Shown here in pieces: positions 1-64,000 of a stretch of DNA of 64,000 bases. Position 1 is the stretch's first letter. Each line of letters opens with the position of its first letter. The position numbers and the translations under genes were made by a program. The stretch lies in assembly GCA_024516035.1 (NCBI GenBank), contig CM044962.1:7908659-7972658 (forward strand), in the 5' to 3' direction. The notes under the pieces were generated by a model. The model was given only the letters and a program-made list of their open reading frames with translations, searched no databases and was not told the DNA's origin. The stretch is from Bactericera cockerelli. Lineage: Eukaryota; Arthropoda; Insecta; Hemiptera; Triozidae.

Positions 1-21
1 CTCCGTTTCAACAAATACAGA

Positions 22-681
22 GTGAGAATTGAAAAAGTCCAGCGGAAGGTCATGCTCAAACAATGTCGTTCTTACAGAACCGCATCAACTGTTGCACTCC
101 AAGTGATATCTGGTACTCCACCAATAGAATTAATGGCAGAAGAACGCGTAGAGCTATACAAAGCCAGAAAATCCAATGAAAATATGAGCGAATTCAAAGA
201 AACCCTCAGTGAATCCCTAACAAGAAAATGGCAAGAAAAGTGGAACAACGAAAGACACAAGGGCCAATGGACCAAAAAACTTATCCAGAATATCAACCCC
301 TGGATAACCAGAAAGCATGGACAAGTCACCTATGAACTCTGTCAATTCCTGACAGGACATGGCAACTTTGAAGAGTACCTTCATAAGATGAGAATCAGCG
401 AAGATCACCGATGCAGATACTGCGGGGAACCAGACAACGCAAACCATATGGCTTTCCATTGTACAAGATGGAATCTACAAAGGATGAAATGCTGGGCAGA
501 ACTGGGAGCCACCCAAACACCAACCACACTAATCGAAACAATGATTGGTAACCCAAAGAGCTGGGATGCAGTTTCCAACTTCATCACAGAAATGTCAAGG
601 AGAAAAAACGAAGATATCCAGAGAGCAAGATGGCAATCCGACCAACTAGCCGGGCAAGGCAACCAGCCACAACCCACATGA
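22..681 (+). pseudogene. LINE ORF2 C-terminal fragment (R1/I-like)
   Basis: A 219-residue open frame with the pattern of a non-LTR retrotransposon ORF2 C-terminus: a basic helical region, an LTGHGNFEEYLHKM segment, then a CxxC-x(n)-HxxxxC zinc-finger-like motif (CRYCGEPDNANHMAFHC). No reverse transcriptase core is present, so this is a 5'-truncated end cut by the window edge. The AT-rich sequence to about 1.1 kb is probably its 3' UTR. Host function is unlikely. Confidence 0.7.
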
Positions 682-1243
682 AGAGATAATGGATCTCAGG
701 AATTGAATAATATAAACCTGTAAATACCTTCATTAGAATATGTTCCCACCAATAGATCAATTAATAATCAGTCATTACCATGTCCTTTTTCTATTATAAA
801 TAATATAAAACTGTAACAATAATTTACTGAGAATACACATATATTATTATATATAATATATCTGTACATAACTTGCAAGGTGGAAATGCCATTTTTGGGA
901 CATGTGTCATAGGCAATTAATGGACCCAGTTGGTCTTACTTATGTACTTACAAGAGTACATCAAAGTATAAGAAACAACTGTGTTTCGCCTGTCGAGGTT
1001 TGGCCTCCTCGGCATTCCAAGATCCTCTCTCCCCTCTCTTCCACTGGAAGGTAGACGGATGTGAGGAACTAACTAACGCACATGTCTCTGAAGAAAGAGG
1101 GGTACAAAAAAAAAAAAAAAAAAAAACAAGCTATAAACTAGGAAAATACCTGTATAAATTTGCCAACTATATATTCTAGATAGGTTAAAATAAGTATTAG
1201 TAGGTTATCACTTGTAGGTTATACCCTAAGAATTTTAAAAGTA

Positions 1244-1265
1244 CTTATGAAAAAAAACAAAAAAG

Positions 1266-1297
<32 letters not shown>

Positions 1298-1454
1298 AAA
1301 CAAACAAACAAAAAAAAAAAACAATGAAAAAAAAAACAAAAAAAAAAAACAAAACAAAGAAAGAAAAAAAAACAAAAAAGAAAAAAAAAAACCAAAAAAA
1401 AACAAAAAAGAAAAAAAAAAACAAAACAAAGAAAAAAGAAAAAACCAAAAAAAC

Positions 1455-1497
<43 letters not shown>

Positions 1498-1554
1498 AAT
1501 CAGAAAAAAAACAAAGAAAAAAAAGAGATTGAAAAAAAAAGAGAAAAAAAAACC
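1244..1554. repeat. A-rich low-complexity tract
   Basis: About 310 bases almost entirely A with scattered C and G. Open frames here encode only poly-Lys/Asn or, on the other strand, poly-Phe, and are not genes. Shorter A runs lie at about 1106-1126, 1817-1839 and 2848-2868. The length of such a tract is unreliable in any assembly. Confidence 0.9.
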
Positions 1555-1599
1555 ATGCTATTGTGTACTTTAGATTATCATGTTTTCTCTTATGCTTTC

Positions 1600-1945
1600 C
1601 AGATCTGAGGGGACGAGGCGTGGGCCTCTTCGGAGACCTTCACCTCTTTCTCCTCCCCACAGCTCTTTATTTTCAGCTACTGGATCACCTCTCTTGATGG
1701 CTGCTTGTGGTGACCATCACTAGAGGTGGCCCCCCTTAGTTTATTAAAAAAAAAATAAAAGTGATAAAATCAGTGTGTACAGTAAAGTGTTTTAAGTCAT
1801 TTTTTCTAATAAAAGGAAAAAAAAAAAAAAAAAAAAAAATCAAGTTTACAAAAAGGAATTAACTCCAAATCCAAGGCCGCCTCTCTTGTAGCGCTTGCAG
1901 CGACCATCATTAGAGGCGGCTCCCCTTTTCAAACCCTCAAGTTTC
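1600..1945. repeat. diverged direct repeat, unassigned
   Basis: Two related segments, about 1687-1732 and 1879-1925, share a CTCTCTTG...GACCATCA.TAGAGG.GGC core and are separated by A-rich sequence. They look like decayed transposon 3' ends. The rest of 680-2980 shows no gene, only AT-rich sequence. Confidence 0.4.
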
Positions 1946-2989
1946 AAAAAGAGAACTCCTCAAGTCAATTTGACTCTACCCACCGTAAAAATAATCTAAA
2001 AAAAAATATCAACTCTTTGCGATTGTTATTATTATTGTTATTTTATTATTCTGGTAATACCAATAAGGTGATTGAGTTAAGGCAGTGACTAAATATACTA
2101 CTGAGAATAAAAACATAATACAAAAATAATCACAATCTCCATTACTAATATAATGAAACGACAGAACACCAACTGAAATACCCACAAGCTAGAGTTCAAT
2201 CTGTAGTAAAAAGAAAGGGAAAAAACACATACTAATAAGAATAAATTAAAAAATAATGATGGTAGTACCAGTGATAATAGTATTAAATTAAAATTAAATA
2301 TTTTGTCTGACACAACTTTTCTTCTGATCTCCCCCGTCCCCGACCGAGATCATCTCGTGTTGAGACGGGACCTGTTTACAGACCCAGAAGTGTACCACCA
2401 CGCAGACAACATCCATAGAAATACCTCACAACCTATATGATTGCCACGCATATATGAGAAGTATTTTTTTGGTGGATAGTATTAACTATTTGTGTGGATT
2501 ATTGGTGAAGGCTGTATATGTTTATGTATGTCTGGCTTATACTATATTTTATAGTGGCGCTAATAATAATAAAAAAAAGAAGGAAAATAGAAAAAGAGGA
2601 AAAAAAAAAGAAAAAAAGAAGAAGAAAAAAAAAGGAAAGTAGAAAATAAAATAAAGAAATACAGTAATAACAAAATATAAGAGCGTCTAGCTCACAAGGG
2701 GCCCCGAAGTAATGAGAAATCGGTTCCGGGGCAAAATTGAAACAAACGATTCTCTGGGGGGTTTTTTAGAGGGTAGAAAACCCTTTCACGGGCTCCTAAA
2801 TTCTCAAACCACGCCTGTGTTTGATCACGCAAATTTTTCCCTCCATAAAAAAAAAAAAAAAAAAAAAACTAGTGGCATCACTGGCCCTGTGACCTAGATA
2901 CAGAAGTTTGACACCACCGTAATTAATGACACGAACCCAAATAAGCACGGGATAACACTAAAGAAGAAATACAAAAGAATAATTTATTA

Positions 2990-3165
2990 TATTTATGTAT
3001 GTATGTGGTGAATGCTCAAAGGATTCTCCACCACCTAACTCTCAGAGTCCTATTAATATTATGTGGTCACATCATACTCAAATAGGTACATGAGGAAAAA
3101 TCCAAATTGGGTGGGATCCGATCCACAGATTACAGATTACGATCCACAGAAACACATTATTATTA
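2990..3165. repeat. SINE-like repeat, second copy at 44.4 kb
   Basis: The segment with GGTGAATGCTCAAAGGATT...CCACCTAAC.CTCAGAGTC...GTGGGAT is shared with 44395-44595. The 44-kb copy retains a tRNA-like head on the minus strand (box-B-like GGATTCGAACC). Confidence 0.55.
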
Positions 3166-3275
3166 TTATTATTATCAATACAATACTCTGTTTGTCCTGA
3201 AAGAATGATACTAAAGAGTACCTTTACTCTCACAATCCTTGGGTGTTACACTAGTATCACTATACAGTAGGTTAC

Positions 3276-3423
3276 CGACCTCAGTAGCTTGATCGATAAG
3301 GCGGCGGACTCGTAACTTGTAGGTCGGTGGTTCAAGTCCCGGTTTCAGCGTAGATTTAGTAAAACGAGTTTGAGTAGTTGTGACATCACGAAAGTGATTA
3401 ACACAAATATGATAACTTAAAAA
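3276..3423 (+). repeat. tRNA-derived SINE, family 2
   Basis: tRNA-like head with A box (AGCTTGATCGATAAGG) and B box (GGTTCAAGTCC), then a body ending GTTGTGACATCACGAAAGTG.. and ATGATAACTT. Further copies lie at 5095-5236 and 48207-48350, with a fragment near 27370-27450. A minus-strand tRNA-like head of another family follows at 3430-3520. Confidence 0.75.
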
Positions 3424-3562
3424 AAAACTTTACTTAATCAGAGTCGAACTCACGGACTACTGTGCTATCTGATTACCAGGCAGTGGTTCAGACCACTACA
3501 CCACTCCACCGTCAATGAAGTGGAATTAGGTCAATAGGATATTCTATAAAAAGTTGCCCTAA

Positions 3563-3672
3563 AGCCAGCGTCGATGGCTCTTGTGGGATCACTGAAGTTA
3601 GGCAACGTTCAATAAGACTAGGACGTGGCGGGTGACCACTCTAATTGCAACCCTTGTGATGCTGGCTAATCC
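3563..3672 (+). repeat. 5S-rRNA-derived SINE head (fragment)
   Basis: Starts AGCCAGCGTCGATGGC, carries a 5S-like internal promoter region (CACTGAAGTTAGGCAACGTT, then GGCGGGTGACCA) and ends GATGCTGGCT, the complement of the start. Only the head is present. See 30651-30920 for a full copy with target duplication. Confidence 0.6.
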
Positions 3673-4229
3673 CATTATTAATGAGTTCTACAACTCATTA
3701 ATTATATTATTTTTATTAAAAACAACAATAATAATATAATTTCTAAGTCTTTATTATTATTATTGTTAATAATAATAATAAAACTAGGTTAATGATTTTA
3801 TCATTAACACGCAACAATTTCAGTCACTCAAATATACATTAAAAAATATTTAAAAAATTAAAAAAATCTGTATTTGAAGTAATTAAATTTTTATTGATAC
3901 CTACCTACTTGCGGTTATTATTTCACAACTTTACTGTTAAGCCTAGCATTAAGAGACTCATAAAGACACCATTTGCTTTAGAAATGTACCAGGCCGGGAT
4001 TCGAACTAGGTTCCCCTGGATGCACGGAGAAAAAAAAGTATCTAAAAAATCATACATAAACCCAAAAAGTGACAATACGAGTACTTCTAAAAAAAAACAA
4101 TTTACCTGGTAAATTGATTTTTTTTTTAAATAGGAATACCTAAGTTTTATCAAGAGAAGTGCGGAAAGAATGAGTAGGAAATGGGAAAGGAGCTATGGAC
4201 ACTTGTTGGGATGGCCGAGAGTTTTTTTT

Positions 4230-4412
4230 ATTTATTTTTAATTAGTGTGCCCCGGAACCGCTTTCGCATTACTCCAGGGCACTTTACCTTTACATCCATG
4301 CCATTCCGGATACGGAAAATTTTGGTCAGAAATTTCCGCTGCGGCCGGGATTCGAACCCACAACCTCCGGGTCAGTAACCAATGCTCTTAACCACTGAGC
4401 CACGGAAGTCGG
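4230..4412 (-). repeat. tRNA-derived SINE, unassigned family
   Basis: Read on the minus strand it begins with a tRNA-like head: A box around TGGCTCAGTGGTTAAGAG and B box GGGTTCGAATCC, with body to the left. No second full copy was noticed in the window. Confidence 0.55.
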
Positions 4413-5094
4413 CTGAGATTTAAAACACAAATTTCCATCATAAGATCTGTCAGTACGCGAATAAGAGTATGTGCTGGGATGTATGTCTAAAAAATATATA
4501 TTATATGTGAATTTTGTTATCTCATTTACCTCACTGTGCTCTCGATATGTAGCGTTAGCAATCCTTTTGGGCGATCAAAGTTCGCGGAAACTTTTCACAT
4601 CGGGCGGGATTCGAACTTCGATGCGCCGAGAACTGAGCTGACGGAAAACTTTCGACCGCAGTTCTTCAGAGGCCACGATTAACTGGTCGAGGTGTTCAGT
4701 TTCCTTCAAGTCCAAGTTCATTGACCTCGGGAATTTTATCTGAGAAAATTTATCGGAGGGGGGAGTCTTTCCCCGACCTTTTAATTTGGTAGGGGAAATT
4801 TTGTCTTCCAAAATAAATAGTTGGAACTAAAATGTAATGGCGTACAATCAGGTAACTGTAATTTACTGTATGAAGGTAAACCTTGGGTATTACTTTAAGT
4901 ATTAGGATAAGGAAAGCAAAAATCTATTTGTGGAAAGTTAAATGTATAATTATAATATGTATGTAAATATGAAAGGACTGAAATTTGAACGGACCATGCC
5001 TTCAAAACGTCTAATTAGGGAGGGGTAATTTGATCTAAAATTGCAGAAAAAAAGGGACCGATTACAATAGCTTATAGCTAATAGAAAGTAGACC

Positions 5095-5236
5095 GACCTC
5101 AGTAGCTTAATCGGTAAGGCGGCGGACTTGTAACCTGGAGGTCGGTGGTTCGAGTCCCAAGTTCGAAGAAGTTTAACATTGTAAGTTATAACAATTTTGA
5201 AATTTAAATTGTGTTAGTACGCAAATATGATATCTT
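5095..5236 (+). repeat. tRNA-derived SINE, family 2
   Basis: ACCTCAGTAGCTTAATCGGT head with B box GGTTCGAGTCC, and a diverged body ending in the ATGATATCTT-like tail. It matches the 3276 and 48207 copies. Confidence 0.7.
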
Positions 5237-5575
5237 TTTTTTTAATAGTAATTAATGAAAGAAGAAGAATTAATGACAACACCAACAGTACCAGCAACAA
5301 ATAAATGACCCCAGAAGTGCTTCCTTGCTGCGGTTTGGCAAAGGTTGATTGTACTCTTCGCCTTGTGTTCGGCGGATATATTTTGGCCTTTGTGTGAGAA
5401 ACTATTGACCTATCGCGTGCTGGCGAGCCCTGGACTTCAAATGGTTGCATGTAACTGTGCAAAGCCCTGGACATACAGGGTGGTTCGATTAGTTTTTTTA
5501 CTTAATTTGTATTTATTTATCGTCGGCTTTTACCGTCAATATGTTGGAAACTCACAAACCAGTTACTCAAATTAA

Positions 5576-5721
5576 CCTCGCCCAGCGTGAGTGGGGCCGG
5601 GAATAGGCAGCATCACGAGGGAACGTATTTGAATGGTCACCCATGAATGTCGCTGGGCGTTGCTTAACTTCAGTGACGGAACGAGAACTGGTGTATTCAA
5701 CGTGCCATTGACGCTAGCTAT
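5576..5721 (-). repeat. 5S-rRNA-derived SINE, fragment
   Basis: On the minus strand: AGCTAGCGTCAATGGCACG, then a 5S-like core ACTGAAGTTAAGCAACGCC and a diverged GGGTGACC box. The body is truncated. Confidence 0.6.
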
Positions 5722-6044
5722 ACTTACTTTACTTTCCGTGTCCATGATAATTGTGTCATGGTGGTGGAAAAATTGATAGGGTATTGACCCCTGTGGACGT
5801 CCAAAAGAATTTTTTTGGGTTTCTTCCGTGTCTTTCGTGTCTCCCGATAAATTTCTAATATGTATTAGAAATCGGAAGTATTGTGTTATAAAAAAATTTT
5901 GCTCCGATTTTTTTATAACTTTAATGGTAAATAAGCTACTTACTAGAGGTATACTTCATAAGGTCGATCGATGTGGCGGTCTCTTAACCTAGAAGTCAGC
6001 AGTTCGAGTGCCAATAAAAGGACAAAATATTGAACTAGAAAAAA

Positions 6045-6190
6045 TAAATACTTCCCAGCCGGGAAATGACAAGTTATCCTCCCATTGGGGATTTTCTACA
6101 TAATAATATGTCTTGGGCTTACTGCTGGAATAATGGGACTTTAATAGTTCTAATCGGGCAGTATAAATAAGGCAATATTATTATTATATT
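6045..6190 (+). repeat. SINE family 3 body fragment
   Basis: The body AAATGACAAGTTATCCTCCC...GGGCTTACTGCTGGAATAATGG...CGGGCAGTATAAATAAGGC matches the family 3 copies at 46.2, 46.6 and 63.5 kb. The tRNA head is missing or scrambled. Confidence 0.6.
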
Positions 6191-6500
6191 ATTACTTCGT
6201 ATCGAATCACACGATCAATGCATTTGTCTTACATCTATGTAGAATATCTACCCAATTCAAACCACTTCAGAAGTAACCTATGCAGACTATGCACCCTGTA
6301 TGAGTATCCATCATTTTAAAATATAAGATCTATAATTTTCGACAAAGGTTTCGTTGTTTCTGTTGTTCTATTTTTTTTTTTATTATTATTTTTTTTTTTT
6401 TAATTTCCTAACTGGAGGGCAAATAAAACGAATTTGCCCAAAACAATTTCTTTGTCCGAAAAAATACACATTATCCTTCTGAGCACGTTAATTCATGGAA

Positions 6501-6600
6501 NNNNNNNNNNNNNNNNNNNNNNNNNNNNNNNNNNNNNNNNNNNNNNNNNNNNNNNNNNNNNNNNNNNNNNNNNNNNNNNNNNNNNNNNNNNNNNNNNNNN
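6501..6600. other. assembly gap, 100 N
   Basis: Exactly 100 N bases, which usually marks a scaffold join of unknown size. Order and distance across this point should not be trusted. Any open frame running through the Ns is meaningless. Confidence 0.99.
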
Positions 6601-6802
6601 TACCTACCTATGTTTGTTTGTCCGGAGTTGTTTGGCCAAAACGGTAAGAGATAGCGAAAAATGTCTCAGAGTTGACCCCCCCAAAACCAGTATCGCTTTG
6701 TCCAGAAAAATTATAAAAAGTTCAAAAAGGCATTGCTGTCCAGCAGTACGGCCTAGTAAATTTGAAATTTAGTCCCGTTGCAAAGCACGGGCAAACAGCT
6801 AG
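6601..6802 (+). mobile_element. Helitron-like element, 3' end
   Basis: Ends CCCGTTGCAAAGCACGGGCA.. then CTAG|T: a short hairpin shortly before a CTRR terminus followed by T, the classical Helitron 3' end. The upstream part resembles 13000-13267 (TTTGTCCGGAG..., GGTAAGAGATA..., AGTTGACCC). The left part is lost in the assembly gap. Confidence 0.6.
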
Positions 6803-7471
6803 TATCTAATTATAATCACAAGGCTCTCATGTTTCCTCTTTGAATAACGATGGAGAGAGCTTTTGGTTAAGAAGAAAGATCGCCCGTAAATTGCCATTTA
6901 TTTTAGAGTACCAGTTTAATTTATACCAACGTAATAGTTAAGTATACCCAGATTATCCCAGATACCATTAGCCTAACTAGTGACAAAGGCACGTTTAATA
7001 AACCTCGCAAAAGGTTTAGGTATGATATGATGGTATAATCGCTAAAGTTAAGCAACGTTCAGCGTGGATAGGGCTTGGTGGGTGAGTCCAAACCCAAACT
7101 CAAACCCAAGAATCTCAAGATACAAACTCAGGGCCCAAACTGTGATGGATGTGGTTAATTTGAATTTGAATAATTTGAATAGCTGGTTAGAAAATTGCTG
7201 GTTCGAAAAGAGCTGGTTAGAAAATAGCTGGTTAGTTCTCAGCGAACGGGTTCTGAATCCCCGTCGAATCAGTAATTTGCTAAATAAATAAATAAAATCC
7301 ATTTGCAGGTGATCATTTTGATATAACTAAACCAACACTTATTCTCATTTACCTGGGTAAATAAATTATTTATATTTCTTCAATAACAACAAAAACAATT
7401 AAACCCGCATAACAAATTTTTATTTACATTAAGCAGAATATCTAATTAAGTAGATGGTAACTTGTAAACGT

Positions 7472-7803
7472 TCCAGCCTCCGTGGCGTAATGGTTGTGAC
7501 TACTGCCCGTAGTCCAGAGATCCCGAGTTCGATCCCCGATTGGACCAGACTTTTCGAAGAAAATTCTGTTCCCTCCAAAACACGTGAGGCTGGCATATCC
7601 GGCTCTATCCAGGCTGGGTGAGGTTATTGTGGGTAGCTGGTACGATTCCCAGCGAATGGAGGGTAAAACCCCCGTCCTGACTATCTCAAATCAGGACGTT
7701 AAAATCGAATAGAATCAACTAGTCACAATAGATCTAATTAGGTCGTAGTGTTAATTGTAAGGGTTTCACTGAAAATCCTGCAACCAGGTCAGATAATAAT
7801 AAT
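7472..7803 (+). repeat. tRNA-derived SINE family 1, complete with TSD
   Basis: A complete 332-bp copy. The tRNA-like head (A box TGGCGTAATGGTTGTG, B box GAGTTCGATCC) is followed by the body GGCTGGCATATCCGGC..CCAGGCTGGGTGAGG.. and a tail ending in (AAT)n. It is flanked by an exact 13-bp target duplication AACTTGTAAACGT at 7459-7471 and 7804-7816, so the termini are secure. Other copies: 8767-9000, 16323-16600, 50335-50630, 60087-60292, the split copy at 53958/55599, and minus-strand 25448-25683. Confidence 0.85.
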
Positions 7804-8431
7804 AACTTGTAAACGTAGTTTCTGGGAGGCGTTTTCCCGCGCAACGACCGTTTCGCTTGAAAATAGATTCTATGAATTATAGGATAGATGAACCCATAGA
7901 TTCTCTGAATGATATAGATATAATATACTCGTACATTTGATAAACTTCTAAAGTTAACGATAGGAGTTCCTTCGTAAAGTTATGAAAATCATCCCTGAAC
8001 AGGATATTTGCTACCTTCAGTGGTTTCTGAGATATTTGAGTGTGTCTTTTACAATGGGACACCCTGTATTATTTACTGGATCCAGAATACTACAGTTAGC
8101 TAATAAGTATATATATTTTTTTTTTAATTGTTTCGATTTATTTATTCAATACATGTTTTTATAAAATAAATATTTCGTTGAATGCATCAACGGGGGGCAT
8201 GGTTCCTTCTACACATGCAGCGTTGCCCCTCTCTACAGCCATCGAAATTCTTTGGTACAAATAATCCTTGGCCCTGTTATCTCCAATTATTTGAATTATT
8301 GTTTATACTTTCGGTTGATGTTGAATAAATAAACAAAATAATTTATTTTAATGAGTCGTGTTATTTTAGCTGTCAAAAACGGTTGATTTTATTAGTGGGT
8401 ACTTATACTCGTACTTGACCATTCGCTTACC

Positions 8432-8439
8432 TATAAAAG
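8432..8439 (+). promoter_or_regulatory. TATA box of the dibasic-repeat precursor gene
   Basis: TATAAAAG lies about 212 bp upstream of the ATG at 8652. An ACAGT initiator-like motif follows at 8471-8475, slightly farther than the usual 30 bp, so the exact start site is uncertain. Inferred from position; no transcript evidence is available. Confidence 0.55.
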
Positions 8440-8651
8440 CCCACATTTTGTGACCAAAGAGTATTTGTGAACAGTGTGGTGGCTTAGGGTTTAATTAAAC
8501 TCTAGGAAACTGAATAAATTTTAGTGAGTCAGTTCGGGTTTCAAGGCTTCTGAAGAAGCATTTACCCTTTTGAATCATTTTCAATTTTAATATTAAATAA
8601 TAAAAGTATTTATTTGCTGGAAACAGGACTGTAAGATCTGCATTTACAATT

Positions 8652-8702
8652 ATGAAGAAGGCAATGATAATTCTGGGTTTCGTAACAGTATTTGTTGCAC
8701 TG
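8652..8702 (+). CDS. dibasic-repeat peptide precursor, exon 1 (signal peptide)
   Basis: ATG opens MKKAMIILGFVTVFVAL, a textbook signal-peptide start with a basic n-region and a hydrophobic core, then reaches CTG|GTAAGA, a strong 5' splice site in phase 0. The next in-phase acceptor joined to the repeat frame is TTTGCAG|GGG at 10647. The fusion gives ...VAL-GSCKLTADQ..., with a plausible signal cleavage near GSC. The assignment rests on matching splice phase, secretory character and an upstream TATA box. A start inside the intron at 10614 (MNFLFLLCTLQ) is the alternative and would also give a short hydrophobic leader, but that codon lies before the acceptor. Confidence 0.75.
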
Positions 8703-8766
8703 GTAAGATTTCTGGGTTTCTTCCTTAACGTCTTTTTAACAATTAGGTTTTTTTAATTTGAGTGAT

Positions 8767-9000
8767 CACACACCTTGTGGCTTAACGGTTGTGATTACTG
8801 CCCGTAGTCCAGAGATCCTGAGTTCGATCCCCGGTTGGAGCAGAGTTTTCGAAACACGCCAGGCCGGCATTTCCGGCCCTACCCAGTCTGGGTGAGGTTA
8901 ATGTGGGTAGCTGGTACGATGCACAGCGAATGGAGGGTAACAAACACCCCCGTCCTGATCAGGACGTTAAATTCAAATAGAATGGTTGGCGTTAGGAAGG
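8767..9000 (+). repeat. tRNA-derived SINE family 1 (intronic)
   Basis: Head ACCTTGTGGCTTAACGGTTG with B box GAGTTCGATCC and the shared family 1 body. It lies just inside the precursor gene's intron (8703-10646). Confidence 0.75.
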
Positions 9001-9442
9001 GCTTCCAGCCGTTAAAGAACGTGCTCAAAGCTACCAACCTCAAACACGAGGTTGAACAATGCCGATCCCAATAGCAACATATGGTAGGTATTGGGGTTCA
9101 AATCCTGGCGTGGGCAATAACTTGTCACCGTGGTTTGGATGTTTTCAGAGCTCACTCAGCCTCGTGAGTACAACGAGTGGCTATGTTAGAGGCATTGTCT
9201 ATAGCTACCTAGTGTCAGCATGTAGGTAAAAATGGGATTAATGAGATTTGAAACTTTAATAAATAGTTAAAAAGAACAAAAAATCTTTTTTTTGTTTGAC
9301 GTTTTTTCCAAAACGATCAAAAAGTACGCTTTTTGGTGGCGCTCCTGACAGCTAACTAGTACCTCCAAAAAAAACGCATGGAATCAATAATGTAGGAAAT
9401 TTTATTGGCTACAACTTTGCGCAAATTCACAAAACCAAATAC

Positions 9443-9608
9443 TCAAACTAACCTCATCTAGCTGAGTGGGGCCAGCAATAGCCAGCATCACGAGGGTTCG
9501 ATTTTGTATAGTCACCCATCCAAGTCCTAACCGCGCTGGACATTGGTTAATTTCGGTGACAAAACGACAAATGGTGTATTCAACGTGCGATGGACGAATG
9601 CTGGCTTT
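9443..9608 (-). repeat. 5S-rRNA-derived SINE, partial
   Basis: Minus-strand copy with a diverged 5S-like core (ACCGAAATTAACCAATGTCC, GGATGGGTGACTA). The body is truncated. It is immediately followed by another copy at 9629, within the precursor intron. Confidence 0.6.
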
Positions 9609-9628
9609 AGAATCCTTGAATAGCCTTT

Positions 9629-9866
9629 GCTTTTTTTTTTTTTAAGTGGGGTTTAACGTCGCTTTCAACTGCCATGGTCATATCACGACGGGGGTTTTAC
9701 CCTCCATTCGCAGGAAACTCACAAACCTGCTACTCACATTGACCTCACCCAGCCTGAGTGGGGCCGGAAAAAGCCAGCGTCACGAGAATTAGAATTTGAA
9801 TGGTCACCCATCCAAGTCTTAACCTCGCTGGATGTCGCTTAACTTCGGTGTTCTGAAGGGAACCGA
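9629..9866 (-). repeat. 5S-rRNA-derived SINE, head truncated
   Basis: Nearly identical to 30651-30920 from the T-rich tail (AAGTGGGGTTTAACGTCGC on plus) to CTTCGGTGTTCTGAAGGGAA, then it breaks. The first 5S nucleotides are missing. Confidence 0.75.
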
Positions 9867-10646
9867 GCCTTTGCTTTAAATCTGTAGCGGAACTTTAAAT
9901 CTGTAGCAGAAAAAAGTTCACCACACTGACTTCTTGAAATCAAGCAGTTTACTGTACTTATCCTCATCATCTTTTGCACTTGCCCTTATGAGTGAGCAGT
10001 GGCGTAGCTAAACCTACATTTCGGGAGGGGGGGGGGGGGGGGGGGGGGGTTTGAGAGAGAGAGACTACGTATATTTCATCGTATTTATTTTGCAGGGGTT
10101 TCTTGAAAATTTCGGGGGGGGGGGGGTTGTCCCCAAAACCCCTCCCCCCCCCCTTTCTACGTCACTGTGAGTGAGAAGCTGAAAATTATAAAAAAAAAAT
10201 ACAACTGGCCAAAGTTTTGCGAATTTGAAACAAAGGTAGCTTTCCAACATAACTAAGAAAAAAAAAGTTAGTTTCCATGAACGGTATGGGTATAATTTAT
10301 TGACATTAGGCTTATTATGATTTTTTTTCTTTAGTTTTTGCTTATTTTGATAACTTTAATTTTCTGATTTTGAAAGTCCATCAAGAAAGACACCATGAAT
10401 TAATTTTTTCAAAAAAAAAAAAAAAATCGAAAATTCACATAGGCGATTATTCTTGACACTTATTGCTATTGCTTCAGAAGGTGTGCCATACAAAAGTATG
10501 GATAACCCTGTAAACAAAACATACCAATCCAAAAAGACAAAATAATCTAATGTGGCTGTTGGTTATGGCTTCAAAAATAAATAGCTTTAACAATCACAGA
10601 TTTAATAATAATATTGAATTTTCTTTTCTTGTTGTGTACTTTGCAG

Positions 10647-12779
10647 GGGAGTTGTAAACTCACTGCTGATCAAATGAAACTTAGAAGAGATGACTCTGAC
10701 CTAACACCGCAGGTATTGACAACCAGAGGGATTTTAGAGGAAATACCTAAACATGCTAATGAGCAAGATATTCTAAATAAAAAGGTACTGAAGAAGAGAG
10801 ACGTAACAGATTCTATTGAAACCCCATTAAAGAAACGAGATATCATAGGAGATGCATTCCAGACTCCAAAATTATTGAAGAAAAGAGACTTTTTAGAACA
10901 AGCCACAAACGTACTGAATAAGCGAGATATTCTAAATAAAGTCAACTATCCACTAAAGAAACGAGAAATAACTTTGGTCACTGATATTAATAAGCGAGAT
11001 CTTTCTGCCGACAGAAATTCATTGAAAAAAAGAGACATTTTAGACCAAGCCTCAAACCTACTGAGTAAACGAGATGATATTGAAGAAAAGAAATTGATGT
11101 TATTGAAGAAAAGAGACATTTTAGACCAAGCCACAAACCTACTGAATAAGCGAGATGATATTGATTTATTGAAGAAAAGAGACATTTTAGACCAAGCCAC
11201 AAACCTATTGAGGCGAGATGATATAAATGTATTGAAGAAAAGAGACATTTTAGATCAAGCCACAAACCTATTGAGGCGAGATGATATAAATGTATTGAAG
11301 AAAAGAGACATTTTAGAAGAAGCCACAAATCTCTTGAGGCGGAATGATATAAATGTATTGAAGAAAAGAGAAATTTTAGACCAAGCCACAAACTTACTGA
11401 GGCGAGATGATATAAATGTATTAAAGAAAAGAGACATTTTAGACCAAGCCACAAACTTACTGAATAAGCGAGATGATATAAATGTATTGAAGAAAAGAGA
11501 CATTTTAGAAGAAGCCACAAATCTCTTGAGGCGGAATGATATAAATGTATTAAAGAAAAGAGACATTTTAGACCAAGCCACAAACTTACTGAGCAAGCGA
11601 GATGATATAAATGTATTGAAGAAAAGAGACATTTTAGAACAAGCCACAAACATACTGAGCAAGCGAGATGATATAAATGTATTGAAGAAAAGAGATATTT
11701 TAGAACAAGCCACAAACCTACTGAATAAGCGAGATGATATAAATGTATTGAAGAAAAGAGACATTTTAGAACAAGCCTCAAACCTACTGAGTAAACGAGA
11801 TGATATTGAAGAAAAGAAATTGATGTTATTGAAGAAAAGAGACATTTTAGACCAAGCCACAAACCTACTGAATAAGCGAGATGATATTGATTTATTGAAG
11901 AAAAGAGACATTTTAGACCAAGCCACAAACCTATTGAGGCGAGATGATATAAATGTATTGAAGAAAAGAGACATTTTAGACCAAGCCACAAACCTATTGA
12001 GGCGAGATGATATAAATGTATTGAAGAAAAGAGACATTTTAGAAGAAGCCACAAATCTCTTGAGGCGGAATGATATAAATGTATTGAAGAAAAGAGAAAT
12101 TTTAGACCAAGCCACAAACTTACTGAGGCGAGATGATATAAATGTATTAAAGAAAAGAGACATTTTAGACCAAGCCACAAACTTACTGAATAAGCGAGAT
12201 GATATAAATGTATTGAAGAAAAGAGACATTTTAGAAGAAGCCACAAATCTCTTGAGGCGGAATGATATAAATGTATTAAAGAAAAGAGACATTTTAGACC
12301 AAGCCACAAACTTACTGAGCAAGCGAGATGATATAAATGTATTGAAGAAAAGAGACATTTTAGAACAAGCCACAAACATACTGAGCAAGCGAGATGATAT
12401 AAATGTATTGAAGAAAAGAGATATTTTAGAACAAGCCACAAACCTACTGAATAAGCGAGATGATATAAATGTATTGAAGAAAAGAGACATTTTAGAACAA
12501 GCCACAAACCTACTGAGCAAGCGAGATGATATAAATGTATTGAAGAAAAGAGAAATTTTAGACCAAGCCACAAACCTACTGAGGCGAGATGATATAAATG
12601 TATTGAAGAAAAGAGACATTTTAGACCAGGTTCCAAACCCGTTGAACAGAAGAGGCATAGATCCAATTCTATTGAAGACAAGAGCTATCTTTGCGCAATC
12701 CCCAATTGCAGTTGACGACAAAGCTGTAGAAGAGGCAGGCATAGCTAATTTATCTGGTATTAAGAGAACAGATAAATGA
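10647..12779 (+). CDS. dibasic-repeat peptide precursor, exon 2 (peptide array)
   Basis: This exon encodes 710 residues; with exon 1 the protein is 727 aa. After a short acidic lead (GSCKLTADQMKLRR) the chain is a series of segments bounded by KKR and by NKR, SKR or RR. I count 24 close copies of DIL(D/E)(Q/E)A(T/S)N(L/I)L (some begin E), one diverged copy at each end, and linkers mostly DDINVL or NDINVL. Five N-terminal segments share only the KKR/NKR bounds and have unrelated cores. The tail is NRRGIDPILLKTRAIFAQSP..., ending at TGA. No amidation Gly precedes the basic sites and there are no cysteines in the array. The layout is that of a multi-copy neuropeptide or secreted-peptide prohormone cut by a furin/PC2-type convertase. 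I do not recognise the peptide. An amphipathic 22-residue helical repeat protein is the alternative. Confidence 0.85.
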   Translation, partial: GSCKLTADQMKLRRDDSDLTPQVLTTRGILEEIPKHANEQDILNKKVLKKRDVTDSIETPLKKRDIIGDAFQTPKLLKKRDFLEQATNVLNKRDILNKVNYPLKKREITLVTDINKRDLSADRNSLKKRDILDQASNLLSKRDDIEEKKLMLLKKRDILDQATNLLNKRDDIDLLKKRDILDQATNLLRRDDINVLKKRDILDQATNLLRRDDINVLKKRDILEEATNLLRRNDINVLKKREILDQATNLLRRDDINVLKKRDILDQATNLLNKRDDINVLKKRDILEEATNLLRRNDINVLKKRDILDQATNLLSKRDDINVLKKRDILEQATNILSKRDDINVLKKRDILEQATNLLNKRDDINVLKKRDILEQASNLLSKRDDIEEKKLMLLKKRDILDQATNLLNKRDDIDLLKKRDILDQATNLLRRDDINVLKKRDILDQATNLLRRDDINVLKKRDILEEATNLLRRNDINVLKKREILDQATNLLRRDDINVLKKRDILDQATNLLNKRDDINVLKKRDILEEATNLLRRNDINVLKKRDILDQATNLLSKRDDINVLKKRDILEQATNILSKRDDINVLKKRDILEQATNLLNKRDDINVLKKRDILEQATNLLSKRDDINVLKKREILDQATNLLRRDDINVLKKRDILDQVPNPLNRRGIDPILLKTRAIFAQSPIAVDDKAVEEAGIANLSGIKRTDK
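11043..12494 (+). repeat. 726-bp higher-order tandem duplication in the peptide array
   Basis: Eleven consecutive repeat units starting at DILDQASNLLSKR are repeated almost unchanged in the next eleven. The marker CTGAGTAAACGAGATGATAT recurs at 11061 and 11787, a period of 726 bp (242 codons). At protein level I see one difference between the blocks (ILD versus ILE in the first unit). This points to a recent in-frame segmental duplication or ongoing gene conversion. Confidence 0.85.
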
Positions 12780-12933
12780 ACATTTCGGAAAGTCAAGAAG
12801 ATGTTTTAAAAATGTTTCATGAAAAATAATTTTAAAAAATACATTACTATTTATGTTTTGTTTTAGATAAGATAAAAATGATTTATTTTCGCCGAACGAA
12901 GACTACTGATTCTTGTAAGATTTTAAATAGATT

Positions 12934-12939
12934 AATAAA
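12934..12939 (+). terminator. polyadenylation signal of the precursor gene
   Basis: AATAAA lies 155 bp after the stop codon in AT-rich sequence, before the next repeat begins near 13 kb. Inferred by position. Confidence 0.5.
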
Positions 12940-12984
12940 CTACATAATTATATGAATAATTTTGCATGCATGTACTTTAATTTC

Positions 12985-13267
12985 TATTTGTCTATAAAAC
13001 TCAAACCTGTGTGTGTCTGCCTGGCGGCTGACTATGTCCTCTTAGGGGTTGTTTACAATACCACAGCCCAAACGGTAACAGATATTGAAATTTTCATGAG
13101 AGTTGACCCTCCCTAAACCACCGTCAAAATATCAAAAAAATTATCAAAATTAAAATATTTATTACCATTTTCAAGATATCGAGAATTTCTGGTCTAATAA
13201 TGATTTAAATAGGACATCAGCCACGGGCAATAACCTCAACGGTGACAAAGTGCCGGGATTTAGCTAG
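12985..13267 (+). mobile_element. Helitron-like fragment
   Basis: Related to 6601-6802 (TTGTCTATAAAACTC..., AAACGGTAACAGATA, AGTTGACCCTCCCTAAACC) and ends GTGCCGGGATTTAGCTAG|T, a CTAG terminus with a degraded hairpin. Confidence 0.45.
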
Positions 13268-13288
13268 TTTTCTTCTATAAATTAAATT

Positions 13289-15511
13289 TTGATTTTGATT
13301 TTTTCCTTTCTTTTGAACCTACTTTTTCTCACTGCAAGGATACTTGTAAGAAATAGTTATACATTAGTAAGTAAGCACAAGAATCGGGTTGTGACCGCGC
13401 GTAATTTCAAAAACTTCAACTCCGACCTTTTTCTTCAAGACGCACAGGCGGCCAACTGGTCAAGAACTTACGACTTGGAGGATATTGACGAAAAGCTTTC
13501 CTGTTTCAATGATATTGTCTTAGATCTCTTCAATAAACATGCTCCTTTTCGCACTTTTGTGGCTCACCACCCACCTGCACCTTGGATGACGAGTGAAATA
13601 AAACGATTACTAAATAGGAGAGACAGAGCAAGACGAAAATTCGTCAGGTCGGGTTCCAGTTTGTACTTTGAGTATTTCCGTGTAGCCCGTAACAAAGCCA
13701 AACAAGCGATCCGAAATGCGAAAATTCGTCACACACATGCTCTGTTTCCTCCTGATCTCCCTATTAACGAATTTCACAAAAACGTCAAAAAAATCCGTCC
13801 AAAGATCAAGGAAGACCCCCCTGATGTTGATGTGAACAGTCTTGTGGACTTCTTCTCGCTCACTCCGCAACCTGACCGACAAGCAATGGAAACCGCATCA
13901 CATCATTACTCTTCTCTGCGCCAGATATACCCAAGTTCAAATTCGAAGAATTCACCTACTCAGATCTGGTTAGACACTTGAAAAAAGGAAATCCTTCTTC
14001 TATGGGCTATGACCAGATTCCCCTGAATTATTTAACACGCATGTTGCACATAGTGGCTCCCATAATACTTCACATTTTCAACTGTTCCATTCATCTTAAA
14101 ATATTTCCCGCTGTCTGGAAAAGAGGACTGATTCGACCGATTCCCAAAACAAAAAACCCCTCTGGACCTTCCGAATACAGGCCAATCAGTCTTCTTTGCT
14201 CCTTATCTAAGGTTTTGGAGCGTATGATTCATCATCAAGTAACAAAATATATCAATACTCACAACCTTTTGAGTCCCTTCCAGTCAGGATTCCGGTCTGG
14301 TCATAGTACTTGTTCAGCATTGTTAAAAGTTACAAATGACATACAGCTCTCTAGGGACAACAAAATGGCTACCGTCCTCGTTCTATTTGACTTTTCAAAG
14401 GCCTTCGACCTCGTTTCCCATCGTCTGCTGCTCTCAAAGATGCAAAACATCTTTGGTTTTGACCCCGACGTCATTGCATGGTTCAGATCATACCTTACTG
14501 AACGATTTCAATGTGTGTTGGGAGTCGACCAAAAAAAAATCTAAATGGATGCCCGTGGTTTTAGGGGTTCCTCAGGGCTCTGTTTTAGGACCCCTACTGT
14601 TCTCGTTATTCATCAACGATATTCCTTCTTGTTTCTTGTCATCTCGCTTTCATCTATAAGCCGATGACTTACAAATCTATTACTCCTTCGATCCTTCCGA
14701 GACAGCCGAGGCAGCCCAAGTCATGAATAATGAAATCAGTAATCTCGTTACCTGGTCGAAAAACAACGGTCTTAAAATCAACTCTTCAAAAACCAAGGTA
14801 CTTCTAATCAGTAGCCATCACACTCTTCGGCGCATTTCTGTTCCACCTCCATTCATTCAGGTAGATGGAGACGACATAGAGGTTGTCGAATCAGCCAAAA
14901 ACCTTGGTATTATGTTTGACCGCACCCTCAGCTGGAAATTTGAAGTAAATAACATCAGGAAAAAAGTCTTTGGGGCACTCTGGTCTTTAGGTCGTCTTAA
15001 AAAATATGTCTCGTTAAACACTAAGAAGCTTCTAATTAAATTCCACGTCTTGCCACTTTTCGAATACTGTGCCCCACTTCTCCTGGGAATTACTCAGGTA
15101 GAAGCGAATAGATTACAACGGGCACAAAATGCTTGTGTCCGTTTTATTTTCAACGCTAGGCGTCGGGATCACATAACTCCTTACTTTAACCGTCTTCAAT
15201 GGTCTAAAGTCGAGGCCAGGAGAAAACTCCTCACTCTATTCCTACTCTACAAAATTATATCTTCAAATTCTCCTTCATATCTGTTCGAAAAATATTGCTT
15301 CCGCTCCAATATCAGCTCTCGAGAAACAAGGTCACATCATCTCCTCCTTGAAATCCCATCCTGTAGAACAGAAGCATATCACAAGGAATTCCTGTCATCC
15401 TCAATTGCCCTTTGGAACTCCATTCCGACCCCCATCCTCAACTGTAAATCTTTCTTTCGTTTTAGATCTTCCCTTATTGAAGTTGTTGGCAAGAAAACAA
15501 TCCCCTTCTAA
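13289..15511 (+). pseudogene. decayed jockey-type LINE, ORF2 (reverse transcriptase)
   Basis: Successive frames give an endonuclease-RT linker, then RT blocks: [48 protein letters not shown], (*)ADDLQIYY and a thumb/C-terminal region with NLGIMFDRTLSW and HITPYFNRLQW. The copy is broken: a TGA/frame change near 13980, a frameshift at an A run near 14535, and a nonsense change replacing the Tyr of the catalytic FADD/YADD box near 14657. The endonuclease domain is 5' truncated. The 3' UTR continues to about 15797 and ends in (ACTTAT)n-like repeats. Solo copies of the same tail lie at 41923-41995 (plus) and about 52048-52110 (minus). Confidence 0.85.
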
Positions 15512-15806
15512 TCCTCATTATCCTTCCTCCTCCCTTAATGACTACCGTACCTGGTGTGAATGTGTGATTGAATGTGATTTTTTTTTTTTTTTAATTATTA
15601 CTACTATTGTTACACTATCTTCTACTATTATTTCCTTTTCTTGTTTTCTATTATCTTTACTCTAATTGTAATTTTCTTTATATTGTACTTATACACAAAT
15701 AAATAAAGAGGTGCTTTGTTAAACTGTTGGCATAATGGGACTACCTGTCTTGCGCTGACAGTCTAAATAAAGCACTACTTATACTTATACTTATACATTA
15801 TACAGC

Positions 15807-16215
15807 CAGCCTCCGTGGCGTAAAGGTTGTAACTACTGCCCGTAGTCCAGAGATCCTGAGTTCGCATCCATATTCCATATTATAATCCTCTCACCACCGT
15901 GATTTAGGTATCAATACCTATCTCAGGAACACGGAATTAATTATTATCATAGTCACCGTTAGCGTGAGTTCGCTCTACGCATTGCACTCATGATAACCGG
16001 GGTTCGATCCCCAGTGGGGTGGTATTTTTTCTGCTGTGTACTTGGAATACTTTTGGATATTCGGGGTCCACTCATACTTCGTGGAGAAAATTAGGTGCTT
16101 TAATGTTAGCAGCGACCAGTGGTGGACTTATAGGAAGAAATAAGATATTTGGGATATTAAAGATACGGAAAAGACCTAAAATTCTGCGCTACCCATTAAA
16201 ATTGTGATATAACAC
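15807..16215 (+). repeat. deleted SINE family 1 copy followed by SINE family 5
   Basis: 15807-15930 has a family 1 head (CCTCCGTGGCGTAAAGGTTG) joined directly to the family's 3' end (CTCTCACCACCGTGATTTAG), with the body deleted. 15955-16215 is a plus-strand copy of another tRNA-headed family (B box GGGTTCGATCC, then GGGGTCCACTCATACTTCG) also seen on the minus strand at 29.8, 35.2, 47.8 and 57.6 kb and on plus at 58.56 kb. Confidence 0.65.
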
Positions 16216-16322
16216 AAAGAAACACATTTATTTTTCTTATATGAGAAACTATCGGAAGTGATGTTTGTATTAAATCCTATGACCTATTACAATAAATTTT
16301 ACAGTTTGTTACCAGTCCTGAA

Positions 16323-16600
16323 CCAGCCTCCGTGGCGTAATGGTTGTGACTACTGCCCATAGTCCAGAGTGCCCGAGTTCAATTCCCGGTTGGGGCAGAC
16401 TTTTCGACGAAAATTCTGTTCCATCCGAACATGTGAGGCTGGCAATTCCGGCCCTACCCAGGCTAGGTGAGGTTAATGTGGGTAGCTGGTACGATTCCCA
16501 GCGAATGGAGGGTAGAACCCCCGTCCTGTCTACATCAAGTCAGGACGTTAAAACCAAAAAGAATCAATGGACATGAAAGGAGCTTAGACATTGGATCTGG
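16323..16600 (+). repeat. tRNA-derived SINE family 1
   Basis: Head CCAGCCTCCGTGGCGTAATG, B box GAGTTCAATTCC, full central body and the 3' GACATGAAAGGAGCTTAGAC segment. It lies just beyond the 3' end of the minus-strand carboxypeptidase-like gene A. Confidence 0.75.
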
Positions 16601-16683
16601 GCGTTCATATGTATAATAAGAAGTATTATAGAAATCACGAATGACCAGAAATCATTTTAGATTTCTAAATTACCTATATTGTT

Positions 16684-19600
16684 TCATGTTGATAGTAAAT
16701 TCATAATGTTGAAGAGGGAATTTTTCGAAAATTTCTCGGAAATTAAACAAAAATTAACGTTAACAATGAATTCTAGACGTATTTGCACTTTCTTTCGCAC
16801 CTGGGTTTTGTAGCCGGGTGCACTTGCTATGATTTGATAATACCCTAGAAATAGCATTCTCTTGTACTCTCCTCTTGCATCTGTCTTCACAACTATGTCT
16901 TTCTCTCCTTTTCTTTGAATTCGGACAACAGCCCCTTTCACAGGTATGCCTTCTTTATTTATTACATAGCCGCAGATACCATGAGAAGTACCCTGGTACA
17001 TAACATATAAATTTTGATTAACGGAACGTTGTAGTTCGTTGAGGACCACCTCTGCCTGGTAAGGCATGAAGCAAGGGGCTGATGAGTATAAAGAATAAAA
17101 ACCATCGTTCAGCCTGAGCCAGTACTCTCCGCTATCTCCCACAGGAACTTCCGTCACCAAGGAGCCATCGCGTCCAGTTGCATTATCCTTGGTTAGCACT
17201 CGGATGGTAACTTGTACTGGCTTACCCATTAGACGCATCACAGTACCGAAGACACCTTGCCGAATCAAAGTAAAGTCAAGTTGGACAGGTTCCTCCGCAG
17301 TTACATTCACTGACATGTTCTTACCTGCGCAGCCGGCGGCACTCGCCATGATGAGATACTTCCCCGCACTTAGCATCATCCCGAATTTACCGTCATGCAC
17401 CCTAAAATCGTTTCCAACTTTTTTGCCAGCTTCTAATGAAAAGACTTGGATAATGCCTCTTTGAACCGGTTTGCGATTATCATCGTTCACTATTGTACCA
17501 GAGACACTTTTTCGAACCAGAACGAAATCTAGTTGGACATGAGGTTCCTTTGTCAGATCCACCTGTTTGGTCTTCTCTATGAAGGTGGGAGGTGCGCGCA
17601 CTGTCACCTCATACAACCCCGGTACCAGCAGCCTCCAGTACTCTCCGTCTTCAGTCGTCTTAATAGATTTGTGTTTTCCTTTCACTTCCACAGAAGCTCC
17701 TTTGACAGGTTTGCCTTCCTTGTCCGTCACCAGGCCGTAGATGCCTTGGTGGATGCTTTCGATGAAGTGTAGCATGGATGGCAGGTTTGCGGTCCAATAC
17801 ATGGGAAGGTCAGACGGTGGGACCCATTTGTCACAACTGAGGTGGAAGGTGATTTCGAAGCAGTTGGAAAAGAAGTAGTTCGCATCTTGCATACCTGAGT
17901 AACAAACAGAATTACGGCTAAAGTAGTTTTGGAAAATTATTCGATTTCTTCAAAGTTCAAATAAAATTGAAAGCACGATGATTTGAATCTGAAAGTTTTT
18001 ACACTAAATCAAAACTAAACGTTTTTGAGGGGGGGGGGGGGGTAGTAATCAACTGCATGGTCATATCACGACGGGGGTGTTACCCTCCATTCGTGGATAG
18101 ACAGACGGACGCAAAGACCCATGGCCGAAAACAACTTTTTGGTATCCTGAGGCAAAACTATGATTCGTATGTGAAAAACGGGGTAGTTCAAATTTTCGAC
18201 GAATACAATACTTTGCTTATTATAGGATAAGGAAAGTAAAAAGGTACCGCGTGATCCTATGTGGTCCAGAAACATTTTGAAAAGAAGTTAAATACTTCAA
18301 TAAAAATGTAAAACTTAAAGTTCATTTAAAATTCAATCATACTCCAACTCACAAAAAAACTTAAAAGTCGCAGAATACCATAAAGTGAGCTTTTTAGTGA
18401 ACTACTGAACTCCCAACGAATAGGGGTAAAATCCTCGAACCAGATGAACTCACAATTAAAAATGGTAAAAAAAAAAAACGTTAAGTAAAATGTAACCACT
18501 TCAGAATCAGAATAAACAGAAATTGAGAAGTTGTACTTACTTCCACGTTTTACATTCAAACAGTCTCCGTTAGTTATTCCATCTGGGAAAGATTTATCGC
18601 ATGAGTCGTCGGATGGCATCATCGGATTCCGTTGATCATAATCCTTGGCCAACTTCTCAAGAATCTCATCATCCGAAGTTAAAGTCAGAACCCCATATTC
18701 CTCAGAGCAGTCTGCATTATGAAAGGGATAACCGCCCTGAAGGTTTCCAGAAAGAACAAATGGATGTTTCTTGATTAAGTCCAACATACTCTGTGTCTCT
18801 TGTTGGTAAGGCCTGAAAAAGACAACGAAGCCCCTGCAGTAAGAACAAGAACAAAGTAGTGAACTTTTTGGACAAAAATTAAAATTTAAACATCTTTTAA
18901 AATCAAACAAACAAGCTTGGATTTTCATGATCTTCGATGGTAAAGCGCATCGCCAATTTACCACCGATCCTATCCTTTCCTCTCCGCGTCCATGTGTAAT
19001 ATCATGGTGATGGAAAGATTGATATTGGTATTGAACCTTTTGGACGCCCAGAACCAGTGTTGAGGGCTCCTTCCATGTCCAGTGTATGTGTAATTGTATA
19101 GTGTGTTTAATTGTACACTTCAATTTGACAATAGTAAAAATTTACCACTGTACCACCGATGTTAAAAGTGTTGTTCAACAATTTTGCCGTGTTGAAAATT
19201 TAGGTGGGACGATGCAGTGTTGATCAACATTGTTGAACATTAGGGAGACAGCAAAATTACAAGTAGTCCTAAACAGATATGTTCGGGACTGACAAGCATT
19301 TGAGATCATACTGCTTCCCAAACCCATCAATACAAAATGAGTAGGTACATGAGAGGAGCGGTCTCTAAGAAAGGCCATTTTCGGAAAAATGATCCTTAAG
19401 AAAATGCGCTAACAAGTTTTCAAATTTTAGATTACTCAGTCGGATTTTCAGGTACAGATGTGAGATTTTACAAGCTGATGGAGAATGTTCTTTTTTAAAA
19501 CACCAAAAAAAAAAACATATAAAATAGAGGTTACAGTCGTTCAAAACTACAACACTTCAAATTCAATTTGAAGGTATTAAATTAATTTTCATGATTAAAA

Positions 19601-21507
19601 ATGAAAAAAGAAAGTCTTTTCTCAACATTAAATAAATCATAACACTTCTTTGGGGGAAAAAAAATATAAAATAGAACAAAATAGGGATGTACAGGAAAAA
19701 TGAGAGAGAGAAATGGTATCACAATAAACAGGTATCCATGAAAAAGCTCATTGTTTCCATAAAATTGTAGGCAAAACCTATGGTACGATGGGATTTTATT
19801 TGAAGAATAGTATCTCAGCAACTACTTATCGCACAGCTGACATGACACACTCCCCAAATTCAGAACACCATTAAAAATCTAAATTCTGAGAGTCCTAAAA
19901 AAAGGCCATTTCCCGCAACGGCTCTTTTTACTCACTGCTCCTCACTTTTACTCACTGCTTTTACACAATTTACTCACTGCTCCTCATAAATACAGTCACT
20001 GTCGTTACTGAATCTAAGAATCTTATGAGATCTGTAGCCTATTCCAGAAACACTTTCTCCTCTCCGAATCTCCGTTTCAACCGTCAGACAACGCACTCTA
20101 ATTGGTTATTGCGTTCAATTTAACCAATCAGAGTGCGTTATGTGACAGTAGAAAGAGAGATTTTCGAGAGTAGAAATTATTTCTGGAATAGGCTACTGGT
20201 GTATCAAACACCTCGGCCGAGGTGTGAAGAACGCCTATACAAAGAAAGAGACAGCCTGGCAGAGTGTAAGGTTGAACAGACTGACAATTGTGACACATTT
20301 CTTACCAAGTATCTTCCAGGGTGGTCTCTGGGAAATCCTGATCCAGTTCTACATTGAGACCGTTGGACGAGTGTTGAGGGGGTAGCAAAGTGTTGTCTTG
20401 TTCCAAGGAAAACAAGCGATCCGGATTCAGAGTGGGTACAATCCAGATATCAGTCGTGTTCAAGAGTCGAGTGATGTCCTCGTCAATACCATCCCTGTAC
20501 ACCAGGTGCTGTATGAGTGACACCTGGGGAGTTTTGGAATTGTTTTTAATGGGCTAAAAATTAGACATTGCTATCTGCTTTTAGCATTGCTAAAACACTT
20601 TGGGGGACTATAAACAGGGAGCAGACCAGCAGTCTGGCTGGGGGACTATAAACAGTGAGTAGACCAGCATTGGCTTAGTTCTGGGGCCCTTGTCAATTAT
20701 TAGCCTCCTTGTAAAGACAGTGGTAGATGAAAACACTTTAGTATTCCCTACAACTTCTTACTTTTCTGTTAATACTGAAATACTGATTTTTAATGGGCTA
20801 AAAATGAGACATTGTTATCTGCTTTTAATTCAATAATTATCTAGTCAATTTTCTTATAGGATCTGTAAGGAATACTGATTTGCTGGGATATTTTTTACAG
20901 CTAAATTTAGATATTTTTTAGGGGGACAGTGTTTTTATACGCCCTTTCCCCGTGTCCAACCATCCTAGACGTCAGGACTTTGAGTATGTATGTGTACTTT
21001 GCAAACCCTCCTAAACAAGTTTCCTAAAGAATTGGCAGCGTCATCTCTCACACACTCTACACCTCGTATAAGTCTTTTTTTAATAGGACTATTTCCTATT
21101 TAGGAGTTTTCTTTTTTATGTACTAACAATATGTATACCATTAATGCGTATCCAACTGTCTCATCTCCATTTATATTCGCCACAAATTTGAACATCGGCT
21201 TCAGGATCTTCCTCTTTTTCTGGACATCCCGACTGATCTGCACCGCCCAGATTGGGTTTCCAGCAAAGGTACTTTTCCCTATCTCGATGCGTTTCACAAT
21301 AGGGGAATAGTTTTCGGCGAGAGTTTCCAAAAGGTCTCTCAAGGCAAATGAAGTCAAATAGTGGTCATGTTCGATTTCCTTTTCAATGTGCACTGACAGC
21401 GGCGGTGTCATGGTGAGATTGTATGAGCTGGTGATTGTGCAGGAGACTTTTCTCGAGAAGAAAAAACCCGACAGAAGAAGGAAGACAGTTAAAAATTGTT
21501 GAACCAT
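16684..21507 (-). CDS. gene A: secreted M14B carboxypeptidase-like pseudoenzyme, 4 transthyretin-like domains
   Basis: Exons (minus): 21139-21507, 20306-20523, 18541-18812, 16684-17894. All junctions are GT-AG and the phases (0, 2, 1) close a 689-residue protein. The start MVQQFLTVFLLLSG is preferred over an upstream Met (21525) because it aligns with gene B (MVLQCLIVFLI). The carboxypeptidase fold spans roughly 45-325: WAVQIS, FVANINGDE, VPTLNPD, FVLSGNLQGG, GITNG and NCFEITFHLSC. Catalytic positions are changed: first zinc His to Asn113 (Glu116 kept), second zinc His to Gln221, Asn-Arg of the substrate site to Asp184-Gln185, and catalytic Glu to His304. Four transthyretin-like domains follow (about 337-415, 416-498, 499-587, 588-672). 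No membrane anchor is seen. Family knowledge: carboxypeptidases D/E/N trim C-terminal Lys/Arg; inactive relatives (CPX, AEBP1, the third domain of CPD) act by binding. Activity here is very unlikely; function is unknown. Confidence 0.85.
18055..18260 (-). mobile_element. fragment of the GTATTCGTCGAAAATT repeat family (Helitron-related)
   Basis: On the minus strand: TTTCCTTATCCTATAATAAG...GTATTCGTCGAAAATTTGA..., then GGATACCAAAAAGTTG. It is shared with 36540-36700, 44938-45070 and 48450-48900; the last of these ends in a Helitron-like CTAGT terminus. It lies in intron 3 of gene A. A short piece of the 5S-SINE body (CATGGTCATATCACGACGG) abuts it. Confidence 0.5.
20034..20195. mobile_element. 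hairpin MITE in gene A intron 2
   Basis: A 162-bp inverted repeat: it begins GTAGCCTATTCCAGAAA and ends with the exact complement TTTCTGGAATAGGCTAC. The arms continue to a central ACGCACTCTAATTGGTTA / TAACCAATCAGAGTGCGT pair around a short loop. There is no coding capacity. The superfamily is unclear without a clean target duplication. Confidence 0.7.
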
Positions 21508-21602
21508 GTTCCAGAAACAAATCATATTTCAAAGCAGCTTGCAACTGGAGATTACGAAAAGGGTACTCTCTACAGACGTGTTAACAATGTTCTACCTTAT
21601 GT

Positions 21603-21682
21603 AGGTACATACGTGAGTTATTGTAAAGAGAGTCAGGTACAGTTAACTGTACCAGACTTTTACAATGACGTACGTACCAACA
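21603..21682. repeat. imperfect 80-bp palindrome in the gene A/B intergenic promoter region
   Basis: The centre GGTACAGTTAACTGTACC (21636-21653) is a perfect palindrome. The arms extend outward through GTAAA..GTC and GGTACATACG / CGTACGTACC with small mismatches. It lies about 100-175 bp upstream of gene A's ATG. It may be a short hairpin MITE or a cis-regulatory element. Confidence 0.6.
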
Positions 21683-22404
21683 TACTTGTTTCTTCTGGGT
21701 ACTAATTAGCTAACAATAAATCAGCTGTCACACACATGTTTCTTCATCTCGAGAGAGGAACAATTTATTAATTATTTAAAGAAACAAATGATTCTGCTTT
21801 TTTACAGAGTTTCTAAAACACAATATAACATTCAATACTTGTAGTACTAGAAAAGTATTATCCTCATGATATATTCTTTAGACCAAGGGTGCTCAACCTT
21901 TACAGAAGAAGATCTACTATAAAGTCTCAGATAATCAAAGCGATCGACCAGAAAACCTCGTTCACAATCATTTTGTACTTTGGAGATCTAGACTTTTAGA
22001 ACGTCATCTCACCTTTCTGGACGTGATCGACCCAAAATCACTCCGCGATCGACCGGTATGCTGGGAATTCTAATGGCCGAATCAAAATACATTTGCTCTC
22101 TTATAGCTCTAATCAAGTAATCAGGCATGAACATGTACCCGCTTTAAGCTTACATAGTATCTGTCTAGCAACTCGGTGGTGTGGCGGCGATGGCGTGAGC
22201 TACGTCCCCAGCCAGACTCCTGGGTCGGCTGCGTTGCCTTGTAAGGTGCTTTTCCCACGTTTCACTGCTGCGTCATAGCTGTTAATGCAGCTGAGGTAAT
22301 AGCTAATTAATGTTAACTTAATTATCTATGACAGCTGATTCGTCATCATCATCAGATACCCGAGACTAACAGCTGTTTCAGACAACTTGCAACAAACAGA
22401 ACGT

Positions 22405-22412
22405 TATATAAA
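22405..22412 (+). promoter_or_regulatory. TATA box of gene B
   Basis: TATATAAA is followed at 22429-22434 by TCACTT, an arthropod-like initiator whose A is about 26 bp downstream. The ATG follows at 22478. The spacing is canonical, which supports a short 5' UTR of about 47 nt. Confidence 0.7.
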
Positions 22413-22477
22413 CTGACACAGAAGTGTTTCACTTTACTTTCAATTTTGAATTCAACTTGCGCTTTTTCAATTAAGTC

Positions 22478-25400
22478 ATGGTTTTACAATGTTTAATCGT
22501 TTTTCTTATATCCTCTGTTTATTCCTTATCACAATCAAGTCAAAATGAATCCTCGAACCTAAATGCGTCTTCGAGCATGAATGAATCTTCAAACTTCAGC
22601 GCGATGAAGACTATACTCCAATTTGGAAAAGATGAAATCAGACTGGACCAGTACTTGACTTTGGAGAAGCTAGGGATCCTTATAGATAAATTAGTTTTGG
22701 AACGGGGAGACATTGTGAGAAAGACTTCGTTGGGCCTGAGTGCCAACTTCAAGAGCCCAATCTGGGCGGTGGAAATTAGTCGCGATGTAAATCAGGAAAG
22801 GCCCCTACTCAAGCCAATGTTCAGGTTCTCAGCCAACATACACGGAGATGATGCAGTCGGCTACTCACTGCTGGTATGTATAATAATAATAATTATGCCC
22901 CAATGTCACCCAATTTGGGCAAGAGCGTTTATTTGCAGTAAACTACAAAATGTATGAATATTATATTGAGTCAGCTCATGAAAACTCAAAAGTACAGTTA
23001 AATCACAAAATACACAACAAAAAGTTACAGAAAATTTCAATGTTTTTCCTTTTCTTTCTTCTCTCTCTCTCTCTCTCTCTCTCCCTCTCTCTCTCTCTCT
23101 ATCTTTCTCTCTCTCTCTCTTTCTTTTTTTCTCTCTCTCTCTCTCTCCCTCCTCCTCACTTTCTTTTCTTTTTTATTCCACCATCATTTTTTTATAAACA
23201 TGTAAAATGAAAAAATAAAATAAACTTAAACTTGCTTAGATATCTTTATAGATAAACTTGATTAGATATGTATGCGGGGCTTTTAATATGGGTAACTGCT
23301 GGTATGTATGCGGGGCTTTTAATAATAGGTAACTGCTGGTATGTATGCGGGCCTTTTAATATGGGTAACTGCTGGTATGTATGCGGGGCTTTTAATATGG
23401 GTAACTGCTGGTATGTATGCGGGGTTTTTAATATAGGTAACTGCTGGTATGTATGCGGGGCTTTTAATATGGGTAACTTTCTTGCTAACTTTTTGGGGGG
23501 GGGGGGAATAAACGTCCCTTTCAACTGCATGGTCAAATCATGACGGTGGTTTTACCGCACATTCGCTGGAAACTCACAAACCAGGTACTCAAAGTTTTAT
23601 CTGAAACCCTGCAACCAGGTCACAGATATATTTTTTTAAAAACATTAATAAAATTAATAATTATTAATAAAAGATGTAACAATATTTTAAAAAGGTACTC
23701 CTGCTCCATCTTCGATTAAATTATAACTGCGTGGGTGGTATTTAGATCCCCGTAGCCTCAAAGATACCGCTCGAATGATGGCGAACTGAATTTTTGTTTT
23801 GATCCATCCAACATATAGATTAAGCTTGAAAAAAGTTTACACAGCATCATGAGATTGATTTCAGGCATCACTCACGCAATATTTGGTGTATAGTGACGGC
23901 CCTCACAACCCTCGTGTCCAAGATTTACTCAATAATACTCATATTTGGATCATACCTACCATCAATCCGGATGGCTTTCGAAAATCAAAAGTAGGATCTA
24001 ACGGAACAACCAGCCCGAAAGAAGTGAATCTGGACAAAGATTTCCCGTTGGCTTGTGATCTAAATTACTTGATTCAGTAAGTTTTTTTTAGAAAAAAGAA
24101 ATAATAGCGGTTTTCTTCGATCATTTTTTTTTTTTTTTTTTGATATGTTGAACTTTTTTGAACCTGTCCCTAATTTACCGGTATTTTCGGGGGTCACGCT
24201 TGGACTAATGTTTTTATTATTCATCCTAGATAAGGCTCGTGACATATCAAATCTAACAATTCAAGGTGCTGATTACGATTTTGATATTCATTTAGTTTTT
24301 GCCGAATGTGTCAGTTCAGTGGCGGAAATTGACCGCTGTTTGGCGACTTGGGTCGATCTTGCTACACGGTTAGCGATATTGAGAAATACATGATAGTTCA
24401 ACCCTATATTTATCATTTACTAAACACCTGTTACCATTGTAAAGGTTTGAAAAGTCGCAAATACAGTTATCAGTGGCGGAATTAAACTTATTTTCGAGGG
24501 ATAAGGAAAGTTAATGTGTGATGTTCTTTGTCCACACCAATTGATTTAATAAAGGTAAAATAAATTTATTTAATAAAGTAATAGAAAAAAATCAATTTCC
24601 GGTGATCGTTATGTAGGCCCTACTTTTTCTGAAATGAAAACGATCCAACACAAATAAATGAAAGAACTACAGGAAAATGTGTGAAACTTGAAAAAAGAAA
24701 TTTTCTTTTGCGGAAACGGCTATCGACATGTATTTTCTTTTGCAGGACTCGCCAACCTGAAACTCTGTCTATGCTGAAGCACATCACGACTAATCCAGTC
24801 GTTCTTTCTGCCAACCTCCAAGGTGGCGATGTCGTGGCCAGTTATCTTACGAGTGAAGTTGGCAACGGTTCCAAGGACGACTCGGAAATCTTTGAGAAGT
24901 TGGCCAGGGATTATGCGGCACATAATCCGATTATGAAACTCGGAAGAGCATGCGGTGGTGATTTCCAAGATGGAATCACCACGAGAAGTGTGAGCAAAGC
25001 ATTTAGAAGTAAGTTATTACTTCCGACTATATGAATGTTTTTTTTTTTTTTTAAAGATGAGTGTTTCACAGCCGTTTTTATTTCGTAGCCATGAAACAGG
25101 AGCTACTGTAGACGCCTGTGGTCTGTGTTGTAGTTTGCCCATCCCGTAGTAAGCCTCCCCTCTGATGGGCGAGAAGTGACACAAGCGCACCGGAAGGTAT
25201 CCCTTACAAACAATTGTAACCAAATTAAGAATACAAATTTTTGTCGGTTGGGGGGATCGAACCCGGGACCTTCCGTATGGCAAGCGAGTGCTTAACCACT
25301 GAGCTAATCGCGCGCGTTTGAATATTATAAACACAATACTTACCTCTTCAATATCCAGAATTAGCCAGCGTCGATGGCACGTTGAACACACCAGTTTTCT

Positions 25401-28400
25401 TTCTGTCACTGAAGTCAAGCAACGTCTAGAGAGTTTAGGATTAGGATTTTTATTATTATCTGACCTGGTTGCAGGGTTTTCAGTGAAACCCTTACAATTA
25501 ACACTGCGACCTAATTAGATCTATTGTGACCAGTTGATTCTGTTTGGTTTTAACCTGATTGAGATAGATAGTCAGGACGGGGGTTTTACCCTCCATTCGC
25601 TGGGAATCGTACCAGCTACCAACATTAACCTCACCCAGCCTGGGTAGGGCCGGAAATGCCAGCCTCACGTGTTTGGAGGGAACCTTTGCTATATACCTAC
25701 CTGTAATTATAAATCCCCCAAAAAATATCACTTCGTGACATAAAAAAAGTCCCGCCAATTCGTTGCACAAAAATATTTCAGTTCCCAAATTGATTCCTCC
25801 CTTCCCAAAAAATATATTAGTTATTATTGACCTCCCCCAAAAAATTATTGAAATCAATTTATGGCCCCGCCTTTTATTCATTCACCTAAGTGCAACAGTA
25901 TACTTATTAATAGCCTCCCCTCTCTCTTTCTTCTAATGTCCTCTTTCTTTTGTTGCTTGTTGCATGTTGGAATGTTTCCTTTACAAACTCAGAACTTAAG
26001 TCTTATTTCCTTGCTCCTTTCACCGACTTGGGCTCTTGGCGGAGTACCACTAACTGGGAATGATAAATATATGAATCTAATAGACAGTGCTATTTTTAAA
26101 GAATTAAAAAGAGATAATTTAACATAGTGGTTCTTATGGAGAACAGGAAAGGAGAAGTCTAGCCGACCGCGACCCAAGGATGCATTATCTGTATCTAAGT
26201 CGCAAAATATCTGCCACCAACGAGAATTGGACCATCAGATCAAGTCACGATTCAGGCTCATTTCCACAAGGATCACATGTTTACATATGTCTACATTTAT
26301 ATACAATCTTAGAAAAGAAGCAAGACATCAGTTCCTTTGGCTAAGAACGGACCTGCAGGGTGGTACTCCGCCAAGAGCCCAAGTCGGTGAAAGGAGCAAG
26401 GAAATAAGACTTAAGTTCTGAGTTTGTAAAGGAAACATTCCAACATGCAACAAGCAACAAAAGAAAGAGGACATTAGAAGAAAGAGAGAGGGGAGGCTAT
26501 TAATAAGTATACTGTTGCACTTAGGTGAATGAATAAAAGGCGGGGCCATAAATTGATTTCAATAATTTTTTGGGGGAGGTCAATAATAACTAATATATTT
26601 TTTGGGAAGGGAGGAATCAAGTTGGGAACTGAAATATTTTTGTGCAACGAATTGGCGGGACTTTTTTTATGTCACGAAGTGATATTTTTTGGGGGATCTT
26701 ATAACTTTTTGTAGTGGCCCTGCATAGGTGTGTGGTGTATGATGTATGATACATGTTAATTCAATATAAAACTATTTAACATATTCAATAATGACTTTAA
26801 AGGAACAAGTATTGATAAATGAAACAGTTTGAATGTGAAGATAAAGATTTTAGTTTGATATTCATAACCAAGCACAGTATCTTTCTCCAAATTATTTTTT
26901 CACCTAAAAAGTAGATATGCGACTTTTGACTCATCTGGGAGAGTGATAATATACTAGATACTGAATATCTATACACCAACTTTGTTCTGAGCTCTGAAAA
27001 TGATCCTTTTTTCAATTATGGGCCAAATGTCCATCTTAGGATAATAGAACAATAAAAGAGCACACCTACTACCCACGAGAAAAAAAATTAGCCATCGTTT
27101 GTGAAAATCGGTCTAATAGTTTTGGCTGTAAAGCGGTCAACGTGAAAGAAGAAGCAGTAAATGATGAAAAAAATGACGTTTTTAAAGTTTGGTTTTCTCC
27201 AACTTAACTCAAACGATTTTGATGGTTCTTTTTTCAAAGCTTGTCTTTATCGTGCCCCAATCTATATGTATTTATAGTCCAATTGCCTTCATCACTTGTA
27301 CTTTTTTTCCTACAACTACAAGAATTGTGCTACTTTTGCTCTGGCGTATAATATCACTTGGTATAATATCACCGGTTTCAGCGTAGATTTAGTAAAGCGA
27401 GTTAGAGTAGTTGTGACATCACGAAAGTGATTAACAAAAATATGATAACATTTTTAATATAACTTGGTAACGCGCGAATTACTTTGACTTGGAGGTTCGG
27501 AGCGCTACCTCGGTCCTAAATTATAAAATTTTATTATTATAATAATGATAGGATTTTCTTATTATAATAATGATCTCGCCATATTTATGAGACAGACAAA
27601 CGAAAGCCAAATCGTCCAGAATGCAAGTTAAAACAGAACCCCACTTAGTGAGGTTGCTTCGCTCCCTCACTGTGTTCGGTTAATAATAGTATGTCCTACA
27701 TTGTTTAACGGCAATATTATTATTTTTTGCTCTATTTTACATGGCAGGGTTCTTCTTAAAGAAGCTCTTCCATCCAACAATAACTAGTGTTTCTTTGAAC
27801 AGTAAATTGAGGTTTACTGTTCAAAGAACCTCACTTAGTGAGTTCGTTCTCACTGTGTTCGGTTAATTATGTTTAAAAGAAGGTAAGATAACAAGCGAGA
27901 CCCCTCCCTCAAGTCGAAGAACGATTAGAGAGATAGTCCGGGTTATTCTAAATTTAATCCCGTTTCATAAATTGGCCCTTTGCCACAGATTTTTACAAGG
28001 ATACTGTGTGGTGCCATTCATTTTATCCAGATGGGCCTCTCAACTGGTTCAGATAGTGGGTACACCCTGAACATATTTTCTTAATTTATGTCAGATATAA
28101 TAATTAGGACTTTTAAGTCCCATTTTCCAGCAGTATGCCCAAGGTGTATTATTATGTGGTAAAAATCCCAAATGGGAGGATAACTATGAATTTTTACAAT
28201 TAATTTCTATGAAAGAATACTGAGAACGAAGCTTATTATTAGCCAGCGGCGATGGCGCGTTGAATGCACCGGTTCTTGTTAGATCACCGAAGTTAAGCAA
28301 CGTCCAGCGAGGTGAAGACTTTGTGATGCTGGCATTCCGGCCCAACCCAGGCTGGGTGAGGTTAATATGGGTAGCAGGTTTGTGAGTTTCCTGCAAATGG

Positions 28401-31400
28401 AGCGTAACACCCCCGTCGTGATATGACCAAATGACCATGCAGTTGAAAGCGACGTTTTTATTATTATTATGAACTGGTTGGGGTCCCACAAGAAGGGCCC
28501 CAATTATCACACCGACCTCTATTAGATCTATTGTGACCAGTTTGACCTGCTCACACTCCTAGTTGTCTAGTATGTGTGAGAAGTTTATTTCTTGGTTTAC
28601 TATGTCCAGATTCCCGTTCCTGGACAAGCAGGGCTAGGTTCTTGACTTTAGTTCCCAAGTTTGGTACAATTTCAAGATTATTGTTGCCAAATATCCTGAA
28701 TCTTTTCAGCTCCAGTGCCTCACATTCAAAGAGAATGTGAGTCGCTGTTTCTTCTTCAAGTCCACACAGTCTGCATTCAACTGGTACGTCCCTAGAGAGA
28801 CCCAGTCTATGCAGGTGTTTCCTGAATGGACCATGTCCTGTGAGCATGCCCACAGCTGTTCTCAGTTGCTTTCGGCTTAAAGCTAGAGCGTCTTGAGTGA
28901 GTTTTTTGGAATAACCTGCTAGTGTCAATTTGGCATGACGCATGCCACCAGAGTTATTCCAAATTTCATTTGCTTTTTCTTCCATCCAGAAATTGACACT
29001 AGTTTTGACTGAGCGTTTAGTCAATCCTAGTACCGGTTCTGGACCTATGAAGTGCATTTCTGCTCCCTCTCTTGCGACGTTAAAAACCACAAAAAAAAAA
29101 ACGAAGCTTATTGTGTTGTTCAAGTAATAAATGTATAAATATATTTTTTTTCAACTGTTAATTTTTTATAGTATATTATAAATTTCTCTTTTATATATAG
29201 AGATGAGGTACAACACAACCCACAACAAAAAGGGTACGTACCTCAGAAACTCACTAAATTTAATGTAAAATATTAAAAAAAAAGTAAAGAGTATTTTGTT
29301 AAAGAAAAAAAAAATTACATGTCCCAGCTTGGTTTAGAACCCGCGGACCTCTGACATCTCTAGCATCGCACAGTGCCGCCTTTACCACTGAGCTAACTAG
29401 ACTGTTGATGTCCCCACGTGGTTTTTGCAACACATAAAAGCTTCATTTTATTTTACTTTGTATAATAAACTTTTTAGCGGCCAGCGAAAGAAATATTTAC
29501 TAGAGGGAATTGGATAGGGAAGGAAGCCTTTCACTTCCTATGTAACTAATAGGTACCTACATTCCTAATTAGGAATAGGTATTAGGTAGTGTAGGGGCTT
29601 TTACAAAGTTTTCTATGAAACTTCTACATTTCCTACTTAGAAAGGTCCCCAAACATTTAGACATTCATGTTACACATACATATTATGTAACATTGGGTAC
29701 TAGAGATTTTTTACATTTTTGAACCTAGATAATATAACCAACATTTTAGAAGAAAAAAAAATCCTGTCTTTTTCACTCCTTGGGCATTACAGGTTTATTA
29801 TAGCTATGTAGGTATGACGTTATTTGTGGTCAAGCACAAGGCCTCTTCACAAATTTTGTGGGTAGCGCAGCATTACTAAGAGCCTCCTTTACTTTTCAAA
29901 TTCTATTACATTAATTTATTTTTACTCTGGTAATGCCGCCACTGGTCGTTACTTATTCAGTAACTACTCATTTTTCCTCACGAGGTATGAGTGGACCCCA
30001 AACACCCAAGTAATGTGCGGAAAAATTCCTGCCCAGCTGGGGATCGAATACAGGTCACCATGCGTGGTAAGCTTAGCGCGCTAACTCACTCAGCACCGGC
30101 GACTATTTATGGGTTAGTATACCTTTACACAATTTCACATCGGGACATGTGGATTGAAAGGTTTGTGAATGAATACTTATATACATAATAAACTAGATTA
30201 AATATCTATACTCCAATGTTATTCTGAGCTCTGAAAATGATCCTTTTCCTTAATAACGGCCAAATGGTAGCTTTTGGGATAATGAAACCATAAAAAGGCA
30301 CACCTACCACCCAGAAGAAAAAAAATGAGCCATCGTTCATGAAAATCGGTCCAGTAGTTTTGGCTGCAGAGCGGTCAACGTCAAAGAAGAAGCAGAATTT
30401 TTTTTAAAAAAATGACGTTTTTATAGTGTGGTTTTGACCAACTTAACTCAAACGATTACGATGTTTCTTTTTAAAAGCTTGTCCATTATCGTGCCCCAAT
30501 CTGTACATGTAGTTCAATTTCCTCCATCACTTGTACTTTTTCTCCTACAACTACACGAAAAGTGCTACTTATGCTGTCGCGTATAGTATACTCTTGGTAG
30601 CGCGCGAACTATTTCGATTGACTTGGCGGGTCGGAGCGCTACCGCGCTCCTTTTTTTTTTTTTTTTTTTAAGTGGGGTTTAACGTCGCTTTCAACTGCCA
30701 TGGTCATATCACGACGGGGGTTTTACCCTCCATTCGCAGGAAACTCACAAACCTGCTACTCACATTGACCTCACCCAGCCTGAGTGGGGCCGGGAAAAGC
30801 CAGCGTCACGAGAATTAGAATTTGAATGGTCACCCATCCAAGTCTTAACCTCGCTGGATGTCGCTTAACTTCGGTGTTCTGAAGGGAACCGGTGTATTCA
30901 ACATGCCATCGACGCTGGCTACCGCGCTCCTTAATATCTCATAGAGATAATCAAGGGCGGACGGTGCTAAGGAGCTGCGGAACTGCACCACCCCCGGACA
31001 AAAAATAAAAAGAGAGTGTTTTCTAGCTCGTATCCAATAAAAGTTACCACACATTTCTAGAATTATTCTATCCATAGTTATTATTAATGTGCGTGGTAAA
31101 AAAAACTCAAACTCTATACATATATACTGAAAGAGCGATTCTATTAATCCCCTTTTAGTCCGGTTTATTTGGCAGCACCACCAAAACATTTTCCCACCGG
31201 CCGCGCCTGGAGATAATAATTCATCCTTATTAGCTGTATTTTTCTTTCTAACCAAAAAAAAATTCCAGGTTAGGTTTTTTCCAAATATTTCCATTTTATT
31301 CCAAGGTTAACTTCACTTTCTAACCAAAGTTAACCAAACGGGAATAAAATGAACTTAACGGGAATAAAATGAACCAAACTGGAAGCAAGAATTTTCTACT

Positions 31401-32666
31401 TCCATTTTGCTTAACAAAAGAAAAATGACTTGCTTCCAGTTTGGTTCATTTTATTCCCGTTTGGTTAACTTTGGTTAGGAAGAAAAATACGGCTTTTGTT
31501 TTCCTCTACCAACAAGTCTTTGATAGTACGCCTGGTTATTCCTCAGGTATGCAATACGCAAACTATGAACTCTCCAACACATTCGAACTGACTGTGTATG
31601 TGAGCTGCTCCCACCACCCCCCGGCTGACGAACTTCCCTTCTACTGGCTGTCCAACTTGAATGCCATGCTCACCTACATGGAAAGCACCAGGCAAGGTGT
31701 CTACGGTCTCGTCATGAACAAAAATCAAAAGCCCGTCATAGAATTCAAGGTTTTTATTTTATTTATTTACACTTTATTAATAGGACATTTTTACTCGTAT
31801 ATACAACACAAATAATTACAAATTAAAATCTATCTATACATATACTTATATGTATAGATAGATTTCACTCACTGACTGACTGACTCACTCACTCACTCAC
31901 TGATTCATCACTGTTTCTCCGAACGGGTAAGTCCTAGGAAGCTGAAATTTGGTAGCTTTGTCTTATAGTCTAGATGTGCAATAAGACGGGATTTTTCGAA
32001 ATTCCCACTACAACGCCTGCCATTGGCGAAAAAGGATTTTTTGCTTTCACGGCCATGCCTCGGCCCGCAAAGCGGGCGACAGCCCGCTAGTATAATATAA
32101 TAGAAGAAAAAAAAAAAGAAAAAAAAATATATACATAGTATATATGTCCTAACTAAAGGGCGGGGTTATTGCCTTTGGCAATCTCTTCCACCTTCCAGGT
32201 TCAGATAGAAGGGATGAACAAGGAGATCAAGGGCACGGCCAGGGGAGAATACTGGAGACTGCTAGTCCCCGGATCTTACAACGTTACGGTGAGAGCCCCG
32301 GCTGCGGAGACGCAGACAAAAGAAGTCGAAATCAGCCCTGAGAATCCCTTTGTTCAACTCAACTTCACACTGCATCAGATGGGCGTCTATGGTCGAGTAA
32401 CTTATACGAATGGTGCGCCCTTGTATGGAGCTGTTATTAAAGTGGGTAAACCTGGTTCTGGTACGAAAACGAATGAGAAGGGAGAATACTCGATCATGAC
32501 CGCTCCAAGTAGACACCAGGTGACAGTCAGTTTGAATGGCTACTCTTCTGATAAAAAATGGGTGGAAGTGTCTTTTCTCAATGAACCTTATGTTAAACGG
32601 GACTTTGTTCTGAGAAAAACTTTATTTTCAAATTTTAAAGATTGTACTCCTTTTGGGTCTGGATAG
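22478..32666 (+). CDS. gene B: secreted M14B carboxypeptidase-like pseudoenzyme, 2 transthyretin-like domains
   Basis: Exons: 22478-22873, 23865-24076, 24746-25008, 31547-31749, 32199-32666. The phases (0, 2, 1, 0) close a 513-residue protein, and the first three junctions match gene A exactly. The signal peptide MVLQCLIVFLISSVYS is followed by a Ser/Asn-rich stretch with several N-x-S/T sites. The carboxypeptidase domain has WAVEIS, FSANIHGDD, IPTINPDG, VLSANLQGG and NTFELTVYVSC. His122 of the zinc motif is kept, but its partner Glu is Asp125, the second zinc His is Gln228, the substrate Asn-Arg is Asp189-Lys190, and the catalytic Glu is Tyr308. Two transthyretin-like domains follow; gene A has four. 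There is no membrane anchor. The fourth intron is absent from gene A and looks transposon-derived. Catalysis is very unlikely; a binding role is inference. Confidence 0.83.
23057..23150. repeat. (CT)n microsatellite
   Basis: Nearly pure CT dinucleotides with a few interruptions, in intron 1 of gene B. Low-complexity open frames here are not genes. Confidence 0.9.
23268..23475 (+). repeat. 36-bp minisatellite, about 6 copies
   Basis: The unit contains GTATGTATGCGGGGCTTTTA followed by ATATGGGTAACTGCTG, repeated about six times in gene B intron 1. It carries ACTGCTGGTATGTAT, identical over 15 bp to the real exon 1 splice donor at 22866-22880, so each unit holds a copy of a 5' splice site. Open frames on both strands result from the 36-bp (multiple of 3) period. 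Confidence 0.85.
24115..24545 (+). mobile_element. interspersed repeat in gene B intron 2
   Basis: GATCATTTTTT...TTGAACCTGTCCCTAATTTACCGGTATT...CATCCTAGATAAGG..GTGACATATCAAAT...CAGTGGCGGAATT is shared with 36940-37195, 45180-45350 and, inverted, 34795-35130. It is probably the 3' portion of the element ending TGTGATGTTTACACCA. No protein coding was recognised. Confidence 0.55.
25045..25317 (-). repeat. tRNA-derived SINE family 7
   Basis: On the minus strand it begins GCGCGCGATTAGCTCAGTGG, with B box GGGTTCGATCC and a tRNA-like head of about 70 nt (25249-25317), then a body with TCACTTCTCGCCCATCAG. A second copy is at 41262-41525 and a fragment at about 50795-50900. The head is tRNA-like enough that a scanner may call it a tRNA; the attached body makes it a SINE. 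Confidence 0.7.
25448..25683 (-). repeat. SINE family 1 body, truncated
   Basis: The complement of the 7472-7803 body, including the variant tail CTGCAACCAGGTCAGATAAT. It is truncated at CCAAACACGTGAGGC, so the tRNA head is missing. Confidence 0.7.
25712..26697. mobile_element. foldback element with ~335-bp inverted arms
   Basis: The left arm (about 25712-26049) starts ATCCCCCAAAAAATATCAC. The right arm (about 26361-26697) is its near-perfect complement ending GATATTTTTTGGGGGAT. The 310-bp centre is unique and non-coding. Mirror-image open frames on the two strands are a product of the inverted arms, not genes. It lies in the long third intron of gene B. Confidence 0.8.
26940..27470 (+). mobile_element. 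interspersed repeat, second copy at 30.2 kb
   Basis: CTAGATACTGAATATCTATAC...TTCTGAGCTCTGAAAATGATCC...CCATCGTTTGTGAAAATCGG...GCGGTCAACGT..AAAGAAGAAGCAG is shared with about 30190-30640. The copies are visibly similar over some 450 bp. The class is unknown and there is no coding capacity. A family 2 SINE fragment (GGTTTCAGCGTAGATTTAGT) interrupts the right end. Confidence 0.6.
28105..28470 (+). repeat. SINE family 3 fragment (minus) and 5S-headed SINE (plus)
   Basis: 28105-28195 is the inverted body of family 3. 28241-28470 is a plus-strand 5S-headed SINE: GCCAGCGGCGATGGCGCG, CACCGAAGTTAAGCAACGTC, then GATGCTGGCATTCCGGCCC, CCCAGGCTGGGTGAGG and a tail GTTGAAAGCGACGT(TTATT)n. This is the clearest copy for seeing that a 5S-like head joins the body also used by family 1. 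Confidence 0.75.
28551..29095 (-). pseudogene. LINE ORF2 C-terminal fragment (RNase H/zinc-finger end)
   Basis: Minus-strand frame with the pattern LSRKQLRTAVGMLTGHG, then CRLCGLEEETATHILFEC, typical of the C-terminal zinc-finger region of I/jockey/LOA-type ORF2. There is no reverse transcriptase core; it is a 5'-truncated remnant. Confidence 0.7.
29300..30105 (-). repeat. two tRNA-headed SINE remnants
   Basis: About 29315-29402 is an inverted family 3-like head (GGGACATG, GGTTTAGAACCCGCGGACC). 29830-30105 is a family 5 copy whose minus-strand head has B box TTCGATCCCC-like sequence and body TTTGTGGGTAGCGCAGCATT on plus. The sequence between them is AT-rich without visible genes. Confidence 0.6.
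30190..30640 (+). mobile_element. interspersed repeat, partner of 26.9 kb
   Basis: Second copy of the family at 26940-27470 (TTCTGAGCTCTGAAAATGATCC, GCGGTCAACGTCAAAGAAGAA, CAACTTAACTCAAACGATT). It ends against the 5S-headed SINE at 30651. Confidence 0.6.
30651..30920 (-). repeat. 5S-rRNA-derived SINE, complete, exact TSD
   Basis: A full-length 270-bp copy. On the minus strand it starts AGCCAGCGTCGATGGCATG, contains ACACCGAAGTTAAGCGACAT and GACTTGGATGGGTGACCA (the box A to box C order of 5S rRNA), ends its head with GACGCTGGC, then CCCAGGCTGAGTGAGG.-like body sequence and a poly-A tail (T run on plus). It is flanked by an exact 10-bp target duplication ACCGCGCTCC at 30641-30650 and 30921-30930. 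Retroposition by a LINE is therefore well supported. Confidence 0.85.
31319..31482. mobile_element. hairpin MITE 65 bp upstream of gene B exon 4
   Basis: The left arm CTAACCAAAGTTAACCAAAC...AACTGGAAGCAAG is exactly mirrored by CTTGCTTCCAGTTT...GTTAACTTTGGTTAG on the right. The left arm has an internal 20-bp duplication (TTAACGGGAATAAAATGAA). The branch point and polypyrimidine region of exon 4 must lie inside or beside its right end. Confidence 0.7.
31750..32198 (+). mobile_element. transposon-derived intron 4 of gene B
   Basis: The intron's left part (TTTATTTATTTACACTTTAT, TAATAGGACA, CAAATAATTACAAATTAAAA) and right part (CCTAACTAAAGGGCGGGGTT, ATTGCC.TTGGCAATCTCTTC) match the two ends of the element at 57118-57295. 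Related copies lie at 53305-53470 (minus), 59873-60047 and 39780-39890. The flanking exon sequence shows TTCAAGGTT (31744-31752) and TTCCAGGTT (32193-32201), a 9-bp duplication with one mismatch whose AG|GT supplies both splice sites. Gene A has uninterrupted coding sequence at the same position. Confidence 0.75.
31852..32093 (+). mobile_element. non-autonomous Helitron nested in the intron
   Basis: About 240 bp ending GCCCGCAAAGCGGGCGACAG then CCCGCTAG|T: a stem-loop followed by a CTAG terminus before T. A second copy is at about 50070-50312 with the same CCTAGGAAGCTGAAATTTGG and GTCTAGATGTGCAATAAGAC interior. There is no coding capacity. Confidence 0.7.
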
Positions 32667-32677
32667 TTTAAGTAAAA

Positions 32678-32683
32678 AATAAA
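32678..32683 (+). terminator. polyadenylation signal of gene B
   Basis: AATAAA lies 12 bp after the stop codon, so the 3' UTR is very short. This supports ending the protein after the second transthyretin-like domain rather than splicing onward. Confidence 0.65.
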
Positions 32684-33263
32684 GACACCATTTGGAAGTT
32701 TCACTTTATTTCGATTAGTATTTCTTCCTTATTTGTTCTTAGGTTACGGCCACAAACTCCACAAACGCTTCCGACCCTAGACCCTCGGTCGGCAATTAGC
32801 GGTCCATCCGACCAGTCCGAAGCGTCAAGTATTGTCGGGCCCGCGAACAAAATTTTAGGTTCAAAAAATTATAATTTTTTCTCTTTCTTAAAAAAAAATT
32901 GATTTGAAGTAGTCCTAATTTCCTAAAAATGTGCAAAGAGACTGATGGTTCTTATTTATCCGGACCGCGGAGATTTTTCTCATGTTAATCGGGACCCTAA
33001 CAGGATTTAATTGCCGACCCCTGCCCTAGACCATAGCAAGGTACCACGCAAAATAATAATCTAACCGTACAGTGATGGTCGAAAGGTCCCGAGACGAATT
33101 TTTATCTTTTTCACGACTAAAGATAGAGACTTCAAAATTTTGTTGCTGTTGATTAAAAATGCAGTTTATCAATTTTTAGCATCATCAAAATTCCTGCAAT
33201 GTCCCAAAAATACGAGTAGGTAGTGAAATAGCCAAATTGAGATTTTGATTTCAAAAACCCTAA

Positions 33264-33392
33264 GGGCGGAATTAATAGACAACATCAATAACTTAAGTCC
33301 TTGCTAAGTGTCGGTTTTCCCTATCTTACACAGTACGCAATCCGTGACTTAGCGTCACAGAGGTATTACAAAAACGTCTATTAATTCCGCAC
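33264..33392. mobile_element. PIF/Harbinger-type MITE, copy 1
   Basis: A 129-bp element with terminal inverted repeats GGGCGGAATTAATAGAC / GTCTATTAATTCCGC. The other copies (43782-43910, 60293-60421) are flanked by TAA on both sides, the 3-bp target duplication typical of PIF/Harbinger. This copy has one mismatch at its right end. Confidence 0.75.
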
Positions 33393-33512
33393 TATTTTTT
33401 TTTTTTTTACCTGTCAAAGTTCGTTTAAATAATGCATTCAGCGTGTGCGTTTTTGAACGAAACTTTTGACTGTTGAGAAGGAGAGTACCTTCCGGAATGA
33501 GGTCCTAGTGTA

Positions 33513-33780
33513 TTAACACATTGAGAGCCATGTCAGTGGTATACCTCTGACAGCAAGTTGTTCTCCTTGAGGCCATGTCAGATCAATACCGTTTACACCA
33601 TATGGTTTTTACCATTGTTACTAAGAAGTGGGCACTATAAGAAGGGCACTCACTATGAGGTCACCCATCAATGATATTCCACTGAGTACTATTTCCCAAA
33701 TTCCCGTCAGTGGCACTTTACAGTCTATCTGTTAACCAGGGTGTTTTGCACCATTTCTTGATGGGCACTCAATGTGTTAA
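33513..33780. mobile_element. piggyBac-type MITE with TTAA duplication
   Basis: TTAA then CACATTGAGAGCC at the left end, and GGCACTCAATGTG then TTAA at the right end, enclose 260 bp of non-coding DNA. The TTAA target duplication and 13-bp terminal repeats (one mismatch) are diagnostic of piggyBac superfamily elements. Sequence from 33781 to 34050 holds an open frame that I do not recognise and would not call a gene. Confidence 0.8.
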
Positions 33781-34051
33781 ACGTCCTACATCTGCTGGCT
33801 TAGGTATGACTGGCCATACGAGTAAGTACTCTATTCTTAGAAGTCACTCCTTCAAACATCCTCTACCTGCTGGTGCAGCATCAGAGAAGTCCGCTCAGAA
33901 AAAGCATTCTAAGTTCTCATCCTCAAAGACTACTGGGTGCCATTTTATTGGTTTTACAACTGAGACCTGTGGGGTTCAAGCCCAGGAAGGGACATAATGG
34001 TCAAAATGCCTGGCGACAGATCAAGGGGACCCAAGATAAAAATAATAATAA

Positions 34052-34238
34052 TATCGCCTCTTTTCTACTGCCCGATTAGGACTATTTAGTCCCATTATTC
34101 CAGCAGTAAGCCCAAGGCGTATTATTATGAGGTAAAAATCCCAAACGGGAGGATAACTTGTCACGTCCCGGCTGGGTTTCGAACCCGCGACCTCTGGAAT
34201 CTCTGGATTGACAAAGTGCCGCCTTTACCACTGAGCTA
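34052..34238 (-). repeat. tRNA-derived SINE family 3
   Basis: On the minus strand: a tRNA head ending GGTCGCGGGTTCGAAACCCA with GCCGGGACGTGACAAGTTAT, then the body TTTGGGATTTTTACCTCATA and GGGCTTACTGCTGGAATAAT and an (ATT)n-type tail. Confidence 0.75.
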
Positions 34239-34767
34239 CTGGAAAATCATTTCTGAAAAAAAAAAGGATTGCGTTGGCAACACAGTGCGGCAATCCTACT
34301 AGTACCTTGGGAGCCAGCCCTGCCTGAAGGAAAAGAGTTGTATTATATTTATTTCACTTAAGTCACTTTTATTATATCTTAAAGCGGTTTTTTTATTTGA
34401 ACAAAGCGAACCGAAGCTGACCTGGTCACTGAAATTAACTTTTTTTTTTTAATTGACCGGACCGAAAAATCCTGACCGGAGTGGACCTTTGCATGGTTCG
34501 GTAAGAAGAAGCAGAAGTGGATAATTTCCATTATTTTCAAATGCAAAATGTAATCAAACAAGAGTCCCAAAAATCACTTTTTTTATTCTTCAAATTTTGG
34601 TTGACCAGAGCTAACCGTTCGGTCTTGTTCAGGCTTTTCGTTCAATAATCAGTATCAGTATAAACAGAAAAATGAGAAGTTGTACTAGGTGTACATGAAT
34701 ATCAGAACATACCTGGACAGCTGTTTCGAGCTTATTTGCTCGCAGGTAATAGTTCTGAATGTCCTGT

Positions 34768-35130
34768 GATGTTTACACCATGAATAATCCATGGTGTAAA
34801 CATCACACGACTTTCCTTATCCCCCCAACAAGGAGGCGAATTCCGCCACTGGTGACTCAACGGTAACAGATAACTAAAAATAAATGCCAAATTCGTAATC
34901 ACCACTTCAAAATCATTGAATTTGATATGTCACAACCCCCAACTAGGATGAAAAATAAAAAAGTTAGTCAGAGCGGGTCCCCCCAAAATACCGGCAAATT
35001 GGAGCCGAGGTCCAAAAAGTTCAAGATATCAAAAAAATGATCAGAATAGACCCCTATTATTTTTTTAATTTAAGGTTGTTCTCCAATTTGCGCTTGCGCT
35101 TGCGGCTAATATTTGCGGCCCTGCGGTCGT
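34768..35130 (-). mobile_element. inverted copy of the TGATGTTTACACCA-ended repeat
   Basis: TGATGTTTACACCATG / CATGGTGTAAACATCACA form a perfect short palindrome at 34768-34812. The following sequence is the complement of 24115-24545 and 36940-37195. Sequence at 35160-35425 beyond it is a family 5 SINE on the minus strand. Confidence 0.5.
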
Positions 35131-35591
35131 GAGATGGGATCTATATAATAATGTGTTTCTTTGTGTTATTATATCACAATTTTAGTGGGTAGCGCAGAAT
35201 TATAGGACTTTTCCGTATCTTGAATATCCCAATATCTTATTTTTGCCTATAATTCCGCCACTGGTCGCTGCTAACATTAAAGCAGCTACTCATTTTACTC
35301 ACGAGGTATGAGTGGACCCCGAAGATTCAAGTACAGAGCAGAAAAAATTCTAACCCGCTGGGGATTCAACCTAAGTCACCGTGCGTTCAATGCCTAGCTC
35401 ACTCGGCCACGGTGACTACTAAATCTATTTTACGGACAAAGAATTCTTATAAAAAAGACCATTTCTAAAAGCCCTAATCGGGCAGTATAAATGAGGCGAT
35501 ATTATTATGTATTATTAAATTTCACTATTCCAAATAGCTGGGGTTCCATTTTGAATATCTATCAACTGCTCGGCAGTGGAAGGCTGGATCT

Positions 35592-38500
35592 CTATACGTG
35601 TAAGCAGTCTTCGGGTTGATAATGTGCGGCATTACTAAGTGCCTCGCAGAGATAATGTAGAAGATGGTTCCTGATACGGTATTCCCCACCGCGGTTAATT
35701 TTCTGTGGAGAAAAATAAATGACAATAGATCTCATTATCCTCTTCGCGCCCAACACCAATTTTTGTTATATGTATAGTACAAAGTGACCGGTGGCCTCGC
35801 CCGAGGACAAACATTTTATGCTACTTGGTAGTATAAATGTATAGCTTGGGCATTTAGGACTATAAAATAAATGTTCTCTTACGAGGACATTGGGTGCGAA
35901 GAGGTTATTTAGTCGCCACGTAACTGTAAAGAGTTTCAACTTTATTTCAATCAACAAGATAGTAACATTTTTTTTAAATAAAAAATTTCTTTCATCTGAC
36001 CAGCATCTGGTAATAAGTTTCAACTGAAACTGTGTAATAAAGCCTTATGATGAGCTGAAGGGCTGCACCCTCTTCGCCAAGCCATCACACACACACCACC
36101 CATACATCACACAACACACACATACACACACCCTTACCCACACACCACACCCACACCATATACACAAACAACACACACCATACAAACACATTCACACCCA
36201 CACACCACATACAAACACACCCTATACACACACACCACAGCCACACACACACACTGCATACACAGTACACACACACACACACACACACACAGCATCGCTG
36301 TAAATTTGAAAATCCCAAGCCAAATCTATCATAGCGGATATTGATAATGTAGCAAACTGGCCTATATTTCGAGAACGGTTCATCAGAATATGGCATCAAA
36401 GGGCTCAAATAAAAACATATGATGTTTTCAGACAGTTTTTACAATAAAAAATAGGTCTCTTTGATATATTTTAAGTTCCGCGCTGGAATCTGTTAAAAAA
36501 CGTGAAAAGTCTTAAAATTTATCGCGAGGTCCTATATTTTTACTTTCCTTATCCTATAATAAGGAAAGTATTGTATTCGTCGAAAATTTGACCTACCCAG
36601 CTTTTCACATTTCTGGACGAATCATAGCCTCAGGATACCAAAAAAGTGATTTTCAGCCATTGGTCCGTGCGTCTGTCTGTGTGTGTGTGTGTCTGTGTGT
36701 CTGTGTGTCTGTGTGTCTGTGAACAGGATATCTCAAGAACGGTAAGAGCTAGAGACTTGAAATTTGGTATGGTAATTAATTTTATACACCAGACGAACCA
36801 TGAAACTTTTGGTTGAAATCGGACGCATTCTGCGGCCACAGGGCCGCAAATATTGGCCGCAAGCACCGCTTCTTTGAATTGGTTAAAGATACAAAAAAAG
36901 TTAGAGAACAACATTTTCTCAGATTAAAAAAATAATAGGGGTTCACTCTGATCATTTTTTTGATATCTTTAACTTTTTGGAAACCGGCCCAAATTTACCG
37001 GTATTGTAGGGGGACCCGATTGGACTAACTTTTTTATTATTCATCCTAGATGGGGGTTGTGACATATCAAATTAAATGATTTTGAAGTGCTGATCACGAA
37101 TTTGGCATTGATTTTTAGTTATCTGTTACCGTTCAGTCACCCGTGGCGGAATTCGACTCCTTTTTGGGATATAAGGAAAGTCGTGTGATGTTTACACCAG
37201 ATTTTTTAATATTTAATAACACATCAGACAAAACAAGCTTTCATTTAATTCATTTTAACCACATTCTGACGAACAGCCAGAATGTTCGAAATTTCGACCT
37301 TTTTTTCAGACTTTACACGTTTTTAACAGATTCCAGCAAGGAACATAAAATTTATCCCGAAGACCTATATTTTTTATTGTAAGTGTGTACTGTGTGGGTG
37401 GAGCGTGTGTGATGTATGGGTGGAGCGTGTGTGATGTATGGATGGAGCGTGTGTGATGTATGGGTGGAGCGTGGGTGATGTATGGATGGAGCGTGGGTGA
37501 TGTATGGATGGAGCGTGTGTGATGTATGGGTTGGTGTGTGTGATGTATGGGTGGAGCGTGTGTGATGTATGGGTGGAGCGTGTGTGATGTATGGGTGGAG
37601 CGTGGGTGATGTATGGGTGGAGCGTGGGTGATGTATGGGTGGAGCTTGTGTGATGTATGGATGGAGCGTGTGTGATGTATGGATGGAGCGTGTGTGATGT
37701 ATGGGTGGAGCGTGGGTGATGTATGGATGGAGCGTGTGTGATGTATGGGTGGAGCGTGGGTGATGTATGGGTGGAGCGTGTGTGATGTATGGATGGAGCG
37801 TGGGTGATGTATGGGTGGAGCGTGTGTGATGTATGGATGGAGCGTGGGTGATGTATGGATGGAGTGTGTGTGATGTATGGGTGGAGCGTGTGTGATGTAT
37901 GGGTGGAGCGTGTGTGATGTATGGATGGAGCGTGTGTGGTGTGTGGGTGGAGCGTGTGTGATGTATGGATGGAGCGTGGGTGATGTATGGATGGAGTGTG
38001 TGTGATGTATGGGTGGAGCGTGTGTGATGTATGGGTGGAGCGTGTGTGATGTATGGATGGAGCGTGTGTGGTGTGTGGGTGGAGCGTGTGTGATGTATGG
38101 GTGGAGCGTGTGTGATGTATGGGTGGAGCGTGGGTGATGAATGGATGGAGCGTGTGTGATGTATGGGTGGAGCGTGGGTTATGTATGGATGGAGCGTGTG
38201 TGATGTATGGGTGGAGCGTGTGTGATGTATGGATGGAGCGTGTGTGATGTATGGGTGGAGCGTGGGTGATGTATGGATGGAGCGTGGGTGATGTATGGAT
38301 GGAGCGTGTGTGATGTATGGATGGAGCGTGTGTGATGTATGGATGGAGCGTGTGTGATGTATGGGTGGAGCGTGTGTGATGTATGGATGGAGCGGTGTGG
38401 TGTGTGGGTGGTGTGTTTATAAAAATTACAAAGGAAAATACATACGAACTAGGTTTAGCGTAAGTATAGCACGCTCGTTTTGTTTTTCTTGGCGTTGCAA

Positions 38501-38738
38501 AACTAGCGTTTTGCTTGATATAGATAAATAAATGTCACTTACGTCATCAAGGATTACGAAGGGAAAGTAAGGAATTCCGCGAGAGTGTGTTCTATTTCCG
38601 TACTGGGTCAACAATTCCGGGCCCTTCTCTTTCACACAAAGGTCTATATCATAGATGAAGATTCCGGCACACTGAAAGAAAATAATACCATAGTTAACAC
38701 TCTCTCTTTTTCTCTCTCTCTTTTTCTCTCTCTCTTTT

Positions 38739-38770
<32 letters not shown>

Positions 38771-39583
38771 CCTCTCTCTCTCACACACTTACACACACTT
38801 TTTATATGCCTGTTATGTATGTGATGATCTGAAAGCGGTTACAACCACAAAAAATACACTGCCAATTATGGACACAATACTTCCTCATGATGGTTCACAT
38901 TATATGCACGTGGCAATTTTGTATCTTTAAAACCACTTAACCGTTTTTCTTCAAATTTGTTTTTTTTTATTGTACAATATCGTTTTTCCTATGTTCTAGA
39001 TTCCACAAAACATTCTGTATCGGCAAGTCGTAGACCGCATTTTTACCCTTTTATTTTCCAAAATTTTGTATTTTCTCAAATATAAGTGAAAAAGTATAAT
39101 GAATTAAAAAAAAATATTTTTAATTGCCTATTTAAAACGCTTATACGCATATACATACAAAATTTCATCAAAATTAGGTGTACCCTTTACGAGATATAAT
39201 TGTATAAGTAAAAAGTTAATGGTCAGGTGTATTATCTCTTTCACCCAGAACCGCTAGTGCGAAGTTGATGAATTTAAAATGGGATCATCTACAGAACGTC
39301 TTCTATACATATAAATGTATTGTGTACAAATTTTCATCGTTCTTTAGTTTCCGTGATTTGCGCGTTACAAGGAATATTTTTGACACACAGACACAAAACC
39401 AATGTTGCTCAGGAGGTTATGAAATATGAAAAAATTAAAATCGGTGATTAAAGATTAAATTTTTTTTACAAAAACGAACACAATACTTCCGATTTTTAAT
39501 ATTAGAAATTTCTCGGAAGTAATACCACAAAAACAAAACTTAGAATTCCGGCACACTGAAAGAAAATCATACCATAGTTAACA

Positions 39584-39625
<42 letters not shown>

Positions 39626-39629
39626 TTCT

Positions 39630-39669
<40 letters not shown>

Positions 39670-39679
39670 CTCTCTCTCT

Positions 39680-39740
<61 letters not shown>

Positions 39741-42700
39741 AGAGAAAAATCCTAAGAGAAAAATAATGTATGTCTACACTAATGGGCGGGGTTATTGCTT
39801 ATGGAGACTCTTCCACCCAAAGGGTTGGGTAGAAGAGATTGCCACAGGCAATAACCCCGCCTTTTAGTTAGAAGAGATTGCCACATATTAGTATTGAATA
39901 AAAAAAAGACTCACTTGAAGAAATATACTTATAAATAATACTTAACAATATACCTACTTATACTTTTTCTTCTTCTTCTTTTCTTAATTATATACTGTTA
40001 CCTGTACTTTGTCCTCCTAATAAAGCTTGCAAAAAAAAAAAAAACTCTCCCTATGCTTACCTTCACCACGTCTTTCTGCATGGTTGGGATACTGGAATCT
40101 CCCAGGCATTTGTAGTACTTCATGAGTTCCTTCGGCTGCTCCTGCTGAAGTACATGTGTGGCACATGCCAGGTACATGTTCCCCAGACACTCTGGCGGTC
40201 CACGCAGGCAGGTGAATTCCCACTTTCCTGCCTTGTTCTTGTGTTGCTGAAGAAAAAAAAAACAAAAAAAAAAAAATAAAATAAAAAAAATATTTTTTTT
40301 TCAATTTTACACCAAAACTATTTAGAAAGTGAGATGACATAATAATAATAATGTAAATAACATGTTGGTCTATCGTGTTCCTCTAAGTACGGGGTATACT
40401 TTTCAGGAACCTGTAGGCTTCTTCTTTTTATTTGCTATTTTCTCAAGTTGTAAGTAAATATTTTGTTGTTTGTTTTCATTTATTCCTTGTTAACCTTAAT
40501 TTTCTTTAAATATCATTGTTTTTTAATAAGTATTTTTGTATTTCTTTTTTTCATGAATCATTTTTCAGGTCACCATACGTGCAATGCCTATAGCGCGCTA
40601 ACTCACTCTGCCTCGGTGACTACTTGTTAATTTAACTATTTGATTTGATTCATATAATTGGTTAATAGAACTATTTGTGCTTAGAAAATTTTCATTTATA
40701 ACTTGCAGTTGACACAAAAATGGTCACACAGACAGCTTCAGACATCGATTGTTCTTCAAAATGCAATAGCGCCCAGATTCAAAATTTGAACGATGTGTTT
40801 CTCTCTTTCTGGTGCAGTTTAATAAGGCGTATCTGCTTCGTTCCATCACACGTCTGAAAGAACTTATAATTTATTAAAACAACATAACAAAGGGTATTTT
40901 TTTTACTAGTGATACGCAGAATTGCAATTGCAGAAGTACTATAAATTCACGAAAGGGAAAAAAAGGAAAAAATCGAAGGGTGTAGGGTGCTCTGTTGAGT
41001 GGCAGTTCAAAAGGAAATCGAAAAGCTTTATGAAATGGAAATACTTCAGCATTCATTCTTCGTAACTGGTCTTACCTTAGTAGTTCCATAAGGGACCATG
41101 TCGAGTTGAATGTACTGTTCCCAATGCATGAAAAAAGGGACGAATGTAGTCTTCATCCACTGTAGGCTCACGGAGTTCACATAAATGGTGAACTTCACCT
41201 TGAAGATCTGAAAAAAAAAGGTGAAAAATACCTCTACAGTGTGTACTTTTTTATTTTATTTTTTAAGGATGTGTGTTTCACAGCGTTTTTTATATCGTAG
41301 CCATCAAACAGGAGCTATTGTAGACGCTTGTCTGGTCTGTGTTGTAGTTTGCCCATCCCCTAGTATGCCTCCCTCTGATGGGCGAGAAGTGACACAATAC
41401 TTTCTATTTAGATGCTGGGTCAACACGAGCGCACTGGAAGGTATCCCTTACAAATAGCTGTAACCTTGAATACAATATTCTTGTCGGCACGGGGGTTCGA
41501 ACTCGGAACCTTCTGCGTGGCAAGCTTAGAATTATTAGAACATGTTGAATTTTTGGAAGCATCATAGATGATTCAGTTTCAACATATACATTAGATATTA
41601 ATAATAATAATCATAAAAATTTCAAAATAAAATAACAAATTGTTTGTAAGGGATACCTTCCGGTGCGCTCGTGTTAACCCAGCACCTAATTGGGAAGTAT
41701 TGTGTCACTTCTGTGTCAACTGGTGATCTCTCTACCAACCCCCACACACACGGTATAAGGTATAAGGGGCAGGATGAAGCAGGTAGCTCTTACTACGTGG
41801 TGTTATCGACGGACGACACCTGATTCCGTCCCGCGAGTTTTTTCTCTCAGGCAGTCGATACTGGATTAGTGGATTCCATCCCGAACCTCTCAGGTCAATA
41901 GCTGGATTCCGTCCCGTCACTTGTTAAACTGTTGGCATAATGGGACTACCTGTCTTGCGCTGACAGTCTAAATAAAGCACTACTTATACTTATCTTATGA
42001 GTATTGAACACAAGAGTGGTGATTCTAATGAGAAAGGAAGTTTCCTCCGCCTCTTTTTGGGTTTGCTGTTTCTTTCTCCAACAGAAGTAAATGATTACTT
42101 TACAGACGATTTGATGACTATTAGGTATGCCAACTAATGACAATATTGCGAAGTTTTGTGATTACAATCTAGAAAATTACATCTTGCCTGACAGCAAGTA
42201 TTCTATTTGATTTGTACTTTTATTTTATTTTACGTATACATTTGAAATATTGAATACATAATTTATGTATTTATTTATGTATATAGGACGGAAAATATGG
42301 GACGGAATCCGGTATTGAACCCTTACTATGACCGGACGGAAACTGGTATTGAAATATTGACGGGACGGAATCGACGGGACGGAATAAGGTGAAAAAAAGG
42401 TAAATGGGACGGAATACGGTGCCTCCCGTTACCGACCCCGGCAGCCCCAGTCTATTTTGGGGGTGTAACAACTAAGAACACAAGTTAGCGGAATCCTTGC
42501 CAATGATGCGGTTCTATAAATAATATAGAGTTCAAACCATTAACAAAGTTCCAATAGAATAGAATAGAATAGAATAGAATAATTTTTATTGTAAATAAAG
42601 CCCGAGGGCATCTTACAAAGTCAATACTTAAAATTAATCTAATACTAAGGGAATAAAACAAAAGTAAATTACAATGTTATGACATTGAAAATAAAGACCG

Positions 42701-44045
42701 TTGACTAAGCTTAAATCAAATAATACTATACAATCTATACATTGTCAAGAAACTAAACAAAAAAGTAGTAGGTAGGTAAATAAATAAGACACATAACAAT
42801 AAATAAAATAAAACCATACAATATAAATATTGTAGTCTAGCTTAGTTGGTCATTTAAAAATTCGTCAATCGAAAAATATGCCTTTTCCAATAATAATTCT
42901 TTAACATGGCTTTTAAAAATTTGATATGGCATTTCTATTACATTAGCTGGTAATTTGTTAATGAATTTATAACAGTAAAAATTGGGACCATTTTGACTCT
43001 TAGTAAGTCTTACAAAGTCAGCTCTGAATTCATTCCGATGTCTAGTATCATGGGGATGGATTTGACTGTGTCTCACATAGTTAGAAATATTACTTTTGGC
43101 ATGTAACAAGCAGTTTATAATGTAAATACAAGGAAAGGTAAGAATACGTAAGGTTTTGAAAGCATCCTGGCAAGGAGCTCTATAGGGTAGTTTTCCAACT
43201 ATTCTCACAGCTTTTCTTTGTAACCTGAATGCACGTATTCTCTCTGCTGAGTGACCCCAAGCCAATAGGGAATAACTCAAATGTGATTCAACCAGACCAA
43301 AATATACGACTCTGAGAACCTCTTGAGAAACGCGGGAGGAGAGATTTCTCAGAAGGTAAAATATTTTTACCAAGTTTTTTAGCAATGTGGTCCATATGAG
43401 CCTCCCAGCATAAATTTGGCTGAAGTTGAGTACCTAATAATGTAACCGAGTCAGGATTTTCAAAACCTTCTGCATTTCTCAATGTAAATAATACTTTCTC
43501 AGTTTTATTTTTATTGATGAACAGTCAACAATTATTTAATTCTTTTTATTTACACTCATTTCTTTTTCTTAAACACTAAGGCGCTTGTTGGAACTTTGTT
43601 AATGGTTCGAACTCTATATTTATAGAACCGCATCATTGGCAAGGATTCCGCTAACTTGTGTTCTTAGTCGTTCCACCCCTAAAATAGACTGGGACTGCCG
43701 GGGTCGGTAGCAAATGGTGGAGGTGCGGGTGGAGGTTAAATTTGGACTGGCTTTGCTTTCTGCAGGGTCAAACGAAAATAAGGGCGGAATTAATAGACGT
43801 TTTTGAAATACCTCTGTGGCGCTAAGTCACGGATTGCGTACTGTGTAAGATAGGGAAAATCGACACTTACCAACGACTTAAGTTATTCATGTTGTCTATT
43901 AATTCCGCCCTAAATATTGGTGAAAAAATCGACTCTCACCTTCACTGCCGATGCCGTGTCATTTTTTCTCTCCACACGAGACTGAACTCAAACACTGCAA
44001 GCTAACAAAAGCCGCCAGGAGCACACAAGCAATTGACTTCTTCAT
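35592..44045 (-). CDS. GILT-like thiol reductase family protein lacking the CxxC active site
   Basis: Exons (minus): 43940-44045, 41076-41207, 40061-40246, 38543-38671, 35592-35702, all with GT-AG junctions in phase 0. Exon 1 encodes signal peptide MKKSIACVLLAAFVSLQC. Exon 2 gives VKFTIYVNSVSLQW...VPYGTTK, aligned with the GILT start V.YYESLCxxC...LVPYG, but both active-site cysteines are replaced (region reads NSVSLQW). Exon 3 has the family signature as CLRGPPECLGNMYLAC. Exon 4 begins CAGIFIYD and ends FPFVILDD. Exon 5 ends HYLCEALSN..QPEDC, the C-terminal cysteine pair. The expected length of about 220 aa is normal for GILT. GILT reduces disulfides in lysosomes; this copy should not. Exon 1 contains one extra A in a six-A run, which puts TGA in frame: an assembly error or a disabling mutation. 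Confidence 0.8.
36060..36300. repeat. CA-rich repeat, possibly inverted satellite remnant
   Basis: ACACA-rich sequence that includes CACCACCCATACATCACAC, the complement of the 22-bp satellite motif at 37.4-38.4 kb. Sequence at 36443-36510 is also inverted relative to 37315-37380, so the satellites may sit at both ends of one inverted element. Confidence 0.5.
36540..37195 (+). mobile_element. interspersed repeat (GTATTCGTCGAAAATT family)
   Basis: TACTTTCCTTATCCTATAAT, GTATTCGTCGAAAATTTGAC, a GT-rich stretch, GGTAAGAGCTAGAGACTTGA, CGGCCACAGGGCCGCAAATA, then the 24.1-kb-type 3' part ending TGTGATGTTTACACCA. It is the longest copy in the window, and 44938-45350 is a second. No protein was recognised. 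Confidence 0.6.
37385..38415 (+). repeat. 22-bp satellite array, about 46 copies
   Basis: The unit is GATGTATGG(G/A)TGGAGCGTG followed by (T/G)GT, repeated head to tail for about 1.03 kb with two main variant positions. It lies in the last intron of the GILT-like gene. There is no coding sense. Confidence 0.9.
38700..38785. repeat. (CT)n microsatellite next to GILT exon 4
   Basis: CT/TTTCT repeats start about 30 bp upstream (minus-strand sense) of exon 4. A longer run is at 39583-39738. The segment carrying exon 4's acceptor is duplicated beside the second run. Confidence 0.85.
39360..39582 (-). repeat. TE fragment and duplicated exon 4 acceptor
   Basis: 39360-39530 is the complement of 61975-62150 (AATCGGAAGTATTGTG, CCTCCTGAGCAAC). 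39541-39582 repeats 38660-38705: ATTCCGGCACACTGAAAGAA, ATCATACCATAGTTAACACT. On the minus strand this contains the 3' splice site and first bases of GILT exon 4. Confidence 0.7.
39780..39890. mobile_element. inverted pair of element ends (same family as gene B intron 4)
   Basis: GGGCGGGGTTATTGCTTATG..CTCTTCCACCC is followed by GGGTTGGGTAGAAGAGATTG..GCAATAACCCCGCC: two 3' ends head to head. This family also occurs in introns at 53.3, 57.1 and 59.9 kb. Confidence 0.65.
41262..41525 (-). repeat. tRNA-derived SINE family 7
   Basis: Second copy of the 25045-25317 element (TTTCACAGC...GTAGCCATCAAACAGGAGCT, CTGATGGGCGAGAAGTGACA, then a minus-strand tRNA-like head with B box GAGTTCGAACC). It lies in GILT intron 1. 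A rearranged piece is at 41639-41730. Confidence 0.65.
42422..43712. mobile_element. inverted-repeat element split by a LINE
   Basis: The left arm 42422-42553 (TACCGACCCCGGCAGCCCCA ... AACAAAGTTCCAA) is mirrored by the right arm 43587-43712 (TTGGAACTTTGTTAATGG ... GGGGTCGGTA). A truncated LINE lies between them, so the original element was roughly 260-280 bp of near-perfect palindrome. Confidence 0.7.
42555..43560 (-). pseudogene. truncated LINE ORF2 C-terminus
   Basis: On the minus strand: SVTLLGTQLQPNLCWEAHMD.., then RVVYFGLVESHLSYSLLAWG and RLQRKAVRIVGKLPYRAPCQ, the thumb/C-terminal region of jockey/RTE-type reverse transcriptases. It is broken by a frameshift near 43370 and has no catalytic domain. 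The 3' end carries AATAAA-rich UTR and a (TATTC)n tail, seen on plus as GAATA repeats at 42556-42583, which fixes its orientation. Confidence 0.8.
43782..43910. mobile_element. PIF/Harbinger-type MITE, copy 2
   Basis: TAA|GGGCGGAATTAATAGAC ... GTCTATTAATTCCGCCC|TAA. It has perfect 17-bp terminal repeats and a TAA target duplication. It sits 30 bp from the donor of GILT exon 1. Confidence 0.85.
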
Positions 44046-44394
44046 TCTGGGAGACTACCTGTTAGGGCACACTGTCCAAATTGTCTAACGAGAGTGGCAC
44101 TCAAGAGCTCCTTTCACTTGGAATCCTCGCAGTAACTGGTAAGTCTTAATAATAATACTGGTAAGTCTTAATAAAAAACTGGTAAGTCTTAATAAAAACT
44201 GGTAAGTCTTAATAATAAAAAAACTGGTAAGACTTAATTTTTTTTATTTATTATTATCATTATTTTTAATCATTATTTATTTATTTTTAACATAGGTTTA
44301 TACTTATATTATTTTCCCCTTTGTAAATTTTCATGTAATTGCATCATTAATGATGAGTTTGAAAATAATTAATTTTTTTTAAATAATAAGACTC

Positions 44395-44595
44395 TTTAGT
44401 GGAAGATAACCACCAGGCGAGGTTAATGCTCAAAGCATTTTCTACCACCTAACCCTCAGAGTCTTATTATTATGTGGTTTCAAACTCAAATTAATGAGGA
44501 AAAATTGATGCACTGGGTGGGATTCGAACCAACGGATCCCTACGCTACCTGGATTGCCAGACTAGCGCGTTAACCTCTTGACTACCAGTGACTAA
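44395..44595 (-). repeat. tRNA-headed SINE, partner of 2990-3165
   Basis: The minus-strand head GTCACTGGTAGTCAAGAGGT has B box GGTTCGAATCC. The body GAGGTTAATGCTCAAAGCAT is shared with 3.0 kb. Confidence 0.6.
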
Positions 44596-44937
44596 GTCTT
44601 AAGGTAGACTAATGAAAGTCCTATCAGTTGAATTTTGAATTGAGTTCAATAAAATATGCTAGAAATTTTAAAACTTCCTTGGTGATTGATGGACAGTACA
44701 TTTGCGTCTATCTGTCAATTGACATTAAATTTGTTTACGTATCGCTCGCTATTCTACCTATTTTGTTTTTTTTATGGTAGAATAGCATTTTAACTACATT
44801 TTCCTTTTTATCAATTCAACTAAAGTATCTGTAGTAGTAGACGCTACAGAATCTTTATGTTTGCAATTAGATAGCTAATATAGGCAGAACTCGAGGTTAC
44901 AAAATATTTTAGTGCCGATTTGATAAGAGTGTTTATT

Positions 44938-45350
44938 ACTTTCCTTATTCTATAATAAAGATAGTATTGTAGTCGTCGAAAATTCATAGGCTCAGGATAC
45001 CAAAAAAGTTGTTTACGAACATTGTTCCGAGTGTCTGTGTGTCCGTCAACACGATGTCTCGAGAACGGTAACAGCTGAAATTTGGTATGGAACTTGATTT
45101 TATATACCCACCACGAAACTTTTAATTAAAATCGGGCGCAATCTTCAGCCACAGGAACGCAAAGAGCGGCCGAAAAGACCGCTTTTTTAATTCACCTTCG
45201 ATAGAGGCTCTTATCAATAATTCCAATTATTTTGAGGTGCTATTTACGAATGCGACGTTGTTTTTAGCTATCTGTTACCGTTGAGTCACCAGTGGCGGAA
45301 TTTGACTTCTTTTTGAGTGATAAGGAATGTTGTGTGGTGTCACACCAGTT
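44938..45350 (+). mobile_element. interspersed repeat (GTATTCGTCGAAAATT family)
   Basis: TTACTTTCCTTATTCTATAAT, TTGTAGTCGTCGAAAATTCA, AGGATACCAAAAAAGTTGTT, then AGTCACCAGTGGCGGAATTT..GTGTGGTGTCACACCAG. It is a diverged copy of 36540-37195. Confidence 0.55.
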
Positions 45351-45534
45351 TATTGTCTTCTATAAATGAGAACAGCTCTGCTTACTTACGACCAATTATT
45401 TTAAAATCTATTAAAGTCTTTCATTAATTTCCAATTCTTGTTGAAGGTAATAAAAATTTGAACTGCTCTATTTTAAATGATACTGGTACATAAGAAAAGA
45501 TCATTAAAAACAGAGATGGAATATTATTTTTTTT

Positions 45535-46012
45535 TGTATTTGGCTTTAATGCAGTATTTGGCTTTATTGCAGTATTTGGCTTAATTGCAGTATTTGGCTT
45601 TAATGCAGTATTTGCCTTTGATGCAGTATTTGGCTTTGATGCAGTATTTGGCTTTAATGCAGTATTTGACTTTGATGCAGTATTTGGCTTTAATGCAGTA
45701 TTTGGCTTTAATGCAGTATTTGGCTTTGATGCAGTATTTGGCTTTGGTGCAGTACCTATTTGGCTTTAATGCAGTATTTGGCTTTAATACAGTATTTGGC
45801 TTTAATGCAGTATTTCGCTTTAATGCAGTATTTGGCTTTAGTGCGGTATTTGGCTTTGATGCAGTATTTGGCTATGATGCAGTATTTGGCTTTAATGCAG
45901 TATTTGGCATTGATGCAGTATTTGGCTTTAATGCAGAATTTGGCTTTGATGCAGTATTTGGCTTTGATGCAGTATTTGGCTTTAATGCAGTATTTGGCTT
46001 CAGTGGAGGTAA
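45535..46012 (+). repeat. 18-bp minisatellite, about 26 copies
   Basis: The unit GCAGTATTTGGCTTTAAT has variants at the last positions. Because 18 is a multiple of 3 it stays open in several frames (LMQYLA repeats on plus, KAKYCI on minus). There is no start context, splice context or homology, so these frames are not genes. Confidence 0.9.
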
Positions 46013-46234
46013 GCAGGTAAGTGGACATGACGAGATGTAGACACTTGCCTCTACTGCTTGTCCCCTTCTCCACTAAAATCACGCTTTTGTTGAAAAATAC
46101 ACACACGCAATGAAAATTGTATAAAATAAACTGGTGTGACACTACACGACTCTCCTCATCACTCGAAAAAAAACTCAAATACTGCCACTGGTAACTTAAA
46201 GGTAACAGTTAGCTAAAAGTTAATGTCAAAAGGT

Positions 46235-46440
46235 CTGTCCCGGTAGCTCAGTGGTAAAGGCGGCACTCTGTGAATCCAGAGATTCCAGAGCTCGTGGGTT
46301 CGAAACCCAACCGGGACATGACAAGTTATCCTCCCATTTGGGATTTTTACCACATAATAATATGTCTTGGGCTTACTGCTGGAATAATGGGACTTAATAG
46401 TCTTAATCGGGCAGTATAAATAAGGTGATATTATTATTAT
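46235..46440 (+). repeat. tRNA-derived SINE family 3
   Basis: Complete structure: the head TGTCCCGGTAGCTCAGTGGT has B box GGGTTCGAAACC and closes with GGTTCGAAACCCAACCGGGACA. The body TGACAAGTTATCCTCCC... runs to ...CGGGCAGTATAAATAAGG, with a (TTA)n tail. A second, adjacent copy is at 46577-46775. Confidence 0.85.
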
Positions 46441-46576
46441 AAATTCGTAATCAGAACCTCAAGATCATTTGATTTGATAGATGAACCCCCATCTCAGATG
46501 AATAATAAAAAAGTTTCGGGACTGGAGAGTGTTTCTCGAACGGATTACTGGTAGTACTGGTGTATTCAATTGTCTG

Positions 46577-46775
46577 TCCCGTTATCCCAGTGGTAAAGGC
46601 GACACTCTGTGAATCCAGAGGGTCGCAGGTTGGAAACCCAGCCGGGACTTGACAAGTTATCCTTCCAGCATTTGGGATTTTTACCGCCTAATATGCGTAT
46701 TGGGCTTACTGCTGGAATAATGAGACTTAATAGTCCTCATCGGGCAGTATAAATAAGGCGATAGATATTCTTATT
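46577..46775 (+). repeat. tRNA-derived SINE family 3
   Basis: The head TGTCCCGTTATCCCAGTGGT is diverged in the A box, so it is an older copy than 46235. The same body and tail follow. The stretch 46780-47390 beyond it shows only AT-rich DNA with a local 130-bp direct repeat (about 47150-47225 and 47300-47365). Confidence 0.75.
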
Positions 46776-47389
46776 ATTCAACGTGACATCGGTGCTGGCT
46801 TTAGGTGTTTATGTCAGTATGTAGTCTGCTATGTCTATGTACTTAGATACTCATAAAAAAAACTGCTGTAAAGAAGTAGTTATTTTCTTTCAAAATGAAC
46901 TATAGTACCTAGGTATTTTTTGGGTTACCATCTTTATTGTTTCATAAAATCTTTTCATATTACATCCATTTATGACGATTGGACAATATAATATACATAC
47001 GATCTATTATGAGTTCGTATATCCATTCTGAGAAGAAATCCTTGAACTTTTTCGACTGTCATAAATGTTCTTTTGAATGTAAGGTCTTTGAACTGTGCTT
47101 GCGGCAATTTTTACTAAATAACATCTTTGATTTCAAGTATATACACAACACATATTATGTTTTTATAATTATGTTTTTTTATGTTTTATTATAAAAAATA
47201 TCAAACATAAAAAAAAATCATCAAAACTCTAAATAAAATCTAAATAAATAAAATCTTTGATTTCCAGTACCTATATATTTACAATTACACATATTATGTT
47301 TATGTATGTTTTTAATGTTTTATTATAAAAAATATCAAACATAAAAAAATTCATCAAAACTCCATTTTTTGGAATTGTTCCCAAATATT

Positions 47390-47985
47390 AAGCTGCATTG
47401 CCACTCTGGACAGTTACTCGTATACCAATCCCCGCATTAAGGAGAACCTTGATCTGGGATGTCCTTTTTTCGCAGTAAGGCGTTCGCCGATACAGTTGAC
47501 CAATATCTTAGCTTCGCTACACCACGATCCCATAGTCTCAACTGAGAAGGCATTGAAGAGATAAGCATCATTTTTGATATTTAAATAGGTACATGTTTTC
47601 TCTTACAACCCTTCTCTGCCGCTGATCCAGGTTCGTGAGCTGACAGGTGGACGTATGATGAGGCCAATTTATCGACGCATGTTGCGTATCCAACCAATGA
47701 CCGACCTCTTGACCAAGGAATGAAGGTCATGCCATCGGATCGTGCACCATCATTTCTGGATAAACCAGTAGGCTCCAAAAGGGATGGCACATCAATTCTG
47801 CCCAAACTTCGCCACTGCCACTATGATTCTGCCACTGGTCACTGCTTCACATCAAAGCAGCTACTCATTTTTCCTCACGAGGTATGAGTACAGAGCGGAA
47901 AAATTCTTATCCCGCTGGGGATCGAACCCAGGTCACCATGCGTGCAATACTTAGCACGCTAACTCACTCGGCCACAGTGACTACT
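47390..47985 (-). pseudogene. LINE C-terminal relic followed by SINE family 5
   Basis: The minus-strand frame in 47581-47805 reads SDGMTFIPWSRGRSLVGYAT and CVDKLASSYVHLSA, a pattern typical of a widespread LINE ORF2 C-terminus (PDGxTxxPW..GRxLVWDxTCxDTLA...). It has no reverse transcriptase core. 47815-47985 is a family 5 SINE on the minus strand. Confidence 0.55.
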
Positions 47986-48206
47986 TTATCACTTAATCAT
48001 TAAATCACAACTCTGTAGTGGGTGGCACAGCATTTCGAGACATAATAATAACACCATTTGCCTAAGTAACTAATTGTTGGCTCCCAATTGTTGGCTGTCC
48101 CGTAGTGAGTTCAAAACCCAGACATGAGATTTTATTCTTCCACTTGGGATTTTGACATCATCATAATGCGTCTTGGGCTTACTGCTAGAATAATAGGACT
48201 GTAAGT

Positions 48207-48350
48207 ACAGACCTCAGTAGCTTGATCGATAAGGCAGTGGACTTGTAACCTGGAGATCGGTGGTTCATGTCCCGGTTTCAGGGTGGATTTGGTAAAGTGA
48301 GTGAGTAGTTGTGATATCACGAAAGTGATTAACACAAATATGATAACTAA
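48207..48350 (+). repeat. tRNA-derived SINE family 2
   Basis: ACCTCAGTAGCTTGATCGAT head, B box GGTTCATGTCC, and the body GGTTTCAGGGTGGATTT..GTGATATCACGAAAGTGATT. It is flanked by halves of a family 3 SINE (GGGCTTACTGCTAGAATAAT before, TAATGGGACTTTAATCC after), so it inserted into an older SINE. Confidence 0.75.
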
Positions 48351-48421
48351 TGGGACTTTAATCCTGGTGGTGCAGAACCTATAAATAAGGCGATTTTACT
48401 TTTATTCCTTGTGTATTAATA

Positions 48422-48900
48422 ACTAGCGGGTTATACCCGCCGCTTCGCCAGCCCATCAGACACACACATACATACACACACACAGACTGACGCACGGACC
48501 AATTGCTGAAAACAACTTTTTTGGTATCCTTAGGCTATGATTCGTCCAGAAATGTGAAAAACTGGGTAGGTCAAATTTTCGACGAATACAATACTTTCTT
48601 TTTTTTTAAAAGTGGGGTTTAACGTCGCTTTCAACTGCCATGGTCATATCACGACGGGGGTTTTAGCCTCCATTCGCAGGAAACTCACAAACCTGCTACT
48701 CACATTGACCTCACCCAGCCTGGTCGGGAAAAGCCGGGAAAAGCCAGCGTCACGAGAATTAGAATTTGAATGGTCACCCATCCAAGTCTTAACCTCGCTG
48801 GATGTCGCTTAACTTCGGTGTTCTGAAGGGAACCGGTGTATTCAACATGCCATCGACGCTGGCTACACAATTCTTTCCTTATTATAGGATGAGGAAAGTA
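48422..48900 (-). mobile_element. Helitron-like element split by a 5S-headed SINE
   Basis: On the minus strand the element ends GGCGAAGCGGCGGGTATAAC then CCGCTAG|T, a CTAG terminus. Its interior is the GTATTCGTCGAAAATT family. A 5S-headed SINE (48601-48865) interrupts it within the ATACAATACTTTC segment, with roughly duplicated flanks (CAATACTTTC / CAATTCTTTC). Confidence 0.6.
48601..48865 (-). repeat. 5S-rRNA-derived SINE
   Basis: Full-length relative of 30651-30920, with the T run on plus at its left end and AGCCAGCGTCGATGGCATG on minus at its right end. A small rearrangement lies at about 48721-48740. Confidence 0.8.
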
Positions 48901-50068
48901 AAAACCGCTTTTAGAAACTCCTTCAATAGTGCTTAAAATACAAGCAAAGCTGCCTATTTTTTAAACTCCAGTTTTTGAAGGCGTTTTTTGTTCATTATCT
49001 TATCAATGAATGGTGCCTGTTTCACAAAATAATTTTCATCGCTTGAAAAATAATTTGTTAAATAGTTAATAGGTGTAGTTTTCCAAGTTGAAGCTCTTTT
49101 AGTGTTAAAATTTAAATTTATTTTTGTTCCTTTCTTTCTGATAGTTTAATATTTTCTTTTTTTGACTCGAATTTCAAGTTAAAGTATTGTTTTTTCTAAA
49201 TTTCTCCATATCAGCATAATTTTAAATCATACAACGGGCCTCAAAAATTCATCCAATCACATCGATCTGCACAAATTGCACTTCAACAAAAAAAACAACA
49301 AAAATTGAAAATGGAAAATAGAATAAAATATTAATTTATCATTTTATTTTTACTGCCTCTTGTTACGATCTTTTTATCAATTTTACTCAAGTTTAAGCTA
49401 TTTCTCGTCTTGTGACAGTATTATATGGCGTGTTTGTGACTAATAGGGACATTTATGAATTTGAATCGTGGACAATCCGTTTGTGAATCGATTTCGTAAG
49501 ATGATGTCTGGAAAGGTGCAAAGACAATGACTAACCGAACGCAGTACCCTCGTAGTTTGAGCTCCCCAGAAGGATTCTTCAACTTCTTGCCCACTTCCTA
49601 CATTGCCAGACCACCGAGGATATCAAATAGACACAGTATGGCCAATCAAGCGCCAGTCCAGTCAGGTATGGACTGAAAAAGGCATGGAATGGTGCAATAG
49701 ATAAAACTTGGTCAAGCTCTCATGCTCAAGGCCACTGGTATCAGAGCTTCCTTGTCCAGTAGGGAAATGCCTTCTGGAATGCTTTTCGTCATGTTAAATA
49801 AGTGAAAAGCTTGGAAATGCTTGCTCATACTCTTTTTAATAAGAGCATTTCTCCAGACCTTGACCCAGTGACCCAGACCATACTTAAAATATATCTTACA
49901 TGTTCAAACACGGGTGTAAGAGTACTGAAGGGACTGGTATTTTTTCTCTTATTATCAGGTTATGTTGCTTTATAGAGAGGTAAATTTGACCTGGAGATTT
50001 TTCTTTTATTTCCAAGTTTGACTACCTATCACCATACTTGCCAGAATAATTGACAAATTTGGGATCAC
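48900..50068. other. no gene seen
   Basis: AT-rich sequence without a convincing open frame, splice-bounded exon or recognisable repeat, apart from short A/T runs. The part at 49440-49900 is less AT-rich and could be a decayed transposon, but no family was recognised. Confidence 0.5.
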
Positions 50069-50069
50069 A

Positions 50070-50312
50070 ACTTTTATCTTAATATATAAATGTCAAAGAC
50101 ACTCACTGACCACTGACTGATCATCGCTCTACAGCCCAAACCGTAAGTCCTAGGAAGCTGAAATTTGGTAGGTAGCTTTGTCTTATAGTCTAGATGTGCA
50201 ATAAGACGGGATTTTTTGAAACTCCCACAACAACACCTGCCATTGGCGAAAAAGGATTTTTTGCTTTCACGGCCATGCCTCGGCCAGCAAGGCGGGCGAC
50301 AGCCCGCTAGTA
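50070..50312 (+). mobile_element. non-autonomous Helitron
   Basis: Second copy of the element nested in gene B intron 4. It shares CCTAGGAAGCTGAAATTTGG, GTCTAGATGTGCAATAAGAC and GCCATTGGCGAAAAAGGATT, and ends GGCGGGCGACAGCCCGCTAG|T. Confidence 0.75.
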
Positions 50313-50334
50313 AGTAAATATGAGAAGACCAGAG

Positions 50335-50630
50335 TTCCCAAGTTTGATCCCCGGTTGGAGCAGAATTTTCTCACAGAAAATTCTGTTCCCTCTAAACACG
50401 TGAGGTTTGCATTTCTGGTCCTACCCAGGCTGGGTGAAGTTAATGTGGGTAGTACAATTCCCAGCAAATGGAGGGTAAAACCTTTGTCCTGACTATCTCA
50501 AATCAGGATGTTAAAACCAAATAGTATCAATGGACATGAAAGGAGCCTAGACATTGGATCAGGGCATTCAAATAATCCTCTCACCACCGTGATATAGGTA
50601 TCTGTGCCAGTTGCACGGACACATAATTAT
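50335..50630 (+). repeat. tRNA-derived SINE family 1, 5' truncated
   Basis: Starts inside the head at GTTTGATCCCCGGTTGG, then the full body and the 3' CTCTCACCACCGTGATATAG segment. A fragment of family 7 follows at about 50795-50900. The rest up to 51.27 kb is AT-rich, with no gene seen. Confidence 0.7.
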
Positions 50631-51303
50631 AATTTTTGTTTTACTATTGTAACTTATATTTCCCATTGTTAAATAATACTCAAAATTAAGTTTGACTACA
50701 CACCCATTTGCATGGTTCTTTATAGACATATATATATTAAGATTTAATTATGAAATCAACAAGTAACTTTATACACAATGATTTCATTGGCTGTAAGAAG
50801 TGTTTCACAGCTTATTTATTATTTCATAGCCATGAAACGCAAACTACTGTAGACCCAGATGATGGTCTGTGTTGTAGCTTGTCCATCCCATAGTATGTAG
50901 TACAGTAGCAACAAATATAAGAAAAAAAGTTCTCAAAGTAGATCCCTCATGATATAATCATGATATAATGCATTACTCTAAATTATTTTTAACTTTGATT
51001 TCTGAAAATTTCAACTTGTAGGTACTTTAAGGCTTGAACAGATTTTTTTTTATGATTAATTAATTCTAATTAAGGACTGTTCAGGCTGAATTATAAAATA
51101 GGATTACAAGATAAATAAGTGAGACTGTCCCAGTCAGATTATAGTGTGCTGCGATTGGTCCTTCTGTCTGGCTTTTTTTGTCATTGTAATCATATTTTAT
51201 ATTTTGGCCCTTGGTTTTGAAGATTCTGTTTTTTTTTTTTTAGTTTCAATATTACTTTATCCTTACAGATAATTCCAATCAGGAAGCAAACAATTCCCAA
51301 TCC

Positions 51304-54300
51304 ATGGCTTCTGGACTCAGCCTAGTCCCTCGTCTTGTAGATCACCAAACATTACGTGCCAGTTGGAATAATGTTGTACAGGAGACACTCAATGCAATGA
51401 CTAGAGTCCGCAATGTAGAGGCTCCAGCTCATCCCGTCAGTGTTGTGTCTTGGCTGCACTCTAGATCTCACCACAGGCCATCAATATTGTCAGCAGCCAG
51501 TGTACCCTCATCAACAGTAGAACATGCCACTACAGGAACCAGTGGAGAGGGGTCAACACAACCTGCAAATCCAAGTATGATCAAATGAAAAAAAATTTGA
51601 ACTTTTCATCAAATCACAGAAATATTATTTCATAATCCAAAATTAAAGTTCAAACAGCTGATTTTAGAATAAGGCACTGCAAATGTAACCTGGAGGTTGG
51701 TGTTGGTTCAAGTCACTTAGATAATAATAATAATAATATACAGTAATTCTTTTAATTTATTTTTATATTTAATGCTGCTTTCAACTGCATGGTCTTACCA
51801 AGATGGGTGAACAGTACCTGTTTACTGAGGCCAGTTTGAGTAATTTTGATTGAGACCAGTTAGGTATGATGGGATAACTTACTTACTCAATAACAAATTG
51901 TTTCATATTTAAACCATCACACCACCACACCTTTACTAAATCCTGGAAAAGTCTTCATGACAGTGCTTTTGAACAGATTTACAATCATATTTACAAGCAC
52001 TTGTCCACTTCTGTATAATTTTGGGAATAATATAGTAGTGCTTTATTTAGACTGTCGGCTTGAGACAAGGAGTCCCGTTATAGTAGTATAGTATAGTAGT
52101 GCTTTAATAGAATAAATTATTTTTCTATAATGTTTTCTTGCAACACCATTTCATTTTCAATTTTCAGATCAAGTAGTGCTGGACTTGCAGTATATTGATC
52201 AAAACTCAAACCAGAGCACGATTCAGCCGGACAACTCAAGCCTGAGACTCAATCTAAGTTCCGTTACTGATGGAGCAAAAGCAACGGGTGTTCAATCACC
52301 TGTAACAGCAGGTAATGTAATAAATATAATTTTAAATAAATATATTATGGCTGCTGGCAATAGGAAGTTATTGTATGATTTTCTTTTCTCTTTAACTGAC
52401 CGACGCGATGACTTAAAACCTCTAAAGTATTCATTCCTCTAGGTAGTCTAGGTTCTCACAAACATGATGTTGTTGTTGTAGCCAGCTTGGCTACAGCTGG
52501 ACGGGTGAGTAGTGGTCTCCAGCCAACTTTATTTCAAAGTTGGCTCGTCCGAAACCACATACTCGTATTTCTATGTGCGATCAACCATCATGAGGACTTG
52601 GACTTTTCTTTATAAGCCATTAAACCCTTAGGTAATTGCAAACTAGCCTGGTTTGTAAGGGTTGGCTAATCTGTTCTGTGTTTATAGTCCTCTGGCGAGA
52701 CACTGGTCTTCTCCCTATTTAATAATAGTAATAATATCGCCTTATTTATACTGCCCGATTAGGACTATTAAGTTCCATTATTCCAGCAGTAAGCCCAAGA
52801 TATATTATTATGTGGTCAAAATCCCAAATGGGAGGATAACTTGTCAAGTCCCGGCTGGGTTTCGAACCCACGACCTCTGGAATCTTTGGATTCACAGAGT
52901 GCTGCCTTTACCACTGAGCTACCGGGAGTTTAACGTCAAACATGATTGTGTTGTTGACTTTGAACTCTTTGTTTACTTTACTCCCAGGAGGCTCCGTGTC
53001 CCCGGGTACCTCCGCGACGGGGAGCAGTGGGGGCGGCCCCCCAAGATTCCCCTCCCTCCTCCTCCGCCCCCGAGCCCCACCCCCTCAACGGAACCCCCCA
53101 CCCCTCCCGGCGGGCCGCAGCCCGACACTGCGGCGGCCGCAGACACGGGTGAGACGACGGCGGAAATCCTGCGGCAGAATCCCGAGGCCACCGCTTTCCT
53201 CATCGGGTTCTTCAAGTACTTGCCCTTCATTGTGATCCTTCTGGCCAAGGCTTTCTATGATCATATTTACGGTAAGATTGGGTATATCATATCATATTTA
53301 CGGTAGGTAAGGGTTGGGTGGAAGAGATTGCCATAGGCAATAACCCCGCCCTTTAGTTAGGACTTATGTTTTTATATATTTTCTATTCTTTTTCATTTTC
53401 ATTGCATATATTGTTTCCATTTTTTTCATTGTTAAATTAATGATTTGTATGTACATAATGTCCATTTATACCTAATAAAGCGTTGTATAATAATAATAAG
53501 ATTGTTAAGGTGTATTTTTCTTTTGGATAAAAAAAAACCAGGTTCATCATCATAGGGTAGCGTCATCGTGAACGATGGTAGCCAGACAGTGGAGGAATGA
53601 CTCAGCACTTCTACCACTGTCTTTACAAGGAGGCTAATAATTGACAAGGGCCCCCAGAACCAAGCCAATGCTGGTCTACTCCCTGTTTATAGTCCCCCAG
53701 CGAGGCACTATAGGGTAGGAATAACTCATGTTGACCTGGGTGCCAATGAGCTGGAATCGAACCTCAACCCCGTCTAGTGAGGGATTAAGCTGGGAGATTG
53801 TTGAAAAATTATCAGAAATGTTGAAGAAAAAAATGTCCCTCAATCTTCAAACCAAGTACTTATCCTGTACAAACCACTTTAAAAAGGAACTTTCAAAAAA
53901 TGAAAAAATGCTGCTTTTTTTATTTATTAATTAACAATCTTGTTATTATTATCATGCCAGCCTTCGTGGCGTAACGGTTGTGACTACTGCCCGTAGTCCA
54001 GAGATACTGAGTTCGATTCCCGGTTGGAGCAGACTTTTCGCACAGAAAATTCTGTTCCCTCCGAACCCCCGCGAAGGATGATACCTTGGCGCGGTGCGGG
54101 GGCCCTGCTGGGCGAGGCCCCGGGTAATGGGGTCGCATTGAGTGCAATCGCCCAGCAGCTAAATTCATTCCAATAGGTTGGAGGAGTTCTCCTGGATTCC
54201 AAAGACCGTGGATGAATAGCAAAATTCTTGATATTGTAGCGAAAGTGAAGTTAGACTGGAGTGCGAGTGCATTCGATCATGGGGCCTGTCTGGTGGAGCA

Positions 54301-55825
54301 GTCGGAAAAGCTTGTCTCAGGTCAGTTTTCTCTATTTCGGGAGTCGAGTGGTAGTGTGTAAAGTCTGGGTGAAACCTTCTGGTTTGTCCCAGTATCACCG
54401 GTCTGTGGCCCGCTCATCGCTCGGCTTGCCACCGAGTAAGTACCTTCCGAATTTCATTCGAATAAACTCGTTGAGTAATTTCGCGTGCATGTGAGCCCTA
54501 TCAGGCGGGCGGGGCATCGTCCGTCTGAGACAGGCTTTCCTAAGGCACGGAGGGTCTGACTAGCCCTCGATGTATTTGGAAGGGAAGGGTTGACGGTAGT
54601 GCAGATCCGCGGCCCATCCAACACACGGTGTGCTGATCCGCTTTGTGGTCACGGTGGAGGTCACGCCGCCGCTGGCCGCACATGGGTCAGCCGCTGGGAT
54701 GGGCTGGACTGATGGTTAAGTCAGTTATACTGACTGTCCTGATTGACTCACCGAATGGGGCCAAACTGAAGGGCTATCTAACTATGATCGGAGAGCCAGC
54801 CTCCTTTAAGGGGTAAGGATCTAACCATCTAACTACAATTCACAAAATTTAGTAAAAATTAAGGCTAGGGGGAGATTAAATTAAATTAAATAAAAATTAA
54901 AACCTGTAACAAATTTGGTTTCTTGGAAAGTCGGGGTGAGTCTGGTTACAGCAAGAAAGTCGGTCGGAGGTGTCCCGTCGTCTAGCTCACGCTAGTATGC
55001 AGAGACTCCTCGTAACAACGCCGATTGTTGCTTAACTGGGCCCGACTATATATATATTTTCTGGACAAACTTTTACTTTTTGCGATTACCCCGCTAGGCA
55101 AACGGCGATGGGTGCTCCGGCTCGGCCCTTGGTATCCAATCGGTCGGGTTGCGACACCCATCGACCCTAATCCTGAAGATTCTTCAGTGTTGAATACCCG
55201 TAAGGTGGTGTACACACAGGGCAGCCTTAAGCTGGTAACTGTGATCCGATCAGGAAGTCAGGTGTCGATGGGGACGATCCGCCAAGAATAGTAATGCCCA
55301 AATGGCCCCTACCTGACTGGATAGTACATCGCAAGTGTAACATGCGGGGAAAGAACCGGGGGAACCGGTAAAACATGTGAAAGTTTTACCGGGAAGCATG
55401 TTACGCGACCCACCGGCTTGGGGACTCGTAGTAGCGAGCTGGGTCGGTGGGGGGGCAGGAGAACAGCTATGATTAACATGTGCTACCGCTTTAAGGCCTA
55501 TAAGGCTAGGTGCGGGGCGCTGCGGGCGGAAGCTTAGGCGGAAACCCGTAGTGATCATACAGCCATGTGTCGCTTCCCGCGACTATGAGCCGTTCTTATC
55601 CCTCCGAACTTGTGGGACTGGCAATTCCGGCAAGGCTGGGTGAGGGTAATGTGGGTAGCTGGTATGATTCCCAGCGAATGGAGGGTAAAACCCCCGTCCT
55701 AATCCAGGACGTTAAATCAAATAGAATCAATGGACATGAAAGGAGTCTAGACATTGTATTTGGGCGTCCATATATTTCTCTCACCGCCGTGATTTAGGTA
55801 TCAATACCTATCTCACGGACACGGA

Positions 55826-55865
<40 letters not shown>

Positions 55866-58800
55866 CACTTTCTCTCCTTGGAGGGTAATTATTACCCTTC
55901 AATGGGTAGTACACCAGGAGCGGATCATATGATCAAGTCTCCTGGTGTTTTAACTTCAGGAGCGGATCCGAAGATCAAGTCTCCTGACGTTGTTTGGTTC
56001 ATAGTGTGGGGAGGCAATTTTATGATGGACTCTGATGTCCATCTTTTTCTCTCCCGTGGCTATCCCCCTTGTATCATTATCATTACTTTTGTTCCAGGTA
56101 TTTTCCTCTTCGTGGCCCTGTTCGCCACATTCCGCTTCTACAATGTTCTGGTGAAGCGCTCGGCCTCCCAGGTGGACCATCACGGGAAGCTACCTCTGGT
56201 GTTCGGGGTGATTCATCTCAACGTCACTATCGCTGTGTTCTATCTCATCTACAACAAGGATCAACTCTACAAGGTAGAGTACTGTTTGTTTATTTAGAAA
56301 CTCTTTATTAGAAGAACATATATACAGAAAAATAATGGTAAAAATTAAATATTAAAATTGACAATAGTCCTAATTTGACCGCAATTAGTATTGTATTTTT
56401 TTCTGACCTACTCTACAGTTTAATCTCTTCGACTTCTCAGGTTCTGATTTTCGTGCCTCCGAACAACGAGCTTCCGAAGAACTTATTAATTTGACCACAA
56501 TTAGTATTGTATTTTTTTTTTTTCTTTTTTTTAATATTTAATAATTTGACCGCAATTAGTATTGTATTTTTTTTCTGACCTACTCTCTATAGTTTAATCT
56601 CTTCGACTTCTCAGGTACTGATCTTCGTGCCTCCGAACAACGAGCTTCCGAAGAACTTATTAATTTGACCATAATTAGTATTGTATTTCTTTTTTTTTTT
56701 AATATTTATTAATTTGACCATAATTAGTATTGTATTTTTTTCTGACCTACTCTATAGTTTAATCTCTTCGACTTCCTTCTCAGGTACTGATCTTCGTGCC
56801 TCCGAACAACGAGCTTCTGAAGAACTTATTAATTTGACCATAATTAGTATTGTATTTCTTTTTTTTTTTTTAATATTTATTAATTTGACACCAATTATTA
56901 GTATTGTATTTTTTTCTGACCTACTCTCTATAGTTTAATCTCTTCGACTGCCTTCTCAGGTACTGATCTTCGTGTCTCCGAACAACGAGCTTCTGAAGAA
57001 CTTATTAATTTGACCATAATTAGTATTGTATTATTTTTTTTTTTTTTTTAAATATTTATTAATTTGACCGCAATTATTAGTATTGTATTTTTTTCTGACC
57101 TACTCTATAGTTTAATTAATTTATTTATTTATTTACACTTTATTAATAGGACATAATATTATATACAATACAAATAATTACAAATTAAAATACAATACAA
57201 TAGGAGAAAAAAATAAAGAAAAAATAAATAATTATATGCATAATGTATGCCCTAACTAAAGGGCGGGGTTATTGCCTTAGGCAATCTCTTCAACCGGACC
57301 CTTGTATTTTATTTTTTTATCTCTTCGACTTCTCAGGTACTGATTTTCGTGCCTCCGAACAACGAGCTTCTGAAGAATCTGGTCCAGCTGGTCTGGACCA
57401 TCATCATCTCTGACTTCATCATCAAGCTGTGCACCATCATCGTGAAGATCTTGCTCACCCTCCTGCCCGCCGTGCTGCTGCCCACCACCAAGCGGTGAGC
57501 ACCACGGGAAACAGAACCGCACTCTGCTTTCTCATATTTGAATTTTTTTTTTTTAACAAACTCAATATAATTTTTTTTATGATTTTATTTGTGGTGAAGC
57601 ACAAGGGCTCTTCACAATTTGTTGTGGGTAGCGCAGCATTACTAAGAGCCTCCTTTACATTTCGAATTATTCAATTACATTAATTTCTTTTTACTCTGGT
57701 AATGCCGCCACTGGTCGTTACTCATACAAGTAACTACTCATTTTTCCTCACGAGGTATGAGTGGACCCCGAACATCCAAGTACAGAGCAGAAAAATTACT
57801 GCCCCGCTGTGGATCGAACCCAGGTCACCATGCGTGCAATGCCTAGCGCGCTAACTCACTCTGCCACGGTGACTCAATATATATTTTGTTTTAAATTTGG
57901 TACAAACAAAGAACAGTAAATGAACATAATACAAACAATTAATAAAATTTGTACCTAAAAAAATAATAATGATTTTTAAATAGACCCATTTCAGCAAATA
58001 AGCTGGTGTTTGGGTCTTTTTCTTCATTTTTTATAAATTGAATTAAGGTTAAATGAAATGCTTCACAATATTAAAAAGATCTTATTTGCATTAAAAAAAG
58101 AAGTGTTAATTTGAAAACGAAGCAATATTGCTTATGGTCAGGTTGGAAGCAATATGGTCAGATTGGTCATATTTTGACGGCGATTTTTCTCTCCATTCAC
58201 TTGAAACTCACAAACCAGTTACTCAAAATCTTGAAGAGAAATCAAGATTGGGATGATCCCTATAGCAAGTATAAAAAAAGAACATAAGAGGAATAAATGC
58301 ACATAGGAGTGCAGAAAAAGAAAGGAGGTGTTCTCAATTTGATGTCATTTATTTTTAACTTTTTGCTCTCATATTTTTGAGTGGGGTGTCTTCCTTTTGT
58401 AACCTGGAAGATGCGTTTTTGGGGGATTATCTACATCTATTTCCTTGCGGCTAGAAAGTGTTGTAGCTAAAACCACTTGCGTTCCTCTCATTGTGCCCTC
58501 AAGTTAACCTCAAATTAACGACTCTAAAGGGGAGACTGTTTCTATACTTAAGTCACCGTGGCTGAGAGAGTTCGCGCAAGACATTGCACACATGGTGAAT
58601 TTTTTCTGTACTAGGATATTTGGAGCAGTGGCGTAGGAAGGTCTAGCTACGCCACAAATTTGGGGTCCACTCATACTTCGTTAGAAAAAATGAGTATCTG
58701 CTTTAATGAGAGCATGATCAGTGACAGAATTATAAGCAAAAATAAGATATTGGAATATTAATGATACACAAAGAAAAGCATGTATTATTTTGTCCAGTGT

Positions 58801-60758
58801 ATACTAATAATATTGCCTTATTTATACTGCCTGATTAGGACTATTAAGTTTTATTATTCCAGCAATAAGCCCAAGAGTCCCAATACGTATTATTATGTTG
58901 TAAAAGTCCCAAATGGGAGGATAACTTGTCATGTCCCGGCTGGGTTTTGATCCCGCGACCTCTGGTATCTCTGGATTCACAGAGTGCGTCCTTTACCACT
59001 GAGCTAGACTTATACAGGGTCGGGCAAAAGTCTGGAAACCCTTAAATATCTTTCGAATGGCTTTCTCAGTAAATTTAAAAATTTGTATGGTAAATCGGGG
59101 TAATAAGACCTTCTTTTAGGGTGGGGCTGTATTTCGTTACCGGTATAGATTTACTTATTTTTTTATTGTTTACCTCCAGGGCAAGTGGTATCTCTTCATC
59201 GAGCTCACCTCGCAGTTCTACCGCAGTCTGGTGCCCATCCAGCTGTGGCTGATCTACCTGATGGAGTCCTACCAGGGACACCAGAAGGTGGTGGGCGTGT
59301 TCCTATCCGCCGCCTACATCGTGGCCAAGGGCTCCAACATCATGCAGGTGGCCAAAGCCTGGTGGAAGTCGTTCACCAAACTGCTCGACAATATTGTGAG
59401 TGTTCACGTCATTATTATTATTATTATAGATTTATTGATTAGATTTTTAGATTGATGTCAATTTGCAACACTTACCCAGATATTGAATTTTCTCAGCCTT
59501 TATCTATTTTCACTTTAAAACTTCAGGATATACTTTTTCAAAATAATTAATATGTACTTGCATGTATCTAACAAGCTCTAGATTTATTATGTTTTTTTTT
59601 TTTTTTTTTTTTTTTTTGGTAATTGTATCTGTTTCTTTTTTTTTCCCCCTAGTCAATTTTATATACCTACAATTATTTTATCTCATAAGACTTATTTTTA
59701 AAGTTCTTTTATATTTTATATACTCAATATCTCATGTTGTATCAGATTGTATTAATTATTCATGTTTTTAAAGACTGTTTATAATGATATTTTAGTGTGT
59801 TATTATGTTATAGGTTGCTTGCAACTGTTTTGTAATACACTTTAAACAAATATACGAAATTAAAAAAAAAAAAATAGAAAGCTTTATTAGGTAGAACAAA
59901 AAATATATACAGTAGAATACAATGAAATATAAAGGAAAACAAAAAGATTAAAACAAATATGCAAGGAAAAAAAAGAGAATGAAGTTAATGTCCTACCTAA
60001 AGGGCAGGGTTATTGCCTATGGCAATCTCTTCCACCCAACATCAGATTTGGTTCTCTTGAAATTTTGCGTCCAGTAATTTATAGGTGACGGTTGTGACTA
60101 CTGCCCTTAGTCCAGAGATCCCGAGTTCGATCCCCGGTATGAGCAGACTTTTCGCACAGAAAATTCTGTTCCCTCCGTACATATGAGGCTGGCATTTCGG
60201 GCCCTACCCAGGCTGGGTGAGGTTGATGTGGGTAGCTGTTACGATTCCCAGCGAATGGAGGGTAAAACCCCCGTCCTAATTCAGGACGTTAAGGGTGGAA
60301 TTAATAGACAACATCAATAACTTAAGTCGTTGGTAAGTGTCGATTTTCCCTATCTTCCACAGTACGCAATCCGTGAATTAGCGCCACAGAGGTATTACAA
60401 AAACGTCTATTAATTCCGCCCTAAATCAAATAGGATTTGGCCTTTGGCAATCTCTTCCACCCAACCCTTAGTCGGTAAGTCGGCAATCATTATTATTAAC
60501 TGATCAACTTTCTCCTCTCCTCAGCAACTCGGCGTGTCCCCCACCAAGGAAACACTGCTGGGCGTGGGCTGTATCTGTCCCATCTGTCACGACGAGTTCA
60601 AGTCGCCCGTCCAGCTGACGTGCTGTCACGTCTTCTGTGAGTCGTGCGTCACCAAGTGGTTTGACCGGGAGCAGACGTGCCCGCTCTGTCGTGCCAAGCT
60701 GGTGGATGATCCTTCCTGGCGGGACGGCGCCACGTCCTACTTTGTACAGCTCTTCTGA
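51304..60758 (+). CDS. RNFT1: RNFT1/2-type RING-finger transmembrane E3 ubiquitin ligase
   Basis: Exons: 51269-51574 (ATG at 51304; the frame is open upstream, so the true start may lie in an earlier exon), 52168-52311, 52988-53271, 56098-56273, 57337-57494, 59180-59395 and 60525-60758. Product order: polar N-terminus, a Pro-rich linker, hydrophobic helices (FLIGFFKYLPFIVILLAKAF; GIFLFVALFATF; LVFGVIHLNVTIAVFYLIYN; VWTIIISDFIIKL; LLTLLPAVLL; SQFYRSLVPIQLWLIYLM), then a C-terminal RING CPICHDEFKSPVQLTCCHVF..CPLC and DGATSYFVQLF-stop, matching the RNFT family end. Vertebrate RNFT1 is an ER-membrane E3 ligase in ER-associated degradation; the paralogue assignment (1 or 2) is uncertain. Two frame breaks: one base seems missing in the G/C-rich part of exon 3 and one at the exon 5/6 junction. 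Both look like assembly indels. Confidence 0.8.
52729..52928 (-). repeat. tRNA-derived SINE family 3 in RNFT intron 2
   Basis: Inverted family 3 copy ending 60 bp before exon 3. On the minus strand: CCCGGTAGCTCAGTGGTAAA, B box GGGTTCGAAACC, full body. It creates an upstream open frame that runs into exon 3 and should not be read as coding. Confidence 0.8.
53305..53470 (-). mobile_element. copy of the gene B intron 4 element, inverted
   Basis: GGGTTGGGTGGAAGAGATTG, CAATAACCCCGCCCTTTAGT, then A/T-rich interior to TACCTAATAAAGCG. It starts about 34 bp after the donor of RNFT exon 3. Between donor and element, TCATATTTACGGTA (end of exon 3 plus donor) is repeated. Confidence 0.65.
53958..54066 (+). 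repeat. SINE family 1, left half of an interrupted copy
   Basis: Head CCTTCGTGGCGTAACGGTTG, B box GAGTTCGATTCC, up to TTCTGTTCCCTCCGAAC. The element continues at 55599-55850 after a 1.53-kb insertion. Confidence 0.8.
54067..55598. mobile_element. GC-rich 1.53-kb non-coding insertion with 11-bp TSD
   Basis: Inserted into a family 1 SINE and flanked by exact TCCCTCCGAAC copies at 54056-54066 and 55599-55609. It is clearly richer in G+C than its surroundings. The longest open frames are under 105 codons and look unrelated to proteins. It contains strong inverted segments, for example GGTAAAACATGTGAAAGTTT closing on TTTTACC around 55370-55400. There are no terminal inverted repeats, no poly-A end and no recognisable terminus. 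Likely a retroposed or non-autonomous element of unknown class. Confidence 0.65.
55599..55860 (+). repeat. SINE family 1, right half of an interrupted copy
   Basis: Resumes at TCCCTCCGAAC then GGACTGGCAATTCCGG, GGTGAGGGTAATGTGGGTAG, through CTCACCGCCGTGATTTAGG to a long (ATT)n tail ending near 55864. Confidence 0.8.
56420..57110 (+). repeat. tandem decoy copies of the RNFT exon 5 acceptor
   Basis: About four tandem units of roughly 170 bp. Each contains TAGTTTAATCTCTTCGACTT..CTCAG followed by the first ~38 bases of exon 5 (GT.CTGAT.TTCGTGCCTCC ... GAGCTTC.GAAGAA), then ACTTATTAATTTGACC and a T run. Exon-like parts start at 56441, 56615, 56784 and 56960; the genuine exon starts at 57337. Each decoy has an intact 3' splice site but no downstream donor. 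Confidence 0.85.
57118..57295 (+). mobile_element. reference copy of the gene B intron 4 element
   Basis: About 178 bp: TTTATTTATTTACACTTTAT, TAATAGGACATAATATTATA ... CCTAACTAAAGGGCGGGGTT, ATTGCCTTAGGCAATCTCTTC. It is AT-rich inside with a short inverted TTGCC.TAGGCAA near its right end. It lies just upstream of the genuine exon 5. There is no coding capacity. Confidence 0.7.
57590..57875 (-). repeat. tRNA-derived SINE family 5
   Basis: The minus-strand head AGTCACCGTGGCAGAGTGAG has B box GGGTTCGATCC. The body is seen on plus as TGTGGGTAGCGCAGCATTAC and ATGAGTGGACCCCGAACATC. Confidence 0.75.
58555..59012. repeat. SINE family 5 (plus) and family 3 (minus)
   Basis: 58555-58765 is a plus-strand family 5 copy with a diverged head (GTCACCGTGGCTGAGAGAGT) and body GGGGTCCACTCATACTTCG. 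58809-59012 is an inverted family 3 copy (TGTCCCGGCTGGGTTTTGAT on plus). The interval 57880-58550 shows no gene. Confidence 0.7.
59873..60047 (+). mobile_element. copy of the gene B intron 4 element
   Basis: GCTTTATTAGGTAGAACAAA ... AATGTCCTACCTAAAGGGCA, GGTTATTGCCTATGGCAATC and CTCTTCCACCCAAC. It is diverged from the 57118 copy. A 3' end fragment recurs at 60438-60470. Confidence 0.6.
60087..60292 (+). repeat. SINE family 1 interrupted by a MITE
   Basis: The head lacks its first bases (GACGGTTGTGACTACTGCCC), then B box GAGTTCGATCC and a full body to AATTCAGGACGTTAA, where the Harbinger-type MITE (60293-60421) is inserted. The SINE resumes ATCAAATAGG. Confidence 0.75.
60293..60421. mobile_element. 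PIF/Harbinger-type MITE, copy 3
   Basis: GTTAA|GGGTGGAATTAATAGAC ... GTCTATTAATTCCGCCC|TAAATC inside a SINE whose uninterrupted sequence is known. The 3-bp TAA target duplication is therefore unambiguous here. Confidence 0.85.
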
Positions 60759-61700
60759 AGCGCGAAAATTCCCTTTGAAAAAAAAATCCCTTTGAAAAAA
60801 AAAAATCCCTTTGAAAAAAAAAATTCCCCCGTTTCAAGCATCCCAATGATTTTTTTCACTCGAAAACACTTTTGAATATACATACTTTTTGTCTCCCCAA
60901 AACTCTTCATGAATATTATTTCCCCTTTCTTTTCATTTTTATTTAATTTACAGCTCTTCTAAAGCGCAAAAATTCCCTTTGAAAATACATTTTTTCCCCC
61001 CTTTTCAAGAATCCCAATGATTTTTTCCACTCGAAAACACTTTTGAATATACATATTTTTTTGTCTCCCCAAAAATCTTCGTGAATATTTTTTCCCCTCT
61101 TCAAGAATCCCAATGATTTTTCCCACTCGAAAACACTTTTGAATATACATATTTTTTGTTTCCCTAAAACTCTTCTTCATGAATATTTTTTCCCCTCTTC
61201 AAGAATCCCAATGATTTTTTCCACTCGAAAACACTTTTGAATATACATAATTTTTGTCTCCTCCAAAACTCTTCGTGAATATTTTTTTCCCCTCCTCAAG
61301 AATCCCAATGATTTTTTTCACTCGAAAACACTTTTGAATATACATATTTTTTTCCTCCCCAAAAATCTTCATGAATATTTTTTCCCCTCAAAAATCCTTT
61401 TTAATGTTCTTTTCTTTTTCAAAAAATACCATCCCTTTGAATATTTTTTTAAAGGTACCTTACTGCTGCTCTACTAACGCGCGAAAATTCCCTTTGAAAA
61501 TACATTTTTTCACCCCCGTTTCAAGAATCCCAATAATTTTTTCCACTCGGAAACACTTTTGAATATACATATTTTTGTCGCCCCAAAACTCTTCATGAAT
61601 ATTTTTTCCCTTCTTCAAGAATCCCAATGATTTTTTCCACTCGAAAACACTTTTGAATATTGTACCTCCTCAAAAGCAAACAAGCACCTTGCAGCTCTTT
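60740..61700 (+). repeat. ~100-bp tandem repeats downstream of RNFT
   Basis: Seven or more copies of AATCCCAATGATTTTTTCCA, CTCGAAAACACTTTTGAATA, TACATA, TTTTGTCTCCCCAAAA and CTTCATGAATATTTTTTCCC. The array begins at the RNFT stop region. The end of the coding exon (CAGCTCTTCTGAAGCGCGAA) is itself copied at 60951 (CAGCTCTTCTAAAGCGCAAA), and CGCGAAAATTCCCTTTGAAAA recurs at about 61480. The 3' UTR is presumably embedded in it. Confidence 0.8.
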
Positions 61701-61974
61701 TAACGCGTTAATCCCTTAAAATATAATTTTTACCGGTCACCTGGGTTTTTTTTTTAATCCCTTACAGATCCTCCTTATAAAGCAGTCAGTAGGTATATTC
61801 CTCGAAAAAGTCCCTTTATATTTTTTATTTCTTTCCCAAACCAGGTTCGAACTGCCAAACTCTGAACCACGGGCAGTACTCACACCACGGAAGTAGGCAC
61901 AATTATTCCTTCAGTTCTTGTTGTGCAATATCTCATGTGTGTAGTGCAGCCAATAGGGGGTGTTATAAATATCA

Positions 61975-62160
61975 AAGGCAATTTTACTTCCGAGAAATTT
62001 CTAATATCAGAAATCGGAAGTATTGTGTTCGTTTTTGTAAAAAAAAATATTTTTTTGCTCCGATTTCAATTTTTTTCATTTTTCTGGACGTTTTATAACC
62101 TCCTGAGCAACTTTGGTTTTGTGTCCGTCTGTCGGTCTGTTAATTTTTTATCTATCTTAA
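61975..62160 (+). mobile_element. interspersed repeat, inverted copy at 39.4 kb
   Basis: ACTTCCGAGAAATTTCTAAT, AATCGGAAGTATTGTG, CTCCGATTTCAATTTTTTTC, CCTCCTGAGCAACTTTGG. It matches 39360-39530 inverted and, partly, 5840-5930. The class is unknown. Confidence 0.55.
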
Positions 62161-62219
62161 TAGTCACCAAGTGATAATGCAAAAGATAGAGATCTATTGT
62201 GGATACATATTGTAATATA

Positions 62220-63100
62220 ATTATGATTCAAAAACCATGCATTGGTCGGGATTCGAACCCATGGATCCACGCATTAGCCTGTTCCCAGGACTAACGCATT
62301 ACACTACTTACTATCAATGCATGGTACATTTATTTTTAAAGTGATAATTTTTTTAGGTATGTGGCTGAAGCTAGATTTAACCAGTTGTATTTTTAGATTT
62401 AGTGAATATGTAATATTTTTAATAATATATTATATATAAAAAAATTACAGATTAATAAGGAGGTTTAAGAAATGTTTTACTATTTTATTCATTCACAAGT
62501 TTAAAAAAAAAGTTCTTACCAAAAAAATTGTCTTGTTACTCTCGTAACAAGTCTTGTGAACAACTGAAAGATCATTTTTTATTTTTTAAAAATGTGAAAA
62601 GATCAATGAAGAAAAATAGCTCTTTATTTCCTATTGATACCTATTGTGAGTATGTATGCTTATAAATAAAACAAAATACATATAAACTCTGTTTCGTGTT
62701 AATATAGGCCTGTTAACGAGTGCTACTTGACGAGCGTTCGTCTCTCGGCGAGCTTGATAACGGTAAATATAGTTTGTATGCTAGCAAGTTACTTAATAAA
62801 TTTCAATAAAAAATTTCCTAGAAACCTGAATAGCTGTATTTTGATAATGTATTTTAAAAGTGCATGGTATATTTTGAAAATGCATTTATTGTACTTTGAG
62901 AATGTACCTGCATTATATTTTCAAAATCGCATATATTTTATTTTGAAATGCATTTTGTGTCCAGTGTGATAAGTTAAGCCTCAAGACAACCATTATTTTT
63001 ATTTATTAGGAAGACATTATACAAAATTATAACATACATTTATAAAAATAAAAGTGCAGTATAATTAAAATACCTTCATAAATATTTAAACAATAAGCCA
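62220..63100. other. no gene seen
   Basis: One minus-strand tRNA-like head at 62240-62310 (B box GGATTCGAACC on plus) and otherwise AT-rich DNA. No exon-like open frame has coding character. Confidence 0.5.
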
Positions 63101-63104
63101 CATC

Positions 63105-63400
63105 ATCCTGCTATCTCAGTGGTTTACGCGTCTGTCTGGCATTCCAAAGGTCGTGGGTTCGTAACCCAGCCAGGACATGATAAGTTGTCCTCTCATTTGG
63201 TATTATGACCACATAAAAAGTCCTTTTTCGCCAGCAGTTAAAAAGTATATGTATAATTCATAGCTAAAATATAAGGTATGAGTGAACCCAGAAACAAAAA
63301 GTACAGAACCGAAATCGCTTTTGGGATCGAACCCAGGTCACCGACCCTGGAAACCTAGTGCGTTACTTCCACTCAGCCATGGTGAGCAAATAGATTCTTT
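63105..63400. repeat. diverged SINE family 3 (plus) and family 5 (minus) remnants
   Basis: 63105-63240 keeps ATCTCAGTGGTTTACGCGTC, B box GGGTTCGTAACC and TGATAAGTTGTCCTCTCATT. 63270-63395 keeps AAGGTATGAGTGAACCCAGA and ATCGAACCCAGGTCACC from an inverted family 5 head. Confidence 0.55.
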
Positions 63401-63498
63401 TAGGGCCCGGTTAAGATGCTGGTGTCTACCAGCCCAGAGCAGGTGTGGACCTCCCACCAGCCTCAGGGCTCCATGCTGAGCTGTGATTGGTAGAGTCT

Positions 63499-63708
63499 GT
63501 CCCGGTAGCTCAGTGGTAAAGGCGGCACTCTGTGAATCCATAGATTCCAGAGGTCGCGGGTTCGAAACCCAGCCGGGACATGAGAAGTTATCTTCCCATT
63601 TGGGATTTTTACCACATAATAATAAGTCTTGAACTAACTGCTGGAATAATGGGACTTAATAGTCCTAATCGGGCAGTATAGATAAGGCGATATTATTATT
63701 ATTATTAA
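63499..63708 (+). repeat. tRNA-derived SINE family 3, complete
   Basis: CTGTCCCGGTAGCTCAGTGG head, B box GGGTTCGAAACC closing with GCCGGGACATG, full body and (ATT)n tail. It is very close to 46235-46440, so it is probably a young subfamily. The remaining 63.7-64.0 kb shows no feature. Confidence 0.85.
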
Positions 63709-64000
63709 CCCGGCCCTCAGACTGTTGATCCAGGCTTGAGACTGAACAAATTGTGTAAAAATGGTCTTCAAACTTCATAACTAGTTATTTTAATGTTTTT
63801 AAATGATTATTTTATTTTTCTAAATGTTACTTATACTTATTATACATACTTGCTACAATTTGAACTGTTCCAAGGTCCAATTTAATGAATGCGGCATTTT
63901 TGTAACAATGCCTGGGCAACGCATTGACAAGCGGCTAAAGTACTGACAATTTGGCGATCAGACAATTACTGCCCTCAGATTGCCTGATCAAGTTTATTAC

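Follow-up and report, generated by a model that had tools for sequence, protein, structure and literature searches.

In Locusta migratoria, the salivary gland salivation stimulating peptide precursor (Lom-SG-SASP) is encoded by two coding exons and combines a signal peptide with about 12 peptide copies lying between Lys-Arg sites (PMC4237046; PMC5533153). According to the sections of these two articles available to us, the peptide is acidic and non-amidated, no orthologs were found, and its copies, free of substitutions, are the outcome of a recent amplification (PMC4237046; PMC5533153). Antisera together with RT-PCR localised SG-SASP to the salivary acini and not to the nervous system, and the tissue expresses PC1, not PC2 (PMC4237046; PMC5533153). 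The precursor thus has the look of a neuropeptide precursor, with a signal peptide and peptide copies repeated between Lys-Arg sites, yet SG-SASP is not a neuropeptide (Veenstra, 2017, PMC5533153). Other insect precursors share parts of this organisation. The orcokinin precursors (A and B) are multi-copy (PMC4237046; PMC6585902), and the NPLP1 precursor contains several peptides of variable sequence separated by convertase sites (PMC4237046), being described as 617 aa long in Diaphorina citri (PMC6321106) and, for beetles, as having between 5 and 9 paracopies (PMC6585902), in the portions of these sources that concern them.

The locus described here lies in a 64,000-nucleotide stretch of the Bactericera cockerelli genome (contig CM044962.1), which was analysed as a whole and is called the window below; its features, including a repeated decapeptide of the type DILDQATNLL, are collected in Table 1. 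Orcokinins are non-amidated, and their core sequence is presumably unlike this decapeptide; the NPLP1 consensus is not evident in the precursor. With Lom-SG-SASP, to the extent that the two source articles describe it, the locus shares two coding exons (predicted here), a signal peptide, multi-copy acidic non-amidated peptides, an amplification that looks recent and the failure of searches to find a relative. However, the 20-aa locust peptide, a low-power query, gave no local alignment with exon 2 at E values up to 100. The locust copies are also described as nucleotide-identical, whereas the units here vary and only a block duplication is near-identical, and two peptides alternate here, bounded by KKR, RR, NKR and SKR sites. 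The multi-copy layout recalls the orcokinin precursors, but the D. citri orcokinin precursor is listed at 164 aa (PMC6321106), compared with 727 aa here. Likewise, the convertase sites and variable peptides recall NPLP1, whose beetle paracopy numbers differ from the copy number of this array.

Table 1. Features of the predicted peptide-precursor gene and its flanks (positions are those of the window).
Feature	Position	Strand	Remarks
TATA-like element TATAAAAG	8432..8439	+	consensus match only; putative
Coding exon 1	8652..8702	+	51 nt, 17 codons; signal peptide MKKAMIILGFVTVFVAL, completed by GSC of exon 2
Intron (predicted)	8703..10646	+	GTAAG donor at 8703; 3' end TTTGCAG
Coding exon 2	10647..12779	+	710-aa propeptide to 12776; stop 12777-12779
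N-terminal spacer; segments between dibasic sites, most cores differing	10647..11024	+	includes divergent DFLEQATNVL-NKR
24 canonical units	11025..12605	+	KKR-(D/E)IL(D/E)(Q/E)A(T/S)N(L/I)L-(RR/SKR/NKR)-linker
Block duplication	11028..12517	+	11028-11791 recurs 726 bp downstream, 761/764 bases match; 2 x 11 units
C-terminal segments	12606..12776	+	divergent KKR-DILDQVPNPL-NRR, 36-aa tail peptide, KR-TDK
AATAAA polyadenylation signal	12934..12939	+	consensus match only

The signal exon had been proposed, in a sequence-only reading of this DNA, to join in phase to the array exon, and the predicted splice does connect the two in phase 0, giving the 727-aa precursor. The signal sequence consists of MKK, a hydrophobic core and GSC, with a mean hydropathy of 2.99 over 10 residues, hydropathy being the sole measure used. 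The two strands of the window together offer 79 phase-0 ATG...GTRAG candidates, of which three reach a mean hydropathy of at least 2.8; two of these are nested ATGs of exon 1, and the third scores slightly above them (3.0 or more). The 10.6 kb upstream hold three such candidates, namely the two nested ATGs of exon 1 and a third that is non-hydrophobic. No ATG lies between 8463 and the start codon at 8652. Within the exon 2 frame, only one Met separates the array from the stop that precedes it, and this Met is positioned after the signal region, so secretion depends on the predicted 8702/10647 splice. By eye, the intron holds stretches that look SINE-like. Two antisense frames, of 564 and 513 aa, are also open over the array locus, and an open frame by itself is therefore no evidence here.

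The array itself is regular. A loose core pattern that does not require KKR finds 26 cores, every one preceded by KKR; 24 are canonical and two are divergent edge copies. The canonical units tile without a missed unit, in steps of 21, 22 or 27 aa, and all 24 have the KKR on the left and the NKR, SKR or RR on the right that the sequence-only reading had described (RR in 11, SKR in 7, NKR in 6). Its DDINVL linker holds for 16 of the 24, the others being NDINVL (4), DDIDLL (2) and DDIEEKKLMLL (2). Residues I2, L3, A6, L/I9 and L10 are aliphatic in each canonical unit while the Leu codons differ, and 12 distinct KKR-plus-core sequences occur across the array, with variation among units within a block. 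The flanking cores had been called unrelated. Most N-terminal cores do differ, but over core plus right-hand site DFLEQATNVL departs from the consensus at only 3 of 39 nt and DILDQVPNPL at 11 of 39.

Basic residues in exon 2 are strongly clustered, with 151 of its 162 Lys/Arg lying in clusters. The excess of dibasic sites extends into the N-terminal part, though most cores there differ: the 126 aa that lead up to the canonical units contain 7 KR/RR sites where shuffling gives 1.9 on average (none of 20000 shuffles reaches 7), with a weaker excess when any cluster of at least two basic residues is counted (8 against 4.5, P 0.014). Cutting in silico behind each KR or RR and trimming basic residues yields 59 fragments: the canonical deca- or undecapeptides and the linkers account for 24 each, and the remaining 11 are of other kinds. 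Since the linkers are bounded by the same dibasic grammar as the decapeptides, they are predicted products too. The prohormone-type grammar put forward earlier thus stands for the multi-copy array between dibasic sites, but not for furin. Furin recognises R-X-K/R-R, and neither this motif nor R-X-X-R occurs in the 727-aa precursor; the KR, RR and KKR sites would suit PC1/PC2-type convertases instead. As had been noted, the array offers no amidation signal (no G-[KR]-[KR] in the mature precursor, hence no Gly before the dibasic sites) and no Cys downstream of the presumed signal cleavage site. The lack of amidation had been considered odd; it is real, but less unusual than that, since SG-SASP lacks amidation as well (PMC5533153, in the part describing the peptide). 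Orcokinins are a further example.

The claim that the precursor has no known relative held up in the protein searches. The 727-aa precursor found none at E 0.001 among the 7995 candidates sharing most words that were scored, nor did exon 2 residues 1-165 at E 0.01 among 6726 candidates; no NPLP1 or orcokinin entry came up with either query at these thresholds. These misses carry some weight because the same protein database holds psyllid proteins, as seen with a reverse transcriptase ORF at 14660-15508, for which 8 of the best 16 of 39 listed relatives bear psyllid names (Diaphorina citri, Cyamophila willieti and Cacopsylla melanoneura; 51-75% identity, 41-98% query cover), although they leave room for relatives that are unannotated, diverged or of very different size. 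One butterfly also appears among those best 16 of 39. Taken by itself, this retroelement points to a psyllid as the source of the DNA; a spider origin, which the look of the SINE-like stretches had suggested, was dropped in view of these psyllid relatives. Pfam returned four matches, all under the cut-off, and the best match among solved structures had an E value of 0.47. Prokaryote and viral contigs gave 66 and 29 pattern stretches, respectively, of which none was confirmed as a relative, as expected for collections that are not of insects. No second copy of the gene occurs in the window outside 8000-13000 (unmasked tblastn, E up to 10). A role in processing was weighed for the carboxypeptidase-like neighbours but not adopted, given zinc-ligand motifs that seem to be altered. 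None of 5.39 million open-access papers contains any of four decapeptide strings, and literature searches on psyllid neuropeptides, psyllid salivary repeats, Pachypsylla galls and lineage-restricted precursors brought up no such gene in the papers listed.

The precursor grammar is convincing: a signal peptide, as judged by hydropathy across the predicted splice, precedes repeated peptides that lie between dibasic sites in every canonical unit. The product is quite probably a processed secreted propeptide, whether exocrine or neuroendocrine. Between these two, we lean with middling confidence towards an exocrine multi-copy propeptide, which by analogy with SG-SASP would be salivary; the preference over a neuropeptide is drawn from the locust precedent, a single case. 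A true neuropeptide or peptide-hormone precursor would undergo the same processing in neurosecretory or gut endocrine cells and act on a receptor, and the signal peptide, dibasic sites and many copies are the usual grammar of such genes. About a dozen insect neuropeptide genes are indeed on record as having paracopies (PMC6585902, in the portion available). However, most insect neuropeptides have orthologs (PMC5533153, in the sections available), whereas the protein searches gave no relative here, the peptides are without amidation, and none of the 40 gene names in the D. citri neuropeptide table, as it appears in the part of PMC6321106 available and judged by name only, suggests a counterpart. 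This alternative is possible but not probable, and the neuropeptide label is not established.

Other features of the decapeptide bear on whether the precursor is cleaved at all. Modelled as a helix, DILDQATNLL has a hydrophobic moment of 0.61, equalled by only 0.5 to 0.7% of permutations. The amphipathy is lost when KKR and NKR are added (permutation fraction 0.42) and for the whole 22-mer including the linker (0.86). The amphipathic stretch therefore coincides with the predicted product, which favours an excised peptide over an intact repeat. It is a property of the main peptide rather than of every product, because the DDINVL linker (permutation fraction 0.395) and the N-terminal segments DIIGDAFQTPKLL (0.13), EITLVTDI (0.42) and DLSADRNSL (0.93) are non-amphipathic. 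If the product were instead secreted but left uncleaved, as a repeat protein built from short helices, its basic residues would provide surface or loop charge. A single-sequence AlphaFold2 model of 220 aa points that way, with 10 helices, about one per unit, several of them running through KKR, as does one of the Pfam matches, a weak one to ANTAR (E 0.0012; 19 bits, where 27.3 is the cut-off). The model is poor, however, with a mean pLDDT of 54, a pTM of 0.29 and no residue at 70 or above, and the unit steps of 21, 22 and 27 aa would shift the helical phase by 300, 40 and 180 degrees. Most N-terminal segments moreover keep dibasic sites without the core, and no solved structure came closer than the match already given. 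An uncleaved repeat protein is thus quite unlikely.

Selection on the reading frame was assessed from the differences among units. Compared with the unit consensus, the array shows 22 distinct nucleotide changes, of which 12 are synonymous and 10 non-synonymous. This count omits both edge copies and the central part of the two DDIEEKKLMLL linkers, and the changes in it are few and non-independent, the units being related by duplication. All 10 non-synonymous changes are conservative (BLOSUM62 above 0). Under a neutral null of 1500 simulations with transitions and transversions matched, there were on average 6.3 synonymous changes (reaching at least 12 has P 0.0053) and 9.1 radical or stop changes, and not one simulation was free of them. 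Read in any of the other five frames, between 10 and 17 of the changes are radical or create a stop, at or worse than chance, and the long antisense frames are without such a signal. The sense frame looks to be under selection.

The array consists of two blocks of 11 units plus 2, and the near-identity of the blocks indicates that the duplication is either very recent or a product of the assembly. The number of copies is accordingly best taken as 13 to 24, because the block duplicate may be an assembly artefact. That the locus is a decayed or mis-assembled array, with no functional gene or with a copy number inflated by merged haplotypes, is highly improbable: the blocks do differ at only 3 of 764 bases, and a similar doubt has been voiced for the locust SG-SASP copies (PMC4237046, in the part available), but the frame is continuous with unit steps in whole codons, the sense frame has the signature of selection, TATA-like and polyadenylation matches flank the gene, and 13 units are left even when one block is subtracted.

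Returning to the exocrine propeptide, we infer a course of splicing, cleavage and trimming, with a tissue and a target, as follows. A two-exon gene of a sap-feeding insect would give a secreted propeptide, from which the signal peptide would be removed first. A PC1/PC2-type convertase would then cleave on the C-terminal side of KKR, KR and RR, and the basic residues would be taken off by a carboxypeptidase. Each precursor molecule could thereby supply 24 acidic, amphipathic-helical copies of the DILDQATNLL(N/S) type and, in nearly the same dose, 24 short accompanying peptides, most of them DDINVL. An exocrine gland would be the likeliest site, and the peptide a bulk component of a secretion rather than a brain transmitter. 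Weighing against this, the argument draws on one precedent whose peptide does not align, and the modelled helices cross KKR. A more specific version, in which an exocrine gland of the psyllid releases dozens of copies of the decapeptide, along with the hexapeptide, as a saliva-borne cocktail that targets cells or membranes of the plant host, and in which the need for dose drives duplication, is unlikely.

If real, the array would represent a new and apparently lineage-restricted peptide family in an insect group that contains vectors of crop diseases. It may also be a further case, beside locust SG-SASP, in which the full neuropeptide grammar serves an exocrine gland, and as such it would test how often genome mining mistakes a precursor with a signal peptide and dibasic repeats for that of a neuropeptide.

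The predicted multi-copy secreted peptide gene is adjoined immediately downstream by a retroelement whose relatives include psyllid copies. Four 5S rRNA matches were found in the window. Since parts of the peptide gene's intron resemble 5S and tRNA by eye, some of these matches may belong to SINEs. Several reading frames are open in the 18-bp tandem repeat.

Features of the window around the peptide gene
Feature	Position	Strand	Remarks
5S rRNA match	5605-5718	-	
N run	6501-6600		exactly 100 N; presumably an assembly gap
Retroelement with reverse transcriptase	13289-15511	+	
Carboxypeptidase D/E-like (M14) gene	16687-21528	-	ORF pieces, putative grouping
Carboxypeptidase D/E-like (M14) gene	22475-32663	+	ORF pieces, putative grouping
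5S rRNA match	28242-28334	+	
5S rRNA match	30798-30919	-	
Minisatellite	37383-38411		22-bp unit, ~47 copies
Tandem repeat	45536-46000		18-bp unit, ~26 copies
5S rRNA match	48742-48863	-	

Approximately 4-20 kb downstream of the peptide gene lies a divergently oriented pair of M14 carboxypeptidase D/E-like genes, both with regulatory-like tail domains. HGDE and NLHGG, which we take to be the zinc-ligand motifs, look altered in both: HGDE is replaced by NGDE in one gene and by HGDD (read by eye) in the other, and NLHGG by NLQGG in each. Judged from these sequences, the two carboxypeptidase-like genes could possibly encode pseudoenzymes.
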